Shown: positions 1 to 64,000, counted from the first letter of the stretch. The stretch is 64,000 nt of DNA from an uncultured Saprospiraceae bacterium (GCA_938045585.1 CALIAU010000007.1:1-64000), one strand, 5' to 3'. The notes: generated by a model from the letters alone, not told the origin. Numbers and translations: made by a program.

Positions 1-179
1 TGAAAGCGACCTTTTACGCTAGTGTTGTGGGACGAATATTTGCCGTGGCTTTCGTCGTATTGGCAGTATATAATAATGCCTTGAGTCTAGGCTTCATTGG
101 GGTGTTTATCTTCATTTCGGCAGGTAGGGAATATAAAATGATGAAAAACGCCTATAATGCCAAGGAAATGCTTGAATAG
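1..179 (+). CDS. C-terminal tail of a membrane protein, possibly a site-2 (M50-like) protease; partial
   Basis: The frame is open from the window edge to a TAG at 177-179 and encodes about 58 residues. It contains two hydrophobic stretches (around VVGRIFAVAFVVLAVYNN and SLGFIGVFIFISAG) followed by a short charged tail (GREYKMMKN). The arrangement of an RIFAV...GVFIFISA helix pair before a charged end resembles the last transmembrane part of M50 site-2 proteases of the SpoIVFB/Rip3 type. This is a resemblance only: the catalytic HExxH lies outside the window, so any multi-pass membrane protein remains possible. Confidence 0.45.
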   Translation, partial: KATFYASVVGRIFAVAFVVLAVYNNALSLGFIGVFIFISAGREYKMMKNAYNAKEMLE

Positions 180-352
180 GGTATAAAAAACAAGCTGGAA
201 TATTGCCTAAACAGTATCCCAGCTCCCTTTTAAGGGTGTTAAAGTCATCGTTAAGACGCATCCATGACCCGTTAGTCACTTTTTTCAGTTAAAAGTTTAC
301 TGTTTGGAACTTATTCTCGTTAAAAGTCATTTAACTCGGCTTCAATTTTAAT

Positions 353-382
353 TTGATTTTGCAAAGGATAATGCCATATTTG
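353..382 (+). promoter_or_regulatory. Promoter of tRNA-Leu
   Basis: TTG at 353-355 is followed after 19 bases by CATATTTG at 375-382, one mismatch from the Bacteroidota -7 box TAnnTTTG. A start about 7 bases further on would lie just before the first base of the tRNA at 395. Spacing and position fit well; no other tRNA shares the transcript. Confidence 0.5.
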
Positions 383-394
383 AGTTAGGAAGTC

Positions 395-478
395 GCCCCA
401 GTGCTGGAACTGGTAGACAGGCATGGTTGAGGGCCATGTGTCCGTATGGGCGTGAAGGTTCGATTCCTTTCTTGGGCA
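395..478 (+). tRNA. tRNA-Leu (GAG anticodon)
   Basis: A full cloverleaf can be drawn. The acceptor stem is GCCCCAG / CTTGGGC with one C-U mismatch at the fifth pair. The D-arm contains TGGTAGACAGGC, the anticodon stem CATGG/CCATG encloses loop TTGAGGG (anticodon GAG), a long variable arm marks it as class II, and the T-loop reads TTCGATT. The discriminator base is A478. The CCA end is not encoded (CTA follows), so it must be added after transcription. A terminator hairpin follows immediately. Confidence 0.93.
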
Positions 479-482
479 CTAT

Positions 483-512
483 AAGCTTCTGTTTTTGCAG
501 AGGCTTTTTTTT
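483..512 (+). terminator. Intrinsic terminator after tRNA-Leu
   Basis: AAGCTTCTG, loop TTTTTG, CAGAGGCTT, then a run of eight T. The arms pair over 9 bp with one G-T pair, and the hairpin lies directly behind the tRNA. Confidence 0.8.
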
Positions 513-529
513 ATGGAACCTCGATAAGG

Positions 530-557
530 ACCTGCCTGCGTGCGCAAGCAGGCAGGT
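530..557. repeat. Palindromic intergenic repeat, copy 1
   Basis: ACCTGCCTGC (530-539) and GCAGGCAGGT (548-557) are perfect 10-bp inverted arms around the spacer GTGCGCAA. The same unit recurs at 9345-9372 with the spacer reversed and at 27597-27624 as a gapless palindrome. Confidence 0.8.
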
Positions 558-600
558 GTTAAGGACCCGTAGGGGTCATGGCCTTGTTGCACAAGGCTAT

Positions 601-685
601 GACCTGCCTGCGTTCCTTGGAAGGCAGGCGGAACTCCTGGATAGCCTGACCGCACTGAGGGCACCGAAGAGCGGGATCGCCCAAA
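601..685 (+). repeat. Composite intergenic repeat, copy A
   Basis: This stretch of about 85 bp matches the reverse complement of 12530-12608. Shared blocks in the same order are GACCTGCCTGCGTTCCT, GGAAGGCAGGCGGAAC, ATAGCCTGACC and GGGATCGCCCAA; only the part between the last two blocks differs. Its first third is itself an imperfect palindrome of the GCCTGC...GGCAGGC type. No reading frame through it looks coding. From here to dnaE at 801 I see only AT-rich sequence without an exact promoter box. Confidence 0.75.
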
Positions 686-800
686 AATAGAATATCTCCT
701 TTGTGGAAAACTTCTCTTCGATTATCCTCATATAATCATTTATTCTAATCCCTTATTTTTAACTTTATCCTCCCCGAAATCATAAATCAACCTAGATAAT

Positions 801-3800
801 ATGCCAGATTTTTGCCACCTCCATAACCATACGCAGTTTTCTCTGCTAGATGGTGCCTCGGATATAAATAAAATGATGCTGAAGGCAAAGGCGGATGGGC
901 AACAGGCTGTCGCAATGACAGATCATGGAAACATGTTTGGTGCATTTAAGTTTGTCGCTGCTGCAAAACGAAACGGGGTAAAACCTATCGTTGGTTGTGA
1001 GTTTTATCTAGTGGATGATAGACATATAAAATCCTTTTCGCGTACACGTGGTGAAAAAGATAAGCGTTATCACCAGCTTCTACTCGCAAAAAATGCAGAG
1101 GGCTATCAGAATCTTTCTAAGTTATGTTCGCTTGGCTATACAGAGGGCTTGTATGGTAAGTTTCCTCGTATCGATAAGGAGTTGCTTTTACAACATCATA
1201 AGGGTCTCATTGCAACCAGTTGTTGTTTAGCTGCGGAAATTCCACAAACACTATTACGCGGAAGTTTTGAAGAGGCAGAAAAGAAATTAAAATGGTGGCT
1301 TGATATTTTTGGCGAAGATTTTTATATCGAACTTATGCGTCACAAGGGTCTGGAAAATATAGATGGCTTAGGACGCAGTCAGGAGGATATTAATCAAGAT
1401 TTAATCCTGCTTGCTAAAAAACACAATATTAAAATCATTGCAACGAATGATTCGCATTATCTAGAAGAGGAGGATTCTGAACCTCATGATATACTGCTCT
1501 GTGTAAATACGGGGACCATTATTACAGACGAAAAACGCTTTAAGTTTTCTAGTTCGGATTACTACTTTAAAACCAAGGACGAAATGCGTGCCTTATTTAA
1601 AGATATTCCAGAGGCGATTGACAATACAATGGAGATTGTCAGTAAGGTGGAAGAATTGCAATTAGCACGTGATGTGGTCTTACCTGAATTTAATGTGCCC
1701 GCTCAATTTAAAGATCAGTCGAGTTATCTGCGGCACCTCAGTTATGAGGGCGCTAAACGCAAGTATGGTTCTCTGAATAAAGAAATAGAAGATAGATTAG
1801 ATTTTGAGTTAGGAGTAATCGATCAGTCTGGTTATCCTGGCTACTTTCTAATCACCCAGGATTTTACAAATATGGCTAGGGAGATGGGAGTCTCTGTAGG
1901 GCCAGGACGGGGGTCTGCTGCAGGTTCAGCTGTCGCTTATAGTTTAGGTATTACGAATGTAGATCCCATAAAGTATGATTTACTTTTTGAGCGGTTCTTA
2001 AATCCAGAGCGTATATCCATGCCCGATATTGATATTGACTTTGATGATGAAGGGAGAGGGAAGGTGATCGATTATGTTATTGATAAATATGGAAAAAATC
2101 AGGTCGCACAGATTATTACCTATGGTGCCATGAAGGCGAAGATGTCTTTACGTGACGTAGGTAGAGTAATGGATGTCCCTCTAAACGAGGTGGATAAGGT
2201 TGCCAAGTCTTTTCCTACCCACTTATCAGCTAGCCTGAATGGTGTACTCGCAGAAAAAGATATCGACGCCAAACTCAAGTCTGATATGAATTCGGATGAC
2301 GTAGCACGTGCCTATGCCTTCCGTAAGCAGTCAGAAGAAAACAACGAGATTGGGCAAATGATTCGCACAGCCAAAAAGATTGAGGGTTCTGTGCGTAATA
2401 CTGGGGTCCACGCCTGTGGTGTTATTATTACTCCGGATGATATACGTAATTATGTTCCTGTTGCATTGGCAAAGGATTCTGAATTACTTATCAGTCAGTT
2501 TGATAACAGTGTTGTAGAAGATGCAGGTTTACTGAAGATGGATTTCTTGGGATTGAAGACACTGAGTATTATTAAAGATGCGGTCAAACTTGTAAAGAAA
2601 AACTACAATGTAGATATAGACATCGATGCGATCTCCCTAGAGGACGAAAAAACCTATGCTCTCTTTCAGGAGGGTGATACGGTGGGGATATTTCAGTATG
2701 AGTCGATAGGGATGCAAAAAAACTTACGCGAGCTCAAGCCAAATAAGTTTGAAGATCTCATTGCGATGAATGCGCTCTACCGACCTGGACCTATGCAGTA
2801 TATTCCTAACTTCATTAATAGGAAACATGGCAAAGAGGAGATAGAATATGATCTCGATGTGATGGAAGAATATCTTGGAGAAACCTATGGTATTACTGTC
2901 TATCAGGAGCAGGTAATGCTTCTTTCCCAATCTTTAGCAGGCTTTAGCAAGGGGGAAGCGGATATGCTACGTAAGGGAATGGGTAAGAAAAAGAAATCCA
3001 TCATTGACAAACTCTGGCCTAAGTTTTTGGAGGGTTGTAAGGCCAATGGACACGATGAAGAAATTGTCAAAAAGATATGGAAGGATTGGGAAGCTTTTGC
3101 GTCTTATGCCTTTAATAAATCACACTCTACTTGCTATGCCCTAATAGGCTTTCAAACAGCTTATCTAAAAGCACACTACCCTGCTGAATTCATGGCTGCC
3201 GTGCTCAACAGGAATAAGAGTGATATTACAAAGATGAATTTCTTCTTACGCGAATGTAAGCGTATGCGTATACCGGTTCTAGGACCAGATGTGAATGAAA
3301 GTGATCTAAGTTTCTCTGTAAATAAAGAAGGTAAAATTCGGTTTGGGCTATCCGCATTAAAAGGCGTGGGAGAAGGTCCTGTGACAGAGATTATACGTGA
3401 GCGTGAAGAAAATGGTGACTATACAGGCATCTTTGATTTAACAAAACGTGTCAGTCTGCGCACAGTTAATAAAAAGTGTTTGGAAGGTTTGGCAAAAGGG
3501 GGTGCCTTTGATAGCTTTCCGTTTTCGCGTAAACAATACTTTAGCCCTTCCAGCAAATTCGAAACGTTACTAGAACATAGCGTAAAGTTTGGCAACAGCT
3601 ATCAGGATCAAAACAATGACATGTCCGTTTCTTTGTTTCAAAATACGAAGGATATGGAACTAGAGGATCCTAAGATTACTCTAGTAGATGAGTGGACTCC
3701 TATTGAACGCTTAGAACACGAAAAAGAAGTTACTGGAATTTATATTTCAGGACACCCGCTCGATGACTATAGAATTGAAATTGAAAATTATATCAATGCG

Positions 3801-4319
3801 CCGCTCGACAGAGTGGAAAGTATAAAAAACCAAACAGTAAAAATTGCGGGACTTATTACCAGTGCAATGCATGGTGTATCCGGAAATGGGAATGGTTATG
3901 CACGGTTTACCCTGCAAGATTATCATGGCTCTATTGATCTTGCCTTGTTTAGAGAAAACTATACAAGATGGCAGTCTCTTATAACAAAGGGAAAGGTTAT
4001 CTATCTAGAAGCTAAGAATATTCAAACCAAAACAGGAAACTACTACTTCAAAATAAGTAGACTCATGCTACTAGAAAGTGTGGGTAAAAAATTGACACGT
4101 AGCATTACCATTCGACTCGAGTTAGATTCTATTAACGATAGTATGTTGGATAATCTAGAAGCGATATGCAGAGATAATCCAGGCGAACATGATTTTAAGT
4201 TGAAGGTGGTTGATGATAAGGAAGGGATAAGTCTTAAGTCTGCTCGTTATAAGGTAAATGCAACGAGTAAGTTATTAGGTAGTCTTGTAGATATCGGGGT
4301 TAAGTACAAAATAAACTAA
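801..4319 (+). CDS. dnaE: DNA polymerase III subunit alpha
   Basis: This is the replicative polymerase, adding nucleotides at the fork as part of the Pol III holoenzyme. The 1172-residue protein has the usual DnaE1 size and order: an N-terminal PHP domain (HLHNHTQFSLLDG near residue 5, MTDHGN near 40), the palm with GPGRGSAAGS and the catalytic aspartates in PDIDIDF (residues 408-414), then fingers, a helix-hairpin-helix part (ALKGVGEGP) and a C-terminal OB fold (starting around VKIAGLITS). The ATG at 801 gives the canonical start of the PHP domain. It stands alone, with a tRNA upstream and a converging gene downstream. Confidence 0.98.
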   Translation: MPDFCHLHNHTQFSLLDGASDINKMMLKAKADGQQAVAMTDHGNMFGAFKFVAAAKRNGVKPIVGCEFYLVDDRHIKSFSRTRGEKDKRYHQLLLAKNAEGYQNLSKLCSLGYTEGLYGKFPRIDKELLLQHHKGLIATSCCLAAEIPQTLLRGSFEEAEKKLKWWLDIFGEDFYIELMRHKGLENIDGLGRSQEDINQDLILLAKKHNIKIIATNDSHYLEEEDSEPHDILLCVNTGTIITDEKRFKFSSSDYYFKTKDEMRALFKDIPEAIDNTMEIVSKVEELQLARDVVLPEFNVPAQFKDQSSYLRHLSYEGAKRKYGSLNKEIEDRLDFELGVIDQSGYPGYFLITQDFTNMAREMGVSVGPGRGSAAGSAVAYSLGITNVDPIKYDLLFERFLNPERISMPDIDIDFDDEGRGKVIDYVIDKYGKNQVAQIITYGAMKAKMSLRDVGRVMDVPLNEVDKVAKSFPTHLSASLNGVLAEKDIDAKLKSDMNSDDVARAYAFRKQSEENNEIGQMIRTAKKIEGSVRNTGVHACGVIITPDDIRNYVPVALAKDSELLISQFDNSVVEDAGLLKMDFLGLKTLSIIKDAVKLVKKNYNVDIDIDAISLEDEKTYALFQEGDTVGIFQYESIGMQKNLRELKPNKFEDLIAMNALYRPGPMQYIPNFINRKHGKEEIEYDLDVMEEYLGETYGITVYQEQVMLLSQSLAGFSKGEADMLRKGMGKKKKSIIDKLWPKFLEGCKANGHDEEIVKKIWKDWEAFASYAFNKSHSTCYALIGFQTAYLKAHYPAEFMAAVLNRNKSDITKMNFFLRECKRMRIPVLGPDVNESDLSFSVNKEGKIRFGLSALKGVGEGPVTEIIREREENGDYTGIFDLTKRVSLRTVNKKCLEGLAKGGAFDSFPFSRKQYFSPSSKFETLLEHSVKFGNSYQDQNNDMSVSLFQNTKDMELEDPKITLVDEWTPIERLEHEKEVTGIYISGHPLDDYRIEIENYINAPLDRVESIKNQTVKIAGLITSAMHGVSGNGNGYARFTLQDYHGSIDLALFRENYTRWQSLITKGKVIYLEAKNIQTKTGNYYFKISRLMLLESVGKKLTRSITIRLELDSINDSMLDNLEAICRDNPGEHDFKLKVVDDKEGISLKSARYKVNATSKLLGSLVDIGVKYKIN

Positions 4320-4718
4320 GGTTTCACCACAAAGTATCGGTACACAGATTGCACTGATACAAATATAAGCTGTCATCTTCGGCAGAGACCCAGATTATAG
4401 AAATAAAAAAACGGAAGAAATAAATTCCTTCCGCTGGTAATGTATTAAGGGTGTACGTATAAAAGGTGTATGTAATTCTTAAGAGGTTACGACATCTGTA
4501 AAGTCGCCTTTCGTTATTAATTTAAAAGCTATATGAATATTGAATTCTTACTTTCGGAACCACAATAATTTCTTTACAATTAAAAGACGCTGAATTTCTT
4601 TTTTAGACACATATTTCGATTAAAAAAATCCGAATTTTAACATTTAGAGACCAGATTTGGGGAAATTTGCACCAATAATGGAGTGCTTTGGCAGGAATAC
4701 ATGAGGGAAAATAGCTGC
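4320..4718. other. Intergenic region between convergent genes
   Basis: About 400 bases between dnaE and the convergent DUF4837 gene. It holds the minus-strand terminator at 4405-4433. The rest is AT-rich, with no ORF that looks coding and no copy of the palindromic repeat. Confidence 0.5.
4405..4433 (-). terminator. Intrinsic terminator, minus strand
   Basis: Read on the minus strand: CGGAAG, a 10-base loop, CTTCCG, then seven T. It lies about 290 bases beyond the DUF4837 stop codon and is probably the end of that transcript, implying a long 3' UTR. Confidence 0.6.
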
Positions 4719-5804
4719 TTAGCTTTTCATATTCTTGACTATGAAGTCAAGTTCTTGGATCATATTGCGTTTTGCAGCACCAGGTGCAAAGACAAACGCA
4801 TCTACGAAGAGGAGTTCTGCTTTTTCCGAATTGTGAATCATATAACTTACAAAGGGGCCTCCCATAAAATCTTCCGTCATTTCCCAGACACCTCTAAGTT
4901 CCTTCGTATACATCCCATTAATATCTTGTACATATTCGTAAATAGGTACCTGTTCTTCATGGACACGTAGATAAGATCCTTCTGTGTCTGAAGTCACATA
5001 AGATTTACCAAATTCGTTTTTTATATCCTTTATATAATCCTTATCAAATTGTTCTTTTCCAGAATAGGGTAAGCGTTTCAATACAATATTCATAACGCCC
5101 TTTTTGCCATCTTTTCGTAACCACATCATGTCTTCTGCTTCTTCCTCTTTAGCAATCTTATAGTTAATTGGAATTTGCATATCCATACCATAGGTCTGTT
5201 TTATCTTATCACTCAGACCCTTGTTTATAGGAACACCATATACCTGTGCTTCTAATTGTTTGCTATCATGGCTGTGCACCTTTTTAGCAACAGCAGGATA
5301 GCTGGTCCGTATAAGTTCTGCTAACTGATCGTGACCATTTGCATATAAATAGATAAGCATCTGACCCTGTGCCCATTTATTTTTTCCAATAGAATTTCCG
5401 GGTTTGTTTTCTTTTTTAGCGCGGGTAAACTTTTCCTCTCCCATGTCTTTGCGTGCCATCTTAGTCACTACAGACTCCATATCATTCAGATCCACTAAAA
5501 TAGTATAGGTACGTAGCTGCTTTCGTAAAGGTTCTGCCTGCATTTCTTCCCCACTATAATGTCTAAGATCAAACATCGCTTCTGGTGAGGGCATTAAAGG
5601 ATAGGGACTCTCAAAATAATATTTAAAGGTATCTCCTACCATGCTTTCCCATACCTCATCATCAGATACAACTACTATTTCATTCATCTTGCCCAAGGCA
5701 ACTGCCTTAGCCTCAAGTGTGCTAGAAACCTCACTGTTACAAGCGAGCATCGTCATAATTATGACAAAGAAACTGACTGTATAATATGTAATGGCTTTAG
5801 ACAT
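4719..5804 (-). CDS. DUF4837 family lipoprotein
   Basis: A 361-residue exported protein. The N-terminus (MSKAITYYTVSFFVIIMTMLAC) is a signal peptide ending in a lipobox-like MLAC, so it is probably lipid-anchored in the envelope. The start of the mature part (GKMNEIVVVSDDEVWE) and the length match the Bacteroidota-specific DUF4837 family, whose function is unknown. It lies 87 bases downstream of the moxR gene in the same direction and may share its transcript. I see no catalytic motif. Confidence 0.8.
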   Translation of the reverse strand: MSKAITYYTVSFFVIIMTMLACNSEVSSTLEAKAVALGKMNEIVVVSDDEVWESMVGDTFKYYFESPYPLMPSPEAMFDLRHYSGEEMQAEPLRKQLRTYTILVDLNDMESVVTKMARKDMGEEKFTRAKKENKPGNSIGKNKWAQGQMLIYLYANGHDQLAELIRTSYPAVAKKVHSHDSKQLEAQVYGVPINKGLSDKIKQTYGMDMQIPINYKIAKEEEAEDMMWLRKDGKKGVMNIVLKRLPYSGKEQFDKDYIKDIKNEFGKSYVTSDTEGSYLRVHEEQVPIYEYVQDINGMYTKELRGVWEMTEDFMGGPFVSYMIHNSEKAELLFVDAFVFAPGAAKRNMIQELDFIVKNMKS

Positions 5805-5891
5805 GGTGTAAATCTAATGTTTCCTGTACTATACTGATGTACTTTTTACAGTTTTTGGTGTATATAAAAGGAATCTAATTAGATGCACCCG

Positions 5892-6863
5892 CTAGAGTAA
5901 ACCAGAGATGATATCTTCCGTGCTAATTCCTTCTGCCTCTGCCTTATAGTTTCTCACTACTCTGTGTCTGAGTACATAGTTTGCAATTGCATGGATATCT
6001 TCAATATCTGGCGAGTACTTCCCATGTACCGCTGCATGCGCCTTTGCTCCTAAGATTAGATACTGCGATGCTCTAGGTCCCGCTCCCCAAGAAATATAAT
6101 TATTTACCGCCTCTGTAGCCAGCGGGGTATTTGGTCTTGTTTTAGAAGCAAGAGCAACTCCATATTCTAATACATTATCCGCAATAGGTATTTTACGTAC
6201 GAGATCTTGGTACTCCAAGATTTGCGCACCTGTCAAAATATTATTTAACTTTATCTTATTGCCCGCTGTCGTACTTTTTACCACCTGTAATTCTTCTTCG
6301 TAGCTTGGATAGTCTAAAAGTATATTAAACATAAATCTATCCAGCTGTGCCTCTGGCAAAGGATAGGTCCCTTCTTGTTCAATAGGATTCTGTGTCGCCA
6401 ATACAAAGAAAGGTTGATCAAGTGTATGCTTGGTTCCAGAAACCGTAACGGAACGCTCCTGCATCGCTTCTAGTAAGGCAGCCTGTGTTTTAGGAGGTGT
6501 TCTGTTAATCTCATCTGCTAAAATGATATTTGAAAAGAGCGGTCCTTTATTAAATTTAAAGCTTCTGTTTTCATCTAGAATTTCAGATCCCATAATATCA
6601 GAAGGCATAAGATCTGGCGTAAACTGAATACGTTTAAAGTCCAAATCAAGTACTTCTGAAATTGTACTTATCAAAAGTGTTTTTGCAAGACCTGGAACCC
6701 CTACTAAGAGACTATGCCCATTCGCAAAAAGAGAAATAACAACTGCCTTTACGACCTCTTCTTGTCCTATGATCACCTTGCCTATTTCCGCTCTTAAATC
6801 ATTAAAGGATTTCGCCAATGCATCTACTGCCGCTACATCTGATCTATCTTGTGTTTCATTCAT
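5892..6863 (-). CDS. MoxR-family AAA+ ATPase
   Basis: A 323-residue AAA+ ATPase of the MoxR branch, typically a chaperone that activates partner enzymes or complexes, often with VWA proteins. Visible motifs are Walker A GVPGLAKT (55-62), Walker B with ADEIN (116-120), the PPKTQAALLEAMQE segment, sensor 1 in LATQNPIEQEGTYPLPEAQ and the arginine-containing LDRF. In most Bacteroidota this gene is followed by a DUF58 and VWA genes; here DUF4837 follows instead, so its partner is not in the window. It is distinct from the MoxR protein of the cox cluster at 56751-57647. Confidence 0.92.
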   Translation of the reverse strand: MNETQDRSDVAAVDALAKSFNDLRAEIGKVIIGQEEVVKAVVISLFANGHSLLVGVPGLAKTLLISTISEVLDLDFKRIQFTPDLMPSDIMGSEILDENRSFKFNKGPLFSNIILADEINRTPPKTQAALLEAMQERSVTVSGTKHTLDQPFFVLATQNPIEQEGTYPLPEAQLDRFMFNILLDYPSYEEELQVVKSTTAGNKIKLNNILTGAQILEYQDLVRKIPIADNVLEYGVALASKTRPNTPLATEAVNNYISWGAGPRASQYLILGAKAHAAVHGKYSPDIEDIHAIANYVLRHRVVRNYKAEAEGISTEDIISGLL

Positions 6864-7048
6864 GTTTTCTGATAATTTCGTCGCAAAAATAAGAAAGTAT
6901 ATTATATGAGACGCTACTTAAACGCAAAGGCTACGCGTTTGTTTTATTTATATATAGTTGTGCTAAGATTATTACGATCATTAACTCTTGCTTTGTCCAC
7001 TTTTCTTGAAGAAAAAAACGAAATCTTAGTCATTTCAGGATACGAATA

Positions 7049-7101
7049 CCGCGAAACCAGCGCAGCGAAAGCCGTGAAACCAGCCCGAAGGGCGGAAACC
7101 G
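7049..7101. repeat. Intergenic repeat of the GAAACCAGCCCGAAGGGC type, copy 1
   Basis: GCGAAACCAGCGCAGCGAAA is followed by TGAAACCAGCCCGAAGGGC and GGAAACC. The second part recurs nearly identically at 9596-9621. AGCCCGAAGGGC suggests a short hairpin (GCCC-gaa-GGGC). It lies between two minus-strand genes and does not look coding. Confidence 0.6.
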
Positions 7102-7105
7102 TTTT

Positions 7106-7489
7106 CTAGAGTGCAGCATCTACTTCTAAGAGTATACGCTCGTCAAAATCGTGGATCCATTTTCTTAGCTGTGTTACCGCTAGTGTACGCACCTCTTCAT
7201 TGATATAACAGGCAATGGTTACCAGACCAAACAGCATAACGCCAAAGTCGTCCGTAAAGCCCAAAAATGGAGTTAAATCAGGTATTGTATCGATAGGTGC
7301 TAATAAATAGCCCAATGCCCCGATTATAATGTTTTTAGCCCATTTTGGCGTATCTGAACGTCTGTAAGCAAAAAATAAGAGTAAGGCTGCATACACAACC
7401 TTTACACCCGCTTCTTTGAGAGACTTTCGTAGATAGGCCTCTACACGATTCGGCTTAAATTTCTTTCTGTATTTCTTAAAATCGCTCAC
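7106..7489 (-). CDS. YkvA/DUF1232 family small membrane protein
   Basis: A 127-residue protein with a basic N-terminus and a central hydrophobic part. The segment LGYLLAPIDTIPDLTPFLGFTDD is the signature of DUF1232 (YkvA family), a small membrane-associated domain of unknown function. A hydrophobic stretch near residue 30 (VVYAALLLFFAY) and another after the motif suggest two membrane segments. It stands alone between repeats and gives no context for function. Confidence 0.85.
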   Translation of the reverse strand: MSDFKKYRKKFKPNRVEAYLRKSLKEAGVKVVYAALLLFFAYRRSDTPKWAKNIIIGALGYLLAPIDTIPDLTPFLGFTDDFGVMLFGLVTIACYINEEVRTLAVTQLRKWIHDFDERILLEVDAAL

Positions 7490-7586
7490 TGATATAATAA
7501 ACGGAGAATAGAGAATTAAAGTTTCTTATGAGAAAGCCCAAAGATAGGGATGGGTAGATTCTAGACCAAAGTATCTAAATTCTGGA

Positions 7587-8042
7587 TTAAGAATCCAATA
7601 CAAACTCTCTTATAAATTCCTTTGCCTCCTCAGATCCACTCAACTGAATTGCAAAACCTTGATCAAAGGGTAAAATGGAGATGTCAAATTTAAAAAATGG
7701 ACAGCAAGCTTTTTCTTTAAGTACATATTCCATTGCAATCTTTAGTAATTCCAAATCCTGCTCAAAGAAGAAAACAAAACCATTCTGTATTTCTTCTGTG
7801 CGTATTGTTTTAGAAAATATTTCTTCCTTTAATTCTTCTTTACGTTCCATTTCTTCTGCAGCTGTCAAACTGCATTGGACCAAACCAGAAAACATGTCTT
7901 TCTGGTTTTTCCAACTTACCATAGTCCAATTCCTATCGTTTGGGATATCTGAAAATCGATTATAGACATATCCAGAAATGAGGAATAGAATCAATAGAAG
8001 CCATCCCGCACCAAAGAATATTTTTATAGCTGAAAATTTCAT
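7587..8042 (-). CDS. Membrane-anchored protein with CCPF motif, probable MerR target
   Basis: The ATG at 8042-8040 gives a 151-residue protein. A longer frame up to 8093 would run through the promoter and is rejected. It has one N-terminal membrane segment (IFFGAGWLLLILFLISGYVY) and ends in a domain with KACCPFFKF and a following GSEEAKEFI. Small CCPF(F/L)xF domains of this kind occur beside or fused to MerR-type metal regulators, and the vicinal cysteines suggest metal or thiol chemistry. It is divergent from a MerR gene and has a MerR-type operator in its promoter, so I infer a metal- or thiol-responsive function; the substrate is unknown. Confidence 0.65.
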   Translation of the reverse strand: MKFSAIKIFFGAGWLLLILFLISGYVYNRFSDIPNDRNWTMVSWKNQKDMFSGLVQCSLTAAEEMERKEELKEEIFSKTIRTEEIQNGFVFFFEQDLELLKIAMEYVLKEKACCPFFKFDISILPFDQGFAIQLSGSEEAKEFIREFVLDS

Positions 8043-8059
8043 AATTTTAAAATATAACA

Positions 8060-8093
8060 CAAAGATAAACCATGGACTATAGGCCACGGTCAA
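8060..8093 (-). promoter_or_regulatory. Promoter of the CCPF gene with overlong spacer
   Basis: On the minus strand TTGAC begins at 8093 and an exact TATCTTTG (-7 box TAnnTTTG) occupies 8067-8060. The spacer between TTG and the -7 box is 23 bases, against 19 for dnaX and 17 for tetR in this window. The predicted RNA start is only about 10 bases before the ATG at 8042. Confidence 0.7.
8069..8090. promoter_or_regulatory. MerR-type operator
   Basis: A 22-bp dyad with arms ACCATGGAC / GGCCACGGT around central TATA, imperfect at two symmetric positions. It fills the promoter spacer almost exactly, as operators of the MerR family do, and lies between the divergent merR-like gene and the CCPF gene. 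Confidence 0.65.
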
Positions 8094-8120
8094 ATCATTT
8101 CACCATAAATTTTTACCGAT

Positions 8121-8531
8121 ATGTTAATTGGCCAACTCAGTAAAGAAGTAAATTTATCTAAAGACACTATTCGCTTTTACGTGAAGCAAGGATTGATTAC
8201 TCCAAAGCCTGGAAATTCTGAGTACAATAATTATAAGGAATATACGGAAAGAGAGGTCCAGCAGCTGCGATTTATAACGAAAGCAAAAAGCTTTGGTTTT
8301 ACACTTAAAGAAATTGCGGGGACCTTAGAAGAGATGGAACAAGAAAAAGCCAACTGTGTTCATCTCAAAAACAAAGCACTCAATAAAGTAATAGAAATCG
8401 ATAAAAAGATTGCAGAACTGCAAAAGTATAAATCAAATATTTTGAAAGAAATTAAACAAGATCAGTCACCCTGCGCTCCCATGCAACCGAAGTCAAACTG
8501 TCCAAGAGTTCTTAGTTTTTTCAGTATCTAG
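8121..8531 (+). CDS. MerR family transcriptional regulator with three sensor-like cysteines
   Basis: A 136-residue regulator with an N-terminal winged HTH (IGQLSKEVNLSKDTIRFYVKQGL), a second HTH part, a long dimerisation helix and a C-terminal loop. The cysteines are C79, C118 and C127: one at the start of the coiled coil and two separated by eight residues in the loop. Tn501 MerR uses Cys82, Cys117 and Cys126 with the same spacing, so a thiophilic metal ligand is plausible. It would bind the dyad at 8069-8090 and switch the divergent CCPF gene, and probably its own gene. No transporter or reductase lies next to it. Confidence 0.85.
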   Translation: MLIGQLSKEVNLSKDTIRFYVKQGLITPKPGNSEYNNYKEYTEREVQQLRFITKAKSFGFTLKEIAGTLEEMEQEKANCVHLKNKALNKVIEIDKKIAELQKYKSNILKEIKQDQSPCAPMQPKSNCPRVLSFFSI

Positions 8532-8544
8532 ATAGCAACACTTT

Positions 8545-9192
8545 TTATGTTGCAGTCTCCGCAAACTTGGACTTAATCTCTTCCAAGTCTTCTCTAGTCA
8601 TATCTAATTCTGTAAGGTCTCCCTTGAAGTAGAAGTACCAAAAAAGTCCTCCTAGCACCACAGCCAAAACGATAGAATTGAATGAACCTATGCCCCCATC
8701 GCCAGAACGGCTGATAGAAAGCAAGATTAAAAACAGGGGGAAAAACAACATATAAAATATACGTATCAATCCTAAGCGCGTTTTTCTAAGCGCAATTTGG
8801 GAAGACAGATAGTTTGCCTTTCCATAAAAACTTGCATTCAGATCTTCTTCTTCCTTGTAATTTTCAAGCAACTTGGATTTTGCCTCCGCCGTTTTCATAC
8901 TAAAACGATAGAACAGTAAATAGCCCAATAAGGACACTAAAACGATCAACCATTTTAAATCAAAACCATGTTTGAAAAACACAATTGCTAACACAGAGGT
9001 CAACATACCTAAAAGGACTCCAAATAAAGACACATTGTTCTTTGGTTCAGAAAGATCGGATAATTTAGTCTCTAGGACTCTGGTTTTTTCATCAACAGAC
9101 TTCCTGTACATTTCCTCTGCTACAGATTTCTTTGCATCTTCTAGCCTACGTGAATACTGCTGAAACTTGTCTTTGCGAAATAACTCGTCCAT
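8545..9192 (-). CDS. Uncharacterised membrane protein with coiled-coil ends
   Basis: A 215-residue protein I do not recognise. The first 60 residues are charged and helical (a probable coiled coil). Two hydrophobic stretches follow near 55-95 (SLFGVLLGMLTSVLAIVFF and WLIVLVSLLGYLLFY), then a charged middle segment, then two more near 145-190, and a charged C-terminus (LTELDMTREDLEEIKSKF). This gives four likely membrane helices with both ends in the cytoplasm. It is convergent with merR (13 bases between stops) and solitary. Confidence 0.7.
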   Translation of the reverse strand: MDELFRKDKFQQYSRRLEDAKKSVAEEMYRKSVDEKTRVLETKLSDLSEPKNNVSLFGVLLGMLTSVLAIVFFKHGFDLKWLIVLVSLLGYLLFYRFSMKTAEAKSKLLENYKEEEDLNASFYGKANYLSSQIALRKTRLGLIRIFYMLFFPLFLILLSISRSGDGGIGSFNSIVLAVVLGGLFWYFYFKGDLTELDMTREDLEEIKSKFAETAT

Positions 9193-9344
9193 ATTAATTG
9201 ATATATGCTTTTAAACAACTATCGGTAGTATGTTATTGCAAATATTAGACCAATTTGTAATATGTTCTTATTTTGATTATTATGTTTATGAGATATTAAT
9301 AAGTATCGACTTTTTCCTTGATGAAAAGGTAGCAAAAAATCAAG

Positions 9345-9372
9345 ACCTGCCTGCTTGCACACGCAGGCAGGT
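9345..9372. repeat. Palindromic intergenic repeat, copy 2
   Basis: ACCTGCCTGC and GCAGGCAGGT arms (10 bp, perfect) around TTGCACAC. The spacer is close to the reverse complement of that in copy 1, so the unit lies in the other orientation. Confidence 0.8.
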
Positions 9373-9595
9373 TCTCAGATTCACAGCGCCGAGTGCAGCC
9401 CCCTCTGCCCACTTGTGAGAATCAGTCCTCCCGCATTTTAAACTGTAGAAAAAAGCCAATTAATTAAAGAAACTAAAACCGCGAAACCATGAAAACCTAT
9501 CTACGTGCGTAAGCAGACATTATTCTTCGCTCACGACGCTCTCTCTTCATCTCTTCATCTCTCAGTCTTCCTCATTGGTTAAAGACAAAACAACC

Positions 9596-9621
9596 ATGAA
9601 ACCAGCCCGAAGGGCAGAAAC
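9596..9621. repeat. Intergenic repeat of the GAAACCAGCCCGAAGGGC type, copy 2
   Basis: TGAAACCAGCCCGAAGGGC followed by AGAAACC, differing by one base from the copy at about 7075-7100. Confidence 0.6.
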
Positions 9622-9640
9622 CCAGATCACAAAGTGATCA

Positions 9641-9671
9641 AAAAAAAAGCCCTCACATACATGAAGGCTTT
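9641..9671 (-). terminator. Intrinsic terminator of the atpDC operon
   Basis: On the minus strand AAAGCCTTCA pairs with TGAGGGCTTT around a short loop, followed by eight T. It lies 23 bases behind the atpC stop. Confidence 0.8.
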
Positions 9672-9693
9672 AAGTTGATATATCCGTTAAGAT

Positions 9694-9942
9694 TTATTCT
9701 TTCACTCCTTGGACAAGCAAGGCAACTTCTTTCATCAAGACCTCAACGAAGCCTTTCTCAATACTGAAGTTCATCTTCTCTCCATTCTCTTTTATGACAC
9801 GTACCTCGCCTTCTACAAGAGAAGAAACAATAGCGGCGTGCCCTTTAAGAATTTCAAACTGTCCAGTGGAACCAGGTACCTTTACAGAAGTAATAGGTCC
9901 ATTATAAATTTCTTTTTCTGGTGTAAGTACTATCAGATTCAT
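9694..9942 (-). CDS. atpC: ATP synthase F1 subunit epsilon (short form)
   Basis: Epsilon sits in the central stalk of F1 and couples rotation to catalysis. The 82 residues cover only the N-terminal beta-sandwich (LIVLTPEKEIYNGPITSVKVPGSTG, then FEILKGHAAIVSSL); the C-terminal inhibitory helical hairpin of longer epsilon subunits is absent, as is common in Bacteroidota. It follows atpD with one base between stop and start, so the two are cotranscribed and probably translationally coupled. The other F1Fo genes are not here, in line with the split atp operons of this phylum. Confidence 0.92.
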   Translation of the reverse strand: MNLIVLTPEKEIYNGPITSVKVPGSTGQFEILKGHAAIVSSLVEGEVRVIKENGEKMNFSIEKGFVEVLMKEVALLVQGVKE

Positions 9943-9943
9943 A

Positions 9944-11500
<1,557 letters not shown>

Positions 11501-11557
11501 CTAAGTTTTGAAAGGCTAAAAAAACGTGTGTTTCCTTCTTGCCCTTCTAATTCGCTG

Positions 11558-11565
11558 CAAAGATA
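11558..11565 (-). promoter_or_regulatory. Possible -7 box of the atpDC promoter
   Basis: TATCTTTG on the minus strand is an exact TAnnTTTG box about 95 bases before the atpD start. The nearest upstream TTG is 26 bases away, longer than usual, so the call rests on the -7 box and position. Confidence 0.4.
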
Positions 11566-11690
11566 GTTTTTTAGCAGACTTTTTGGCATTCCAAGGGGCT
11601 GCTAAATCCTAGCATTTTGAAGTTTTTTTTCGCCTTTCTAGCCAAAGAAAATAGGGCTTTTCGTAAGAATCGTGGAATATTTGCACTGTA

Positions 11691-12458
11691 TTACTCTTCC
11701 TCTGAGGAATCAGGGCTATCCGACCTGTAACTTACCCAAAAGTTATTAGTTCCGTCGCCTATAACCATTTCCAGCGCCTGGTTGTTACACAGCTCCAATA
11801 ATGCAAGAAAAGTAGTAATCGCCTCTACCCTGTTAGTGATCCCTTCAAAGAGGCCCTTAAAGGTACTTTTGCCTCCTCGTTGGACTTTTGATATGATCAT
11901 ATCCGTCTGCGATTCTATAGTGTACGGAAACTTTACAATCTCATGAATCGTCCTGTTTTTCCGCTCATCAAACTTGGACATGACATTATCAAATGCCTTC
12001 AAAAGCTTAAACATCGTAAGTGACTCCAGTTCCAGATCCACCATCGCCTTATTCGCAATGTCCTTCAACTCACCTGCAACTCCCCCTCTATGATGTATAC
12101 TTTTCCTGCGATCTTCTAGCTCCTGCACCTCATCAATGATATCCTTGTAGCGCTTATATTCCAGAAGTTTCTGCACCAGTTCCTTACGCGGATCTATCTC
12201 ATTCCCCTCCTCATCCAAGGCCTTTCTAGGAATCAGCGAACGCGCCTTAATCTTCATAAGCGTCGCCGCCATCAGAATAAACTCACTCGCAACATCTAGA
12301 TTTCTCTTCTCTAAAGATCGGATATAATCGAGGAAATCTTGCGTAATCTTTGCAATCGGAATATCGTATATATCGATTTCATCTCTCTCTATAAAAAATA
12401 GCAACAGGTCAAAGGGGCCTTCAAACTGCTCTAATCGTATTTTATAGTTCTGTATCAT
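11691..12458 (-). CDS. scpA: Segregation and condensation protein A
   Basis: ScpA is the kleisin that bridges SMC heads in the bacterial condensin. The 255-residue protein begins with the typical kleisin start (YKIRLEQFEGPFDLLLFFIERDEIDIYDIPIAKIT) and has the central FILMAATLMKIKARSLIP helix and the C-terminal winged-helix part (AITTFLALLELCNNQ). No scpB is adjacent. The 230 bases between it and atpD carry no gene. Confidence 0.95.
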   Translation of the reverse strand: MIQNYKIRLEQFEGPFDLLLFFIERDEIDIYDIPIAKITQDFLDYIRSLEKRNLDVASEFILMAATLMKIKARSLIPRKALDEEGNEIDPRKELVQKLLEYKRYKDIIDEVQELEDRRKSIHHRGGVAGELKDIANKAMVDLELESLTMFKLLKAFDNVMSKFDERKNRTIHEIVKFPYTIESQTDMIISKVQRGGKSTFKGLFEGITNRVEAITTFLALLELCNNQALEMVIGDGTNNFWVSYRSDSPDSSEEE

Positions 12459-12907
12459 CTGCCGCGAAGATAGCTAAGTCTTATTCATTTTATATTTTTT
12501 TACCCTACACATTTCTTAACATTCTTGATTTGGGCGATCCCAGCCCTTGTCGGGTCTGGTCAGGCTATGCAGGGTTCCGCCTGCCTTCCGAGGAACGCAG
12601 GCAGGTCCTTATCGCAGAAGTCAAGGGATGCTCTCTAATCTAAAAAAGCTTACCCTCTTGGGGACAATGTGCTGATGTATCATGTCCACAACGAAACACC
12701 CAAGGTCCACTTCCTCCGCTCATTACGTTCCCTCCGTTCAGTCCGCTCAGTCCGTTAGTCCGTTAGTCCGTTAGTCCCAATTTATCCACCTTGTTATTAC
12801 GCCCGACATAAAAACCACTGAGAAAGCAAAAATTATCGCGTACCTTATACATGTTTACTAGCCTAAAATTGATCTTTCAGAAAAGAACAATTTTTAAACC
12901 AATGCAT
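12459..12907. other. Intergenic region with composite repeat and short direct repeats
   Basis: Holds composite repeat copy B and, near 12740-12778, GTCCGCTCAGTCC followed by a run of AGTCCGTT units (three in a row). No coding frame is evident. The region separates divergent scpA and the FG-GAP gene; I see no exact promoter box for either. Confidence 0.5.
12530..12608 (-). repeat. Composite intergenic repeat, copy B (inverted relative to copy A)
   Basis: Its reverse complement matches 601-685 in four ordered blocks, starting with GACCTGCCTGCGTTCCT and ending with GGGATCGCCCAA. One base is missing after the third block start and the middle segment differs. Confidence 0.75.
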
Positions 12908-14380
12908 ATGAAAACCACACTCCTACTTTTATTTTCTTTCATTAGTCATGTATGTCTAGCACAAGAGTTTATTGAACAGCAAAACTCTCCCTTTGATGGT
13001 GTACGTGGAAGTGCAATTGCATTTATAGATGTAGAAGGCGATAACGATCAAGATCTTATTATTGCCGGATGGATTAATGATGAAGAATTCACTAAAGAAA
13101 CAAGCCTGTATCTAAATGATGGAAAAGGAAATTATACAAAGAGCTTTGGTACTCCATTTCAAGGAGTGCAATTTGGATCCATTGCTATTGCTGACGTAGA
13201 TGGAGATGGGGACCAAGATGTACATATTGCAGGCAAGACAAATCCAACAGCAGCAAGTGCTAGTTTATATATTAATGATGGCAACGGAATTTTTTCAGAA
13301 ACGAATGAGGATGTATTTGATAAGTTAAAAGGTTGCGCTTCTAGCTTTGTGGATGTAGATGGAGATGGGGATCAAGATTTTTTTCTAGCGGGAATCAAAG
13401 AAGATTTCTTTGGAATCGCTAAGCTCTATGTCAACGACGGAAATGGAAATTTTTCTATAAAAGATGATTCCACTTTCTATGGTGCTGTAGATCCAGCACT
13501 TTCTTTTGCAGATATCGACGGGGATAATGACCAAGACTTACTCCTTACTGGTACACATAGTCCGGCCTCTCCCCCCTTTGTTTTAAGCCATATTTATTTA
13601 AATGATGGAGCGGGTAATTTTAGTTTAAAAGAAAATACTCCCTTCCCTCCCTGTTTAGGTGGTAGCGTTACTTTTGCGGATATCGACAATGATAATGACA
13701 AAGACGTATTGATTACTGGTTATAAGCAAGACCCTATCGAATATATTGCTGACTTGTACAGGAATGATGGTACAGGGAATTTTACCCTGATAGAAAACCC
13801 AGCCTTTCAGGCAGTGAGTCTAAGTTCAGTAGATTTTGCCGACATCGACGGAGATAATGATCAGGACCTTATCATCTCGGGTAAAAATAATCCGACCGCT
13901 ATTACTAGAAGCACAAGGCTGTATACAAATGATGGGAATGGTAATTTTAACACTGTATTTAATGTGCCCTTTGAAGATGTAAGTTTTAGTGCCCTTGGCT
14001 TTAGAGATGTGGATAGGGACAGCGACCCAGATCTTGTAATAACTGGATGGACTAATGATGGAATTGGTATCGCCAAGCTGTATCTAAATCAATCTATACT
14101 TTCATCCACAACGCAAGCAAACAGCATGGATAAGTTTACAATACTAAATAATCCAGTAACAGAGCAGCAAGTCCAATTTGTTTTCGATTCTGATAAAAAC
14201 AGACGTATCCATATTGCTATCCTTGACATCTATGGCAGAACCTTAGCACTCAGTCCGCAAGAGATCGTCAGCGGAACAAACAAATTCTCAATTCTTCTTC
14301 CGAATCTTCCTGCTGGCAGTTATTTTGCAAGACTTGATAATGGGATACAAACAAGTGTAAAAAAGTTTCTAGTTCAATAA
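12908..14380 (+). CDS. Secreted FG-GAP/VCBS repeat protein with T9SS sorting domain
   Basis: I chose the ATG at 12908 because it gives a clean signal peptide (MKTTLLLLFSFISHVCLAQ); an in-frame ATG at 12902 and the frame start at 12851 add only an unlikely extension. The mature part is a series of about seven repeats of roughly 55 residues with a calcium-binding core such as FADIDGDNDQDLLLTG, followed by LYLNDGxGNF; these form FG-GAP beta-propeller blades. The last 85 residues (from about FTILNNPV to VKKFLVQ) are a type A T9SS sorting domain, so the protein is exported and probably anchored at the cell surface, perhaps for binding. Confidence 0.88.
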   Translation: MKTTLLLLFSFISHVCLAQEFIEQQNSPFDGVRGSAIAFIDVEGDNDQDLIIAGWINDEEFTKETSLYLNDGKGNYTKSFGTPFQGVQFGSIAIADVDGDGDQDVHIAGKTNPTAASASLYINDGNGIFSETNEDVFDKLKGCASSFVDVDGDGDQDFFLAGIKEDFFGIAKLYVNDGNGNFSIKDDSTFYGAVDPALSFADIDGDNDQDLLLTGTHSPASPPFVLSHIYLNDGAGNFSLKENTPFPPCLGGSVTFADIDNDNDKDVLITGYKQDPIEYIADLYRNDGTGNFTLIENPAFQAVSLSSVDFADIDGDNDQDLIISGKNNPTAITRSTRLYTNDGNGNFNTVFNVPFEDVSFSALGFRDVDRDSDPDLVITGWTNDGIGIAKLYLNQSILSSTTQANSMDKFTILNNPVTEQQVQFVFDSDKNRRIHIAILDIYGRTLALSPQEIVSGTNKFSILLPNLPAGSYFARLDNGIQTSVKKFLVQ

Positions 14381-14408
14381 AATTGAATCTAAAAATCTAT
14401 TCCAAGCC

Positions 14409-14864
14409 ATGAAGTATCTAATAGTAATTTGTTTTTTCTTTTGTGTATCTCACCTGCCTAGCCAGAATTCTGGATACTATTATATGTACGATTTTGAAAA
14501 ATTTGGTAAGAGTAAAACAACTGGCTATATAGATCTTTTGAAGGAGTTATATCTTACAATCGATTTTCCAAATGATCTTAGAAAAACCGAAACAGAAGGA
14601 TCGGCTGCATTCTATATCTTTTCGCACGGCGATAAAACAATAGAAATTATACCAAGTGAAAAACCAAATTTGTTCCATAGCCATGTACTCTCAAAGCTGG
14701 ATACACTCCATTGCTTAGAGTTAAGAACTAATGAAAAGTTTATTACTGAATTTATCGTGAAATTTGATCTGCCGCCCTTTGACTCTTATACAGAAGAGAA
14801 AAATGTAATTCATATCATGCAGTATAAAATACCAGGTATCGATCATGATAGGACCTGTAATTAG
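14409..14864 (+). CDS. Small secreted protein of unknown family
   Basis: A 151-residue protein with a signal peptide (MKYLIVICFFFCVSHLPSQ). The mature part is mixed alpha/beta with no recognised motif (FYIFSHGDKTIEIIPSEKPN, ending near a single late cysteine). It starts 28 bases after the FG-GAP gene in the same direction and may be cotranscribed with it. I do not recognise the family. Confidence 0.65.
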   Translation: MKYLIVICFFFCVSHLPSQNSGYYYMYDFEKFGKSKTTGYIDLLKELYLTIDFPNDLRKTETEGSAAFYIFSHGDKTIEIIPSEKPNLFHSHVLSKLDTLHCLELRTNEKFITEFIVKFDLPPFDSYTEEKNVIHIMQYKIPGIDHDRTCN

Positions 14865-14907
14865 ATAAGCCCTATCTTTAGACACTATCTAGTATAAAGC
14901 CTTTGCT

Positions 14908-15495
14908 ATGAAAAACGACTTTCACCTTGTTATTATCTGTGGTCCTCCTGCTTCAGGGAAAATGACCGTGGGACAGGAGTTACAAAAACGAACAGGATAC
15001 AAACTCTTTTATAACCATATGTCTCTGGAATTAGTTAATCAGTTTTTTGATTTTAACACAGAGCACTTTAATAACCTAGACAAACATATACGTTTTTCCA
15101 TCTTTAAGGAAATTGCAAAAAGCACTATACCCGGCCTTATTTTTACACTTGTGTGGGCCTTTGATCTAAAAGAAGACGAAGAGTACATACAAGAAATTAT
15201 ATCTGTTTTTGAAAACCGCAATCTAAGAGTCTCTATCATAGAACTCGATTGCAAACTAGAAGAACGACTGAGAAGAAACAAAACAGAAAACAGATTAAAA
15301 CACAAAGCGTCTAAACGTGATCTTGAGTTTTCTGACAAACTCATAATGAAAGAAGAAACATTGTATCCCACAAATACCCTAGATGGAGAATTTGAAGATT
15401 TCAATATTCTCAAAATAGAGAACACGCACAAGAGCGCTCTAGAAGTCGCTGAACGTATTCAAAACCATTTTAAATCAGACAAAAAAACAAATTAA
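14908..15495 (+). CDS. P-loop kinase-like protein (AAA_33 type)
   Basis: A 195-residue protein opening with a beta strand and P-loop (VIICGPPASGKMTVGQEL; GPPASGK at 12-18) followed by YKLFYNHMSLELVNQFF. This fits the small nucleoside/shikimate-kinase-like P-loop proteins that bind ATP and phosphorylate a small substrate. An arginine-rich lid (ERLRRNKTENRLKHKASKRD) follows a helical part. The substrate cannot be read from the sequence. The stop lies five bases before the TTG of the next gene, so the two are likely translated together. Confidence 0.75.
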   Translation: MKNDFHLVIICGPPASGKMTVGQELQKRTGYKLFYNHMSLELVNQFFDFNTEHFNNLDKHIRFSIFKEIAKSTIPGLIFTLVWAFDLKEDEEYIQEIISVFENRNLRVSIIELDCKLEERLRRNKTENRLKHKASKRDLEFSDKLIMKEETLYPTNTLDGEFEDFNILKIENTHKSALEVAERIQNHFKSDKKTN

Positions 15496-15500
15496 AGACC

Positions 15501-16235
15501 TTGCATTTTCTTACACTAGACCAGTTAAACAATGTACAAATTGCACAGTACAAGCAGGCCATTGCTCGGGCATTTCCAAGAGTACTTAGTGCCTCCTCCG
15601 TTATAATTAGAAATTGGCCAAAACTAGAACAATACTTTCCAAAACAACAACATTTTTTATTTTCTGATCAGGGAGAGCTTCTTGGATTTATAAATAGTTT
15701 GCCTTTTCATTATGCAGGCTCCTTGGAGGATTTACCTGAAAACGGATGGGATTGGATGATTGTAAAAGGAATTACGGACTATGAAAATGGTAATCATCCA
15801 AATTATCTAGGCGGTCTACAAGTGATTGTTCTTAAAAAACATCAAGGCAGAGGGTACAGTAAAATAATCTTAAGTCATGCAAAGAAAGTTCTCCGCAACT
15901 CAAGCCTATCCAAACTCCTCATTCCAATAAGGCCAACAAAAAAACACTTGTTTCCCAGTATGTCTATGGAAGAGTATCTATTAAAACAAGAACAAAACAA
16001 GACCTACGATCCATGGATTCGCACACATCTAAGTGGTGGTGCACAGATTGTAAAAGTATGTACAGATTCTATGACTATACAGGGAGATGTACCTTTTTGG
16101 GAGAAGCTTTTTGATAAAAAGATTAACTCTTCAGGGCAACATGTCCTTACAGGAGCTCTTGCTCCTATACGTATTGACCTAGAAAACAATATAGGTAGAT
16201 ATGTTGAAGCGAATATTTGGGTAAAATATGACTAA
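15501..16235 (+). CDS. GNAT-like acetyltransferase domain protein
   Basis: A 244-residue protein whose centre (LGGLQVIVLKKHQGRGYSKIIL) has the GNAT acetyl-CoA loop Q/RxxGxG/A in the form QGRGYS, near residue 113. The C-terminal half is longer than a bare GNAT domain and may form the acceptor site. The only usable start is TTG at 15501: there is no ATG before residue 84, and the N-terminal region looks genuine. It is placed five bases behind the P-loop kinase gene, suggesting a shared small-molecule modification role. Confidence 0.65.
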   Translation: MHFLTLDQLNNVQIAQYKQAIARAFPRVLSASSVIIRNWPKLEQYFPKQQHFLFSDQGELLGFINSLPFHYAGSLEDLPENGWDWMIVKGITDYENGNHPNYLGGLQVIVLKKHQGRGYSKIILSHAKKVLRNSSLSKLLIPIRPTKKHLFPSMSMEEYLLKQEQNKTYDPWIRTHLSGGAQIVKVCTDSMTIQGDVPFWEKLFDKKINSSGQHVLTGALAPIRIDLENNIGRYVEANIWVKYD

Positions 16236-16309
16236 GGGACCATATCAAATTATCGTCAGACATTTTGAATGCTAACAAAAACATTTAGCTAAAACCCCAC
16301 TAAACAAAA

Positions 16310-16341
16310 AAAGCTTAAGCTATCGTTATAGCTTAAGCTTT
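16310..16341. terminator. Strong bidirectional hairpin terminator
   Basis: AAAGCTTAAGCTAT, loop CGTT, ATAGCTTAAGCTTT: a perfect 14-bp stem between convergent genes. On the minus strand it is followed by seven T, fitting the cupredoxin gene that ends at 16367. Confidence 0.8.
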
Positions 16342-16366
16342 ACATCAATGTTTATACTATGAAAAT

Positions 16367-17029
16367 CTATTTTTCTACGATTAAGCTATACTTAGGTGTA
16401 GGGTTTAATGGACAAAAATACTCATACATACCAGCTTCAAGGGTAACTATTCCAGTAAGTTCGCTGCTTCCCTTAGCAACAGGCGCTTTCACATATGCAG
16501 GCTTAATATGATCACTTGCATCATACTTTCCTTTTGGTACAAGTACAAAGCCTACCTCATGATCAACTCCATTGTTTCCAATTTCAAACTGATACTTCCC
16601 TTCAGCAAGTGTTATACCTCTTACTTTAAAATCACCTGGTACCTGACCTAACTGAATTCTTTCCACATCTGCATGCACCCTAAGTGGATATTTTTCGGTA
16701 GGGTTTAATGGACAGAAATATTCGTACTCCCCTGCTGCTAATTTCACAACACTAGTCATTGAACTTTTTCCAGTAGCTACAGGCGCTTTCACGTAGGCTG
16801 CCTGAATATGATTTGATTGATCGTACTTACCCCTTGGTACAAGTACAAAACCTACCTCATGGTCTACATTTTTGTTCTGTATATTAAACTGATACTCACC
16901 AGCAGTAAGATCGAGTGACTCCGTAGTAAAAGCACCTACTGTTTGCTCTAGAGCTATCTGTTCTACCTGCGCGTCAACAAATGTAAAACTTGCAACTATT
17001 GCGATTAATATTAAACTAATTCTTTTCAT
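16367..17029 (-). CDS. Secreted tandem cupredoxin-like protein
   Basis: A 220-residue protein with a signal peptide (to about residue 20) and two copies of one domain (21-118 and 119-220) that are highly alike: VDHEVGFVLVPxGKYD and, at the end of each, YEYFCPLNPTxKYxL. The fold pattern is that of a plastocyanin-type cupredoxin. Each copy keeps a His (H57, H157) and a Cys (C106, C206) at the ligand positions, but the usual second His and Met after the Cys are not visible, so it may bind copper differently or not at all. It is solitary, with an AraC regulator upstream in the same direction. Confidence 0.75.
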   Translation of the reverse strand: MKRISLILIAIVASFTFVDAQVEQIALEQTVGAFTTESLDLTAGEYQFNIQNKNVDHEVGFVLVPRGKYDQSNHIQAAYVKAPVATGKSSMTSVVKLAAGEYEYFCPLNPTEKYPLRVHADVERIQLGQVPGDFKVRGITLAEGKYQFEIGNNGVDHEVGFVLVPKGKYDASDHIKPAYVKAPVAKGSSELTGIVTLEAGMYEYFCPLNPTPKYSLIVEK

Positions 17030-17193
17030 ATTTTATACTTTATTTTTGATTAAATTATAGCACAAATATGATGAAGAATATAGGGGTTTCCTCTGTAGAT
17101 ATTTCCTTGCTTGTGGTATATGTTTCCCTTATAAAATGAATGAAATTGAGCAATCCTTAGTCATATCTAGGTATGACATGCAAGATAATCCAT

Positions 17194-18039
17194 TTACAGC
17201 TCTACTAATTTTTGTTTTTTATAGGCGCTTGGGCTTATTCCTTGGTGTTTTTTGAAAAATTTTGAAAAGTGGCTTGGATCATTGTAACCTAACTCACGCC
17301 CAATTTCATCATTTGTTTTATTAGAGTATATCAAAAGCCGTTTAGCCTCTAGAATAATACGCTCATTTATCACCTCGATAGGAGATTTGCTGCTGTATTT
17401 AGGGAATAAATTGGATAGTGTTTTAGGGGATTTGAAAAGCAGATTAGCGTAATCCTTTACTTGGTGAAATTCTCTGAAGTGTTTTTCTACTAAAAGATTA
17501 TATTCTCGAATTATATTCATATGGGCATTACTTATGGTCGGCTCAGGTAAGTTACGTTTGGCAATTCTAGTTGATATAATCAATAATCGCTTTAACAAGG
17601 ATCTGAGCATTTCTCCTTGAAGATGATCCTTGAAGCTAAGATCTTCTTCCAACAAGCTAACCATGGTTTGGAACTGTTCTATTTCTCGCTCTGTCAATTG
17701 AATGGACTGTGGATCAGAGGTGCCAAAAAATAGAAAGCCATTACAAGATACCTGATCATCATGGGTCTGGATGCAAAAAAACTGCTTATTAAACACGAGT
17801 GCTATAGTCCCATCAGAATGTTGCGGTATTTCTAGGATATTTAAAGGCGTACAAAAAATAACATCATTTTTTTGTAATCCTATATCATAACCGTCTAAAC
17901 GAATCTTAAGTGCCTTCTCCTTACACCATAAAATCTTATATAGACCATTTTTTTTTAGTAATTCTTGCGAGGGAGAACAGCTGAAATCTGTCATAATAAA
18001 CATGTCCTCATCTTTTAAACTTGAGTAGCTTAACTTCAT
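17194..18039 (-). CDS. AraC family transcriptional regulator
   Basis: A 281-residue regulator. The N-terminal half is a cupin-like sensing domain (KALKIRLDGYDIGLQKNDVIFCTPLNI). The C-terminal 100 residues are the double HTH of AraC/XylS, with KDYANLLFKSPKTLSNLFPKY and the second HTH TNDEIGRELGYNDPSHFSKFFKKHQGISPSAYKK. Targets are unknown. The cupredoxin-like gene lies 164 bases downstream in the same direction and could be regulated by it. Confidence 0.92.
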   Translation of the reverse strand: MKLSYSSLKDEDMFIMTDFSCSPSQELLKKNGLYKILWCKEKALKIRLDGYDIGLQKNDVIFCTPLNILEIPQHSDGTIALVFNKQFFCIQTHDDQVSCNGFLFFGTSDPQSIQLTEREIEQFQTMVSLLEEDLSFKDHLQGEMLRSLLKRLLIISTRIAKRNLPEPTISNAHMNIIREYNLLVEKHFREFHQVKDYANLLFKSPKTLSNLFPKYSSKSPIEVINERIILEAKRLLIYSNKTNDEIGRELGYNDPSHFSKFFKKHQGISPSAYKKQKLVEL

Positions 18040-18133
18040 ATCAAATTTTAATCACGTATATTCTTAAAACTCTAACCAGCTTAAAAAGTTTTGAAAAGAA
18101 TTTTTATTTAATTTCTCTAGAGCTTATACTATT

Positions 18134-18163
18134 AAAAAAGCCGCTACATAACTGTACCGGCTT
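18134..18163 (-). terminator. Intrinsic terminator of tatA
   Basis: On the minus strand AAGCCGGTACA pairs with TGTAGCGGCTT (one mismatch) around GTTA, followed by six T, 28 bases after the tatA stop. Confidence 0.7.
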
Positions 18164-18190
18164 ATTATAGCGATTATCTTTTATTTCGAA

Positions 18191-18382
18191 TTAATCTTCC
18201 AATTCCTTCATGCTTTCCTTCACTTCATTTTCAATGCTGTTCTTTGCATTGTTAAACTCCTTTATTCCTTTTCCCATACCTCGCATGAGTTCTGGAATCT
18301 TTTTTCCTCCAAAAAGAACGAGTATGATAAGCATTATTGCCATCAACTCTTGTGGACCTAAACCAAAAATTAAACTTGTCAT
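18191..18382 (-). CDS. tatA: Twin-arginine translocase subunit TatA/TatE
   Basis: A 63-residue protein of the Tat system, which exports folded proteins. It has a short periplasmic start, one membrane helix (LMAIMLIILVLFGGKKIPEL) with the FGxxxxPEL hinge, an amphipathic helix (MRGMGKGIKEFNNAK) and an acidic tail. Size and order are those of TatA. A single subunit gene without tatC nearby is normal in Bacteroidota. Confidence 0.93.
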   Translation of the reverse strand: MTSLIFGLGPQELMAIMLIILVLFGGKKIPELMRGMGKGIKEFNNAKNSIENEVKESMKELED

Positions 18383-18445
18383 GTCTTCTTAATTTTAAAA
18401 ATCTAAAGTTAAGGCCTTTTTAGACCATTTGCCATGATTTGTGCC

Positions 18446-19399
18446 CTATTTCTTCAATCCTATCTCTCTTAAACGCTCATCTAGGTAGCCACCAGCTGTA
18501 ATTGGTTCATATGCCAGAGGCCTTTCCTCCGTAATACAACTATCTAAACAGGTCAAATCCATCTCACTTTTAGGGTGTAAAAAGAAAGGAATCGATAGTC
18601 TAGGTACATGCCATAGCTCTTTTGGAGGATTTACAACTCTATGCGTAGTAGATTTTAAATAATTGTTAGTAAGTCTTTGTAACATATCACCCACGTTTAT
18701 TACTATTTCGTTTTCCTCAGGTACGATGTCTAACCACTCGCCATCATTTGTAAGCAACTGCAATCCTCCTGCTGAGGCTCCAACCAGTAGCGTAATCAAA
18801 TTTATATCTTCATGCTGCTCCGCTCTAATAGCTGACCTTGGTTCTTCTGTAATCGGAGGATAATGAATAGATCTTAAAATACTATTTCCTTTTTCAATCT
18901 TATCTTCAAAATAGTCTACTCCAAGATCAAGATAGATTGCAATAGCTTTTAATAATTCTGCTCCTGATTTCTCAAAGGCTTTATACAGTTGTTTTCCTTT
19001 ATTATAAAACTCAGGCACTTCTTCTACTTTAACATTATCAGGATACTCTGCTTTGAGAGGATCATCTGCAGGTACAAATTGACCTGTTTGGAAAAATTCT
19101 TTTAAATCTGCTACTGTAGATTGCTTGGCATGTTCTTTTCCAAAAGAGGTATATCCTCTCTGACCTGCTAAGCCCGCAACCTCATAGCGTCTTTTCATTG
19201 ACTTAGGCAGCGAAAAGAATTCTTTGGATGCATTGTAATAACCATCCACTACATCTTTAGGTACTCCATGGTTTACTACACCTACAAATCCAACGGTATG
19301 GAACGCATTCCCAAGCTCTTCTACAAAAGCCTGTCTCTCTGTTTCATTTCCGTTTACAAATTTTTCAAGATCAACAACTGGTATTGCCCTGTTAGCCAT
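18446..19399 (-). CDS. Isopenicillin N synthase family 2-oxoglutarate/Fe(II) oxygenase
   Basis: A 317-residue non-haem iron oxygenase. The N-terminal DIOX_N part (AIPVVDLEKFVNG, GFVGVVNHGVP) is followed by the double-stranded beta helix with the iron ligands H196 and D198 (EQHEDINLITLL) and H253 (TTHRVVNP), and by RLSIPFF, which holds the 2-oxoglutarate-binding Arg and Ser. This family hydroxylates or oxidatively cyclises small molecules; the substrate cannot be told. It lies downstream of gldB in the same direction but with 66 bases between, so a joint operon is possible. Confidence 0.9.
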   Translation of the reverse strand: MANRAIPVVDLEKFVNGNETERQAFVEELGNAFHTVGFVGVVNHGVPKDVVDGYYNASKEFFSLPKSMKRRYEVAGLAGQRGYTSFGKEHAKQSTVADLKEFFQTGQFVPADDPLKAEYPDNVKVEEVPEFYNKGKQLYKAFEKSGAELLKAIAIYLDLGVDYFEDKIEKGNSILRSIHYPPITEEPRSAIRAEQHEDINLITLLVGASAGGLQLLTNDGEWLDIVPEENEIVINVGDMLQRLTNNYLKSTTHRVVNPPKELWHVPRLSIPFFLHPKSEMDLTCLDSCITEERPLAYEPITAGGYLDERLREIGLKK

Positions 19400-19465
19400 A
19401 ATTCCTTTGTTTTTATTGATTTTATTGCAATAATTATTCCTAAGACACCCAAAATAAGGCTTAGT

Positions 19466-20521
19466 TTATTTTCTTGGCGGTTTATATTTCGATTTTTTTA
19501 GAAAATCTGTCCCATCTCTAAGATTTATTAAGTCCATTAAACTCGTCTCAGGGAACTGCTCCATATAGGATTTGACCATTTTATAGCCTACAAAGTTTGC
19601 TGCTCTTCCTGGAGAATCTGCCGGCATGTTCCTTGAAGTAGGTGCAGGCCGAGCGTACCAAGCTATCGTACTATTATCTGATTTGTATAGCAATTCGTGT
19701 TCTAACAAAAAGGCCCATATTTCTTTTTCGTTATCTATACACCATTGCATTTGCTTTTCGTTGTACTCATTGTGAATGGCTAAATCTACCCTTGGTAATA
19801 TCTCAGTAAGCATGTAAATTTTTTTGCCATAATATAGCATCTGGTCTATGAGTTTATTCCCTGGATTTGTCTGTCCCATCTTATCTTCTAAGAGTTGTTC
19901 GATTACACGCTTTGGTAGCTGTTCTTTTGCATAACCCGCTAGAGCGTAATCAGAAAAAACCGGGTTAGTAGGATCTATCTGTCTATAATCAAATCCCGGA
20001 GCCAGAAAAAGGTCTAAGCCTAGGGCTACCCCATCTCGCTCATTGTCTTGAAATATAAAAGACTGGAACCTAAAGTTAGACACATAGGTATAAATGTTAG
20101 GTTCTTTTTCACCTGGGAAATAATGTTTATATCTTCTAAATGCATCATCTAAATCTTTTCTAAACACTGCCTCATTGGGAAAGACCTGTTGTACAGTATC
20201 ATAAATTTTTTGCAAGGGCTCATATCGAATAATATTTTTTACTTCTTCATAAAACCCAAATTGCGAGTCGGCATTTTGTGTTGGTAATACTTGGGTAAAA
20301 AATATTTGACTAAAGGTGGGGTGTTTAAGCTCTACCTCACCAATAGATTTTAGCATATCTATTGTATCTAAATCATACAAAACATCTTCAAAGCGATGGA
20401 TTTGATAGCTCAAAGGAATATCGTCTAAGCCTGGAATTTGTTTTACAGATTTGTCTTCTGTGCAGGAATAAACACAGGTCAAACAGAAGACAAGAGGAAG
20501 TAAATATTGTTTGAAGCGCAT
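19466..20521 (-). CDS. gldB: Gliding motility lipoprotein GldB-like
   Basis: GldB is an envelope lipoprotein needed for T9SS/gliding in Bacteroidota. The 351-residue protein begins with a lipoprotein signal (FKQYLLPLVFCLTCVYSC). Family-like features are IHRFEDVLYDLD near the start, the LDLFLAPGFDY segment, IDQMLYYGKKIYMLTEILP, and the end IWAFLLEHELLYKSD with DSPGRAANFVGYKMVKSYM. Length fits. gldC, which often follows, is not here. Presence does not prove gliding, since the Gld core also serves T9SS secretion. Confidence 0.85.
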   Translation of the reverse strand: MRFKQYLLPLVFCLTCVYSCTEDKSVKQIPGLDDIPLSYQIHRFEDVLYDLDTIDMLKSIGEVELKHPTFSQIFFTQVLPTQNADSQFGFYEEVKNIIRYEPLQKIYDTVQQVFPNEAVFRKDLDDAFRRYKHYFPGEKEPNIYTYVSNFRFQSFIFQDNERDGVALGLDLFLAPGFDYRQIDPTNPVFSDYALAGYAKEQLPKRVIEQLLEDKMGQTNPGNKLIDQMLYYGKKIYMLTEILPRVDLAIHNEYNEKQMQWCIDNEKEIWAFLLEHELLYKSDNSTIAWYARPAPTSRNMPADSPGRAANFVGYKMVKSYMEQFPETSLMDLINLRDGTDFLKKSKYKPPRK

Positions 20522-20692
20522 ATATGCTATTTAGACTGTAAAAATATTATTCAAAACGTGTAAAACTCAATAAAATGCTCACAAGGCAACAAATTTTATC
20601 ATTTATCCAGAATATAATCACCATTTTTGAGACTGATTTGGGCTTAGAAGAAGATTTTTGCCATCTTGCGCCCTCTTAAAACAGACGAAGGA

Positions 20693-21553
20693 ATGAAAGG
20701 AATTGACCCACAACTACTTGACCAATTCATAGACCAAGCTCTTTACGAAGACATACAAACAGGTGACCACACGTCCCAGGCCTGCATTCAACCGAATGCT
20801 AGGTCTAAAGCGAAATTACTTGTAAAAGATACTGGTGTGCTTGCTGGTGTTGCCTTTGCGCAACGCGTATTTGCAAAAGTGGATCCCTCTTCAAAAGTAA
20901 CAGTTGAAATAGAAGATGGTGCGGATATTAAGTATGGTGATGTAGCCTTTTATGTAGAATGTAATTCTCAAGCCTTGCTTAAGGCGGAACGTCTTATTCT
21001 AAATACTATGCAACGTCTAAGTGGAGTAGCTACCCTCTCCAGTAGGTTTGCAGTGGAAGTAGAAGGCATTGATGTAAAAATACTAGATACAAGAAAAACA
21101 ACTCCACTTATGCGATTCTTAGAAAAGTGGGCGGTACGTATTGGAGGCTGTACAAATTATCGTGATGGCTTATATGATTGGATTATGATTAAGGATAATC
21201 ATATCGATGCCTGTGGTGGCATACAAGAAGCTATACGGGAGGTCAATTCTTATATGGAGAAAAATGATCTCAGCTTAGGTGTGACAGTAGAGGTAAGAAA
21301 CTTAGTGGAACTGCATAAGGTCTTGGAAGTTGGAAAGGTAAGCAGAATCATGTTAGATAACTTTGAGTTGGCTTTATTGCGGGAGGCAGTTGCAACAATT
21401 GATGGTAGATTTGAGTCAGAAGCTTCTGGTGGAGTAAACTTGGATACTGTTCGTAAAATTGCAAAAACAGGAGTCAACTATATTTCTGTAGGTGCTCTTA
21501 CCCATTCATCTGGAACTCTTGATATGAGTTTAAAAGTAGTTAAGGAAGATTAA
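20693..21553 (+). CDS. nadC: Nicotinate-nucleotide pyrophosphorylase (quinolinate phosphoribosyltransferase)
   Basis: NadC makes nicotinate mononucleotide from quinolinate and PRPP in de novo NAD synthesis. I chose the ATG at 20693 (MKGIDPQLLDQFID), preceded by GAAGGA; the frame extends to a TTG at 20666 but that lies in a promoter-like stretch. From the ATG it has 286 residues. Motifs: EDIQTGDHTSQA, the NTMQRLSGVATLS helix, ILDTRKTTPLMRFLEKWAVRIGGC and the IKDNHI and VEVRNL segments that bind substrate, and SVGALTHS at the end. nadE, for the last step of the pathway, is at 25848. Confidence 0.95.
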   Translation: MKGIDPQLLDQFIDQALYEDIQTGDHTSQACIQPNARSKAKLLVKDTGVLAGVAFAQRVFAKVDPSSKVTVEIEDGADIKYGDVAFYVECNSQALLKAERLILNTMQRLSGVATLSSRFAVEVEGIDVKILDTRKTTPLMRFLEKWAVRIGGCTNYRDGLYDWIMIKDNHIDACGGIQEAIREVNSYMEKNDLSLGVTVEVRNLVELHKVLEVGKVSRIMLDNFELALLREAVATIDGRFESEASGGVNLDTVRKIAKTGVNYISVGALTHSSGTLDMSLKVVKED

Positions 21554-21589
21554 AAAGCTTTCTGCAACCAGAGAGGGGTGCTTCTATCA

Positions 21590-21619
21590 TGACCTGCCTG
21601 CATTTCCTTAAAAGGCAGG
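21590..21619. repeat. Palindromic intergenic repeat, copy 4 (degenerate)
   Basis: TGACCTGCCTGCATTTCCTT and AAAGGCAGGTTTCC form an imperfect inverted repeat of the same family as 601-630. It is followed by CTGTGCTTTGCACGG. Confidence 0.55.
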
Positions 21620-21776
21620 TTTCCGCTTCGCTGGTAACTGTGCTTTGCACGGTTTAGAAAATCTATATCCGAATGTTCTTCTACTAGCTCTGACACCCAG
21701 TTCGTCAGAACATTCTAAGTCAATGAAAACTATACTACATCCTTTAAAATTGCTTTGCAAAATGTTGTCTAAAAAA

Positions 21777-21830
21777 AAGACCATCAAATTTCACAAACGC
21801 TAGTAAGGTAAAATTTGACAGTCTTGGTTT
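21777..21830 (-). terminator. Intrinsic terminator behind the 35-codon ORF
   Basis: On the minus strand AAGACTGTCAAATTT pairs with AAATTTGATGGTCTT (two mismatches) and is followed by eight T. It begins five bases beyond the stop of the small ORF and has no other minus-strand gene to serve. Confidence 0.7.
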
Positions 21831-21834
21831 TTGT

Positions 21835-21942
21835 TTATCCCGGATATAATCCGATCAAAAAACTGAGTAACACCGTTGTGCTAGCAACTATTATCCAGAA
21901 TCGCAAATCCGAATAAATAGCTGCGTCTTTACTTGAAGACAT
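21835..21942 (-). CDS. Small single-pass membrane protein, 35 residues
   Basis: ATG at 21942-21940 opens a 35-codon frame ending in TAA at 21835-21837. It reads MSSSKDAAIYSDLRFW, then a hydrophobic stretch IIVASTTVLLSFLIGLYPG: a charged cytoplasmic start plus one membrane helix. The ORF is followed at once by a strong terminator on the same strand, and AAAGG lies directly before the ATG. Together these favour a real small gene. I do not recognise the sequence. It lies in a 700-base gap between nadC and pyrD. Confidence 0.5.
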   Translation of the reverse strand: MSSSKDAAIYSDLRFWIIVASTTVLLSFLIGLYPG

Positions 21943-22248
21943 CCTTTGAAGTTTTGGTTAAATTCAATTTTTGTGTTCTGAGTTGTTTGTGATTCCATCA
22001 TTATGGATTCACCGTCTTACCCCTCTTAATACCAAGATGATACCATATGAAAAAATGATTATATGAGTGCTACCCAATGCTCATAGCTGATAATGCAGCA
22101 TAAATTTGATGTGATTTTATTCCTAGATATTGCCGCCTGACATGTAGATAGTTACACCTTAGACATATCTGTTATACGTACAATGTGTCTTGAAAATGGA
22201 TAGAAAAAATACCCAAAAACTTTAGATAAGCAGTTTTTTTGATGCGGA
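21943..22248. other. Intergenic region upstream of the small ORF
   Basis: About 300 AT-rich bases between the small ORF and the pyrD stop. I see no gene, no exact promoter box and no repeat of the window's families. It would have to contain the promoter of the small ORF, unless that is read through from pyrD. Confidence 0.4.
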
Positions 22249-23280
22249 TTAGGCTAATCCTTTTTTAATGCGTTTTACTAGGAAAGGGCCCTCATATACA
22301 AGTGCGCTATATATCTGTATAAGTGAAGCACCTGCATCTAATTTTCTTTTTGCCTCTGCTGCTGAATGTATGCCACCAACACCTACGATAGGAATAGTGC
22401 CTTTTGACTTTTGTGCAATATAGGATATAACTTCTGTGGATCTATCTGCTACAGGCTTTCCACTAAGACCACCCTTACCTATTTGCTCGACATCAGCAGA
22501 GTCTGTATTTGCTAGGTTCCTTTCAATCGTAGTGTTTGTAGCAATCAGCCCAGCTAAATTTGTATCCTGGACGATTTCAATAATATCATCTAGTTGACCC
22601 TCCGTAAGGTCGGGAGCAATTTTTAATAATATAGGTTTTGGTCTTCCCTTTATCTGATTTTCTTGTTGTAAGGTATTCAGAATATGACTTAGTGGTCCTT
22701 TTTCTTGCAGGGAGCGTAGTCCTGGTGTATTGGGTGAACTTACATTGACAACAAAATAATCCACATAGTCAAATAACTTTTTAAAGCAAATAAGGTAGTC
22801 GTCTACTGCCTTTTCATTTGGTGTCAATTTGTTTTTACCAATGTTCCCACCTATAATTATATCCTTTCTATTTTTTACTTGTTGTAAGGCTTTCACTAGA
22901 GTGTCCACTCCTCCATTGTTAAAACCCATTCTGTTAATAAGTGCCTCATCTTTGGGTAGTCTAAAGAGTCTGGGCTGTGCATTGCCTTCTTGGGCAAGTG
23001 GAGTGACTGTGCCTACCTCATAAAAGCCAAAGCCCAATTTTGAAAATGAATTTATATACTGCCCATCTTTATCAAATCCTGCAGCTAGCCCTACTGGGTT
23101 TGGGAAGTCGATACCAAATACAGATTTCTGTAAGTTGGTATTTTCATAATGGAGCATTTTACGTACTAGAGAACCTAGTATAGGAACTGCATTGAGTATT
23201 CCAAAGCTTGTTGTTGAAAAGTGATGCGCCCTTTCCGGAGATAATAGGAAAAGCAGGGGCTTCAAGATGGACTTATACAT
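22249..23280 (-). CDS. pyrD: Dihydroorotate dehydrogenase (quinone), class 2
   Basis: PyrD oxidises dihydroorotate to orotate in pyrimidine synthesis and passes electrons to quinone at the inner membrane. The 343-residue protein has the N-terminal membrane-associating helices of class 2 (MYKSILKPLLFLLSPERAHHFS), FMN-binding NPVGLAAGFDKDG, the active-site loop NVSSPNTPGLRSLQ with the catalytic Ser, and the C-terminal GVGGIHSAAEAKRKLDAGAS phosphate site. The start overlaps the crp-like stop by one base (TAATG), so it is the last gene of dnaX-crp-pyrD. Confidence 0.96.
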   Translation of the reverse strand: MYKSILKPLLFLLSPERAHHFSTTSFGILNAVPILGSLVRKMLHYENTNLQKSVFGIDFPNPVGLAAGFDKDGQYINSFSKLGFGFYEVGTVTPLAQEGNAQPRLFRLPKDEALINRMGFNNGGVDTLVKALQQVKNRKDIIIGGNIGKNKLTPNEKAVDDYLICFKKLFDYVDYFVVNVSSPNTPGLRSLQEKGPLSHILNTLQQENQIKGRPKPILLKIAPDLTEGQLDDIIEIVQDTNLAGLIATNTTIERNLANTDSADVEQIGKGGLSGKPVADRSTEVISYIAQKSKGTIPIVGVGGIHSAAEAKRKLDAGASLIQIYSALVYEGPFLVKRIKKGLA

Positions 23281-23969
23281 TAGGCTCTGATTTCAGTTTT
23301 CAATGCTTCTAAGTCACGGACTAAAAGTCGTTTGCGGTTAAACGTAAGTAGATTGTTTGTTCGAAGTTCGTTTAATACTGTTGTAACTGTTTGTCTAGAG
23401 GTAGCTGTGAGGTTTGCAATTTCTTGGTGCGTGATAAAATTTCTTACAACCCACTCATATCCTACACGCTCTCCTTTTTTAGTTACCATGTCAACTAAGT
23501 ATTCTACAATTCTGCTACGCGAGTCTTTAAACACTAAGGATTCTAAACGCTGTTCTACATCTAGTACACGAGAGCCCACTATCTTCATAAGAAAGAGAGA
23601 GAGACCTGAATGATCTTTAATAAGATGTTTCATTTCTTCTGTTGTAATAGAACAGATTTCTGATTCTTCCATAGAGATGGCAAAATCTCTTCGTTTCTCT
23701 TCTCCAATTATTGCGAGTTCACCAAACACCTGGCCCTCATCAAGTATAGCTTTAGTAATTTCCTTACCCGTGTCACTATATGTTCCAATCTTCACTCTTC
23801 CTTTAGTAATGAAGTAGATTTTATCACTACTCTGTGCTGGGAGATACACATATTCATTTTTCTTATATACCTTCTTATGGTCCGCATCCAAAGACTTATG
23901 CATTTTCTTTGGGCAGAAAATACCTCCAACGTTAATGTTTTCTAGATACCACAGTGGTTTTTCACTCAT
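23280..23969 (-). CDS. Crp/Fnr family transcriptional regulator
   Basis: A 229-residue regulator with an N-terminal cyclic-nucleotide-binding fold (YVYLPAQSSDKIYFITKGRVKIG, then GQVFGELAIIGEEKRRDFA), a long dimer helix and a C-terminal winged HTH (THQEIANLTATSRQTVTTVLNELR). There is no Fe-S cysteine set typical of Fnr. The binding pocket has GELA but lacks the exact RxS of cAMP-binding Crp (RRDFA), so its ligand is uncertain. It lies between dnaX (10 bases) and pyrD (overlap). Confidence 0.9.
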   Translation of the reverse strand: MSEKPLWYLENINVGGIFCPKKMHKSLDADHKKVYKKNEYVYLPAQSSDKIYFITKGRVKIGTYSDTGKEITKAILDEGQVFGELAIIGEEKRRDFAISMEESEICSITTEEMKHLIKDHSGLSLFLMKIVGSRVLDVEQRLESLVFKDSRSRIVEYLVDMVTKKGERVGYEWVVRNFITHQEIANLTATSRQTVTTVLNELRTNNLLTFNRKRLLVRDLEALKTEIRA

Positions 23970-23979
23970 TTTTATTGTG

Positions 23980-25743
23980 TTATTTAATAGGTTTCATTTC
24001 AAACCTGTCAATCAAATTTCTCAGTTTAGGATTTTTTTCTTCCATAATTGTAAACACTTCTTGCTCGCTTAACAACTTTTTTGTTTCAATTGTTTTGTAA
24101 TTAGGAAATTTTGACATGTCAGCTTCTATATTAATCTCTAAATCTACAATGTTGAATTTTGTCCGCAAGGAATTAAGCAATTCCTTTTCTTGCTGAATCA
24201 TACTTTTTGCAACAGACGTCGGCACAAACACTGAAAGCGATTTTTCCTTAAGCTCAAATATCGTATTTTCTAAGGAATTTTTTACGGAGGCAGAGCCATG
24301 TACTTCTTTATGCGCATCCCATATTGCTTGGAGGTTCTCCGTATTATACTCTATAGTCGCTTTCTTTTTATCCTCTTCTTCTTGTCTAATCTGACTTATT
24401 ATTGAATTAATGTTTGTTGTGATCTTTGGAGCGGATGGCGTGGCCGATTTTGATAAATCTATGGTTTCCTTTTCAGCTGCTTCTTTACTTAGGCTTACTT
24501 TAGGAATGGAAGTGTTCACTTGTGGAATTGCATTTGCCTTAGGAATTTCTTTAACTGGTGATTTAAGAATTGTTTTCTGTGGTGCTGAACTAGGTGCAGT
24601 TATAGCTTCTCCAGTATTGTGGCTACTCCTACGTACTATCTTTTTTTTTAAATGTTTTTGGAATACGATTTTGCTTAATGCAATTTCTACGTGCAGATTT
24701 TTCTGATTTGACCTAGGCAATGTTAAGTCCGCTCCATTTAAGATGTTTAGTGCATTTAACACATAATCAAGATCTAGGAGTTCTGCTTGGTTTTTGTATC
24801 TCTCTAATAAACTCTCGCTCGCGTCCAGAATACTCAAAGTACTTGTATTTTTCGCAAGCATCAGATTTCTAAAATGATCACTCAATCCTTGGATTAATAA
24901 TTCTGGTTCGAATCCGCTTTTAAGAATCTCGTTATAGGCATTAAGTACTGCACTGATATCTTCTTTGAGGAAATGATCTACAAATTTGAAATAGTGATCA
25001 TGGTCTAAGACATTTAGATTCTCAACTGTTTCTTTATAGCTCACCTTACCCTGTGCCGCGCTTGCTATTTTGTCAAAAATAGAAAGTGCATCTCTAAGTG
25101 CTCCATCTGATTTTTGCGCTATCAGGTGTAGACTTTCATCATCGATTTCTACAGATTCTTTTTTTGCAATTTCTTGCAAGGCGGTCACTGTATCTGGCAC
25201 TGTAATACGTTTAAAATTAAATATCTGACACCTAGATAATATAGTGGGAATGATCTTATGTTTTTCCGTGGTTGCCAAAATAAAAATGGCGTAAGGAGGT
25301 GGTTCTTCTAATGTCTTAAGGAATGCATTAAAGGCTGAGGCAGATAACATGTGCACCTCATCAATTATAAATATCTTATACTCTCCCTGTTGAGGTCTGA
25401 AACGAACCTGTTCGTTCAATGTACGAATGTGTTCTACGCTGTTATGCGATGCAGCATCCAATTCTATAATATTAAAAGATGTATTGTCCGTAAAGCTTGT
25501 ACATGCTTCACATTGTTCACAGGGTACAGCCTTTTCCTTTTTATCAGAGCAGTTTAGAATCTTTGCCAATATTCTAGCACAAGAAGTTTTTCCTACACCG
25601 CGGGGTCCACAAAACAAAAAAGCCTGTGCTAGCTGATCATTTTCAATAGCGTTGGTAATAGTTTTAGCTACATGGCCCTGTCCCACCACATCTTGGAACC
25701 TCTGTGGCCGATATTTTCTTGCGGAAACTATATATTTACCCAT
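23980..25743 (-). CDS. dnaX: DNA polymerase III subunits gamma and tau
   Basis: The clamp-loader ATPase. The 587-residue protein starts with SARKYRPQRFQDVVGQ, has Walker A GPRGVGKT (46-53), the zinc cysteines C65, C75, C78 and C81, Walker B FIIDEVHMLS, and the SRC sensor (TILSRCQIFNFKRI). Beyond about residue 370 it is a low-complexity linker (lysine, proline and serine rich) and then a tau-like C-terminal part. I see no obvious slippery A-run for a gamma frameshift. First gene of the dnaX-crp-pyrD operon. Confidence 0.96.
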   Translation of the reverse strand: MGKYIVSARKYRPQRFQDVVGQGHVAKTITNAIENDQLAQAFLFCGPRGVGKTSCARILAKILNCSDKKEKAVPCEQCEACTSFTDNTSFNIIELDAASHNSVEHIRTLNEQVRFRPQQGEYKIFIIDEVHMLSASAFNAFLKTLEEPPPYAIFILATTEKHKIIPTILSRCQIFNFKRITVPDTVTALQEIAKKESVEIDDESLHLIAQKSDGALRDALSIFDKIASAAQGKVSYKETVENLNVLDHDHYFKFVDHFLKEDISAVLNAYNEILKSGFEPELLIQGLSDHFRNLMLAKNTSTLSILDASESLLERYKNQAELLDLDYVLNALNILNGADLTLPRSNQKNLHVEIALSKIVFQKHLKKKIVRRSSHNTGEAITAPSSAPQKTILKSPVKEIPKANAIPQVNTSIPKVSLSKEAAEKETIDLSKSATPSAPKITTNINSIISQIRQEEEDKKKATIEYNTENLQAIWDAHKEVHGSASVKNSLENTIFELKEKSLSVFVPTSVAKSMIQQEKELLNSLRTKFNIVDLEINIEADMSKFPNYKTIETKKLLSEQEVFTIMEEKNPKLRNLIDRFEMKPIK

Positions 25744-25769
25744 GAATTCGTGTAGTGATTAGAATTTTT

Positions 25770-25799
25770 CAAAATTAACAAATATTCAGCCGCTACCAA
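25770..25799 (-). promoter_or_regulatory. Promoter of dnaX-crp-pyrD
   Basis: TTG (25799-25797), a 19-base spacer, then TAATTTTG (25777-25770), an exact match to TTG / TAnnTTTG. The predicted start is about 20 bases before the dnaX ATG. Confidence 0.7.
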
Positions 25800-25847
25800 T
25801 TGAATTAAGTGCATATCTAGGCAAAAGGCAGAATATGTATTAGAATA

Positions 25848-27494
25848 ATGAGAAATATGAAGATATCAATAGCACAAATCAATTATCATATTGGGAATTT
25901 TGAAGGGAATTTTAATCATATGAAGGAGGCTGTAGAGCAGGCAAAAGAGGCAGGCGCCGATATTGTGTGCTTCAGTGAACTTGCTACCTGTGGTTATCCT
26001 CCCAGAGATTTTTTAGAATTTGAAGACTTTATTAGACTTTCAGAAGAAACAATTGCTAAGCTTACTGCACTGACAGATGACATTGCAATCGTGGTGGGTG
26101 CACCTACCCGTAATCCTGTTCCTGAAGGAAAGGATCTATACAATTCTGCCTACTTCTTGTATGAAAACGAAATCAAATATATCCAGCATAAGGCCCTGCT
26201 TCCTACCTATGATATCTTTGATGAGTATCGATATTTTGAGCCAGCAAGTGCGTTTGGTGTTGTAGAGTTTAAAGGAAAAAAGATTGCACTTACGGTCTGC
26301 GAAGATATCTGGAATATCGCAAATGAAAATCCTCTTTATACGATTTCTCCCTTAGATGAAATGTCGAAATATAATCCTGACTTTATTATAAACACCTCTG
26401 CATCCCCTTTTAGTTATAAACAAGCAGATGAACGGAAAAATATAATTAGGGCCAACGTTGCACGCTATAATATTCCTATGTTTTATATCAACCATGTGGG
26501 TGCGCAAACAGAAATCATATTTGATGGCGGATCGGTAGTTATTTCTCCTGATGGAAAAATCTATGAGGAGCTTCCTTATTTCAAGGAGGCATTTAAAACA
26601 TATGATCTAGATCAAGTAATGCAGGGTGGGAAAAACAACGAACAGTCTGTTTCTAAAATCGAAAAAATTCATGACGCTTTAGTATTGGGAATTAAGGATT
26701 ATTTTGGAAAGCTTGGATTTAGGAAGGCCATCTTAGGCCTTTCTGGCGGTATTGATTCTGCGGTGACAGCCGTCTTAGCACAGAGAGCCTTGGGTTCAGA
26801 AAACGTGCGGGTTCTACTTATGCCCTCGCAATTTTCATCTGATCACTCTGTAAATGATGCGCGACAGTTAGCGGAGAATCTAGGTATACAATATGATATT
26901 GTAGAAATAAAAGATTTGTACTCTGCTTTTATGCAGAAACTAGATCCTATGTTTGCTGGATTAGATTTCAATGTCACCGAAGAAAACATTCAAGCACGTA
27001 GCAGAGGTGTTTTGCTTATGGCGATGTCCAATAAGTTTGGAAATATTCTACTCAACACTTCTAACAAAAGTGAAATGGCTGTGGGTTATGGCACCCTGTA
27101 TGGAGATCTTGCTGGAGGTATTTCTGTTATCGGAGATATCTATAAAATGGAAGTGTACGCGCTTGCAGAATTTATGAATAAGGAGGGTGTAGTTATTCCA
27201 ACAAATACGATTACAAAACCACCTTCTGCTGAGTTACGCCCTGATCAAAAAGATTCGGATAGTCTCCCTGATTATGAAATTCTTGATACTATTCTCTATC
27301 AGTATATTGAACAAAGAAAGGGACCAAAAGAGATTATAGAAATGGGTTATGATGCAGCATTGGTGGCGCGTATTTTAAGGCTGGTAAATATTAGTGAATT
27401 CAAGCGCTATCAGACGGCTCCTGTCTTACGCGTGAGCACGAAAGCGTTCGGTGTGGGAAGACGGATGCCTATTGTAGGTAAGTATCTCAATTAA
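25848..27494 (+). CDS. nadE: Glutamine-dependent NAD(+) synthetase
   Basis: NadE amidates deamido-NAD to NAD, taking ammonia from glutamine. The 548-residue protein has an N-terminal nitrilase-type glutaminase with the triad E45, K115 and C151 (FSELA, HKALLP, TVCEDIW) and a C-terminal synthetase with the PP-loop SGGIDS at 299-304 and NTSNKSEMAVGYGTLYGD. An ATG three codons in (25857) is an alternative start and gives the more typical MKISIAQINY. It is divergent from dnaX. Confidence 0.96.
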   Translation: MRNMKISIAQINYHIGNFEGNFNHMKEAVEQAKEAGADIVCFSELATCGYPPRDFLEFEDFIRLSEETIAKLTALTDDIAIVVGAPTRNPVPEGKDLYNSAYFLYENEIKYIQHKALLPTYDIFDEYRYFEPASAFGVVEFKGKKIALTVCEDIWNIANENPLYTISPLDEMSKYNPDFIINTSASPFSYKQADERKNIIRANVARYNIPMFYINHVGAQTEIIFDGGSVVISPDGKIYEELPYFKEAFKTYDLDQVMQGGKNNEQSVSKIEKIHDALVLGIKDYFGKLGFRKAILGLSGGIDSAVTAVLAQRALGSENVRVLLMPSQFSSDHSVNDARQLAENLGIQYDIVEIKDLYSAFMQKLDPMFAGLDFNVTEENIQARSRGVLLMAMSNKFGNILLNTSNKSEMAVGYGTLYGDLAGGISVIGDIYKMEVYALAEFMNKEGVVIPTNTITKPPSAELRPDQKDSDSLPDYEILDTILYQYIEQRKGPKEIIEMGYDAALVARILRLVNISEFKRYQTAPVLRVSTKAFGVGRRMPIVGKYLN

Positions 27495-27884
27495 TATTAG
27501 CTGGCAATTAGGTATGTGGTCCATAAGTTTTCGTAGGCTTAGATAGTTATAGTTATACAAACAAGAAGGACCTGTCTGCGTGTACTTGCAAGAAGGACCT
27601 GCCTGCTTGCGCAAGCAGGCAGGTAGTAAGCATCCCGCAGGGAGTCCATAGTACCGTAACGAACGTGGAGTGCTGCATAGCCCTGGTTCTAGGTATGAAA
27701 TACGTAGAACTTGCCCACATTACAATTTTAATATATATGATCTGCTTGGTCTTAGCTTATACAATTTTTCACAATGTTCAAGCACCGACTAAATTCCAGA
27801 AAATTTATCCTTATATTTATATGAAAACAGCACTTCAATCCGCAATCACTTCAGAATTTTGAAAACGAATAATCTCATTTAACT
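27495..27884. other. Intergenic region with palindromic repeats
   Basis: Contains the repeat pair at 27568-27624 and then AT-rich sequence up to the M43 protease gene. A 65-codon frame at 27665-27862 has no start context or recognisable features and is probably chance. Confidence 0.5.
27568..27624. repeat. Palindromic intergenic repeat, copies 5 and 6
   Basis: A degenerate copy (GGACCTGTCTGCGTGTACTT, from 27568) is followed by GCAAGAAGGACCT and then a perfect, gapless 28-bp palindrome at 27597-27624 with half ACCTGCCTGCTTGC. AAGAAGGACCTG occurs before both, so the unit seems to have been duplicated in place. Confidence 0.8.
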
Positions 27885-29789
27885 ATGTCAAAAGTCCTAT
27901 CCATTTTTACTATAATTCTATTTAGCTATGTTTCTCTTTCTGCTCAAAGGTGTGGAACGGACGCTTTTGTTGCTTCCTTACATAAAGACAAAGAATACCA
28001 GAAGTACCTAAATAATCTAGAGGCAATAGCGAAAATTGCCCCGGAAAATAGATCCTTGGCATGTGCGGAGACGACAATCATTCCAGTTGCGGTCCATTTT
28101 AATGATCCTATTACATGTGACGATCCTGTCTGTTTATTGGAGGCCGTGGAAGCTCAACTTGCAGTCATGAATGAGGATTTTTTAGCACTGAATGCAGACT
28201 ATAGTTATTATGAGGGTTTAAATGATGCTTGTCCAAGTTCGTATCCAATGTCTACAGCTCCCATTGTAGGAGAAGGGGCATGTATACAGTTTTGTCTGGC
28301 GACGCAAAATCATCCCGCTTCCAGCGCACTTATGGATGGTGATCCTGCGATTACAGTAGGACAATATGAATGGGCAAGTGATGCGCCAGACTGGCCCGGT
28401 TACTTAAATATTTTTGTGGATGGTAGTCAAGGAGGTTTAGGTGTGGCTTGGTTACCTGGTGCAGGAGATGGAGATGGTTTTTGGGTTACACCAAGTGCGT
28501 TTGGTGGTCCAGGATTTAGCTGTAGTTCTGGTGGGACATTAAACAATAATGGCACCTACAACTTAGGAAGAACAGCGACACATGAGGCGGGTCACTACCT
28601 AGGATTACCACATGTATTTGGCGCTTGTTCTGATTCTGATTCAAATCCTCCAGGACCAATAGATATAAATGATACGCCTGGACAATCTAGTCCATTTTAT
28701 GGTTGTCCTACTATAAATTCGTGTGCAGATGTTCCTGAGCAGTGTTCAGGAAACGCACAAAGTATTTTTAGTTTTATGGATTATACGGATGATGCGTGTA
28801 TGGTTATGTTTACAGCTGATCAGTCCGCGGTATTAAAATGGCATGCTGATAATATTCCATTTAATACAAATACTATCTATTGTGGTGAAGGCTATGGTGA
28901 AATTGATTGTGCACTTCCTCCTGGGCCATGTGAGAATGGTGCGCAAGATGCAGACGAACAAGATGTAGATTGTGGTGGTACGACTTGTAGTGAATGTAGT
29001 TCTTATTGTGGTCTAGACTTTTTTGATGAAGGAGGTCCTGCACAAAATTATACGAACAATTCCTATGAGACGTGGACCTTCTGTCCTGATTCACCTACAG
29101 AAATACTTACTGTTACATTTAATGAATTTGATGTAGAAAGAAGAAATACGACGCAATGTTGGGACTTCTTAAGTGTCTATGATGGAAGTTCTACTTCCGC
29201 TCCACAGATTGGTGGAGAGTTTTGTGGAACTACACTTGCAGAAGCTCCAGGTGGTGGTTCTGTTTCTGCTAGCACGCCTGGTGGATGCCTTACCTTTGAG
29301 TTTGATTCTGATGGGTCTGTAACTCCAGATGGATGGGAAGCAGACATAAGCTGTGTAGCTGCTGTAGATCCAGATCTTAGTCCTGTGACTACTCTTATTC
29401 CTAACATTGCAAATGGAGTTACAAGCACTGTATTTACTGTGAAGGTGCAAGAAAATGCAGGAGCAGGAACGGATGAGGACATTACTGTTGTTATGCCTAA
29501 GGATCCAAGATTAACGATAGATTATGACCCTAACTTGACCTTACTCGAAATATTCCCTGTTGATAATAGTGATTGGGCGTATACCCCGAATGCAAGTTTT
29601 CATATCTGGGTTAGAACTACAGCATTGGATGCGAATGATAGTTCTACCTTTGGTTTTTATGGAGTCTATGACCCACAGGGAACATCTGGAACGGTAAGTT
29701 ACAATGCTACTATTTTTAATGGAAGCGGCGGAGAGTCAAATTCCTCTAATAACATTGATGTAGAGACCTTGCTTTATAATAGTAATTAA
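27885..29789 (+). CDS. Secreted M43-like metalloprotease with CUB domain
   Basis: A 634-residue exported zinc protease, signal peptide to about residue 20 (VLSIFTIILFSYVSLSAQ). The catalytic zinc motif is HEAGHYLGLPHVFG near residue 233, with the Met-turn in FSFMDYTDDACMVMFT, as in the pappalysin (M43) family. A cysteine motif NGAQDADEQDVDCGGTTC links to a CUB domain (about 370-500, YCGLDFF to WEADISC). The last 130 residues are a beta-rich domain I do not recognise (TLIPNIANGVTSTVFTVKV). There is no visible T9SS sorting domain, unlike its paralogue downstream. Confidence 0.9.
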   Translation: MSKVLSIFTIILFSYVSLSAQRCGTDAFVASLHKDKEYQKYLNNLEAIAKIAPENRSLACAETTIIPVAVHFNDPITCDDPVCLLEAVEAQLAVMNEDFLALNADYSYYEGLNDACPSSYPMSTAPIVGEGACIQFCLATQNHPASSALMDGDPAITVGQYEWASDAPDWPGYLNIFVDGSQGGLGVAWLPGAGDGDGFWVTPSAFGGPGFSCSSGGTLNNNGTYNLGRTATHEAGHYLGLPHVFGACSDSDSNPPGPIDINDTPGQSSPFYGCPTINSCADVPEQCSGNAQSIFSFMDYTDDACMVMFTADQSAVLKWHADNIPFNTNTIYCGEGYGEIDCALPPGPCENGAQDADEQDVDCGGTTCSECSSYCGLDFFDEGGPAQNYTNNSYETWTFCPDSPTEILTVTFNEFDVERRNTTQCWDFLSVYDGSSTSAPQIGGEFCGTTLAEAPGGGSVSASTPGGCLTFEFDSDGSVTPDGWEADISCVAAVDPDLSPVTTLIPNIANGVTSTVFTVKVQENAGAGTDEDITVVMPKDPRLTIDYDPNLTLLEIFPVDNSDWAYTPNASFHIWVRTTALDANDSSTFGFYGVYDPQGTSGTVSYNATIFNGSGGESNSSNNIDVETLLYNSN

Positions 29790-30079
29790 AAAACTGAGTG
29801 GTTTTTTAATTCTTATAGAAGCTCATATTAAGATTTTCACTCATTCTATTAGATAGAATAGAAGTTTGCATGTTTTATATTAAGGCTAAATATCATATGA
29901 CGTGATATCGTCACTTAAGGGCTTTTAAAAGCACTCTACAGTGTCATTTTACCGAGTCGAACTAAGAAATTTTCAACACATATAGGCAATCATAATATCA
30001 AGGGCGTTTTGGCAGATTAATTGTTTCTATTGGGATACTATCAATACCCAATGCTTTACAAAATCAAAAGTCATAAACA
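29790..30079. other. Intergenic region between paralogous protease genes
   Basis: 290 AT-rich bases. There is a small inverted repeat TTCTAT-tag-ATAGAA near 29846, but no gene or clear promoter. I looked for a lost sorting domain in all forward frames and see none. Confidence 0.4.
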
Positions 30080-32152
30080 ATGCGCTTATTGTATACTTGT
30101 ATAATTGCAATACTCATTTGCATGCAATCAACACAGCTCTATGCACAAAGTAAATGTGCAACTCACGATTTCCTGAATGAACGATTAGAAAATGATGAAA
30201 AGTTTGCCGCTTGGTATAAGGGACAACTTAAGAAGGAAACAATCGACGTTGAAACTAGATCTATTCTAAGTTGTAATACAAACAACTCTGTTATAATACC
30301 TGTAGCCGTGCATTACAATACGCCTATTAACTGTGCAGATCCAGCTTGTTTATTATCACAAGCAGAAGCACAGATAGCAAAAATGAATGAAGATTTTGCT
30401 GCAAATAATGAGGACCTGAGTTATTACACATCTACCCTAAATGGTATCTGTCCTTCAGCGTATCCACTTTCTTACGCACCCCAAGTTGGTGAGGGAAGCT
30501 GCATACAATTTTGCCTAGCAAATCAGAATCATCCTGAATGTTCCGTTTTGGAAGATGGCCAGCCGGCAATTACAGTTGGGCAATATACCTGGACTACACT
30601 TTCTGCACCCTGGCAGGGTTACTTAAATTTATATGTAAGTAATACCGCTACTGCTGGATTACCAAGTGGCGTTGCAGGTGTTTCCTATTTGCCGGGGTCG
30701 GCAAATGGCGATGGCGTTTTTATCCGTCAAGATGTGTTTGGTGCTCCCGGTGTTTCATGTAGTTCTGGAGCTACAATGAATACCTCCCCTACCTTTACAA
30801 ATGGTAGGGTTGCCGTACATGAAGTAGGGCATTATTTAGGTCTACCCCATGTATTTAGTAATACGGACTGCAGCGATATTGACCTTAACCCTCCTGGTCC
30901 TTTTGCAATAACCGATACGCCTATGCAAGAAAATAATTCAGGTCCATGTCCTGCGATAGCAAGTTGTACTGATGTACCTGAAGATTGTCCCGATATCCCA
31001 ACAAATTTTTACAACTATATGGATTACAGTAATGATGATTGTATGGTCATGTTTACTGAAGATCAATCTGCAGTGATTAATTATTGGGGTAAGCAAATCA
31101 ACTGGAAGTCTGACGCTATCTATTGCGGAGGAACAACAGAACCATATGTTTGTGTAGAGGCAGCAACATGTTCAGACAATATAAAAAACCAAGGAGAAGA
31201 AGGTATTGATTGTGGGGGACCCTGTGCAGCCTGTATAGCTATATGTAGCACGAGTACGTATGACCCTGGAGGTCTGTGTGGCTTTTATGAGAACAATATG
31301 AGTGAAACAATTACTATCTGCCCTGATAGTCCAGGAGAGTTACTAAATATTACATTTACAAGTTTTGAAATTGAAGAAAAAGATAATAATATAGATTGCT
31401 GGGATTGGCTTAAAGTATATGCAGGTAGCAGCACTTCTGCTCCTCAAATTGGTGGAGAGTTTTGTGGAACTAGCATTGCGGATGCACCTGGTGGTGGTTA
31501 TCTTCTAGCAAGTGCACCTGGTGACTGCTTTACCTTAGAATTTTTCTCAGATGTTTCTGTTGTCAAGCAGGGCTGGAGTGCTGATGTCGTCTGCGAATTT
31601 ATTTTACCAGTAGAATTAGCAGACCTACATACGAAGGTTAATAAGAACATTATCTCTTTACACTGGGAAACAAAAAGTGAGTTAAATAATTTAGGGTTTG
31701 AAGTCATGCGGAAAGAAGGGGCAAATGGCAGTTTTGAAAAAATTGCGTTTATAGAAGGCAAGGGAAATTCAAATACATCAAATCTATATAGCTACCAAGA
31801 TAAAACAGTATTCAAAAATTTAGAATACTATTATAAATTAAATCAGTTAGACACAGATGGGCATGCAACTGAAAGCGCAACAGTAAGTGCAATTATACGC
31901 GATGACTCACCAAATTTTGTCCTACACCCTAATCCTATTCATGGAGAATTTGTAGATATCCGGATGCAAAATAAATTGGAAGGCAGCTATCGTGTAGAGA
32001 TTTACAATTTACAGGGCAGATCCATTTTGTCTGAAGAATATTCTCAAAACAAAACGCGCATACCTATTGCACATTTGGCTACAGGTGTTTATATAGTTAA
32101 AATATATGAAGGGAACAATGTTCTCAGTGTTCAGAGATTGCTAAGATTATAA
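30080..32152 (+). CDS. Secreted M43-like metalloprotease with CUB and T9SS sorting domain
   Basis: A 690-residue paralogue of the preceding gene, similar from the signal peptide through the CUB domain. Zinc motif HEVGHYLGLPHVF near 257, Met-turn FYNYMDYSNDDCMVMFT, cysteine motif NQGEEGIDCGGPCAAC, CUB domain about 395-510. The C-terminus differs: a fibronectin-like stretch (VELADLHTKVNKNIISLHWE) and a type A T9SS sorting domain (FVLHPNPIHGEFVDI, GVYIVKIYEG). It is therefore a T9SS substrate likely kept at, or released from, the surface. The pair probably arose by tandem duplication. Confidence 0.92.
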   Translation: MRLLYTCIIAILICMQSTQLYAQSKCATHDFLNERLENDEKFAAWYKGQLKKETIDVETRSILSCNTNNSVIIPVAVHYNTPINCADPACLLSQAEAQIAKMNEDFAANNEDLSYYTSTLNGICPSAYPLSYAPQVGEGSCIQFCLANQNHPECSVLEDGQPAITVGQYTWTTLSAPWQGYLNLYVSNTATAGLPSGVAGVSYLPGSANGDGVFIRQDVFGAPGVSCSSGATMNTSPTFTNGRVAVHEVGHYLGLPHVFSNTDCSDIDLNPPGPFAITDTPMQENNSGPCPAIASCTDVPEDCPDIPTNFYNYMDYSNDDCMVMFTEDQSAVINYWGKQINWKSDAIYCGGTTEPYVCVEAATCSDNIKNQGEEGIDCGGPCAACIAICSTSTYDPGGLCGFYENNMSETITICPDSPGELLNITFTSFEIEEKDNNIDCWDWLKVYAGSSTSAPQIGGEFCGTSIADAPGGGYLLASAPGDCFTLEFFSDVSVVKQGWSADVVCEFILPVELADLHTKVNKNIISLHWETKSELNNLGFEVMRKEGANGSFEKIAFIEGKGNSNTSNLYSYQDKTVFKNLEYYYKLNQLDTDGHATESATVSAIIRDDSPNFVLHPNPIHGEFVDIRMQNKLEGSYRVEIYNLQGRSILSEEYSQNKTRIPIAHLATGVYIVKIYEGNNVLSVQRLLRL

Positions 32153-32190
32153 AAAAAAGAGGAGGGTCATTAAGACTCCTCCTCTCTTTT
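32151..32190. terminator. Bidirectional terminator between convergent genes
   Basis: AGAGGAGGGTC, loop ATTAA, GACTCCTCCTCT (one bulge). It has eight T beyond it on the minus strand and CTTTT on the plus strand, so it serves both the protease gene and the convergent secreted-protein gene. Confidence 0.8.
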
Positions 32191-32203
32191 CAATAAGGGG
32201 TTT

Positions 32204-33145
32204 TTACCATCTATCCACATTTTGTTCTCTTTTCCAAGAAAACTCTAAGCTGTTCTCTATGTCATCTTCTTCCATCTTTGAATCATCCATTGCATTTAGA
32301 GTTTTTGATTTTCTTTCTCTGTCGCTATTTGGGTTTACCAGTACACAGCGGTATCTCCATCCAAAATTATCCTGGCTTGTGAAAAATCTTTTTTCTCCCG
32401 TGTACTGCCAAATTGTTGCAGCACCTCTTGATTTTACATTACGGGTATTGTTCTTATCACATGCGTTACCTTCACACATTGCCTCTTTACCTAGTCTATG
32501 TGCACCAAATGTTTCATAAATTTCAATAGCTGCTTTTAAATTAGGGTCTCTGTCTACAGATCCTAATGCATTTCTTAATCGATTTGGCACCACATTTGCA
32601 TCTGAATTTTTAGCCATGATTTGCTGGACATAGGCAGATACTTTAGCTTGATCTATTTTAGGATTATCTGTTATGTTCTTCATAAACTTATCCCAATCTA
32701 CTGGTTGCGGGTCGATTTGAGTTTGTGAAACAAAGTAGCCTATAATTTGCATGACACGCATTTCTTTATAGGTAACACTTGCATTCCCAGTCACAATATT
32801 AGACACGTCGTTTGCTAGCTTTTTAAATTCTCTCTGTGCTTTAGGATCGTTTTTCGCAACAGCTTTTGCAGTTCTAGAGCTTACCTCATTAGCCATAATC
32901 GTTTTTGTTTGATCTATGTCATGTGGGTTATCATGCCAGTGCATGAGTTGGTGCCCAATGAGTTTGATAATGTTTAGTTTCTTACTCTCATGTGATGTGT
33001 TTTCTGAGACTAGAGCATTTAGGTTTTTAGAAAATTGGTTTAATGCATATTCCCTTGTTTGCTCAGGATTTGGAATACTCTTTTGCTGAGCCTGTAGTGC
33101 ATGATTGCCTATAAATAAAGCAATAATCAAAATTAAATTTTTCAT
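32204..33145 (-). CDS. Secreted protein of unknown family, paralogue A
   Basis: A 313-residue protein with a signal peptide (NLILIIALFIGNHALQAQ), an alpha-helical middle, and a C-terminal domain of about 90 residues shared with the protein at 34703-35446: CxxGxC, then WxYTGEKxF, YRCVxV, and a final ExxWKRxxxVDxW. I do not recognise the family. The paired cysteines and four conserved tryptophans suggest a small folded export domain. It lies downstream of the sigma/TPR pair in the same direction (117 bases away) and shares their ACAACTT leader motif, so it is probably part of that system. Confidence 0.7.
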   Translation of the reverse strand: MKNLILIIALFIGNHALQAQQKSIPNPEQTREYALNQFSKNLNALVSENTSHESKKLNIIKLIGHQLMHWHDNPHDIDQTKTIMANEVSSRTAKAVAKNDPKAQREFKKLANDVSNIVTGNASVTYKEMRVMQIIGYFVSQTQIDPQPVDWDKFMKNITDNPKIDQAKVSAYVQQIMAKNSDANVVPNRLRNALGSVDRDPNLKAAIEIYETFGAHRLGKEAMCEGNACDKNNTRNVKSRGAATIWQYTGEKRFFTSQDNFGWRYRCVLVNPNSDRERKSKTLNAMDDSKMEEDDIENSLEFSWKREQNVDRW

Positions 33146-33183
33146 GGTTAAGTTGTTTTATGTTAATAAACAGTTTCTCAGTG

Positions 33184-33200
33184 CGTTGGCAGTACCAACG
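33184..33200. promoter_or_regulatory. Inverted repeat upstream of paralogue A
   Basis: CGTTGG-cagta-CCAACG, a perfect 6-bp dyad with a 5-base centre about 40 bases before the start of the secreted paralogue. It could be an operator or an mRNA hairpin; there is no T-run after it. Confidence 0.35.
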
Positions 33201-33262
33201 GCTGACCTGTATGGGAAAAGAGAAATACTCTATCCCAATTAAAAATTCTAAGTATCTTTTTA

Positions 33263-33841
33263 TTACTGGAATTGCCTGTCTAGCAATTTTTTAGCCTTTG
33301 TTTGGTAGTTTAGGCTTAGTGTATTTTTAAGTTCTATAAGTTGTTCTTTTTTATTTCCTTTTTGAAATGCTAATAAAAACTGAAGCCATCGTTTTTCTTC
33401 ATTGTAATATGCGTCTTTAAACACATAGTCCTCTAATAATGCTTCTGCCTCTGTATATCTACCTAATTTAAAATATAGCTGCGATTTCGTATAGGCATCT
33501 TTTTCTGAAAGTGTATTTCCATATAGTTTTTCCAAGACAAGTTCGTATTGTTCCGCATTCAATTCTTTGATATAGTTATCAACTATTGCAATACTTGACG
33601 ATCTAGATTTTGTGATTGTTGGAAAAGTAAATTCTTCTTGCACCATAGCTGTACGCTTATCGATAGTGTCTCCTGAAGGGAAATTTACCAGGATAAAGAT
33701 TAAAGCTACTGCTGCGGCTGCCGCGGCCAAGTATTTAAAAATAGGTCTCTTTTTCTGAGCCCTTCCTTCTTTTAAATATTTCCGCGCGGAGGCTTCGTAC
33801 AATAGATCTTTGACTACTTGCTCTTTTGGATCGCTAGTCAT
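33263..33841 (-). CDS. Membrane-anchored TPR-like protein, sigma factor partner
   Basis: A 192-residue protein with a cytoplasmic N-terminus of about 35 residues (DPKEQVVKDLLYEASARKYLKEG), one membrane helix (FKYLAAAAAAVALIFILVNF, 35-54) and a periplasmic helical part with TPR-like units (QLYFKLGRYTEAEALLEDYV). It overlaps the end of the sigma gene by four bases (ATGA), so the two are translated together. By position and topology it could hold the sigma factor at the membrane like an anti-sigma factor, although I see no zinc or classical anti-sigma domain motif. Related proteins with CHAT or caspase neighbours occur in Bacteroidota. Confidence 0.65.
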   Translation of the reverse strand: MTSDPKEQVVKDLLYEASARKYLKEGRAQKKRPIFKYLAAAAAAVALIFILVNFPSGDTIDKRTAMVQEEFTFPTITKSRSSSIAIVDNYIKELNAEQYELVLEKLYGNTLSEKDAYTKSQLYFKLGRYTEAEALLEDYVFKDAYYNEEKRWLQFLLAFQKGNKKEQLIELKNTLSLNYQTKAKKLLDRQFQ

Positions 33842-34440
33842 AGTGTTTGTTTTAACTCATTATAATATTCTTTTAGTAATTCTGACATCTTCTCATCCTT
33901 GTTCACATACTCTAATAACTTTTTCATACAAGAATGTTTCCTTTTTCTTGTAGCAACTTCACTTATTATTTTGAGTTTCTGCATAATTTCTTTCATAGAA
34001 TAGCCATGAGCCCAGTGTAATAGGAGTTCTTTACACTGTTCACCTATTTTAGAAAGTTGTGCATCTAATAGCCTTTTTAATTCAAAATGGTGATTTGTTG
34101 TGTATGCAATTTGATATGTATCGGATACTGGTTCTGACACTTGGGCAGTCGGTTCTTTCTTTTTATCTCTAAAATAATTGAGTGCTACAAAGTTCGCTAG
34201 ATTCTTAATATAGGCCTGCATTTTATTTGTATGCTGATACTTATCATTTTTGACTAGGCTTGCAAATTTAACAACAATATCAGTCCATAGAGATTCTACA
34301 TCATTATTGCTTACGCCTTTATTTCGCAGGAATGCGATAATAGGTTCTTTATATTTTGCCTGTGTGAATAGATAGGATAAAGCCCTATCATGCTTTCTCA
34401 CGTCTTGTTTTAGATATGATATTATTTCTTCGTCTGTCAA
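33838..34440 (-). CDS. ECF-type RNA polymerase sigma factor
   Basis: A 200-residue sigma-70-like protein. Region 2 is seen in YLFTQAKYKEPIIAFLRNKGVSNNDVESLWTDIVVKF (helices binding core polymerase and the -10-type box) and region 4 in LSKIGEQCKELLLHWAHGYSMKEIMQKLKI with following basic residues. The start codon is TTG at 34440: an in-frame stop lies just upstream and no ATG occurs early. It overlaps the TPR gene by four bases. It is divergent from the caspase operon and probably drives it, and perhaps the secreted paralogue genes too. Confidence 0.8.
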   Translation of the reverse strand: MTDEEIISYLKQDVRKHDRALSYLFTQAKYKEPIIAFLRNKGVSNNDVESLWTDIVVKFASLVKNDKYQHTNKMQAYIKNLANFVALNYFRDKKKEPTAQVSEPVSDTYQIAYTTNHHFELKRLLDAQLSKIGEQCKELLLHWAHGYSMKEIMQKLKIISEVATRKRKHSCMKKLLEYVNKDEKMSELLKEYYNELKQTL

Positions 34441-34702
34441 GTTGTTGTGTAATGATTACACTAAAAATAAAATAATTACTTAAGCTCAGTCATATCTGCT
34501 AAGGAAAATCATAAATAATACTCGAATGTTCATGTAACTACCCTAAAACCAAAAGATGACGCATTAGGATTATATCACATATCATCAATTTTCAGGAATT
34601 TAACAGTCTCTAGAGTAACACCAAAGAACAAATTTGTTATCTTCTTATGTAATCATTATTGAACAACTTTCTTATTATTATTTAACATTTAAACAACTTC
34701 CA
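34441..34702. other. Divergent regulatory region of the sigma/caspase system
   Basis: 262 AT-rich bases between the sigma gene and the caspase operon. It holds a 12-bp palindrome AACAAATTTGTT at 34627-34638 and the two leader copies of ACAACTT at either end. No gene is visible. Confidence 0.4.
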
Positions 34703-35446
34703 ATGAAAAATTATCTTTTAATTTTTACACTATTCCTATGTGGAGCTGGTCTCTACGGTCAGGGCGGGAAAAACATACTTCCCAATCAAAACTTACAACA
34801 AGAGCGTCTCATTTCTGACTTTACAAAGCGTATTAATAATATCGCTAACAGTAAGGCCTCTACTGAAATAAAAGCATTTCATGTGCGCAGTAGTATAAGT
34901 GATTATCTCCGGTCCTCTGATAATGTAGCAAATGAATTAGTCGTCGTGCAATATGTTGAAAAAATGAATGCAGACTCCAAGATTGATCAAGATCTTGTTT
35001 CTGATTATGTGGCTAAAATGGCTGCAGCGTATCCAGCGCGCAAACAAGTACCTTATAGCTTTGTACAGCAATTAGGCAATATCAAGACGGACAGAAATTT
35101 AATAGCCGCTTATGAACTATATCAGTTAGTAGGTGATGGTCTTGCTTCAAAAGATTTATGTAAGAAAGGGAATTGTGATTTTGCAGATACGGCAACAACA
35201 AAAACCAGAGGGGCTGTACCTATGCAATGGGCCTACACTGGTGAAAAGAAATTTGTTCGCACAAGAGAGTATTCTGGTTATTTGTATCGCTGTGTAATGG
35301 TACATAACGACGCAGACACTAGGGTGAGAAATACTAGTCTTGCTGCTGCTCCTAATATGGATTCAAAATCAAAGGATATGCAATCCGATCTTGAATATGC
35401 TTGGAAGAGAGCAGAGCGTGTAGACGTATGGAATAATCTTAGATAA
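34703..35446 (+). CDS. Secreted protein of unknown family, paralogue B
   Basis: I chose the ATG at 34703 (MKNYLLIFTLFLCGAGLYGQ, a clear signal peptide); the frame up to 34634 is an unlikely extension. The 247-residue protein is a paralogue of 32204-33145: helical N-terminal two-thirds, then LCKKGNCD, WAYTGEKKF, YRCVMV and LEYAWKRAERVDVW. The two copies flank the sigma/TPR pair on opposite strands. First gene of a likely six-gene operon ending at 42052. Function unknown. Confidence 0.7.
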   Translation: MKNYLLIFTLFLCGAGLYGQGGKNILPNQNLQQERLISDFTKRINNIANSKASTEIKAFHVRSSISDYLRSSDNVANELVVVQYVEKMNADSKIDQDLVSDYVAKMAAAYPARKQVPYSFVQQLGNIKTDRNLIAAYELYQLVGDGLASKDLCKKGNCDFADTATTKTRGAVPMQWAYTGEKKFVRTREYSGYLYRCVMVHNDADTRVRNTSLAAAPNMDSKSKDMQSDLEYAWKRAERVDVWNNLR

Positions 35447-35529
35447 AATTTGGTTAGTAAAGCTGGCAGTAAAGTGATTTACTGCTAGCACTTTTAAAAC
35501 TTTTATTGCAATACTTAAAACAACTTCCC

Positions 35530-37059
35530 GTGAAACATTTAAGCGTTATCATAATTATTTGTTTGTTTCTTGTAAGCAAGATACAGGCTCAAAATAACAA
35601 TGGTCTGACCATCGAGTATAATCTATTTAATGATGAAATAGAATATAAAATGAATGGTGAGACAATTACAAAACCCTATGTCAAAAAGAATGAAAATATA
35701 ACTGTTATCATTAAGGAATTTAATCCTTATATCACTAAAGCAGTTGTTGATGTAGATCAAAACAGTTATAGTCAAAGTTCTAGTGCCTTAGATCCAAGTC
35801 AGTTCTCTGCACAAGGTACAGGTGGTATGTCCATTTTTGGAAATTTGTTAGGTGGTCTTTCTATGGGTACAGATGTAGGATACGATTACGGTTACATTCC
35901 TGGTTCTCGTGGTGCTTCCAGCAAAGACATCATGCAATCTAAAAGTACATTCAATGCATTGACTGGAAAATTACAGTCAGTTGAATCCAATTTAAACAGT
36001 GCTTATGAAAAGTTATCCCTGTTTGAGCAGGCGCAAAAGAGCAGAAATTTAGCAATTACTGATATTGCCAATCTTAAAACAAATCCGAATATTAAGCCAT
36101 CTAGAATAAAAGAACTTATTGAAGAAGAAATTCGCTATGCCTTTGCTAAGCAAACGCATGAAAAAATAGACATCGATGATCTTATCGACGAAATGAAAAA
36201 AGAACAAGAAATACAGGCTTCTGTAAAATCCTATGAAGAGGCGCAAGAAGAATATAAAGCGCTTACTTCAGAATGGGGAAGGTTTGCTACAAGTCTAAAG
36301 GTTATAAATCGAAATAATGAGGATGCCCAACTCAACTTCATATACTCTTCAACTGATTCTGTTGTGGGTGTGATGCGTTCAAATGTTGAAGAATTTAGCA
36401 ACTTCAAGCTAAACCCGAATGTAAACTATACCTCTGAAGAAAACCATACTGTCATGGCAGAGTTACGACAAGTGTATGAAGAGCTTCAAAACAATTCTTT
36501 TAGCTACTCATTTCCTCCCATTCAGGCACGCGGGGAAGAGGTCACAATAGAAGTATCATTTGCTAAGAAAAACGAAATAAATACCTTCGAAGAATTCAAA
36601 GAGTTAAAGCAAACAATACCTGTTTCTGGAGCCTACAAAATCTCTGGTGGTGTGGGAATGGCATTTGGTGGATTTACAGAACCTACCTTTCAGTACTCTG
36701 TTGTAAATGGAATTATAACAGCTGATGAAAAGGATGACTTTATTCCTGTGATTGCATCCTTTGCACATTTTTATAAACAAAACTTAAGCTCTGTAACATT
36801 GGGAGGATCCTTTGGGGTAGGATTACCAATATTAGGTGGAAATACCATTCAGTCGGCATCTTTCTTTCTAGGCCCTACCCTACTTATCGGCCAAAACCAA
36901 CGCTTACTTTTAACAGGGGGTATAATGGGAGCTAAGGTAGAAAGACTTTCCAGTGGTTTCCAGGCTGGTGATGCATTTGAAGGGTTTACAGAAATCCTTC
37001 CTTTGACACAGAAATATGAGCTCGGCTACTTTGTATCTGTCTCCTTTAATATCTTTTAA
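35530..37059 (+). CDS. Secreted coiled-coil protein with barrel-like C-terminus
   Basis: I place the start at GTG 35530, which follows the leader motif directly and gives the signal peptide VKHLSVIIIICLFLVSKIQAQ; TTG at 35506 is an alternative. The 509 residues comprise a mostly beta N-terminal part, a coiled coil at about 145-245 (KSTFNALTGKLQSVESNLNS, then EEIRYAFAKQTHEKID), and a last 130 residues of alternating, glycine-rich strands (GGVGMAFGGF, LGGSFGVGLPILGG, FLGPTLLIGQ) ending in an aromatic FNIF, like an outer-membrane barrel. It may be an outer-membrane or surface component of the caspase system. I do not recognise the family. Confidence 0.6.
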   Translation: MKHLSVIIIICLFLVSKIQAQNNNGLTIEYNLFNDEIEYKMNGETITKPYVKKNENITVIIKEFNPYITKAVVDVDQNSYSQSSSALDPSQFSAQGTGGMSIFGNLLGGLSMGTDVGYDYGYIPGSRGASSKDIMQSKSTFNALTGKLQSVESNLNSAYEKLSLFEQAQKSRNLAITDIANLKTNPNIKPSRIKELIEEEIRYAFAKQTHEKIDIDDLIDEMKKEQEIQASVKSYEEAQEEYKALTSEWGRFATSLKVINRNNEDAQLNFIYSSTDSVVGVMRSNVEEFSNFKLNPNVNYTSEENHTVMAELRQVYEELQNNSFSYSFPPIQARGEEVTIEVSFAKKNEINTFEEFKELKQTIPVSGAYKISGGVGMAFGGFTEPTFQYSVVNGIITADEKDDFIPVIASFAHFYKQNLSSVTLGGSFGVGLPILGGNTIQSASFFLGPTLLIGQNQRLLLTGGIMGAKVERLSSGFQAGDAFEGFTEILPLTQKYELGYFVSVSFNIF

Positions 37060-37111
37060 AATCGAAACGAAACCAATGTATTTTGTTATATAGTATTACA
37101 ACAACTTCCTT

Positions 37112-39055
37112 ATGAACAAACTTCTTTCCATATTGACGTTCTGCCTTTTGTTAGGATCATTACAAGCTGAAAAATATGGCCTTATCATCGCAATTGGTGA
37201 CTATCCTGAAGAAGGTGGCTGGCCAGATATTTCAAGTCAAAATGATGTAATACATATTCGCCAAGCACTTAAGATTCTAGGTTTTCCGAGTGAAAACATA
37301 AGTACAATATTTGACCAAGATGCAACCAAAGAAGGTATTCTAAACTCCATCAATGCCTTGCAAAAGAAATTAAAAAAAGGGGATGTAGTCTACATTCACT
37401 TTTCTGGGCATGGTCAACAAGTTCTCGATGATAACGGGGACGAAATAGACAATCTAGATGAAGCAATCGTTCCTTACAATTCATACATTGATTATGTCGA
37501 AGGATTTAATGAGGGACAAAATTTAATTCGTGATGATCAGATAGGTGCTATAACGGAAAAGATGCGGAGAAGCTGCGGCAACACCGGTCAGGTTATTCTC
37601 ATCCTAGACTCATGTCATTCAGGGACTGGAACGCGAGGAATGGGTAAAGCAAGAGGAACGGATAAGGTAATGGCCCCTAAAAATTATACTAGAAATACCA
37701 GCTCGGGAGAAAAGCGCATGGGTATACAGAATCTAAATGATCCAAACCTGGCACCTATGGCAAGTTTTTTTGGGGCTAGTTCAGGAGAATTAAACTTTGA
37801 AACCTTAGATGAACAAGCAAATCCTGTTGGGAGCCTTAGCTACTCGATAGCTACTATACTAGCGAATATGGAAAGTAATTTTTCTTTTGAAGAGTTCTTC
37901 GATAGAATTAAATTGAAAATGAAATCTTTAGCTCCTAGACAGAACCCCCAGTGGGAAGGACCAGAAAACACATATTTGTTTGGAGGGACGCTTGAACAGC
38001 AAGAACGTCTTTACCCAATTAAATCAATAAATAACCCAAGCAACATTCTTGCTGAAATTGGCACTATACTAAACGTGTATGAAAATGCAAAGGTGGCAAT
38101 TGTATCCCTTGACCAAGATAAGACAGTAGCGAATGGTATTGTTAAAAAAGCGGGCTTGATGGTTTCAGAAATCGAACTTGATGCTCCTTTGGAAATCCGT
38201 GAAGAAGAACTTATTAAAATCAAAGTCACAGAAAACTGTGAGCCTCCTATAATTTGCAATATTCATGTGGATCTAGATGCAGCATCACCATGGTCTCCTT
38301 TCATTGATGAGGTTCAAACAGCTTCCTTTGTGCAGGCTGTACATTCAAATGCGGATTTGTTTATTACAGATATAAAAAACGAACTATCCATTACTACAAA
38401 AGAGGGTGACCTTGTATATAAAGAAGTTTTTAACAAATCTAAATCTAGGAACTACAAGCTTGCTTTAAAAAAGACATTACAATCGTACACACAGGGTAAA
38501 ATACTGAGATCTTATAATAGACCAGAATCAAATTTTACATTTAATTTAGAGATTCTTGAAACAAACTGTGAGGAGTCAAATTCCAAAACAGAGCACGCTC
38601 TTGATAAAGAATCTTTAAGTATACCCATAGGTACTTGTATCAAGTTTAAGATAACAAATACAGGAAAAGAAAAAGCGTACTTTTCTCTTATTGACATTCA
38701 ACCCGATAATGTCATCAACTTAGTGATACCTGCTATAGACTTAGGCTATACGGCTTCTGAATATTTTCTGGAACCAGGTGAGTCCTACACGACTGATTAT
38801 AGTATTGAAATTGCGGAGCCCTATGGAGATGAAACTTTAAAGCTCATATGTTCTGATGCACCCTTAAATCTTTCTGGAATTATTAATGGAAGTCCTACAA
38901 GCAGAGGACTAGGAAACCCACTTGTAAATAGGAATCCATTTGAAGCCTTATTAGAAAGTACGTATTTAGAAAATAACACGAGAGGCGCTAGGGTAAAAAA
39001 AGCGAGTGCAGAGCAAATTGGAACAGAAACAATATATTTTAAAATTATAAAGTAA
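37112..39055 (+). CDS. Secreted caspase-like protease (peptidase C14) with DUF4384-like domain
   Basis: A 647-residue protein with a signal peptide (NKLLSILTFCLLLGSLQA). The caspase p20-like domain follows at once: KYGLIIAIGDYPEE, the catalytic His H100 in HFSGHGQQ and Cys C168 in LILDSCHSG. Acidic residues follow the His (DDNGDEID), as in metacaspases that prefer basic substrates and often need calcium. The C-terminal part around SIPIGTCIKFKITNTGKEKAYF resembles DUF4384. It would act outside the cytoplasm. It is the third gene of the operon. Confidence 0.85.
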   Translation: MNKLLSILTFCLLLGSLQAEKYGLIIAIGDYPEEGGWPDISSQNDVIHIRQALKILGFPSENISTIFDQDATKEGILNSINALQKKLKKGDVVYIHFSGHGQQVLDDNGDEIDNLDEAIVPYNSYIDYVEGFNEGQNLIRDDQIGAITEKMRRSCGNTGQVILILDSCHSGTGTRGMGKARGTDKVMAPKNYTRNTSSGEKRMGIQNLNDPNLAPMASFFGASSGELNFETLDEQANPVGSLSYSIATILANMESNFSFEEFFDRIKLKMKSLAPRQNPQWEGPENTYLFGGTLEQQERLYPIKSINNPSNILAEIGTILNVYENAKVAIVSLDQDKTVANGIVKKAGLMVSEIELDAPLEIREEELIKIKVTENCEPPIICNIHVDLDAASPWSPFIDEVQTASFVQAVHSNADLFITDIKNELSITTKEGDLVYKEVFNKSKSRNYKLALKKTLQSYTQGKILRSYNRPESNFTFNLEILETNCEESNSKTEHALDKESLSIPIGTCIKFKITNTGKEKAYFSLIDIQPDNVINLVIPAIDLGYTASEYFLEPGESYTTDYSIEIAEPYGDETLKLICSDAPLNLSGIINGSPTSRGLGNPLVNRNPFEALLESTYLENNTRGARVKKASAEQIGTETIYFKIIK

Positions 39056-39098
39056 ACTGCTACGTGCAGTGTATTCGTAAAAAATAAAACAAACATTC

Positions 39099-39731
39099 AT
39101 GAAAACTAAATTTCGAATAAACCTATCCATACCAAGTCTAGCAATACTCTTGCTAACTGTATTCTTAATAACATCCTGTAAACAAAGTCCAGAGCAGTTA
39201 TTCACTAAACATTATAATAGTTCTGTTCCTAAGACAGAAGAACTAATTATGGAATACGCAAAAGTCATGATTAACTCAAGAGGAGATAATTCAAAAGATA
39301 CTACAACTATGGTTTTTCAAGGGGAGCGCATTACTAAGCAAGAATTTGAGATTCTAGAAAAGGCGAGAGTAGACACCCTTCTTACTGGACTAAAAATGTT
39401 TAATAATTCCAAATGGGATGATGCGCAAAAACAATTGTCTAAATATGTTCGCAGATACATGCAGCCCCTCGACGATTATAAGCGAGCTGAATTCTATTTG
39501 GCAAAAGCAAGTTTAAACAATGAGGATTATGCAAACGCTCTAAAACACTATAATAGTTTTATAAATACTGCAGGTGAGGATCATGAAAACATGGATATGG
39601 CGGTATGGGATTATGCCATCTGTCACTTAATGGCAGACTCAGGAAAGGCTAAAAAACTATTTGAAGATATATCTGGTGATAATAGTAGTTCATATTTAGA
39701 TGAGGCAAAAGCAATACTTGCGTATCTGTAA
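39099..39731 (+). CDS. TPR-like lipoprotein
   Basis: A 210-residue protein with a lipoprotein signal (LAILLLTVFLITSC, cysteine at about 28) and helical repeats (ARVDTLLTGLKMFNNSKWDDAQKQL, RAEFYLAKASLNNEDYANALKHY) of the TPR type. It resembles the periplasmic part of the sigma-partner protein at 33263-33841 in pattern. It lies 43 bases after the caspase gene and probably serves as a scaffold for proteins of the system at the membrane. Confidence 0.65.
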   Translation: MKTKFRINLSIPSLAILLLTVFLITSCKQSPEQLFTKHYNSSVPKTEELIMEYAKVMINSRGDNSKDTTTMVFQGERITKQEFEILEKARVDTLLTGLKMFNNSKWDDAQKQLSKYVRRYMQPLDDYKRAEFYLAKASLNNEDYANALKHYNSFINTAGEDHENMDMAVWDYAICHLMADSGKAKKLFEDISGDNSSSYLDEAKAILAYL

Positions 39732-39829
39732 GAGATCTTTAAAATTTCGTATTTTAAATGGCTTCCGATAATATGCGAAACCTGGGTAACATATTTATTG
39801 TCCTTAGTTATTAATAATAAAGCATCGTC

Positions 39830-41563
39830 GTGAAACAGAACAACTTCGACATAACTGAAATTGGGAACTACATAGTTCTTAATCAAATTAATCCAGAGCG
39901 TAATTCTAAAACGTATCAGGTAAAACATAAGTTTACAGAAGAGGTATGTGTTCTTAAAGTTGTGTTTGCAGATACTAAGGAAGAGGTGCTTAAACTAGAA
40001 CGTACTTTTAAACGCCTCGCATTGGGAATTGCCAAATTGCACAACCCCAATATTATTAAATTCAAGGAATTCTTTATTACTAAAATCCAAGACAAAGATT
40101 GCTTTATCTTGGTAAGTGAATTCTTTAAAGGAGGGGAATTAGACGGATTCTTAAACCGTTATGGAAGTACTTACTCATATAAAGAACTTTCTAAAATATT
40201 TCTTTCTGTATGTTCCGCGGTGGATGCAGCACATAGTTCAAAATACTTAGATGATTATGGTGTAGAGTCTATTGGTTTTCCCCATGGAGATATAACACCC
40301 AAAAACATTCTCATAAATAAAGAACTTAATCTCAAACTTCTTGATTTCAAACTTTCAAATCGATTTACTATCTCAGAAGAGAAATCTGAATATGAAAAAC
40401 TGTCTGTTATTGTTCCAGAACAAAGGACTTCACAGGTTATCTCAAAGAGCTCTGATATTTTTCAGTTAGGCTATCTTCTTAAGTACTTATTTTCTTCAGA
40501 CAAAAACTATCGGGCTTGGAAACTAGTAGAGAAGACGCAAGAAGAAATATACCAAAAACTCGACAGCAATAAAACAGGTTCAAAACGTAGGGAAATTGCG
40601 GATGCCATTTATGCATGTACACGTGAAAATCCAGAAGAGAGACTACAAACCGTTGGTAAACTTATAGCATTTTTTCACGAAGAAGAAACGACTATTAAAA
40701 AGGCAGGAACAACTAAGTTTAGCTCCATTGTATTGATTGCAGCAAGTATAGCCTTGTTGTGTGTAGCTGGTTTCTTTTTACTTCAGAACAATTCTTCTTC
40801 CAATGATGCAGAAGTTCTCACGCAGGCTACCAGGGGTGTAAAACCTAAGACGGAGGCAATAGATGCTGAGACACAGGCCGTAGGTGATTACTATGCCTTG
40901 ATGATCGGAAATGAAAATTACAAAAACCTAAAAAAATTAAGTCGTCCCTTAGAAGATCTGACTAAATTTGAAAGCATCCTAACGAATAATTTTAGTTTCA
41001 AATCTGAAAATATAATTAAGAAAACAAACGCGAGTAGAGACGACATATATGATGGTTTTGAACAGGTAACGAATCGCGTAAAGAAAAATGACAACTTACT
41101 TATTTTCTATGCAGGACATGGTCAAGTACATGATGACACGGGCTATTGGATTCCTGTGGAAGGACATGAGAGTTCCAGAAGAAACTGGATCTCCAATACA
41201 GAGATAAAGCATTTTCTAAATTCGATAGTAGCACAGAATGTCCTAGTGGTATCTGATGCCTGCTTTGGGGGAAGTATTTTAAGAGACATAAATACCTATT
41301 CTCCAAAGAAGGAAAATATCTCAAACAAGAAAAGCCGGATAGCCTTGACATCTGGATCTGTAGAGAGTGTTCCTGATCATTCGATATTTATAGATCAATT
41401 GTTCTGGTATATGGAAAACACGCAGGATTCTATGGTATATGCTTCCAATATATTTTCAGAAATCCGAGAAGGGATCCTGTCCAATACAACAAACGACCCA
41501 GGCTATGGTCCTATTCGGGATTCAGGCCATCAAGGAGGAGACTTCTTTTTTATTAAAAAATAA
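39830..41563 (+). CDS. Transmembrane kinase-caspase fusion
   Basis: A 577-residue protein starting at GTG. Residues about 1-285 are a Ser/Thr kinase-like domain: lysine K43 in VLKVV, catalytic loop HGDITPKN (D154, N159; HGD in place of HRD), D172 in LLDFK (DFK in place of DFG), PEQ for APE; the glycine-rich loop is degenerate. A single membrane helix lies at 299-318. Residues about 352-560 are a caspase (C14) domain with H430 in YAGHGQ and C478 in SDACFGGS. The kinase should be cytoplasmic and the caspase periplasmic. The catalytic residues of both domains are present. Confidence 0.85.
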   Translation: MKQNNFDITEIGNYIVLNQINPERNSKTYQVKHKFTEEVCVLKVVFADTKEEVLKLERTFKRLALGIAKLHNPNIIKFKEFFITKIQDKDCFILVSEFFKGGELDGFLNRYGSTYSYKELSKIFLSVCSAVDAAHSSKYLDDYGVESIGFPHGDITPKNILINKELNLKLLDFKLSNRFTISEEKSEYEKLSVIVPEQRTSQVISKSSDIFQLGYLLKYLFSSDKNYRAWKLVEKTQEEIYQKLDSNKTGSKRREIADAIYACTRENPEERLQTVGKLIAFFHEEETTIKKAGTTKFSSIVLIAASIALLCVAGFFLLQNNSSSNDAEVLTQATRGVKPKTEAIDAETQAVGDYYALMIGNENYKNLKKLSRPLEDLTKFESILTNNFSFKSENIIKKTNASRDDIYDGFEQVTNRVKKNDNLLIFYAGHGQVHDDTGYWIPVEGHESSRRNWISNTEIKHFLNSIVAQNVLVVSDACFGGSILRDINTYSPKKENISNKKSRIALTSGSVESVPDHSIFIDQLFWYMENTQDSMVYASNIFSEIREGILSNTTNDPGYGPIRDSGHQGGDFFFIKK

Positions 41564-41617
41564 GATTAAACATTATAGAGCTTAATTCATTTATTAACAA
41601 TTTTTAAAAATTTAATT

Positions 41618-42052
41618 ATGAAACTTTCAAATCTTTTCTTCACCTTATTATTATTCGTATTTACTGTGCAAATTACAAATGCCCAGCAAAGACGACCAGA
41701 AAAACCTAATTTAAACCAATCCAAAGATTCTTGCGAAAAACAAGCTACTTTATTTTGGAACAGTGTGAATGCAATGCCATGGCAAAATTTACAAGAATTT
41801 ATGCGTGCTGTTCAAGAATCTTCTGATTATCTAGTAAGAGATTCACGTTGTGCATCCAAAGAGAATGATTGCTTTACAGTGAGTGATGACGTTATGCAAA
41901 TCTTATTAAGTAGTCGTTGGAGTTCTCGCGCTGAACTTATGCAGATTTATCAGAACCAACTTGGTAAATTAGCTAAGGATAAACCAACATGTGCAGAGAG
42001 TTATATACTACTACAGAAAACGGATGTTTCAGCTTTTTCTAGTGGCAGATAG
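41618..42052 (+). CDS. Small secreted cysteine-containing protein
   Basis: A 144-residue protein with a signal peptide (LSNLFFTLLLFVFTVQITNAQ). The mature part has four spaced cysteines (DSCEK, SRCAS, NDCFT, PTCAES), suggesting two disulfides, and tryptophan-rich helices. I do not recognise it. It is the last gene of the operon (54 bases behind the kinase-caspase gene) and could be a substrate, inhibitor or activator of the caspases. Confidence 0.6.
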   Translation: MKLSNLFFTLLLFVFTVQITNAQQRRPEKPNLNQSKDSCEKQATLFWNSVNAMPWQNLQEFMRAVQESSDYLVRDSRCASKENDCFTVSDDVMQILLSSRWSSRAELMQIYQNQLGKLAKDKPTCAESYILLQKTDVSAFSSGR

Positions 42053-42135
42053 AATTGTTTACTAGAGGAGGGTTTAATACTTTCCAAGCATCTGTCTAGA
42101 TTCCATTCTAAAGAGATGCAATTCCATAACAACAA

Positions 42136-42166
42136 AAAAGCCCTTGAATTCAGTTCAAGGGCTTTT
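42136..42166. terminator. Bidirectional terminator
   Basis: AAAAGCCCTTGAA, loop TTCAG, TTCAAGGGCTTTT: a perfect 13-bp stem between the convergent caspase operon and the cyclase gene. Confidence 0.85.
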
Positions 42167-42192
42167 CCATTACTTGCATTTATCTAAATAGA

Positions 42193-44154
42193 TTATGTTA
42201 CCATTATACTCTCTTTCACATCTGCACCTACGAAGTACATTTTCATTTTACCTACATTCTTTACTTCTATTTCTCCCCGATAGGTAAATTCGTATTCATC
42301 TTTTAATAGTTTATACGTATTTTCTGAAACATTAATCTTTCCTTTTACAGAATTGGATTCCATTCTAGAAGCAATATTTACCGTACTTCCCCATATATCA
42401 TACTGGAATTTTTTAGTACCCACTACCCCAGCTACAACAGGACCTGTGTTTATACCAATTCTTACATCGAATATTTGAATCCCTTCCGGTGGGTTCTTTT
42501 TTGTTTCATTGACAAAGTTCAATAGATCTATCGCTGCCAAATACGCGTCTTTAGCATTTGTATCATTAGGCGTAGGTAGGCCTCCTGCGCACATATACGC
42601 ATCTCCAATTGTTTTAATTTTTTCTAGATTATGATTTCCTATAATTTCATCAAATTTTCTAAAATAATAATCAACACTCTTTACTAGATTATCGGCAGGG
42701 ATTTGTTCTGCAACTTTAGAAAATCCTTTAAAGTCTGTAAATAAGACTGTGGTTTGTTCAAATTCTCTTGCCTCTACAAAGCCTTTTTCTTTAAGTTCAT
42801 CAGCAGTATCCTTGGGTAATATGTTTAATAAAATGCTTTCTGCTCTGTTCCTTTCCTCTGCTAAAAGTTTATTTGATTTCTTGGTAAATCGATACTGATA
42901 ATAAATACCTGCAAGAATACTCAAAAGTAAAAATGCCAAAGCATATAAAAAGTTTCTAAAAATAGAATCCTGTTTAATTATAGCTTCTTTGATAGCATTG
43001 TCCTTATTAAGTAAAGCAATCTCTTTCTCTTTATTTTCTAAGTCAAATCCAAACCTTAAGTCACCCATGATTTTATCTGATTCTTGTGTTCGAATAGAAT
43101 CCTTAATTGCTCCCAGCTTTTCTCCATAAGCAAATGCCAATTTATACTTACCAAGGGAAGAGTTTGATTGCGCTAAGCCTGCATATGCATCCCTTAGTTC
43201 TAAATTATGTCCTATTTCTAAAGCTATGTTTTCTACTTTTTCAAATTCTTTGATCGCTGCAGAATGGTTTCCTTGTTTCTGGTATACATTTCCTAAGCCC
43301 ACTAAAGCTTTTAATAACTCTCCTTTGGAATCAATTTTTTTTGCAGAGGCGATTGCTTCATATCCATATGTTAATGCTAAATTTAAATCCCCTTTTTCTA
43401 AATACGTGTTTCCAATAAGGTTTAATGCGTGTGAAGTGGAACTACCAGAGTTTCTAAATGAATTAAGAGCAATGTTCAAATAATTAAGTGCAGAATTAAA
43501 ATCTCGCTTTTTTAAATACATCTCGCCCAAGTTCATCGCCGAGGTTCCAATACCATCTTGATAATCTATTTCTTGAGAATATTTCATGGCCTTTTCATAT
43601 GCTTCTAAAGACTGATCCCAAGTTGCCTCGTCGTTAAAATAGACTGCACCAATATTTACATTCGCAGTAGCAATACGTTTTTTATCATCAATTTCTTCTG
43701 CAAGTCTAAGAGAGGCAAGATAATATTCCAATGCCTTAGGGTCATCCCCTTTTGAAAAGTACACCGCGCCTAAATTATTCTGAAGATTACTGATTCCTAA
43801 CTTAAAATTCATTGCTTCGAAGGTCGCTAAGGATTGTTTCCAATATTTAAGAACCTCCGTATAGTCACCTTTAATATAATAGGCGAGTCCAATATTCTTA
43901 TAGGCATAACCTAGTCCTTTCTTATAATTTATCTCATTACTAAGAGTGATTGCCCTATTCGAATAGTTGATTGAATTTTCTGGATCTGATTGAAAAGTTT
44001 TTTGTGAAATCTCTAAGAGAAGATCAACCTGTGTGCTGTCTTTCGCCGATTCGTCAATACTTTGGATAAGACTGTCAATTACAGACGATTGAGCCACACC
44101 CATAGTCTGGCTCAAAAACATTGCATACACCAATGTTAAAAACAGTTTTTTCAT
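42193..44154 (-). CDS. TPR-transmembrane-adenylate cyclase (class III)
   Basis: A 653-residue protein: signal peptide, about seven TPR-like repeats to residue 340 (each with GxxYxxxGDxxxAL pattern), a coiled coil, a membrane helix (FLYALAFLLLSILAGIYYQY, about 400) and a cytoplasmic class III cyclase domain. Metal aspartates are in LFTDFKGF and IGDAYMCAGG. The base-specifying residues look like Lys (EKIKTIGD) and Asp (QYDIWGSTVN), favouring cAMP over cGMP, with the transition-state Asn and Arg in NIASRME. The TPR part would sense from the periplasm. It is 31 bases behind the HD gene. Confidence 0.9.
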   Translation of the reverse strand: MKKLFLTLVYAMFLSQTMGVAQSSVIDSLIQSIDESAKDSTQVDLLLEISQKTFQSDPENSINYSNRAITLSNEINYKKGLGYAYKNIGLAYYIKGDYTEVLKYWKQSLATFEAMNFKLGISNLQNNLGAVYFSKGDDPKALEYYLASLRLAEEIDDKKRIATANVNIGAVYFNDEATWDQSLEAYEKAMKYSQEIDYQDGIGTSAMNLGEMYLKKRDFNSALNYLNIALNSFRNSGSSTSHALNLIGNTYLEKGDLNLALTYGYEAIASAKKIDSKGELLKALVGLGNVYQKQGNHSAAIKEFEKVENIALEIGHNLELRDAYAGLAQSNSSLGKYKLAFAYGEKLGAIKDSIRTQESDKIMGDLRFGFDLENKEKEIALLNKDNAIKEAIIKQDSIFRNFLYALAFLLLSILAGIYYQYRFTKKSNKLLAEERNRAESILLNILPKDTADELKEKGFVEAREFEQTTVLFTDFKGFSKVAEQIPADNLVKSVDYYFRKFDEIIGNHNLEKIKTIGDAYMCAGGLPTPNDTNAKDAYLAAIDLLNFVNETKKNPPEGIQIFDVRIGINTGPVVAGVVGTKKFQYDIWGSTVNIASRMESNSVKGKINVSENTYKLLKDEYEFTYRGEIEVKNVGKMKMYFVGADVKESIMVT

Positions 44155-44185
44155 GAAGTGGAAGTTTAGTTGCTACGTATAATTT

Positions 44186-44806
44186 TTAAGTTTTGAGAAA
44201 GTTAGGTGCATTTTTATGCAACCACGCTTCTAGTTTCTTTATGTGTTTCTGCTTTATTGGTTGTCTATATTTTTGCCCATACGGTGTTTTATACTTATGG
44301 GTAGTTAAAAACTTATATTGAATCTTATTCCATTCTAGTCTTGTCTTTAAGACCTTATGGTTTTTTAGTTCTTCGAAGAGTGTATCTCCAATTTTCTTAA
44401 AGTCACTTCTTCCCAGATAATCTAAATCGGCATCGCAAAGTATCTTAGAGAGTCTGTTTTGTGGAGATTGGGGAATCTTAGTTGCCATAATCATCTCACA
44501 GATTTTATCAATATCCTTAGATGAATAGTTATATTTTGGAAGACTCTCTCTCGCTATTTTACATCCTATTTCCTCATGATTTTTAAATGATTTCAAAAAA
44601 CCATAGTCGTGCATTAGTGCAGCTGTTCTTAAAAGGAGTCTGTCTTTTGGTTTTAAGGACAACCTTCGAATGTATCCATTGCATGCATTACAAACGTCTA
44701 GGGTATGGTGCACGCCGTGGTAGGTTAATCCCTTGTCCAAATTTTCCTCTAGATCAGAAATGATTCTGGCTCTAAGCAATCGATATTTGGGTGTCTTCTT
44801 CCCCAT
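44186..44806 (-). CDS. HD-domain protein, putative phosphohydrolase
   Basis: A 206-residue protein of the HD superfamily with metal-binding residues in YHGVHHTLDV, the HD of ALMHDYG, and DADLDYLG. It lies 31 bases before the adenylate cyclase on the same strand. HD proteins hydrolyse nucleotides or cyclic nucleotides; pairing with a cyclase suggests a cyclic-nucleotide phosphodiesterase or related turnover enzyme. The basic C-terminus (KYRQPIKQKHIKKLEAWL) is unassigned. Confidence 0.8.
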   Translation of the reverse strand: MGKKTPKYRLLRARIISDLEENLDKGLTYHGVHHTLDVCNACNGYIRRLSLKPKDRLLLRTAALMHDYGFLKSFKNHEEIGCKIARESLPKYNYSSKDIDKICEMIMATKIPQSPQNRLSKILCDADLDYLGRSDFKKIGDTLFEELKNHKVLKTRLEWNKIQYKFLTTHKYKTPYGQKYRQPIKQKHIKKLEAWLHKNAPNFLKT

Positions 44807-44889
44807 TTAAGAGCTTTTGGTAATTGTTACAAAAATTAGACCATCAAAGAAAACTAATATACATTCTTAAGGTGAAATTCTCTTATAAT

Positions 44890-44936
44890 CCAAACCCTAA
44901 GTTTTTAATGCATCTGATTAAAAACTTAAGATTTGG
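44890..44936. terminator. Hairpin after the giant repeat-protein gene, possible terminator
   Basis: CCAAACCCTAAGTTTTTA pairs with TAAAAACTTAAGATTTGG, with a small internal loop. No clear T-run follows, so termination is uncertain. It lies about 40 bases beyond the stop of the giant gene. Confidence 0.4.
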
Positions 44937-44972
44937 AATATAATGTGTCAAAGTGTATAATTGATCAAGCTA

Positions 44973-47900
44973 TTACTTCTCAATCATTACTCGTTTGGTA
45001 ATAATTTCGTCTTCTAATTGCAACTCAATTATATACATCCCATTCGCAATTCTTTCGCCACTCAGGTCCACTCTTAGAGTATTAAGATCTTTTTCGAGGC
45101 TTTGTTCAAACACCTTTCTTCCTGCCATGTCTAAGATTCTTAAACTATTCAAATTCGTTTTAGAGTAAAATTCAAAATTTAAGATTCCACTGGTAGGGTT
45201 AGGATAAAAGATAAACTTTGACTTTTCTTCAATCTGCACTTGTGTGTTTATACTAATTTCTTCCAAAGTTCCTTCTGCCTCAGATGTACCGCTGGACAAA
45301 CTTTGAACCGGCTCTTCACTTACTACTAATCCAGGATTGCAGTTTACATCATTCGAAACTACAGTAAAATCAACATCTACCTCATCCAAGACCAATCCTA
45401 TTAAATTCTCCATTAAGAAATTTGCTGAATAGCTTCCCGGCGGTAACTCCTCAACTACAGTTACCTCTGTTGATCCGTCTAGATTTATAAATGAGTTTAC
45501 AAATGGATTTCCAAAACCATCGACTATTGTAGTCCTTAATACATCTGGGAACTCACAATATTTCAGCGTAAAATCAAAATTGACCTCAGCATTACATATT
45601 GGATCAGGAGCTGCTTCTATTGGTACTTCTTTACCAACTTTTATATTATCAATAAAATTAGCCTCTGCTTGTATGAGACATACCATGCCATTCCAAAGTG
45701 AAGGATTGCTAAAGTCATCAGCAGAAAAATCTAAACTAAGAGGGATATTTTCCATGCCTGGAATGATTGTTAAAACTCCCTCCCCCTGCGTTAAATTTTG
45801 CTTATAACAACTTGCAGAACCCGAACCTCCATTCGCCGTAAAATCCATAACTAGACGCACTTTGATATAATCACCTGGTGTTAATACTTCTGGATTTGAT
45901 ACCAAATTGCCAGGGTTAATAAAATCTTGAAAAAACCAGCCTCCAGTAGTTACTTCTGAAGAAGATAATCCCATCCTAAATGGTACCTCCAGTTGTCCAA
46001 CTCCGTTTATTCCACTAATTTGGCCATCTTGGTCTTCATCATAACCTAGACCGAATGCAAATTGTAAGTCTGTTACTTGGGCTTCAAATTCAAAAAATGC
46101 ACCTGTATCATCTGGTTTAAAGTCTGGCAATGACCAAGCTAAATCCTCTTTTCTAGAAGTCATAACTGCACTGCCAAAATTTGTTGCATCTGAGCTAAGT
46201 CCTATAGAATTATTTGGCCCACCGATTAAACCAATCGTCTGCGTGTTAAGGGTTATGCTTTGCGAAATCCAAGCGTCTTGTCCATTTGCATTGCCTTCAT
46301 AAAAATCATCAAAACCATATGTGATTACTTCTGCATCTGAGATAGCTGCCAAGTTAAGCTCTGGAGCGTCTCCTTCCACAATGACTTCAAAAGTGGTAGA
46401 AGCTATTATATTTCCATCTATATCCGCTATATGAGCCTCCCATATGCCTTCATAATCTTGGGTGCCACCAAACGTTCTATTGTAAAACAAATTCTCAATA
46501 TTCTCAGCGAATAGTGGTTGGTTTATTGGGGGTTGATTAGGGCCATCCAGAATAAATCTGAAAACATCTCCACAATTGTTATTCCATTCAAATTCAAGAG
46601 CTAATCCTACTATACAGAACGTGGATTCAGCTGATGTGACTATTGGTAAATCATTTAGAATCGTAAGCACTGTAGGGTCTAGAGGGTCTACTGTAAATAC
46701 TGTTGTCAATATGTCTATTGGCGCTGCACCAACTCCCCACAACTGTACTTCAATTTCGTATGCGCCAGGTGGATAATTTCTTTCATACTCGATTCTTAAA
46801 TTTGCTAATTCTTCTTCTGTCCAAACAATCTGTTCTGAGGAAACAAAAAGACCAGTAACTTGATCTGTTATTATTACTTCAACAAATGATGGATCATCCG
46901 TACATAAATTATTTATTTCATATTCATGCCTAACAACACCCATGCAGTTTTCAACATCCGTAGATACTGGAAATACTTGAATATTGCTTAAGGCGCTAAC
47001 GACATCCCCACAACCCTCAAATGAAAATATTCCATCAACAATTGTAATATCATAATTCTTATTCTCTGCTGTCGCTGTTATAGCAAAAGAACCTGAAGTT
47101 CCTTGAGGGATAGGACTTCCATCATAGCCTACTAACTCATAAGTAATATTTAGATCGTCTTCACCTACTAGACCATCTATCTGCGATGTAAATTCTGGAA
47201 TTGTCACACCCTCATCTATGAAGTTAGTAGCAAACTTATCATCAATGAAGATCGTAACTGGTCTTTTTGCAATTTCTAATTTTCCTGGTTCATAATTTAC
47301 TTCAAAGTTATCAGTAAAGAATGTAGCTGGAATAATCCAGTTAGTCCCTGCTTCATATCCTGTTACTATATTTATGGCTGAAACCTCATCAACTTCTGTT
47401 TGGTCTGCTACAATTGTTAAAGATTTGTCAGCAGAATCAGTGGGTTCACCGTCAGAATTTACTAGGGCTCCGGTATTCACCAAGGCACCTGTACTCGCAA
47501 TTGGATTACCATTTACAAGGGCAATTCCATTGACTAAGGCTTTGGTATTTACAAGTGCAAATCCGTTTATAAGCGAACTTTCGTTCACAAGTGCGCCTGT
47601 GTTTACTAAAGCGCCTCCATCTACGAGTGCTGTTGCTCCGTTTACTAAGGCCCCTGCATTTATTTCAGGTCCACCGTTAACTAAGGCTCCGGTGTTTACA
47701 AGTGCGCCTGTATTTACAAGTGCGCCTGTATTCACTAAGGCAATACCATTCACGAGCGCTTTTGCATTGACTAAGGCAATGCCATTAATAAGACTAGATT
47801 CATTTACAAGGGGGATGCCGTTGACTAGGGCGATCGCACTGATAATACCGCTTGTATTTACAAGTGCTCCCGTGTTGGGTTGTGCAAATCCATTGACTAA

Positions 47901-50900
47901 GGCTACGGCATCCACCAATGGAATACCATTTACCAAAGCTGTTGCGTCTATTAAGTTTCCTGCTCCTAATTCATTCACTAGTGCTATTCCATTCACAAGC
48001 GCAACTCCATTCACTAGGGCTATTCCATCCACAATGGCAAAAGCGTCTTCTAAGCTACTCACGCCTAAGGTATTTACTAAGGCTCCCGTATTTACAAGTG
48101 CTATTCCATTTACAAGTGCTCCAGCATTTGCGATAGGCGTACTATTTACTAAAGCGATTCCACTTGCGAGAGCACCCGGTGATAGATGTGGTTCTAATTT
48201 TGCTGCTAAATTCACATCATCCTGTAAAATAAAGCCACTGCCTAAGGTATTAAGAGCTTGGCTTACATCATTGACTAGAGGCATCGTATTTACAAGGGCA
48301 ATACCGTTTACAAGTACACCTCCATTTACAAGTGCGCCCGTATTCACAAGCGCAATTCCTCCTACGAGCTGCACTGCATCTTCTACAGTTGCACCGTCAG
48401 GTAATTCTAGATTTTCTAGCAGAGACGGTCCGTCCACTAAGACTAAACCATCAACTAGACCTAGTGCATTTACTAAGGCTCCCGTATTTACAAGTGCGCC
48501 AGTATTCACCAAGGCAATTCCGTTTACCAAAGCAACAGCATCTGATATGGGAAATGCATCCACAAGAGCTAGAGCATCGTCTCCTAAGGTGTTTACAAGT
48601 GCCACAGCATCAACTATTACTTCTCCATTATCCAATTCATAACCATCTACTTGTAGCAATGCTTCTGCAACTGTATTTACACCTAGAGAATTTACTAAGG
48701 CTCCTGTATTTACTATTGCTATGTCTCCTACAAGTGCCCCACCCTCTGCTAAGGATGTTTCTTCAAAAACAAAAATTGCTTCTGTTGCTCCTCCTAATCC
48801 AAAGGATAGATCAAAAATCAAATCAAAGGCTAAATCGTGTGCAATAGGTGGACCTATCACAGTTATATCAATTACGTCTGCATCAAATAATGCCTGATCT
48901 ACGACCATAAAGTTTTCTGCCACAGTAATGAATTCATTACTTAAGCGTACTCCTTTTGCTTGTGCTGTTGCTCTAGCTATCGCATCTTCTTCTGTAGCTT
49001 CCGGAGGTAGGACTCCGTTTAATTGATAGGCTGTAAGAATATCTGCTATTGCAAGTCCATACACTGGATCTATAAGGTCAATAGCGGGAATTATATTACT
49101 TTCTGTGTACGGTTCTAAAGTATTTTGCAATGTTTCTGTTAATGCAAATCCATTTGTCAATGCATAGCCATCTTCTATTTCAATTGTATAATTGTATTCT
49201 AACTGATCTTCTATTGGGGTACTCAGCGTCCCGTTAGAAGAATAGGAATATGTAGGGTTTTCTAATTCGTCTCCGTAGGTAATATTAATTTCATCCGGCT
49301 GTATGGTTAGTTCCAATCTTTCAATAATCATGGTTCCTGAGATAAATCTAAAATCATACAGATCTGAAATCGCATTTGATACTGGTCCTAGCGAGATCTC
49401 AATACCGTAGAGACCTGGGGAACTAAAGATAGTTCCCGCAGTTGTATATTCTATTGGTAAATTATCCAGTCCTGCATCTTCTAGGGTTACTCCATCTGGT
49501 AAACCAGTAATATCAAAGTTTAATATTGGATTTTCCTCACCATATTTTCTAATCGCTGTTTGCGCAGAAATAGAAATGACAGTTTTGATTGGGTCGATGA
49601 AAACAAACCCATTTGAACTACCTCCATCGATTCCATTCTCTGTAATAGGTTCTGTAAAGAAACATACTTTGGCACTATCCTGTGGATTAAATTCTGGAAT
49701 ACTCGCAACTGCAGATGTATCATCCAAAATTGTAGCAGTAAGAGTATCTGTTCCAAATACAACCTTAGTATGGTCCAACGTAAGAAATTTACCAAACAAA
49801 GTGATTTCAAAAGGTACCTGACCTAAGGTATTTAAGTCTACTGTATCAGGAATTACGTAGCCTGTCATCAATGGAGTTGGATTAGCAAACTCCAATAGCA
49901 CATTGTTGGCCTGTAATAAGCCTGCACCTGACTCAAAATCAAAGTCAGAATCTTCTATATCCAGTGCACCATCCATGAGAAGTGTTTTCATTAACTCTGG
50001 AGGTGTATCTTCCATTAAAAATTCTTTCCTAGCTTGTTTGACAAGGGCTGCAACTGCTGCAACGTGGGGTGCAGCAGCAGAGGTGCCGAAGAAATTTGGA
50101 AAAACATCGCCATCGATATCAAAATCTCCAGCGACTGGAAACTCTACCGTAGTATTTACTCCGTTTGGAGCACATATTTCAGGTTTGTTTCTAACAACTC
50201 CGTCTACTGGTGTTCCTCCTCTTGCACTAAAGGAAGCTACCGTGGGTTCTGGGTTGCCAAATTGAGGAGTGTTTGTATATAAAACAGCGCCTACTGCAAT
50301 TGCTCCCTCAGCATTCGCTTGTCCTACTAATGTAGACGTACCCTGTTCGGTCTCATTAAAAGACACTCCATTTCCACCTTTAAAAAACAAGAATTTAAAT
50401 GTCGGTGTTGTGCCTCCTGAGGCATTGACTACTACTATATTTGTTTGTGTCGTATCATTTAGTACTCCAAAGTTTAATACAGAAACTGGATCATCTCCAA
50501 TTTCATTGGTAATGTTTTTCTTTCCTGCACGCACTGTTCCATCATTATCTACTAAATAGATATCTAAGTCTGTAATTGCTCCTCCAGGTGTAAGAGAGTT
50601 AAAAGGCTCATCCCATTGCAAGACCAATCTATAATTTCCTGGTGCAAAGCTTACATCATAGAAAATATCGTCACCAAAAATATGCGCTTGGCCCTGCCCA
50701 TTTAGATTATCAATATCTTCTGGCAGTGCACTATCAGAGGGCGTAAATGTTGCTTGGTAGGATGCTTCTCCATAATTTCCTGCTGCTGACACATAGGTCA
50801 CTCCTTCTGCTGTAACATAATCAACTGCCTGCGCTACTGCACCATCTGTAAAGAAGGGTTCTGTTACATAGGTTATATCATCCACAATTACATCACAGTC

Positions 50901-52100
50901 CACAGACTCTAGATCTTTTATTGCTTGTGCAAACGAACTGGCATCAATAAAGCCGGTTTTAAAAGCTAATTCGGCACCAGGTGCAATATCATGAATTATC
51001 TGTAACATTGCTCTACCCTCATCCGTAGGTTTAAACCTAGAGTCGTCCGCAAGCACCTGTATATTATTAGGTAATTCTTTATTTACTATATCTGTTCCTG
51101 CATCGTCATTATCTGTTTTAATATTATAAGAATCAGATATAACTCCAATTTTTACTCCTGTCCCATCAACGGCGTAACCCTCTCTTCCAAATTCTGATCT
51201 TTGGGCTAGGTCTCCTAATGTTTTTGCGAATCCTGATGAGGTTTGCGGTGGTATTTGTGCCCGTGCGAATTGGATAATATCACCATTCGCATTTAATTCA
51301 TCTAAAACATCTACATTTAAAAAACCTGTGATAGTCTTATCCAAATTTTCTGTGTAGTTTAAATCGACCATTCCTAGGCTCTCTAAAAGTGCTACCACCT
51401 CAGGAAGAGATTCTACATCATTTGCTACCACTTCAATTAAGACAAAAAACCCTTCTTCTCCTGGAACTTCTTCTATCTGAAAGGTACTCAGGGCCTCAAT
51501 ATTACTTGGTTCAATTAGGGCAGGAATTTCTTCTTCTGGTATCTCTACTAAGATTTCTAATTCTGTCCATAAGACATTATCTACGGGAGGTTTTGGGCCC
51601 GAAAATTCTGGAATGCCTTCTACAATATTGTCCTCTGTATCGTCTTCTTCACAATACTCATATCGTGAGCCATCTATTCTAATCTTTCCATTTCCTGAAT
51701 CCGTCACACGCACTGTTTTGTCACCCGCCGACGTAATTGTAAGACAATATTCTTGTCCCTGCCAATTATTGTTTCCTGTTAAATTTGGAAATTCTACACT
51801 CGCTCCATCTATTTCAAAGCTCACCTCACCATCGGATTTTTGAAAGCCAACGGTTATACAAATTTCTGCACCTAAGGGTACATCTGCAAACATAAGATCT
51901 AGCCAGTCGTTTCCACTGACATTGCCAGTCATATCACCATCTGCAAGGCCGTCAGCATCGTCTGATTGACTGATTCCATTGCTAGATACATATACACCTG
52001 GGTTTTCTACTAATGTGCCAGAAGGGCATTGCGCATACGCGTAAATCGTTGTTATGCATAGCATAGCTATGCATAGGAGAAGTTGTTCAATTTTTCTCAT
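44973..52100 (-). CDS. Giant secreted subtilase-like protein with MBG domains, ALVN hexapeptide repeats and T9SS sorting domain
   Basis: A 2375-residue protein. Order: signal peptide (1-24); beta-rich N-terminal domain (25-150); prodomain-like part; S8/S53-type protease domain (about 310-690) with D323 in VISDS, E361 in TDEGRAMLQ in place of the His of HGT, N442 in SAAGN and nucleophile S674 in GTSAAAPHV; an IPT/TIG-like domain (740-830); MBG-type domains (from about 840, IRKYGEENPILNF and ITYGDELENPTYSY); about 430 residues of ALVN repeats (1114-1547); the end of the MBG domain and another (to 1690); further beta domains; a type A T9SS sorting domain (about 2290-2375). It is probably a surface protein with proteolytic activity or a degenerate protease. 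Confidence 0.88.
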   Translation of the reverse strand: MRKIEQLLLCIAMLCITTIYAYAQCPSGTLVENPGVYVSSNGISQSDDADGLADGDMTGNVSGNDWLDLMFADVPLGAEICITVGFQKSDGEVSFEIDGASVEFPNLTGNNNWQGQEYCLTITSAGDKTVRVTDSGNGKIRIDGSRYEYCEEDDTEDNIVEGIPEFSGPKPPVDNVLWTELEILVEIPEEEIPALIEPSNIEALSTFQIEEVPGEEGFFVLIEVVANDVESLPEVVALLESLGMVDLNYTENLDKTITGFLNVDVLDELNANGDIIQFARAQIPPQTSSGFAKTLGDLAQRSEFGREGYAVDGTGVKIGVISDSYNIKTDNDDAGTDIVNKELPNNIQVLADDSRFKPTDEGRAMLQIIHDIAPGAELAFKTGFIDASSFAQAIKDLESVDCDVIVDDITYVTEPFFTDGAVAQAVDYVTAEGVTYVSAAGNYGEASYQATFTPSDSALPEDIDNLNGQGQAHIFGDDIFYDVSFAPGNYRLVLQWDEPFNSLTPGGAITDLDIYLVDNDGTVRAGKKNITNEIGDDPVSVLNFGVLNDTTQTNIVVVNASGGTTPTFKFLFFKGGNGVSFNETEQGTSTLVGQANAEGAIAVGAVLYTNTPQFGNPEPTVASFSARGGTPVDGVVRNKPEICAPNGVNTTVEFPVAGDFDIDGDVFPNFFGTSAAAPHVAAVAALVKQARKEFLMEDTPPELMKTLLMDGALDIEDSDFDFESGAGLLQANNVLLEFANPTPLMTGYVIPDTVDLNTLGQVPFEITLFGKFLTLDHTKVVFGTDTLTATILDDTSAVASIPEFNPQDSAKVCFFTEPITENGIDGGSSNGFVFIDPIKTVISISAQTAIRKYGEENPILNFDITGLPDGVTLEDAGLDNLPIEYTTAGTIFSSPGLYGIEISLGPVSNAISDLYDFRFISGTMIIERLELTIQPDEINITYGDELENPTYSYSSNGTLSTPIEDQLEYNYTIEIEDGYALTNGFALTETLQNTLEPYTESNIIPAIDLIDPVYGLAIADILTAYQLNGVLPPEATEEDAIARATAQAKGVRLSNEFITVAENFMVVDQALFDADVIDITVIGPPIAHDLAFDLIFDLSFGLGGATEAIFVFEETSLAEGGALVGDIAIVNTGALVNSLGVNTVAEALLQVDGYELDNGEVIVDAVALVNTLGDDALALVDAFPISDAVALVNGIALVNTGALVNTGALVNALGLVDGLVLVDGPSLLENLELPDGATVEDAVQLVGGIALVNTGALVNGGVLVNGIALVNTMPLVNDVSQALNTLGSGFILQDDVNLAAKLEPHLSPGALASGIALVNSTPIANAGALVNGIALVNTGALVNTLGVSSLEDAFAIVDGIALVNGVALVNGIALVNELGAGNLIDATALVNGIPLVDAVALVNGFAQPNTGALVNTSGIISAIALVNGIPLVNESSLINGIALVNAKALVNGIALVNTGALVNTGALVNTGALVNGGPEINAGALVNGATALVDGGALVNTGALVNESSLINGFALVNTKALVNGIALVNGNPIASTGALVNTGALVNSDGEPTDSADKSLTIVADQTEVDEVSAINIVTGYEAGTNWIIPATFFTDNFEVNYEPGKLEIAKRPVTIFIDDKFATNFIDEGVTIPEFTSQIDGLVGEDDLNITYELVGYDGSPIPQGTSGSFAITATAENKNYDITIVDGIFSFEGCGDVVSALSNIQVFPVSTDVENCMGVVRHEYEINNLCTDDPSFVEVIITDQVTGLFVSSEQIVWTEEELANLRIEYERNYPPGAYEIEVQLWGVGAAPIDILTTVFTVDPLDPTVLTILNDLPIVTSAESTFCIVGLALEFEWNNNCGDVFRFILDGPNQPPINQPLFAENIENLFYNRTFGGTQDYEGIWEAHIADIDGNIIASTTFEVIVEGDAPELNLAAISDAEVITYGFDDFYEGNANGQDAWISQSITLNTQTIGLIGGPNNSIGLSSDATNFGSAVMTSRKEDLAWSLPDFKPDDTGAFFEFEAQVTDLQFAFGLGYDEDQDGQISGINGVGQLEVPFRMGLSSSEVTTGGWFFQDFINPGNLVSNPEVLTPGDYIKVRLVMDFTANGGSGSASCYKQNLTQGEGVLTIIPGMENIPLSLDFSADDFSNPSLWNGMVCLIQAEANFIDNIKVGKEVPIEAAPDPICNAEVNFDFTLKYCEFPDVLRTTIVDGFGNPFVNSFINLDGSTEVTVVEELPPGSYSANFLMENLIGLVLDEVDVDFTVVSNDVNCNPGLVVSEEPVQSLSSGTSEAEGTLEEISINTQVQIEEKSKFIFYPNPTSGILNFEFYSKTNLNSLRILDMAGRKVFEQSLEKDLNTLRVDLSGERIANGMYIIELQLEDEIITKRVMIEK
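47455..48770 (-). repeat. Repeat-encoding stretch (ALVN hexapeptides)
   Basis: The DNA encodes about 34 exact ALVN units, mostly spaced six residues apart (ALVNTG ALVNTG ALVNGI and so on), broken by short divergent stretches. Codons vary between copies, so the repeat is conserved at protein level rather than as identical DNA. The complementary strand carries an equally long open frame as a by-product. Confidence 0.85.
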
Positions 52101-52246
52101 AATGTTAGTTGTTCTTAAATATTGTTACTTGAAAAATACAAAAAATGCAATAATCATCTCTCTTAGATAACCGCATTAACATATACCGTTACCGCTTATG
52201 GTACGAAATAGTAAAATAGATTAAAAAAAGTATAACAAATGACGTT

Positions 52247-52720
52247 TTATGCCTCGGCAGCTTGGTTTGACAGGCCTACTTTTCTTTGGTGTTTTCTAAT
52301 TGAATTATTGAAAAAATCTACAAAATCTTCATTTAAAGCCAGGTTCTTTGAATTATCATGCCACCGTTCCACGAAATGTTTTTTTGTTGCAGCAGAAGCT
52401 ATTCCTTCTCTCCAATGTTTCGATAAATTTCCACGGACTGTTTTTTCTGACATCATTATAAACTCCAAATTGGCCACATAAAAATACCTATCAATACTGC
52501 GCTTCTCCTTATTTGACAATGCAGAATATTCCACATTGGGTGCATTAATGTTTTCACTGAATTTTTCCACTGTATTCAGAAATTCGAGGTTGACGTTTAC
52601 GTAGGTTTCTGTTTCAATTGCCTTGCGTTGTAATCGTGCTTGATTTGCTAAATGAATCAATGCAATTACTGCTGTGATATTTGCAAGAAGTTGAACATAG
52701 AATTCTGTAGTTGGATCCAT
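52247..52720 (-). CDS. Small membrane-associated protein of unknown function
   Basis: A 157-residue protein with one N-terminal hydrophobic segment (FYVQLLANITAVIALIHLA) and a helical remainder (TETYVNVNLEFLNTVEKFSEN, WHDNSKNLALNEDFVDFF). This layout of a short TM followed by QARLQRKAIET is common in uncharacterised small proteins, but I do not recognise a family. It lies downstream of the TetR gene in the same direction (55 bases) and may be cotranscribed and controlled by it. Confidence 0.6.
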   Translation of the reverse strand: MDPTTEFYVQLLANITAVIALIHLANQARLQRKAIETETYVNVNLEFLNTVEKFSENINAPNVEYSALSNKEKRSIDRYFYVANLEFIMMSEKTVRGNLSKHWREGIASAATKKHFVERWHDNSKNLALNEDFVDFFNNSIRKHQRKVGLSNQAAEA

Positions 52721-52775
52721 AATGTATATAATGATAATCCAAATTAGGAATAAATGTCGATTTCTTCCTTACAAT

Positions 52776-53447
52776 TTAAGCAAGTAGTTTTTTAGAAAAA
52801 TAACTGAGCATCCCTATGAGTTCTTTTTCTCTATCCTTGTTATTCTTGATGTCTGTTAGCTTTGGAAGGTGCTCACTAAAATAGACTTGGTTGTTAGCCA
52901 TTTCAAACAAATTGCTTGAGAGACTATGTGCATACTTAAAAGAAGGGTTTATTTTCTCTATAATCTTGGACACATTTTCAGTGAGCTCTTTGTAAGAGAG
53001 AAAAAGTCCCGCCTTGTTTTCTTCATCAACAGCATAGGTGTGATAGGACTTAGCTCCTTCGTTAATAATTACTCGATGTAAAATGTGTTGATTCATGCAA
53101 CTTGTACCTACTTCTTTAGAGCTTGCCAATACTAAGTTTTCAATTGCAATCTCTAGTTGTTCATTTGGGTCTTTGATGTTTTTGATATTGGTTTGTATCA
53201 AATAGTTAACCCATTCCCAATACCAAGAACTTAAGAAGAGCAAATAAAGATGTTTGTTTGAAAAGTATCTATAGATCGATTTTTCAGCTGATCCAATTTC
53301 CTTAGCCAATTTTTTAAAGGTAAATGCTTCAAAGCCTATTTCATCTAGAAGTAAAATTCCGTGCTTTAAAATTTTACGTCCTAACTCGGAATCCTGAGGA
53401 TCTTTGTTGTATAAAATCGGACTTAATATGAATTTGACTTCTAACAC
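52776..53447 (-). CDS. TetR/AcrR family transcriptional regulator
   Basis: A 223-residue regulator. The N-terminal HTH is clear: ILLLDEIGFEAFTFKKLAKEI, GSAEKSIYRYFSNKHLYLLFL, the recognition helix followed by the YxYFxxK signature. The remaining helices form the ligand domain. It begins with GTG (53447-53445), with no early ATG. A perfect palindrome sits in its own promoter, so it is likely autoregulated. It is divergent from sulP. Confidence 0.9.
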   Translation of the reverse strand: MLEVKFILSPILYNKDPQDSELGRKILKHGILLLDEIGFEAFTFKKLAKEIGSAEKSIYRYFSNKHLYLLFLSSWYWEWVNYLIQTNIKNIKDPNEQLEIAIENLVLASSKEVGTSCMNQHILHRVIINEGAKSYHTYAVDEENKAGLFLSYKELTENVSKIIEKINPSFKYAHSLSSNLFEMANNQVYFSEHLPKLTDIKNNKDREKELIGMLSYFSKKLLA

Positions 53448-53472
53448 GCTTTTCGCTTATATGACAATGTAG

Positions 53473-53500
53473 CAAACATAAATGACAGTAATACTGTCAA
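53473..53500 (-). promoter_or_regulatory. Promoter of the tetR-like gene
   Basis: TTG (53500-53498), a 17-base spacer, then TATGTTTG (53480-53473), an exact TTG / TAnnTTTG promoter. The predicted RNA start is about 18 bases before the GTG. Confidence 0.75.
53483..53499. promoter_or_regulatory. TetR-type operator
   Basis: TGACAGTA-A-TACTGTCA, a perfect 8-bp inverted repeat with one central base, lying between the -33 and -7 boxes of the tetR-like promoter so that a bound regulator would block it. Confidence 0.75.
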
Positions 53501-53546
53501 GTTAAACTATTTTGCTATATTCATGTTAAATGCTAGCGCTAAGGCG

Positions 53547-53574
53547 TTTGTATTTAAGCTGGACCTAAGCTTTG
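53547..53574 (+). promoter_or_regulatory. Possible promoter upstream of sulP
   Basis: TTTG at 53547-53550, a 16-base gap, then AAGCTTTG at 53567-53574 (one mismatch from TAnnTTTG). Its start would fall just before the hairpin at 53591. Confidence 0.4.
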
Positions 53575-53590
53575 AGAACTAATCTCACTT

Positions 53591-53635
53591 AACTCTTCTA
53601 AACACGTGTATTGGGTTTAGAGTTTTTTATTTTTA
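53591..53635 (+). terminator. Terminator-like hairpin in the sulP leader
   Basis: AACTCTTCTAAAC pairs with GTTTAGAGTT (three-base bulge), followed by a T-rich tract (TTTTTTATTTTT). It faces the plus strand where no gene lies upstream, so it may be a leader attenuator or end a short RNA 60 bases before sulP. Confidence 0.5.
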
Positions 53636-53694
53636 GATCTAACTATTACTTAAACGGATAGATCAATTTTAATCAAGAACAAAAATATATTTAG

Positions 53695-55590
53695 ATGTCA
53701 AAAACATTTGGTTTCGATTTTTCTCAATTTAGAGGAGATTTTTTTGGTGGAATAACTGCAGGAATTGTTGCTCTTCCTTTAGCCTTAGCCTTTGGTGTTA
53801 GTTCTGGAATGGGACCTGAAGCAGGGCTCTATGGTGCTATTTTTATTAGTTTTTTTGCTGCACTATTTGGCGGAACGAATACACAGATATCTGGACCAAC
53901 AGCACCTATGACTGCTGTAAGTATGATTATCATTGCAGGTATTGTTGCGGCAAATGATGGTAGTCTAGAAAAAGCACTTCCAGCGATCTTAATTGTATTT
54001 TTACTTTCTGGTTTAATACAAATTGTATTAGGTTTTATAGGATTAGGAAAGTATATAAAGTATATTCCTTATCCGGTGGTTTCTGGGTTTATGACGGCTA
54101 TTGGAGTTATAATTCTCATTACTCAGATTCTTCCAGCTATAGGGTATTATCCAAAAGAAGACGCGGAATATGTAAACAAATTTAAACCCTTTGCGGAGGA
54201 AATCATTCTTGATAATATTTTGAAAGAAGAGGCAGGTGAAGGAATTCTTGTCCTAGAAGATTTTAAAGAAACAATAAAAAGAGCTGAAAGAATTTCGGAT
54301 GCTGACATCATGCAGGAGGCAAGAACTTTAGCTGGTAGTGATTCCTCAGGAATCATAGGAGCCCTGCGTGTTCTACCTCGAGGACTAAAGAATATACGAT
54401 GGTTAGAGTTAATACTTGCACTCTGTACGATACTGATCATCTATGGCTTTAAACGCATTACCAAGGCTATACCGAGTACTCTGGTTGCACTCGTAGTCAT
54501 GTCTGGTATTGCCATTGGCTTTAATCTAGATTATGTCTCTATCTCAAAAATTCCAAGTGGTCTCCCCATACCGAAATGGAGCATGTTTACAGATCTTGAT
54601 TTAGCAAGTGTTTCTCCTTACATTTTTACTGCGATTACCCTAGCCCTACTCGGAGCCATTGATTCCTTGTTGACTTCTGTAGTTGCAGATAATATGACAA
54701 AGACCAAACATAAACCAAATCAAGAATTGATTGGACAGGGAATTGGTAATAGTATAGCAGCTTTATTTGGTGGAATACCTGGTGCTGGTGCGACTATACG
54801 GACGGTAGTAAACATCAATGCTGGTGGTAAGACTAAGCTCTCAGGTATGATTGCTGGTATACTCCTTCTAGTCATCATGTTAGCCTTTGCACCCCTCGCT
54901 TCAAAAATCCCTGCTGCTGTACTTGCAGGAATTTTGATTACTGTAGGAATAGGTGTTATGGACTATAAGGGCTTAAAAGCAATTCCATATATGCCAAAGC
55001 CGGAGGTAGCTATTATGTTAATAGTACTTGTACTTTCTTCATTCTGGAATCTTGTTTATGCTGTGGGTATAGGATTAGTTATTGCCTCACTCATGTTCAT
55101 GAAAAAAATCGGTGACCTGACTGCCGAAGAATCGCGCGTCGGAAGCTTAGAAGAAGAAAAGGCTTGGAAGGACGAAATAGGCTTTCCGCAAAATCTAAAA
55201 GAAGAAGTATTTATAAAGCATGTCAATGGCCCACTTTTCTTTGGGTCCACTAACGACATACAAACTATGGCCCAACAGATACCGAATACAGCCAAAACTG
55301 CAATAATACGCTTAGACAAGATGCCATATATCGATCAATCGGGTCTCTATGCTATGGAAGATATTCTAGTGGATCTTAGAGCCTCGGATGTGGATGTCAT
55401 GTTCGTAGGTTTAAAAGAACAGCCTAAGTATATGTTTGAGCGTATTGATCTCATTCCTGATTTAATCGGTGAAGATAGGTTATATGATAACTTTGAAGAC
55501 TGCTTAAATTGGGTGAAAGAAAATGTGAAAGATGAGTTTCCTTCGCACGTAAAAGACGTGTCAGGGAATAATTCAGATCTAAGTGTCTAA
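53695..55590 (+). CDS. SulP-family anion transporter with STAS domain
   Basis: A 631-residue membrane protein moving anions such as sulfate or bicarbonate. The N-terminal transport part begins FRGDFFGGITAGIVALPLALAFGVSSGMGPEAGLYGA, has the SGPTAPMTAV helix and DSLLTSVVADNMTKTKHKPNQELIGQGIGN with PGAGATIRTVVNINAGGKTKLSG, all typical of SulP. A hydrophilic insert of about 75 residues (around 155-235) between helices is unusual. The STAS domain is at about 500-620 (IIRLDKMPYIDQSGLYAMED). Its last four bases overlap the convergent VWA gene. Substrate uncertain; bicarbonate is possible. Confidence 0.9.
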   Translation: MSKTFGFDFSQFRGDFFGGITAGIVALPLALAFGVSSGMGPEAGLYGAIFISFFAALFGGTNTQISGPTAPMTAVSMIIIAGIVAANDGSLEKALPAILIVFLLSGLIQIVLGFIGLGKYIKYIPYPVVSGFMTAIGVIILITQILPAIGYYPKEDAEYVNKFKPFAEEIILDNILKEEAGEGILVLEDFKETIKRAERISDADIMQEARTLAGSDSSGIIGALRVLPRGLKNIRWLELILALCTILIIYGFKRITKAIPSTLVALVVMSGIAIGFNLDYVSISKIPSGLPIPKWSMFTDLDLASVSPYIFTAITLALLGAIDSLLTSVVADNMTKTKHKPNQELIGQGIGNSIAALFGGIPGAGATIRTVVNINAGGKTKLSGMIAGILLLVIMLAFAPLASKIPAAVLAGILITVGIGVMDYKGLKAIPYMPKPEVAIMLIVLVLSSFWNLVYAVGIGLVIASLMFMKKIGDLTAEESRVGSLEEEKAWKDEIGFPQNLKEEVFIKHVNGPLFFGSTNDIQTMAQQIPNTAKTAIIRLDKMPYIDQSGLYAMEDILVDLRASDVDVMFVGLKEQPKYMFERIDLIPDLIGEDRLYDNFEDCLNWVKENVKDEFPSHVKDVSGNNSDLSV

Positions 55591-56750
55591 AGAGAAAATG
55601 GCTTGTGTTTCTTTAGATGGAGATGAGACACTACTCTACGCAATGAATCAATGTTGTGGGCTGAAGTAAACACATCAATATAAGGCAATGCAATTTGCAT
55701 AGCCTTCGTGCTAGGTCTATAAGCTGGATTTCCAGCAAGTGGGTTTATCCAAATAATGCGATTACTACGTTTATGTAGTAATCGCATTGTTGATTCAAGA
55801 TCTTCCGTTTCGCCGGTATCCCACCCGTCACTAACAATGATTATAATAGCGTCTTGATCTATTAGACTATTACTATAGCGCTCTTTGAATTGATATAGAG
55901 ATTCTCCAATCCGTGTTCCTCCAGACCAATGCTCAACGTATTCTGAAAGTTTTGCTAGGACCTTGGCATAATCCTCATCTTTTAAAATTCTGCTAACTGG
56001 TACAAGTTTGGTACTGAAAATAAAGGTGTTGAGTTTATATACAGTCTGTTGGAAACCATAAATAAATTGAATGAGAAACTTACTGTATAGTTCCATGGAC
56101 TTACTCACATCACAGATAAGAACTAATTTTAGTTTTTTCTTTTTCTGTTTTTTAAAAACAAAGTCTCGTATTTCCAAACCGTTTTTTAGCGAAGCTTTAA
56201 TCGTGTTTTTTACATCTAAGACTTTCTTCTTTTTTGAACGTACAAATCTTCGACTTTCTTTATTCACAAGACGTTTTGACAAGAGTCGCAAAACCTCCTG
56301 AACGTCTTTATACTCCGTATCTAAAAAACTATTAAAGTCTTGCTGCGTAACTGCTTCAAAACTACTATAGCTTGCTAGTTCTTTTTCCTCGTCAATATGT
56401 CCAGAATACAGCCATTGCTTTAATGCTTGTAGATCCTTCCCTTTGCTCTTCTTTTTCTTATTAGCTTTTTCTTGGTAGTCTTGTTTTTTAGCATCTTCTC
56501 CTCTTGACAACTCCAACCAATAAGAATCATATAGCGCATCAAATTGCAAAAATTCTTGTCTCTTTTTTACTAGTATGGCTTTGTGTAAAAACTTGTGTTC
56601 ATCAAAAGACTGTGAAATATTATTTTTGAGTGCTTGTAAGAGATCTGTTTCTTCTGAACTCGTAATAGAGAAGCCCTGTTCTCTTAAATATCTTGAGAAT
56701 TGTACAACATGTCTAGGCAAACTTGTTTGTCTAAGGATAAAGCTTTGCAT
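55587..56750 (-). CDS. coxE: VWA-domain protein, CoxE-like
   Basis: A 387-residue cytoplasmic protein with a C-terminal von Willebrand A domain: MIDAS DxSxS in LICDVSKSME, the Thr in SGGTRIGESLYQF and IIIVSDGWDTGE. The N-terminal part is helical and charged. It abuts the MoxR gene (stop and start adjacent). In carboxidotrophs CoxE works with the CoxD ATPase in maturation of the Cu/Mo or Mo centre. Here it is last in the cluster. Confidence 0.85.
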   Translation of the reverse strand: MQSFILRQTSLPRHVVQFSRYLREQGFSITSSEETDLLQALKNNISQSFDEHKFLHKAILVKKRQEFLQFDALYDSYWLELSRGEDAKKQDYQEKANKKKKSKGKDLQALKQWLYSGHIDEEKELASYSSFEAVTQQDFNSFLDTEYKDVQEVLRLLSKRLVNKESRRFVRSKKKKVLDVKNTIKASLKNGLEIRDFVFKKQKKKKLKLVLICDVSKSMELYSKFLIQFIYGFQQTVYKLNTFIFSTKLVPVSRILKDEDYAKVLAKLSEYVEHWSGGTRIGESLYQFKERYSNSLIDQDAIIIIVSDGWDTGETEDLESTMRLLHKRSNRIIWINPLAGNPAYRPSTKAMQIALPYIDVFTSAHNIDSLRRVVSHLHLKKHKPFSL

Positions 56751-57647
56751 CTATCCAATTTTAGACTTGACACCTACTTTTTCAAATAACTCGTTCAAGG
56801 ACAATTGTGTTTCTCTTTGGTCCTGCCAATCTTTAATAATGACTCCTAGTGTAGACTCTACAATATCTTTGTCTAGATGTTCAATATGCATAGCAGAAAG
56901 AGCAGTTGCCCAATCCAAAGTTTCCGCTACACCTGGCAATTTTTCTAGTTTCATCTTCCTTAGCTCTTTCATAAAGACACAGATTTGCTCAGCAAGATCT
57001 TCATTAATGTTTGGCAACTTTGCTTTAACAATCTGTAGTTCTTTTTCAAAGTTTGGATAATCTATCCAAAGATATAGGCAACGTCTCCGAAGGGCTTCTG
57101 ACAACTCTCTTGTCCTATTACTTGTAACTACAACGGCAGGAATCGATTTAGCCTTTCGTGTTCCTACTTCTGGAATAGTAAGCTGCCAGTCAGAAAGTAG
57201 TTCTAAAAAAAAGCTTTCAAATTCTTCATCTGCTCTATCGAGTTCGTCCACTAATAAGACTTGTACTTGTTCTGAAGAAATAGATTGTAATAAGGGTCTT
57301 TGCATGAGAAAGTCATCGCTAAAAATCTGCTGTTCTTTCTCTTGCAATGACAGATCACTCCCTTCTTGCATTTTAAGATAGAGTAATTGTTTTTGGTAAT
57401 TCCATTCGTACAACGCTTGGCTTGCATCTAAGCCTTCATAACATTGTAGTCGAATTAATTTTGTCTCTAAAATCTGCGCAATAACTTTTGCAATTTCTGT
57501 TTTACCTACACCAGCAGGTCCCTCTATCAAGAGAGGCTTTTTTAATAAAAAAGATAAATAGACGGACATCACTATAGCGTCATCTGACACATAGGCTTGC
57601 TCTGCGAGAAGTGTAGCAATAGATGCTTTGCTTAGCGTTTCATTCAT
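56751..57647 (-). CDS. coxD: MoxR-type AAA+ ATPase, CoxD-like
   Basis: A 298-residue AAA+ ATPase with Walker A GPAGVGKT (43-50), Walker B LLVDELDRAD, sensor region VVTSNRTRELSEALRRRC and the following LYLWIDYPNF. In the Cox system CoxD is a chaperone needed to insert the metal/sulfur into the active site. It is separated from coxM by 60 bases holding a strong hairpin and abuts coxE. Confidence 0.85.
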   Translation of the reverse strand: MNETLSKASIATLLAEQAYVSDDAIVMSVYLSFLLKKPLLIEGPAGVGKTEIAKVIAQILETKLIRLQCYEGLDASQALYEWNYQKQLLYLKMQEGSDLSLQEKEQQIFSDDFLMQRPLLQSISSEQVQVLLVDELDRADEEFESFFLELLSDWQLTIPEVGTRKAKSIPAVVVTSNRTRELSEALRRRCLYLWIDYPNFEKELQIVKAKLPNINEDLAEQICVFMKELRKMKLEKLPGVAETLDWATALSAMHIEHLDKDIVESTLGVIIKDWQDQRETQLSLNELFEKVGVKSKIG

Positions 57648-57669
57648 CGAACTATTGGCTTTAAAGTAA

Positions 57670-57697
57670 AGACGCGAGAATTAGAATTCCCGCGTCT
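57670..57697 (-). terminator. Intra-operon hairpin between coxM and coxD
   Basis: AGACGCG-a-GAATT, loop AG, AATTC-c-CGCGTCT, then TTTACTTT on the minus strand. The stem is strong and the T-run weak, so it may end some of the transcript or protect the upstream structural mRNA. Confidence 0.5.
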
Positions 57698-57707
57698 ACC
57701 TTTTATA

Positions 57708-58550
57708 CTAGAGTAATTTTTTTAATGCACGTTTCACATAAACAGAAGCTAAGTGTGCCCGGTATTTTTCTGATGCATAGTGGTCACTCATAATAGATTT
57801 TCCCTCTGTTACATCTCCTACAGCGGAGTGAATTAAATCAAGATTAAAACTATTGCCAATAAGTGCTTTCTCCACAGACTTCACTCTGTAGGCGGAATCT
57901 GCAGCGCCTGTAAGTGCAACGCGTGCATCTTTTACTGTCCCCCCTTCTAAGTCCAAGGCTGCTGCACATCCTACAATTGCAAATCGTGAAGCAGGTTGTT
58001 TAAACTTGACATAGCAAGAGTGTTGATTTGCTGCTGTCTTAGGAATGCGGATGGCTGTAATAATTTCTCCCTCTTCTAATGCAGTATCGTAAAAGCCTAG
58101 GAAAAATTGATCGATGTCAACTTCTCTTTTTCCATCTTTATTAGAAATAACAACACTTGCATTAGAGGCTAATAATACGGCTGGCCAATCTGCTGCTGGA
58201 TCTGCATGCGCAATAGAACCACCAATCGTACCTACATTTCTTACCTGAATATCACCTATTTCTCTTGCAGCCTGTCCCATCATGGGAACATGTTTTGCAA
58301 GAGCTGCATCGTTTGCTATGGCAGCGTGCGTTGCGCCCCCACCGACTGTAACAGATTTTTCATTATCTCCAATTGTTTTTAAAGCATCAATTTTTGATAT
58401 ATCTATAAGTGTTCCTGGATTATTTAATCGCAGTTTCAAGGCAGGAATAAGACTATGTCCTCCTCCTAAGACCTGTGCATCTTCTGTCATCAAACTGATT
58501 GCTTCTTCAACAGAATTTGCTCTTTTATATTCAAATGAATTTGGTATCAT
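57708..58550 (-). CDS. coxM: Molybdenum hydroxylase FAD subunit, CoxM-like
   Basis: The medium subunit, carrying FAD and passing electrons from the Fe-S clusters. The 280-residue protein begins IPNSFEYKRANSVEEAISLM and has the two FAD-binding signatures GGGHSLIPALKLRL and NVGTIGGSIAHADPAADW. The C-terminal domain (AYRVKSVEKALIG) is as in the family. It lies 25 bases behind coxL. Confidence 0.95.
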   Translation of the reverse strand: MIPNSFEYKRANSVEEAISLMTEDAQVLGGGHSLIPALKLRLNNPGTLIDISKIDALKTIGDNEKSVTVGGGATHAAIANDAALAKHVPMMGQAAREIGDIQVRNVGTIGGSIAHADPAADWPAVLLASNASVVISNKDGKREVDIDQFFLGFYDTALEEGEIITAIRIPKTAANQHSCYVKFKQPASRFAIVGCAAALDLEGGTVKDARVALTGAADSAYRVKSVEKALIGNSFNLDLIHSAVGDVTEGKSIMSDHYASEKYRAHLASVYVKRALKKLL

Positions 58551-58575
58551 TTTTTTTGTTTTAAGATTCTTAAAA

Positions 58576-60942
58576 TTAATTATTCATAGCAGTCCATACG
58601 CGTTCTGGTGTCATTGGCATAGGCACGTCCTTTACCTTAAATCCACCCTTCCATAGGGCGTCAATGACTGCATTTACCACTGCAGGTGTAGAACCTATGC
58701 AACCCGCTTCTCCAGCCCCTTTTACTCCAAGCGGATTATGTGGACAAGGCGTCACTGTTCTATCTATTTCAAAGCTAGGTAGATCATCTGCTCTTGGCAT
58801 ACAGTAATCCATATATGAACCATTAATTAATTGGCCAGTCTCATCATACACTGTGCCCTCGTGCATAGCCTGCCCAATTCCTTGCGCAAGGCCTCCATGA
58901 ATTTGTCCATCTACGATCATCGGGTTAATCACGTTGCCTACATCATCTACAGCTATAAAGCGCTTCAGTTTTACTTCTCCTGTTTCTTTATCCACTTCTA
59001 CAATAGCAACATGTGCTCCAAATGGATAGGTGAAATTTGCAGGGTCATAAAAGGCATTAAAGTCTAAGCCAGGTTCTAGCCCTTCAGGATAGTTATGAGG
59101 AACATAAGCCGTTAAAGAAACATCTCCAAAACTTACAGATTTATCCGTCCCTTTTACAGTCCACTTTCCTTCCGCATATTCTAAATCGTCCGCTGATGCT
59201 TCTAAGAGATGGGCAGCTATCTTAGCGCCTTTCTCAAGAACCTTATCAATGGAATTTACTATTGCACTTCCACCAACTGCTAAACTTCTAGATCCATAGG
59301 TTCCCATTCCAAACGCTACACTGTCTGAATCCCCATGAATAATTTCTACATCATCTATTCCTATTCCCATTCTATCTGCAACAATCTGAGCGAAGGTAGT
59401 TTCATGCCCCTGTCCATGGGAATGTGCCCCTGTAAATACACTTACCTTTCCGGTAGGTTGAACCCTTACCTGTGCCACTTCGAAAAGTCCTGCGCGGGCA
59501 CCGAGTGCACCTACGACTGCAGAGGGTGCAATACCGCATGCTTCTATATATGTAGAAAAACCTATTCCCAACAACTTACCATTCGATTGTGCTGCTTGTT
59601 CTTTTCTAAACTCTTCATAGCCTACCATCTCCAAGGCACGTTTTAATACAGGATCATAATTCCCCGAATCATATTGTAAGGCCACCTGTGTGGTATATCC
59701 TTCTTGTTCTACACCATCAAAAGCTGGAATAAAGTTTTTGAATCGCAGTTCTGCTGGATCCATATCCATTTCCAGTGCTGCTAGATCTATTAGTCGCTCC
59801 AATAAATATGTCGCTTCTGGACGTCCAGCTCCCCGATATGCATCTACTGCACAGGTATGGGTAAATGCAGCCTTTACATCTACGTTTATTTTAGGTGTCG
59901 TGTATAAACCTTGCATAAGAGTGCCGTGCAGGTAGGTAGGCACTGCTGGTGCGAAGGTAGACAGGTAGGCTCCAAGATTTGCATAGGTATATGCCTGTAA
60001 GGCAACAATTTTACCTTCACTATCAAATCCCATTTTGGCATTGGATACGTGGTCTCTGCCGTGGGCGTCAGTCAAAAAGGATTCACTCCTATCAGCTGTC
60101 CATTTAATAGGACAGCCCAATTCTTTTGATGCCCATGTAACGAGTGCTTCCTCAGCATAATGGAATATCTTACTACCAAAGCCTCCTCCTACATCAGGGC
60201 CTATCACACGTACTTTATGTTCTGGAATTCCTAAAACAAAGGCACACATTAAGAGTCGAATGAGATGCGGGTTTTGTGTGGAGGTATAGAGTGTGTATTT
60301 ATCATATGCCGTGTCATAATGTCCTATCGCGCTTCTTGGTTCAATCGCATTTGGCACAACACGCTGGTTGCTAAAATCTAACTCAGTTACATGTGCTGCG
60401 GCTGCCATTGCAGCTGCCACTTCATCTTTAGGATTGCCTAGTTCCCAGTCAAAACATAGATTTCCTGGTGCGTCTTCATGTACCTGTGCTGCTCCCTCTT
60501 CCGTTGCTTTTTTAGGACAGGTAACGGCATCTAAAATTTCATAATCCACGTCTACCTCATCTGCTGCATCTTTTGCCTGCGCACGTGTCTCTGCTACTAC
60601 GAAGGCTACACCATCTCCTACGTGTCTAACCTTCTTCCGCACTAGTAGCGGATGGGGAGGTTCCTTCATTGTATCCCCGTTTTTAAAATCCACCTGCCAG
60701 CCACATGGGACACCTGCAATAGCTTCAGGAATATCTGCACCTACTAATATTTTGTTTACACCGGGCATTTTGCTTGCCCTGTCTATATTGATACTTTTTA
60801 CAATTGCATGTGCATATGGACTGCGTACAAAATAGCCATACATCATTCCATTCAATTTGATATCATCTGTATACTTACCCTGTCCGGTAATAAAGCGTTT
60901 GTCTTCAACTCGTTTAACTGATTTACCTATATAATTCGTCAT
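58576..60942 (-). CDS. coxL: Molybdenum hydroxylase large subunit, form II CoxL-like
   Basis: A 788-residue catalytic subunit binding molybdopterin cofactor. It starts with YIGKSVKRVEDKRFITGQG and has GPDVGGGFGSK (about 249-259). The active-site loop reads AYRGAGR (368-374), which marks form II; true CO dehydrogenases of form I have AYxCSFR there. The catalytic Glu is in GAGEAGC (about 745). The substrate may be CO at low efficiency or, more likely, another compound such as an aldehyde or aromatic. Mature enzyme would be cytoplasmic or membrane-associated through CoxG. Confidence 0.95.
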   Translation of the reverse strand: MTNYIGKSVKRVEDKRFITGQGKYTDDIKLNGMMYGYFVRSPYAHAIVKSINIDRASKMPGVNKILVGADIPEAIAGVPCGWQVDFKNGDTMKEPPHPLLVRKKVRHVGDGVAFVVAETRAQAKDAADEVDVDYEILDAVTCPKKATEEGAAQVHEDAPGNLCFDWELGNPKDEVAAAMAAAAHVTELDFSNQRVVPNAIEPRSAIGHYDTAYDKYTLYTSTQNPHLIRLLMCAFVLGIPEHKVRVIGPDVGGGFGSKIFHYAEEALVTWASKELGCPIKWTADRSESFLTDAHGRDHVSNAKMGFDSEGKIVALQAYTYANLGAYLSTFAPAVPTYLHGTLMQGLYTTPKINVDVKAAFTHTCAVDAYRGAGRPEATYLLERLIDLAALEMDMDPAELRFKNFIPAFDGVEQEGYTTQVALQYDSGNYDPVLKRALEMVGYEEFRKEQAAQSNGKLLGIGFSTYIEACGIAPSAVVGALGARAGLFEVAQVRVQPTGKVSVFTGAHSHGQGHETTFAQIVADRMGIGIDDVEIIHGDSDSVAFGMGTYGSRSLAVGGSAIVNSIDKVLEKGAKIAAHLLEASADDLEYAEGKWTVKGTDKSVSFGDVSLTAYVPHNYPEGLEPGLDFNAFYDPANFTYPFGAHVAIVEVDKETGEVKLKRFIAVDDVGNVINPMIVDGQIHGGLAQGIGQAMHEGTVYDETGQLINGSYMDYCMPRADDLPSFEIDRTVTPCPHNPLGVKGAGEAGCIGSTPAVVNAVIDALWKGGFKVKDVPMPMTPERVWTAMNN

Positions 60943-60959
60943 AGCTAATAGTTTTTAGT

Positions 60960-61436
60960 TTAGGCAGGAGACTGCATTTTTTTTGCAGCATACTGAATAG
61001 ATTTAACAATATTGTGGTAGCCTGTACATCTACAAAAATTCCCTTCTAAGGCATGTCTGATTTCATCTTCCGTTGGATTCGGATTATTCTTGAGTAAATC
61101 CGTTGCAGTCATCATCATCCCAGGCGTGCAGAAGCCACATTGGAGACCGTGTTCTTCTTTAAAGCCTTCCTGGATGGGGTGCAGACTGCCATTATTTGCA
61201 AGGCCTTCTACTGTTGTGACTTCACTACCATCTGCTTGTACAGCTAAAACAGTACACGATTTAACTGCTTTACCATCCATATGTATGGTACATGCTCCAC
61301 AACTACTGGTATCACATCCAATATGAGTTCCGGTTAATCCAAGGTGTTCGCGTAAGTAATCTACAAGCAGAGTCCTTCCTTCGACTCCACCCGAGTGTTC
61401 CTTGCCATTCACAGTGACTGTTATCATGTTTCCCAT
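60960..61436 (-). CDS. coxS: Molybdenum hydroxylase 2Fe-2S subunit, CoxS-like
   Basis: A 158-residue small subunit with two [2Fe-2S] clusters: C41, C46, C49 and C61 (plant-ferredoxin type, [10 protein letters not shown]) and C100, C103, C135 and C137 ([12 protein letters not shown]). All eight ligands are present. The ATG at 61436 or three codons later ([10 protein letters not shown]) may be the start. It is 17 bases before coxL. Confidence 0.96.
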
Positions 61437-61454
61437 AGCGTATAATTTATTTGT

Positions 61455-61919
61455 TTATGTAATATTTTGTTCCTCTATATGTTCTTCTAGTGAAGAAAAA
61501 ACTTCTTTTATAATTACGTTAGCTACACCAGAAAGTACGCGTTGTCCCGTACGTGCGATAAGACCTGAAAGGTTTGCTTTTCCATTAAATTCTAGACTTG
61601 CGTTTTGCGCATCAATAGTCTTTATAGCCATATCAACACGAGCATGCGCATTTCCAATCTTGCTTAGTTGTTCCATCTGAATTGCGAAGCTGTGTGGCTG
61701 GTCTTTATCTATTACGTGTAGCTTGCCTGTAAAGGCACCTTTAACTGGTCCAATCTTAATTTTTGAAACGGTTTTGTATTGATCTTCTCCTACTAATTCA
61801 AGTTGAGAAACCCCAGGGGTAATTTTGGCAAGAACTTCTGGGTCCATAAGGTAGTTCCATAGCTGTTCAGCGCTTACATGGAATGTATGTGTGCCTTCTA
61901 CTATCATTCTGAGAGTCAA
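61455..61919 (-). CDS. coxG: SRPBCC-fold protein, CoxG-like
   Basis: A 154-residue protein of the CoxG/carbon monoxide dehydrogenase subunit G family: GTHTFHVSAEQLWNYLMDPEVLAKITPG, GKLHVID and NLSGLIARTGQRVLSGVA. CoxG anchors Cox enzymes at the membrane in Oligotropha-type bacteria. An ATG four codons in (61907) gives a more usual start (MIVEGTHTF). It is the first gene of the operon. Confidence 0.92.
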   Translation of the reverse strand: MTLRMIVEGTHTFHVSAEQLWNYLMDPEVLAKITPGVSQLELVGEDQYKTVSKIKIGPVKGAFTGKLHVIDKDQPHSFAIQMEQLSKIGNAHARVDMAIKTIDAQNASLEFNGKANLSGLIARTGQRVLSGVANVIIKEVFSSLEEHIEEQNIT

Positions 61920-62041
61920 TATTAGTCCTCACTTAAGAAACAAAAAATATTGGACTTTATAGATAAGATCGTTTGTAAAATTTATGAATAGCTTGCTTTA
62001 TTCTTTTTTAAAAAGGGAGGATTACATAGTCATCTAATACT

Positions 62042-63598
62042 TCACTTTATTTTAAATATTCCCACCACAGGGCTACCCTGCACATAAACTATATGCAAAG
62101 GCTCTGCATACATTCCCGTCTTGTTCAAAAACCCTTCGATGTGTTCTTTGCGGCGGAAGTTATCTATAAAGTAGTCTGCTTTTTCTCGATCCCACACAAA
62201 TTCTAATCGCTCTTTATCAGGATGTAGCATCATATAATTACACCAGGCAGGAAAGTCATAGGCAAAGACTTTTGACTGTCTGTCTTGAGGAAGAATTTCT
62301 AATAGCTTCTCCATTCCTGCTAGAGTGCTCAGACCCCAATAATCCTGTTCAAATCGTTCTAGAGTTTCTCCCGCAATAGGGTTAAAGTAAACATGTTGTT
62401 GCGGGTGCATGCGTATAACTTGAAAGAGGTTAATCGCTATGCCTATAGAGGCTGCAATAAGAATAGCTTTTCTTCTTCTAGGAAAAAATTGAATAAATTT
62501 GTTTAAGGCAAAGACTGATAGATAAGTCAAGCCTGCATGGATAAAAAACAAATGTCTCCATCCGCCATATACCACAGAGTTAAAGACTACAATCGCAATT
62601 AGTGGGCCTAGGGTGGCAGCCAGAGTAATCCCGTCCAGTGTGATGGTATATTCTTCAAACCATCTACGATAGTTCTTAATAAGTTGTATTACAATTAGAA
62701 CAAGGCCAGTTAGGATACAAATTAAAAATATGATAGGCGTTGTAATAAGAATCCAGGAAGGAATGTAATGCCAGGGCAATTCAAAAGAAGAGATATAAGA
62801 CCCCCAATATAAAAGTTCTCCTTTCCAAGGATACTGTGAAAACAGACTAAAGGTTTCTTTTAGATTTGCAAGCGTGTTTGTCCAAAGCAAAGGCCAAATT
62901 AAAAACAGAAAGACAAGGGTTTCTATCAGATACAAGACCATCCATTTGATGTTTTTAACAAAGGTCTTTCTATATAAGAATAATGTAGCGAATGTAATTA
63001 CAACGAACAACAAGCCTAATATACGTGCATTCAACATGAGTGCAGAACTGAGGGACAGGAGCAAGAGATTTTTATGATTGGATTTTATCAAAAACCTAGA
63101 CAAGGCATACAAAGCGATAACAAAGAAGCTTAAAAAGATGGTGTCTTTGGGGTTAAAAAAAGAATGAGCAAAAATTCTTGGCGTCGTTGTATACATGATG
63201 AGACCAATTAGACTCAAGCTAAGACTAAACCGTGTTATTAAGAGCAGGTAAAAACAAAGGGCACTCAGAAAAAATATACAGAAGCCAAGATAATGTCGGG
63301 TATGTATTTTTTGATAGAATTTTTCCCTATTTAAAATGGTATCAATTCCAATGGCAACTAATTGAAAGAACGTACCATAATATTTTTGTTCGTAGTCTTG
63401 TAGTTCAACAAGAGATTTATCGCGTTCCAACTTTGGGCAATCAAGATTAAATTGTTTGCAGATTTCTTTGGCTGAAATTTTCCCATGTTTCATCTGCTGG
63501 TCTTCGTCCCAGGAACATCCATAGTCTTGAACGATAGAAATTCCCATTATAAAGAATAGGCTTAAAAAAAGATAGGCTATATGTTTGGACCAGTCCAT
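62042..63598 (-). CDS. GT-C-type membrane glycosyltransferase-like protein
   Basis: A 518-residue protein with about ten hydrophobic segments. The first luminal loop carries an acidic motif, GCSWDEDQQMKHG, at residue 27-39, where GT-C glycosyltransferases (GT39/PMT family) have their catalytic DE/DD. The C-terminus (HIEGFLNKTGMYAEPLHIVYVQGSP) is a soluble domain. It probably transfers sugars from polyprenyl-phosphate donors to surface polymers or proteins. It stands alone. Confidence 0.75.
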   Translation of the reverse strand: MDWSKHIAYLFLSLFFIMGISIVQDYGCSWDEDQQMKHGKISAKEICKQFNLDCPKLERDKSLVELQDYEQKYYGTFFQLVAIGIDTILNREKFYQKIHTRHYLGFCIFFLSALCFYLLLITRFSLSLSLIGLIMYTTTPRIFAHSFFNPKDTIFLSFFVIALYALSRFLIKSNHKNLLLLSLSSALMLNARILGLLFVVITFATLFLYRKTFVKNIKWMVLYLIETLVFLFLIWPLLWTNTLANLKETFSLFSQYPWKGELLYWGSYISSFELPWHYIPSWILITTPIIFLICILTGLVLIVIQLIKNYRRWFEEYTITLDGITLAATLGPLIAIVVFNSVVYGGWRHLFFIHAGLTYLSVFALNKFIQFFPRRRKAILIAASIGIAINLFQVIRMHPQQHVYFNPIAGETLERFEQDYWGLSTLAGMEKLLEILPQDRQSKVFAYDFPAWCNYMMLHPDKERLEFVWDREKADYFIDNFRRKEHIEGFLNKTGMYAEPLHIVYVQGSPVVGIFKIK

Positions 63599-63643
63599 CG
63601 GGATTAAGGTAAATAAATTCTTACGGTTTCCCTCGCGTGAGGG

Positions 63644-63672
63644 GTCTGCCTGCGTTCCTTGGCAGGCAGGCC
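63644..63672. repeat. Palindromic intergenic repeat, copy 7
   Basis: GTCTGCCTGCGTTCCTT followed by GGCAGGCAGGC resembles the first third of the composite repeat at 601. It is next to a CCCCTTTTTTTAAAGGGG palindrome and lies between the GT-C gene and the next terminator. Confidence 0.6.
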
Positions 63673-63757
63673 CCTTTTTTTAAAGGGGACACGCTCAAGG
63701 GATGCAAAACAAGTATGACTATATAAGGAGCACATTTATATCCTTACTAAGGCACAT

Positions 63758-63788
63758 AAAAAAAGGGACGCAATTTGCATTACGTCCC
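63758..63788 (-). terminator. Intrinsic terminator of the partial T9SS cargo gene
   Basis: On the minus strand GGGACGTAAT, loop GCAA, ATTGCGTCCC and then seven T, 20 bases beyond the stop at 63808. Confidence 0.85.
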
Positions 63789-63807
63789 CATATCTTGATC
63801 ACAATGA

Positions 63808-64000
63808 TTAGTGTAAAATTGAAATCTTCTTCGTTGTGAATTTATTGTCAACATAGATATTCATATAATAAATACCATTTGCAAGACTAGAACCATCAAA
63901 CGGGAATACCATTTTTCCTGATTGCGTGCCATAATTCTTGCTCGCTACCACCTTACCCATAGCGTCCAAAACTTGAATCTGTACTTCTGCTGGCTTATCT
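63808..64000 (-). CDS. C-terminal end of a T9SS cargo protein, partial
   Basis: The frame runs in from the window edge and ends at TAA (63808-63810), giving 63 residues. It ends as a type A T9SS sorting domain: VQIQVLDAMGKVV, FDGSSLANGIYYMNIYVDN, KFTTKKISILH. The nature of the cargo is outside the window. Confidence 0.85.
   Translation of the reverse strand, partial: DKPAEVQIQVLDAMGKVVASKNYGTQSGKMVFPFDGSSLANGIYYMNIYVDNKFTTKKISILH

Follow-up and report, generated by a model that had tools for sequence, protein, structure and literature searches.

What bacterial caspases do, and which proteins they cut, is to our knowledge established in few cases only. A locus of an uncultured Saprospiraceae bacterium raises this question in a particular form, as it combines an exported caspase and a kinase-caspase fusion with a sigma factor and a membrane TPR protein. 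We asked what such a set of genes might do together, using a 64-kb window (the whole stretch of DNA that was analysed, to which all coordinates refer).

Gene organization of the locus

All nine genes were found at 32204-42052, each one present where the original prediction had placed it:

A, 32204-33145, minus strand: secreted paralogue of D, genus-only family
B, 33263-33841, minus strand: transmembrane (TM) TPR protein, anti-sigma-like
C, 33838-34440, minus strand: ECF-type sigma factor
D, 34703-35446, plus strand: secreted protein
E, 35506-37059, plus strand: outer-membrane-barrel/coiled-coil protein
F, 37112-39055, plus strand: exported C14 caspase with DUF4384
G, 39099-39731, plus strand: TPR lipoprotein
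H, 39830-41563, plus strand: cytoplasmic kinase, TM helix, extracytoplasmic C14 caspase
I, 41618-42052, plus strand: small secreted Cys protein

B and C overlap by 4 bp. The intergenic gaps of the plus-strand series from D to I are 59, 52, 43, 98 and 54 bp, which agrees with the spacing of 43-98 bases reported before. The start of D was set at the ATG at 34703, because a TTG further upstream falls within a promoter motif. A and D, described earlier as two paralogous secreted proteins, share about 32% identity. The structural model of D consists of a helical N-terminal and a beta C-terminal part, but its confidence is low (pLDDT 55) and too poor for a fold search. The model of E (pLDDT 76) comprises a beta domain and a disordered linker, together with a long coiled coil and a barrel of about 10 strands; a search of this fold against the PDB gave no match at E ≤ 0.001. 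G is a lipoprotein with sub-threshold TPR matches.

Conservation of the module

In G082, which represents a second species of the genus, the nine genes are all present in unchanged order and orientation at 44-80% identity, with 67-80% for C, E, F, G and H and only 44-55% for A, B, D and I. This order extends to the cyclase, HD and giant genes that flank the locus. Because all nine genes keep their order and orientation there, the arrangement is, as judged from gene order, more than chance. Searched with a single-sequence query in 150 family genomes, the A/D family was confined to the genus, and G, H (as fusion) and I were likewise found in this genus only. E, searched with a profile, is present in 25 of the 150. 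C, B, E and F are grouped in G070, G124 and G087, and C, B and F in G017, while G145 has E, F, a sigma factor and a TM-TPR protein together. The C orthologues of G082, G070, G124, G087 and G017 adjoin B and E/F. In the segments examined around each locus outside the genus, a C14 gene accompanies E at 14 of 19 loci and a sigma gene accompanies F at 14 of 17. Relatives of E outside the family were discarded; they were distant, mainly barrel-only matches, and module genes were not nearby.

These comparisons show C-B-E-F, on sequence grounds, to be a core module common to several genera, of which E is the hallmark, and the exact nine-gene set to be a genus-specific build. The original prediction of a new system with this exact set thus stands in that the genes are a co-inherited unit in both species; one conserved nine-gene system is ruled out, with A/D, G, H and I being genus-only. 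Co-occurrence in further genera holds for C-B-E-F, but there different partners are swapped in. In these genera and at distant E loci, the partners are CHASE2 proteins, FecR-like proteins (a working label, with no Pfam match), M48-like TPR proteins (a working label, from a sub-threshold match) and TPR-caspases. The genome of the window contains no C14 genes other than F and H; a CHASE2 gene was looked for and not found, and one M48-like query, run without a positive control, gave no match. The genus may therefore run a re-built version of the module, in which a kinase-caspase receptor replaces the CHASE2 proteins and TPR-caspases of the others.

F and H are predicted extracytoplasmic C14 proteases

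F matches Peptidase_C14 (E 7e-17) and DUF4384, and its caspase domain begins at residue 23, directly after the signal peptide. H matches Pkinase (1.7e-22) and Peptidase_C14 (2.8e-15), one on each side of a TM helix. Both caspase domains are predicted to be extracytoplasmic, as had been proposed for the site of caspase action. The His/Cys dyads are intact in F (H100/C168) and in H (H430/C478), so that by sequence neither domain appears inactive. The kinase of H has K43, HGD154, N159 and D172 and is without a glycine-rich loop. Candidate S1 acids are D45 and D166 in F, which are invariant in seven aligned F sequences, and D376/D476 in H; by analogy with metacaspases, we take each pair to form an acidic S1 pocket. 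With dyad and candidate pocket, F and H would by this analogy have the features of the metacaspase/orthocaspase type of C14. Characterised non-metazoan C14 members cleave after Arg/Lys owing to their acidic pocket (PMC5756287). Among about 500 genomes searched, the kinase-caspase fusion was found in this genus only, and the same result was obtained in one scan, of limited sensitivity, over about 85,000 genomes. A common stand-alone fusion gene was ruled out, the matches elsewhere comprising the caspase part only or a kinase alone.

An arginine motif in the exported proteins

Seven of the eight exported or TM proteins of the locus contain the motif [ST]R[GS], mostly in linkers and at nine sites in total: KSRG in A, KSRS in B, KTRG in D, GSRG in E, three copies in F, NSRG in G and ATRG in H. 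One of the F copies sits in the catalytic loop. The following candidate sites were mapped:

32423-32434, minus strand: KSRG of A; A and D of the two species all have K-[ST]-R-G
33599-33610, minus strand: candidate cleavage site KSR|S of B (residues 78-81), about 25 aa outside the TM helix
35201-35212, plus strand: KTRG of D, at the junction of the helical and beta parts
35905-35913, plus strand: SRG of E, in the disordered linker 89-138
38900-38908, plus strand: SRG (R598) in the C-terminal region of F; R invariant in 7 orthologues
38978-38986, plus strand: TRG (R624-G625) in the C-terminal region of F; RG invariant in 7 and mostly kept in 19
39276-39284, plus strand: SRG of G
40829-40837, plus strand: TRG of H, between TM helix and caspase; an RGVKP island is kept in the variable linker

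[ST]RG occurs 8 times in 2847 aa here, compared with 15 times in 78060 aa of other putatively exported proteins (2.8 vs 0.19 per 1000 aa, about 15-fold enriched), with A and D being homologues of each other. It is borne by 6/8 module proteins and by 14/163 others, the latter being proteins of the same genome picked by a crude hydrophobic-start filter. The density was reached in 0/5000 length-matched draws and in 0/20000 composition shuffles. The motif had been noticed first and tested after, hence all 21,952 tripeptide classes were scanned; [ST]RG ranked about fourth (P 3e-5), which alone is not significant after Bonferroni correction.

The nine [ST]R[GS] sites are all kept in G082, compared with 56/95 of the other Arg residues (P 0.012). 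For five loci from other genera, the motif was counted 20 times in the 14780 aa of module proteins and 0 times in the 13410 aa of their neighbours. Considering the families without part in the motif discovery, 6/18 vs 0/39 proteins were positive (P 5e-4), and 4/6 FecR-like proteins bear the motif (P 1e-4). Non-homologous partners in other genera hence bear the motif too. At the E site, G070 and G124 have VRG/ARG. In the wider E set, comprising loci with distant E, no [ST]RG enrichment was observed.

The placement of the motif in E, H, D and B, as read from sequences and models, fits cleavage, and by prediction the caspase domains of F and H share their side of the membrane with the sites. The Arg motif of the partners, B included, is probably cleaved by the exported caspase-like proteases.

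As a separate observation, the same linkers in E and in FecR-like proteins carry G[FWY][AG] at distant-E loci, and GFA-type sequences recur in the TM-TPR proteins of other F loci. G[FWY][AG] may be a co-varying recognition motif; a helix cap is equally likely.

Sigma factor C and membrane protein B

C is sigma-like throughout and gave weak ECF-type matches only (SigZ family 7e-8, under the cut-off). B is predicted to have a basic cytoplasmic N-terminus of about 33 aa (9 K/R before the TM helix), a TM helix at 34-52 and a periplasmic TPR part, the TPR matches being sub-threshold and to generic TPR models. C and B thus form a gene pair of a sigma factor and a single-TM protein with predicted N-in topology. 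The earlier reading of the sigma factor and the membrane TPR protein as a regulatory pair is supported. At other F loci, longer proteins in the place of B carry an anti-sigma-like N-terminal domain. B appears to be a membrane anti-sigma factor that holds C inactive.

The SR of the candidate site in B is invariant in six B orthologues, the region around it being otherwise variable, and TSRG occurs at the same place in the L201 protein. The site is KSRS rather than RG, and RSRN in the G017 orthologue. Because the TM-TPR proteins at most other F loci are without an SR site and have GFA-type sequences instead, a link via the B site is not universal. At F loci without SR, either a different protease would be at work, or the caspases would serve solely as outputs.

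A promoter motif shared by module genes

Comparison of intergenic regions revealed the sequence GTAAC-N16-GTTAT with constant spacing:

34615-34640, plus strand: candidate sigma-C promoter before D-E-F-G; same in G082, and before E in G070 and G124
37064-37089, plus strand: promoter copy with one mismatch, GAAAC-N16-GTTAT, upstream of F here and in G082
39786-39811, plus strand: candidate sigma-C promoter before H; conserved in G082
52167-52192, minus strand: candidate sigma-C promoter upstream of the subtilase gene; kept in G082 (L256)

The motif precedes D and H in both species, and G in G082 as well; in G070 it precedes E and a FecR-like lipoprotein, and in G124 it precedes E. The window contains 3 exact copies vs 0.11 expected. 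The genome (4.3 Mb) has 6 exact copies, of which 3 lie within 18 kb at this locus, intergenic and upstream of genes, and the remaining 3 lie in ORFs; the chance of finding 3/6 copies in these 18 kb is low (Poisson P 2.4e-6). The third gene so marked extends the set:

44973-52100, minus strand: secreted subtilase of 2375 aa with ALVN repeats and a type IX tail (Pfam and promoter evidence); probable regulon member

The homologous giant gene of G082 has the same motif upstream, on another contig (L256). Shared motif copies support co-regulation of D-E-F-G, H and the subtilase gene through a common promoter. C is suggested to use GTAAC-N16-GTTAT by the occurrence of both in the same clusters and the same genera and by the ECF-like shape of the motif. 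Promoter motif and Arg motif are additions beyond the first reading of the locus.

A proposed caspase-controlled sigma factor module and its alternatives

We propose a caspase-controlled envelope ECF sigma module, to which we give an even chance of being correct. C would be the sigma factor, with B as the membrane anti-sigma factor, and C would direct transcription of D-E-F-G, H(-I) and the giant subtilase gene from the GTAAC-N16-GTTAT promoters. The exported F, and H with its kinase inside and its caspase outside, would be Arg-specific C14 proteases. Upon an envelope signal, they would cleave [ST]R|[GS] in the linkers of A, D, E, F itself and G and in the stalk of H. They would also cleave B at KSR|S just beyond the membrane, whereby the destruction of B would begin and C would be freed. 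Freed C would then increase expression of the module, a positive feedback. In this model, we infer the inhibition of C by B, the use of the promoter motif by C, the cleavage and the signal, together with the part played by the kinase, which may relay a signal across the membrane as first proposed. A broader version, a self-contained envelope protease-substrate regulon in which two Arg-specific caspases, one of them on a TM kinase, cut a single short motif common to nearly all exported members of their own sigma regulon, including the anti-sigma factor, is put forward more tentatively. If true, a single proteolytic event would switch on transcription and re-model partner proteins.

The caspases might instead be outputs, with an ordinary envelope protease freeing C, F and H then processing or degrading surface proteins, and [ST]RG marking maturation sites of exported regulon proteins. 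We regard this as somewhat unlikely. Candidate sigma-C promoters precede F and H, the C-terminal [ST]RG sites of F resemble self-processing sites, and the lack of SR in the TM-TPR proteins of most F loci elsewhere points in the same direction. However, the conserved SR at one juxtamembrane place in six B orthologues and the L201 protein, within an otherwise variable region, argues against this reading. That a different envelope Arg-specific protease, neither F nor H, cuts the common motif is improbable. F and H are tied to the sites indirectly, and Bacteroidota with type IX secretion are rich in exported proteases. On the other hand, F and H are the sole C14 genes of the genome, and the enrichment tracks F-type caspase loci and is absent where E is distant and TPR-caspases occur.

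There is very little probability that the locus is an island for phage defence or programmed death in which the caspases act as killers. Caspases, kinases and ECF sigma factors do occur in conflict systems (PMC8195603, PMC7159879), and the kinase of H resembles MAD6/PD-T4-6 kinases at the general kinase level only. Here, however, the effectors are exported, the locus lies among genes for secreted proteases, a cyclase and an HD protein, and synteny is kept in both species. PADLOC gave no full set, but only generic kinase/caspase matches in H and F. A defence system, for which a defence-island neighbourhood had been expected as support, was therefore set aside, as neither such a context nor a specific defence match was found. 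Least probable of all is that the [ST]RG pattern, recognized post hoc and, once all patterns are corrected for, short of significance by itself, is due to chance or structure among mere neighbours, given the independent tests in other genera (P 5e-4), the full conservation and the promoters shared genome-wide.

Relation to known systems

The module thus favoured, a sigma factor under caspase control, is nearest to EACC2-caspase systems, which contain an ECF sigma factor, a DUF1822 TPR protein and a variable part that can be, among others, CHASE2 or a protein kinase (Kaur et al. 2021, PMC8195603), and in which caspase activation was proposed to feed a sigma factor (PMC8195603). Here too, a caspase, an ECF sigma factor and a TPR protein occur together, the sigma gene lying beside a caspase gene. 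The locus differs in that there is no space for EACC2 before the caspase of F, which starts at residue 23, and H has its kinase-TM part there. DUF1822 was not matched, B and G matching generic TPR models only. The exported caspases, the TM anti-sigma-like protein, the barrel protein, the Arg motif and the promoter motif are further differences. Scores were far below the curated cut-offs for the EACC1-associated caspase (NF047832; H 57 and F 34 bits vs 140) and the CASP-type sigma factor (NF041236; C 11.5 bits vs 100). EACC2-caspase/ECF sigma/DUF1822 is the nearest described kind, and the locus is an envelope-facing variant.

In type III-E CRISPR systems, Csx30 inhibits an ECF sigma factor and is itself cut by the caspase-like Csx29 (PMC10028731). 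The Csx29/Csx30/CASP-sigma system resembles our proposal of a caspase-like protease that would cut an ECF sigma inhibitor, but it is RNA-guided, CHAT-type and cytoplasmic, whereas F and H are C14-type, with caspase domains predicted to lie outside the cytoplasm; no Cas genes were seen among the module genes. As proposed for B, cutting of a TM anti-sigma factor outside the membrane frees an ECF sigma factor in the case of RseA/DegS and RsiW (PMC10028731). In contrast to these, the protease would be a caspase, and B combines a TPR sensor with a cytoplasmic part that is very short. Cyanobacterial proteins also join CHASE2 with a caspase-type protease (PMC3501461). These are single proteins with a cytoplasmic caspase, while sister genera here have separate genes, and CHASE2 is missing from this genus, unlike both. 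Searching the literature, we found no report of CHASE2, caspase and FecR together, or of an anti-sigma factor with a caspase, in Bacteroidetes.

Taken together, the first observation of this locus is confirmed and its interpretation is supported in part. The main value lies in predictions that can be tested directly: from sequence alone, a protease, the site at which it is likely to cut, seven substrates, a promoter and a regulon could be put forward as candidates. What exported bacterial caspases cut, and why, thereby becomes testable. If true, the model would extend the idea of ECF sigma release by a caspase-type protease, as in Csx29/Csx30, to envelope signalling in Bacteroidota.

Genes flanking the module and its promoter motif

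The module (genes A to I) is adjoined on both sides by genes whose products include secreted proteins:

27885-32152, plus strand: two secreted paralogues in tandem, adjoining A
30080-32152, plus strand: the second of these paralogues, an M43 metallopeptidase with a CUB domain and a type IX tail
42193-44806, minus strand: two genes adjoining the module, one for a TPR-containing class III cyclase, the other for a protein with an HD domain
44973-52100, minus strand: secreted subtilase of 2375 aa that contains MBG domains and approximately 34 repeats of the ALVN type, and bears a type IX tail

The subtilase gene carries the promoter motif of the module. In G082, the second species of the genus, its homologue lies on a different contig and is preceded by the same motif. 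The cyclase and HD-domain genes are syntenic next to the module in both species.

A related motif, GAAAC-N16-GTTAT, was found within the sigma factor gene C (33915-33940, minus strand), approximately 75 bp upstream of the TM-TPR gene B, and recurs in all core loci (the window, L035 and L107-L110). It may serve as a promoter for B, or may simply reflect how the conserved protein motif KRKHxCMKKL is encoded.

Motifs in partner proteins and caspases of other genomes

At loci lacking the SR site, the candidate cleavage site of B, a GF[AG]-like motif is located directly outside the membrane in the TM-TPR proteins (L200, L203-L208) and also in linker regions of both E and the FecR-like proteins (L111-L124). 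Possibly, this is a co-varying recognition motif; alternatively, it is possibly a helix cap. Tandem SGFG or DGWG repeats occur in the linkers of two FecR-like proteins:

L124:4294-5856: FecR-like protein
L120:732-1808: FecR-like protein

The caspases of L012, L015 and L025, from related genomes, have C-terminal segments similar, on visual inspection, to variable domains of the FGE/Fib_succ type, which are known retroelement targets. In C14 proteins related to the kinase-TM-caspase H but from other families of the class (L215, L218, L219, L221, L222), an RGSGDPLKG-like sequence directly precedes the caspase domain N-terminally and is perhaps a self-processing site.
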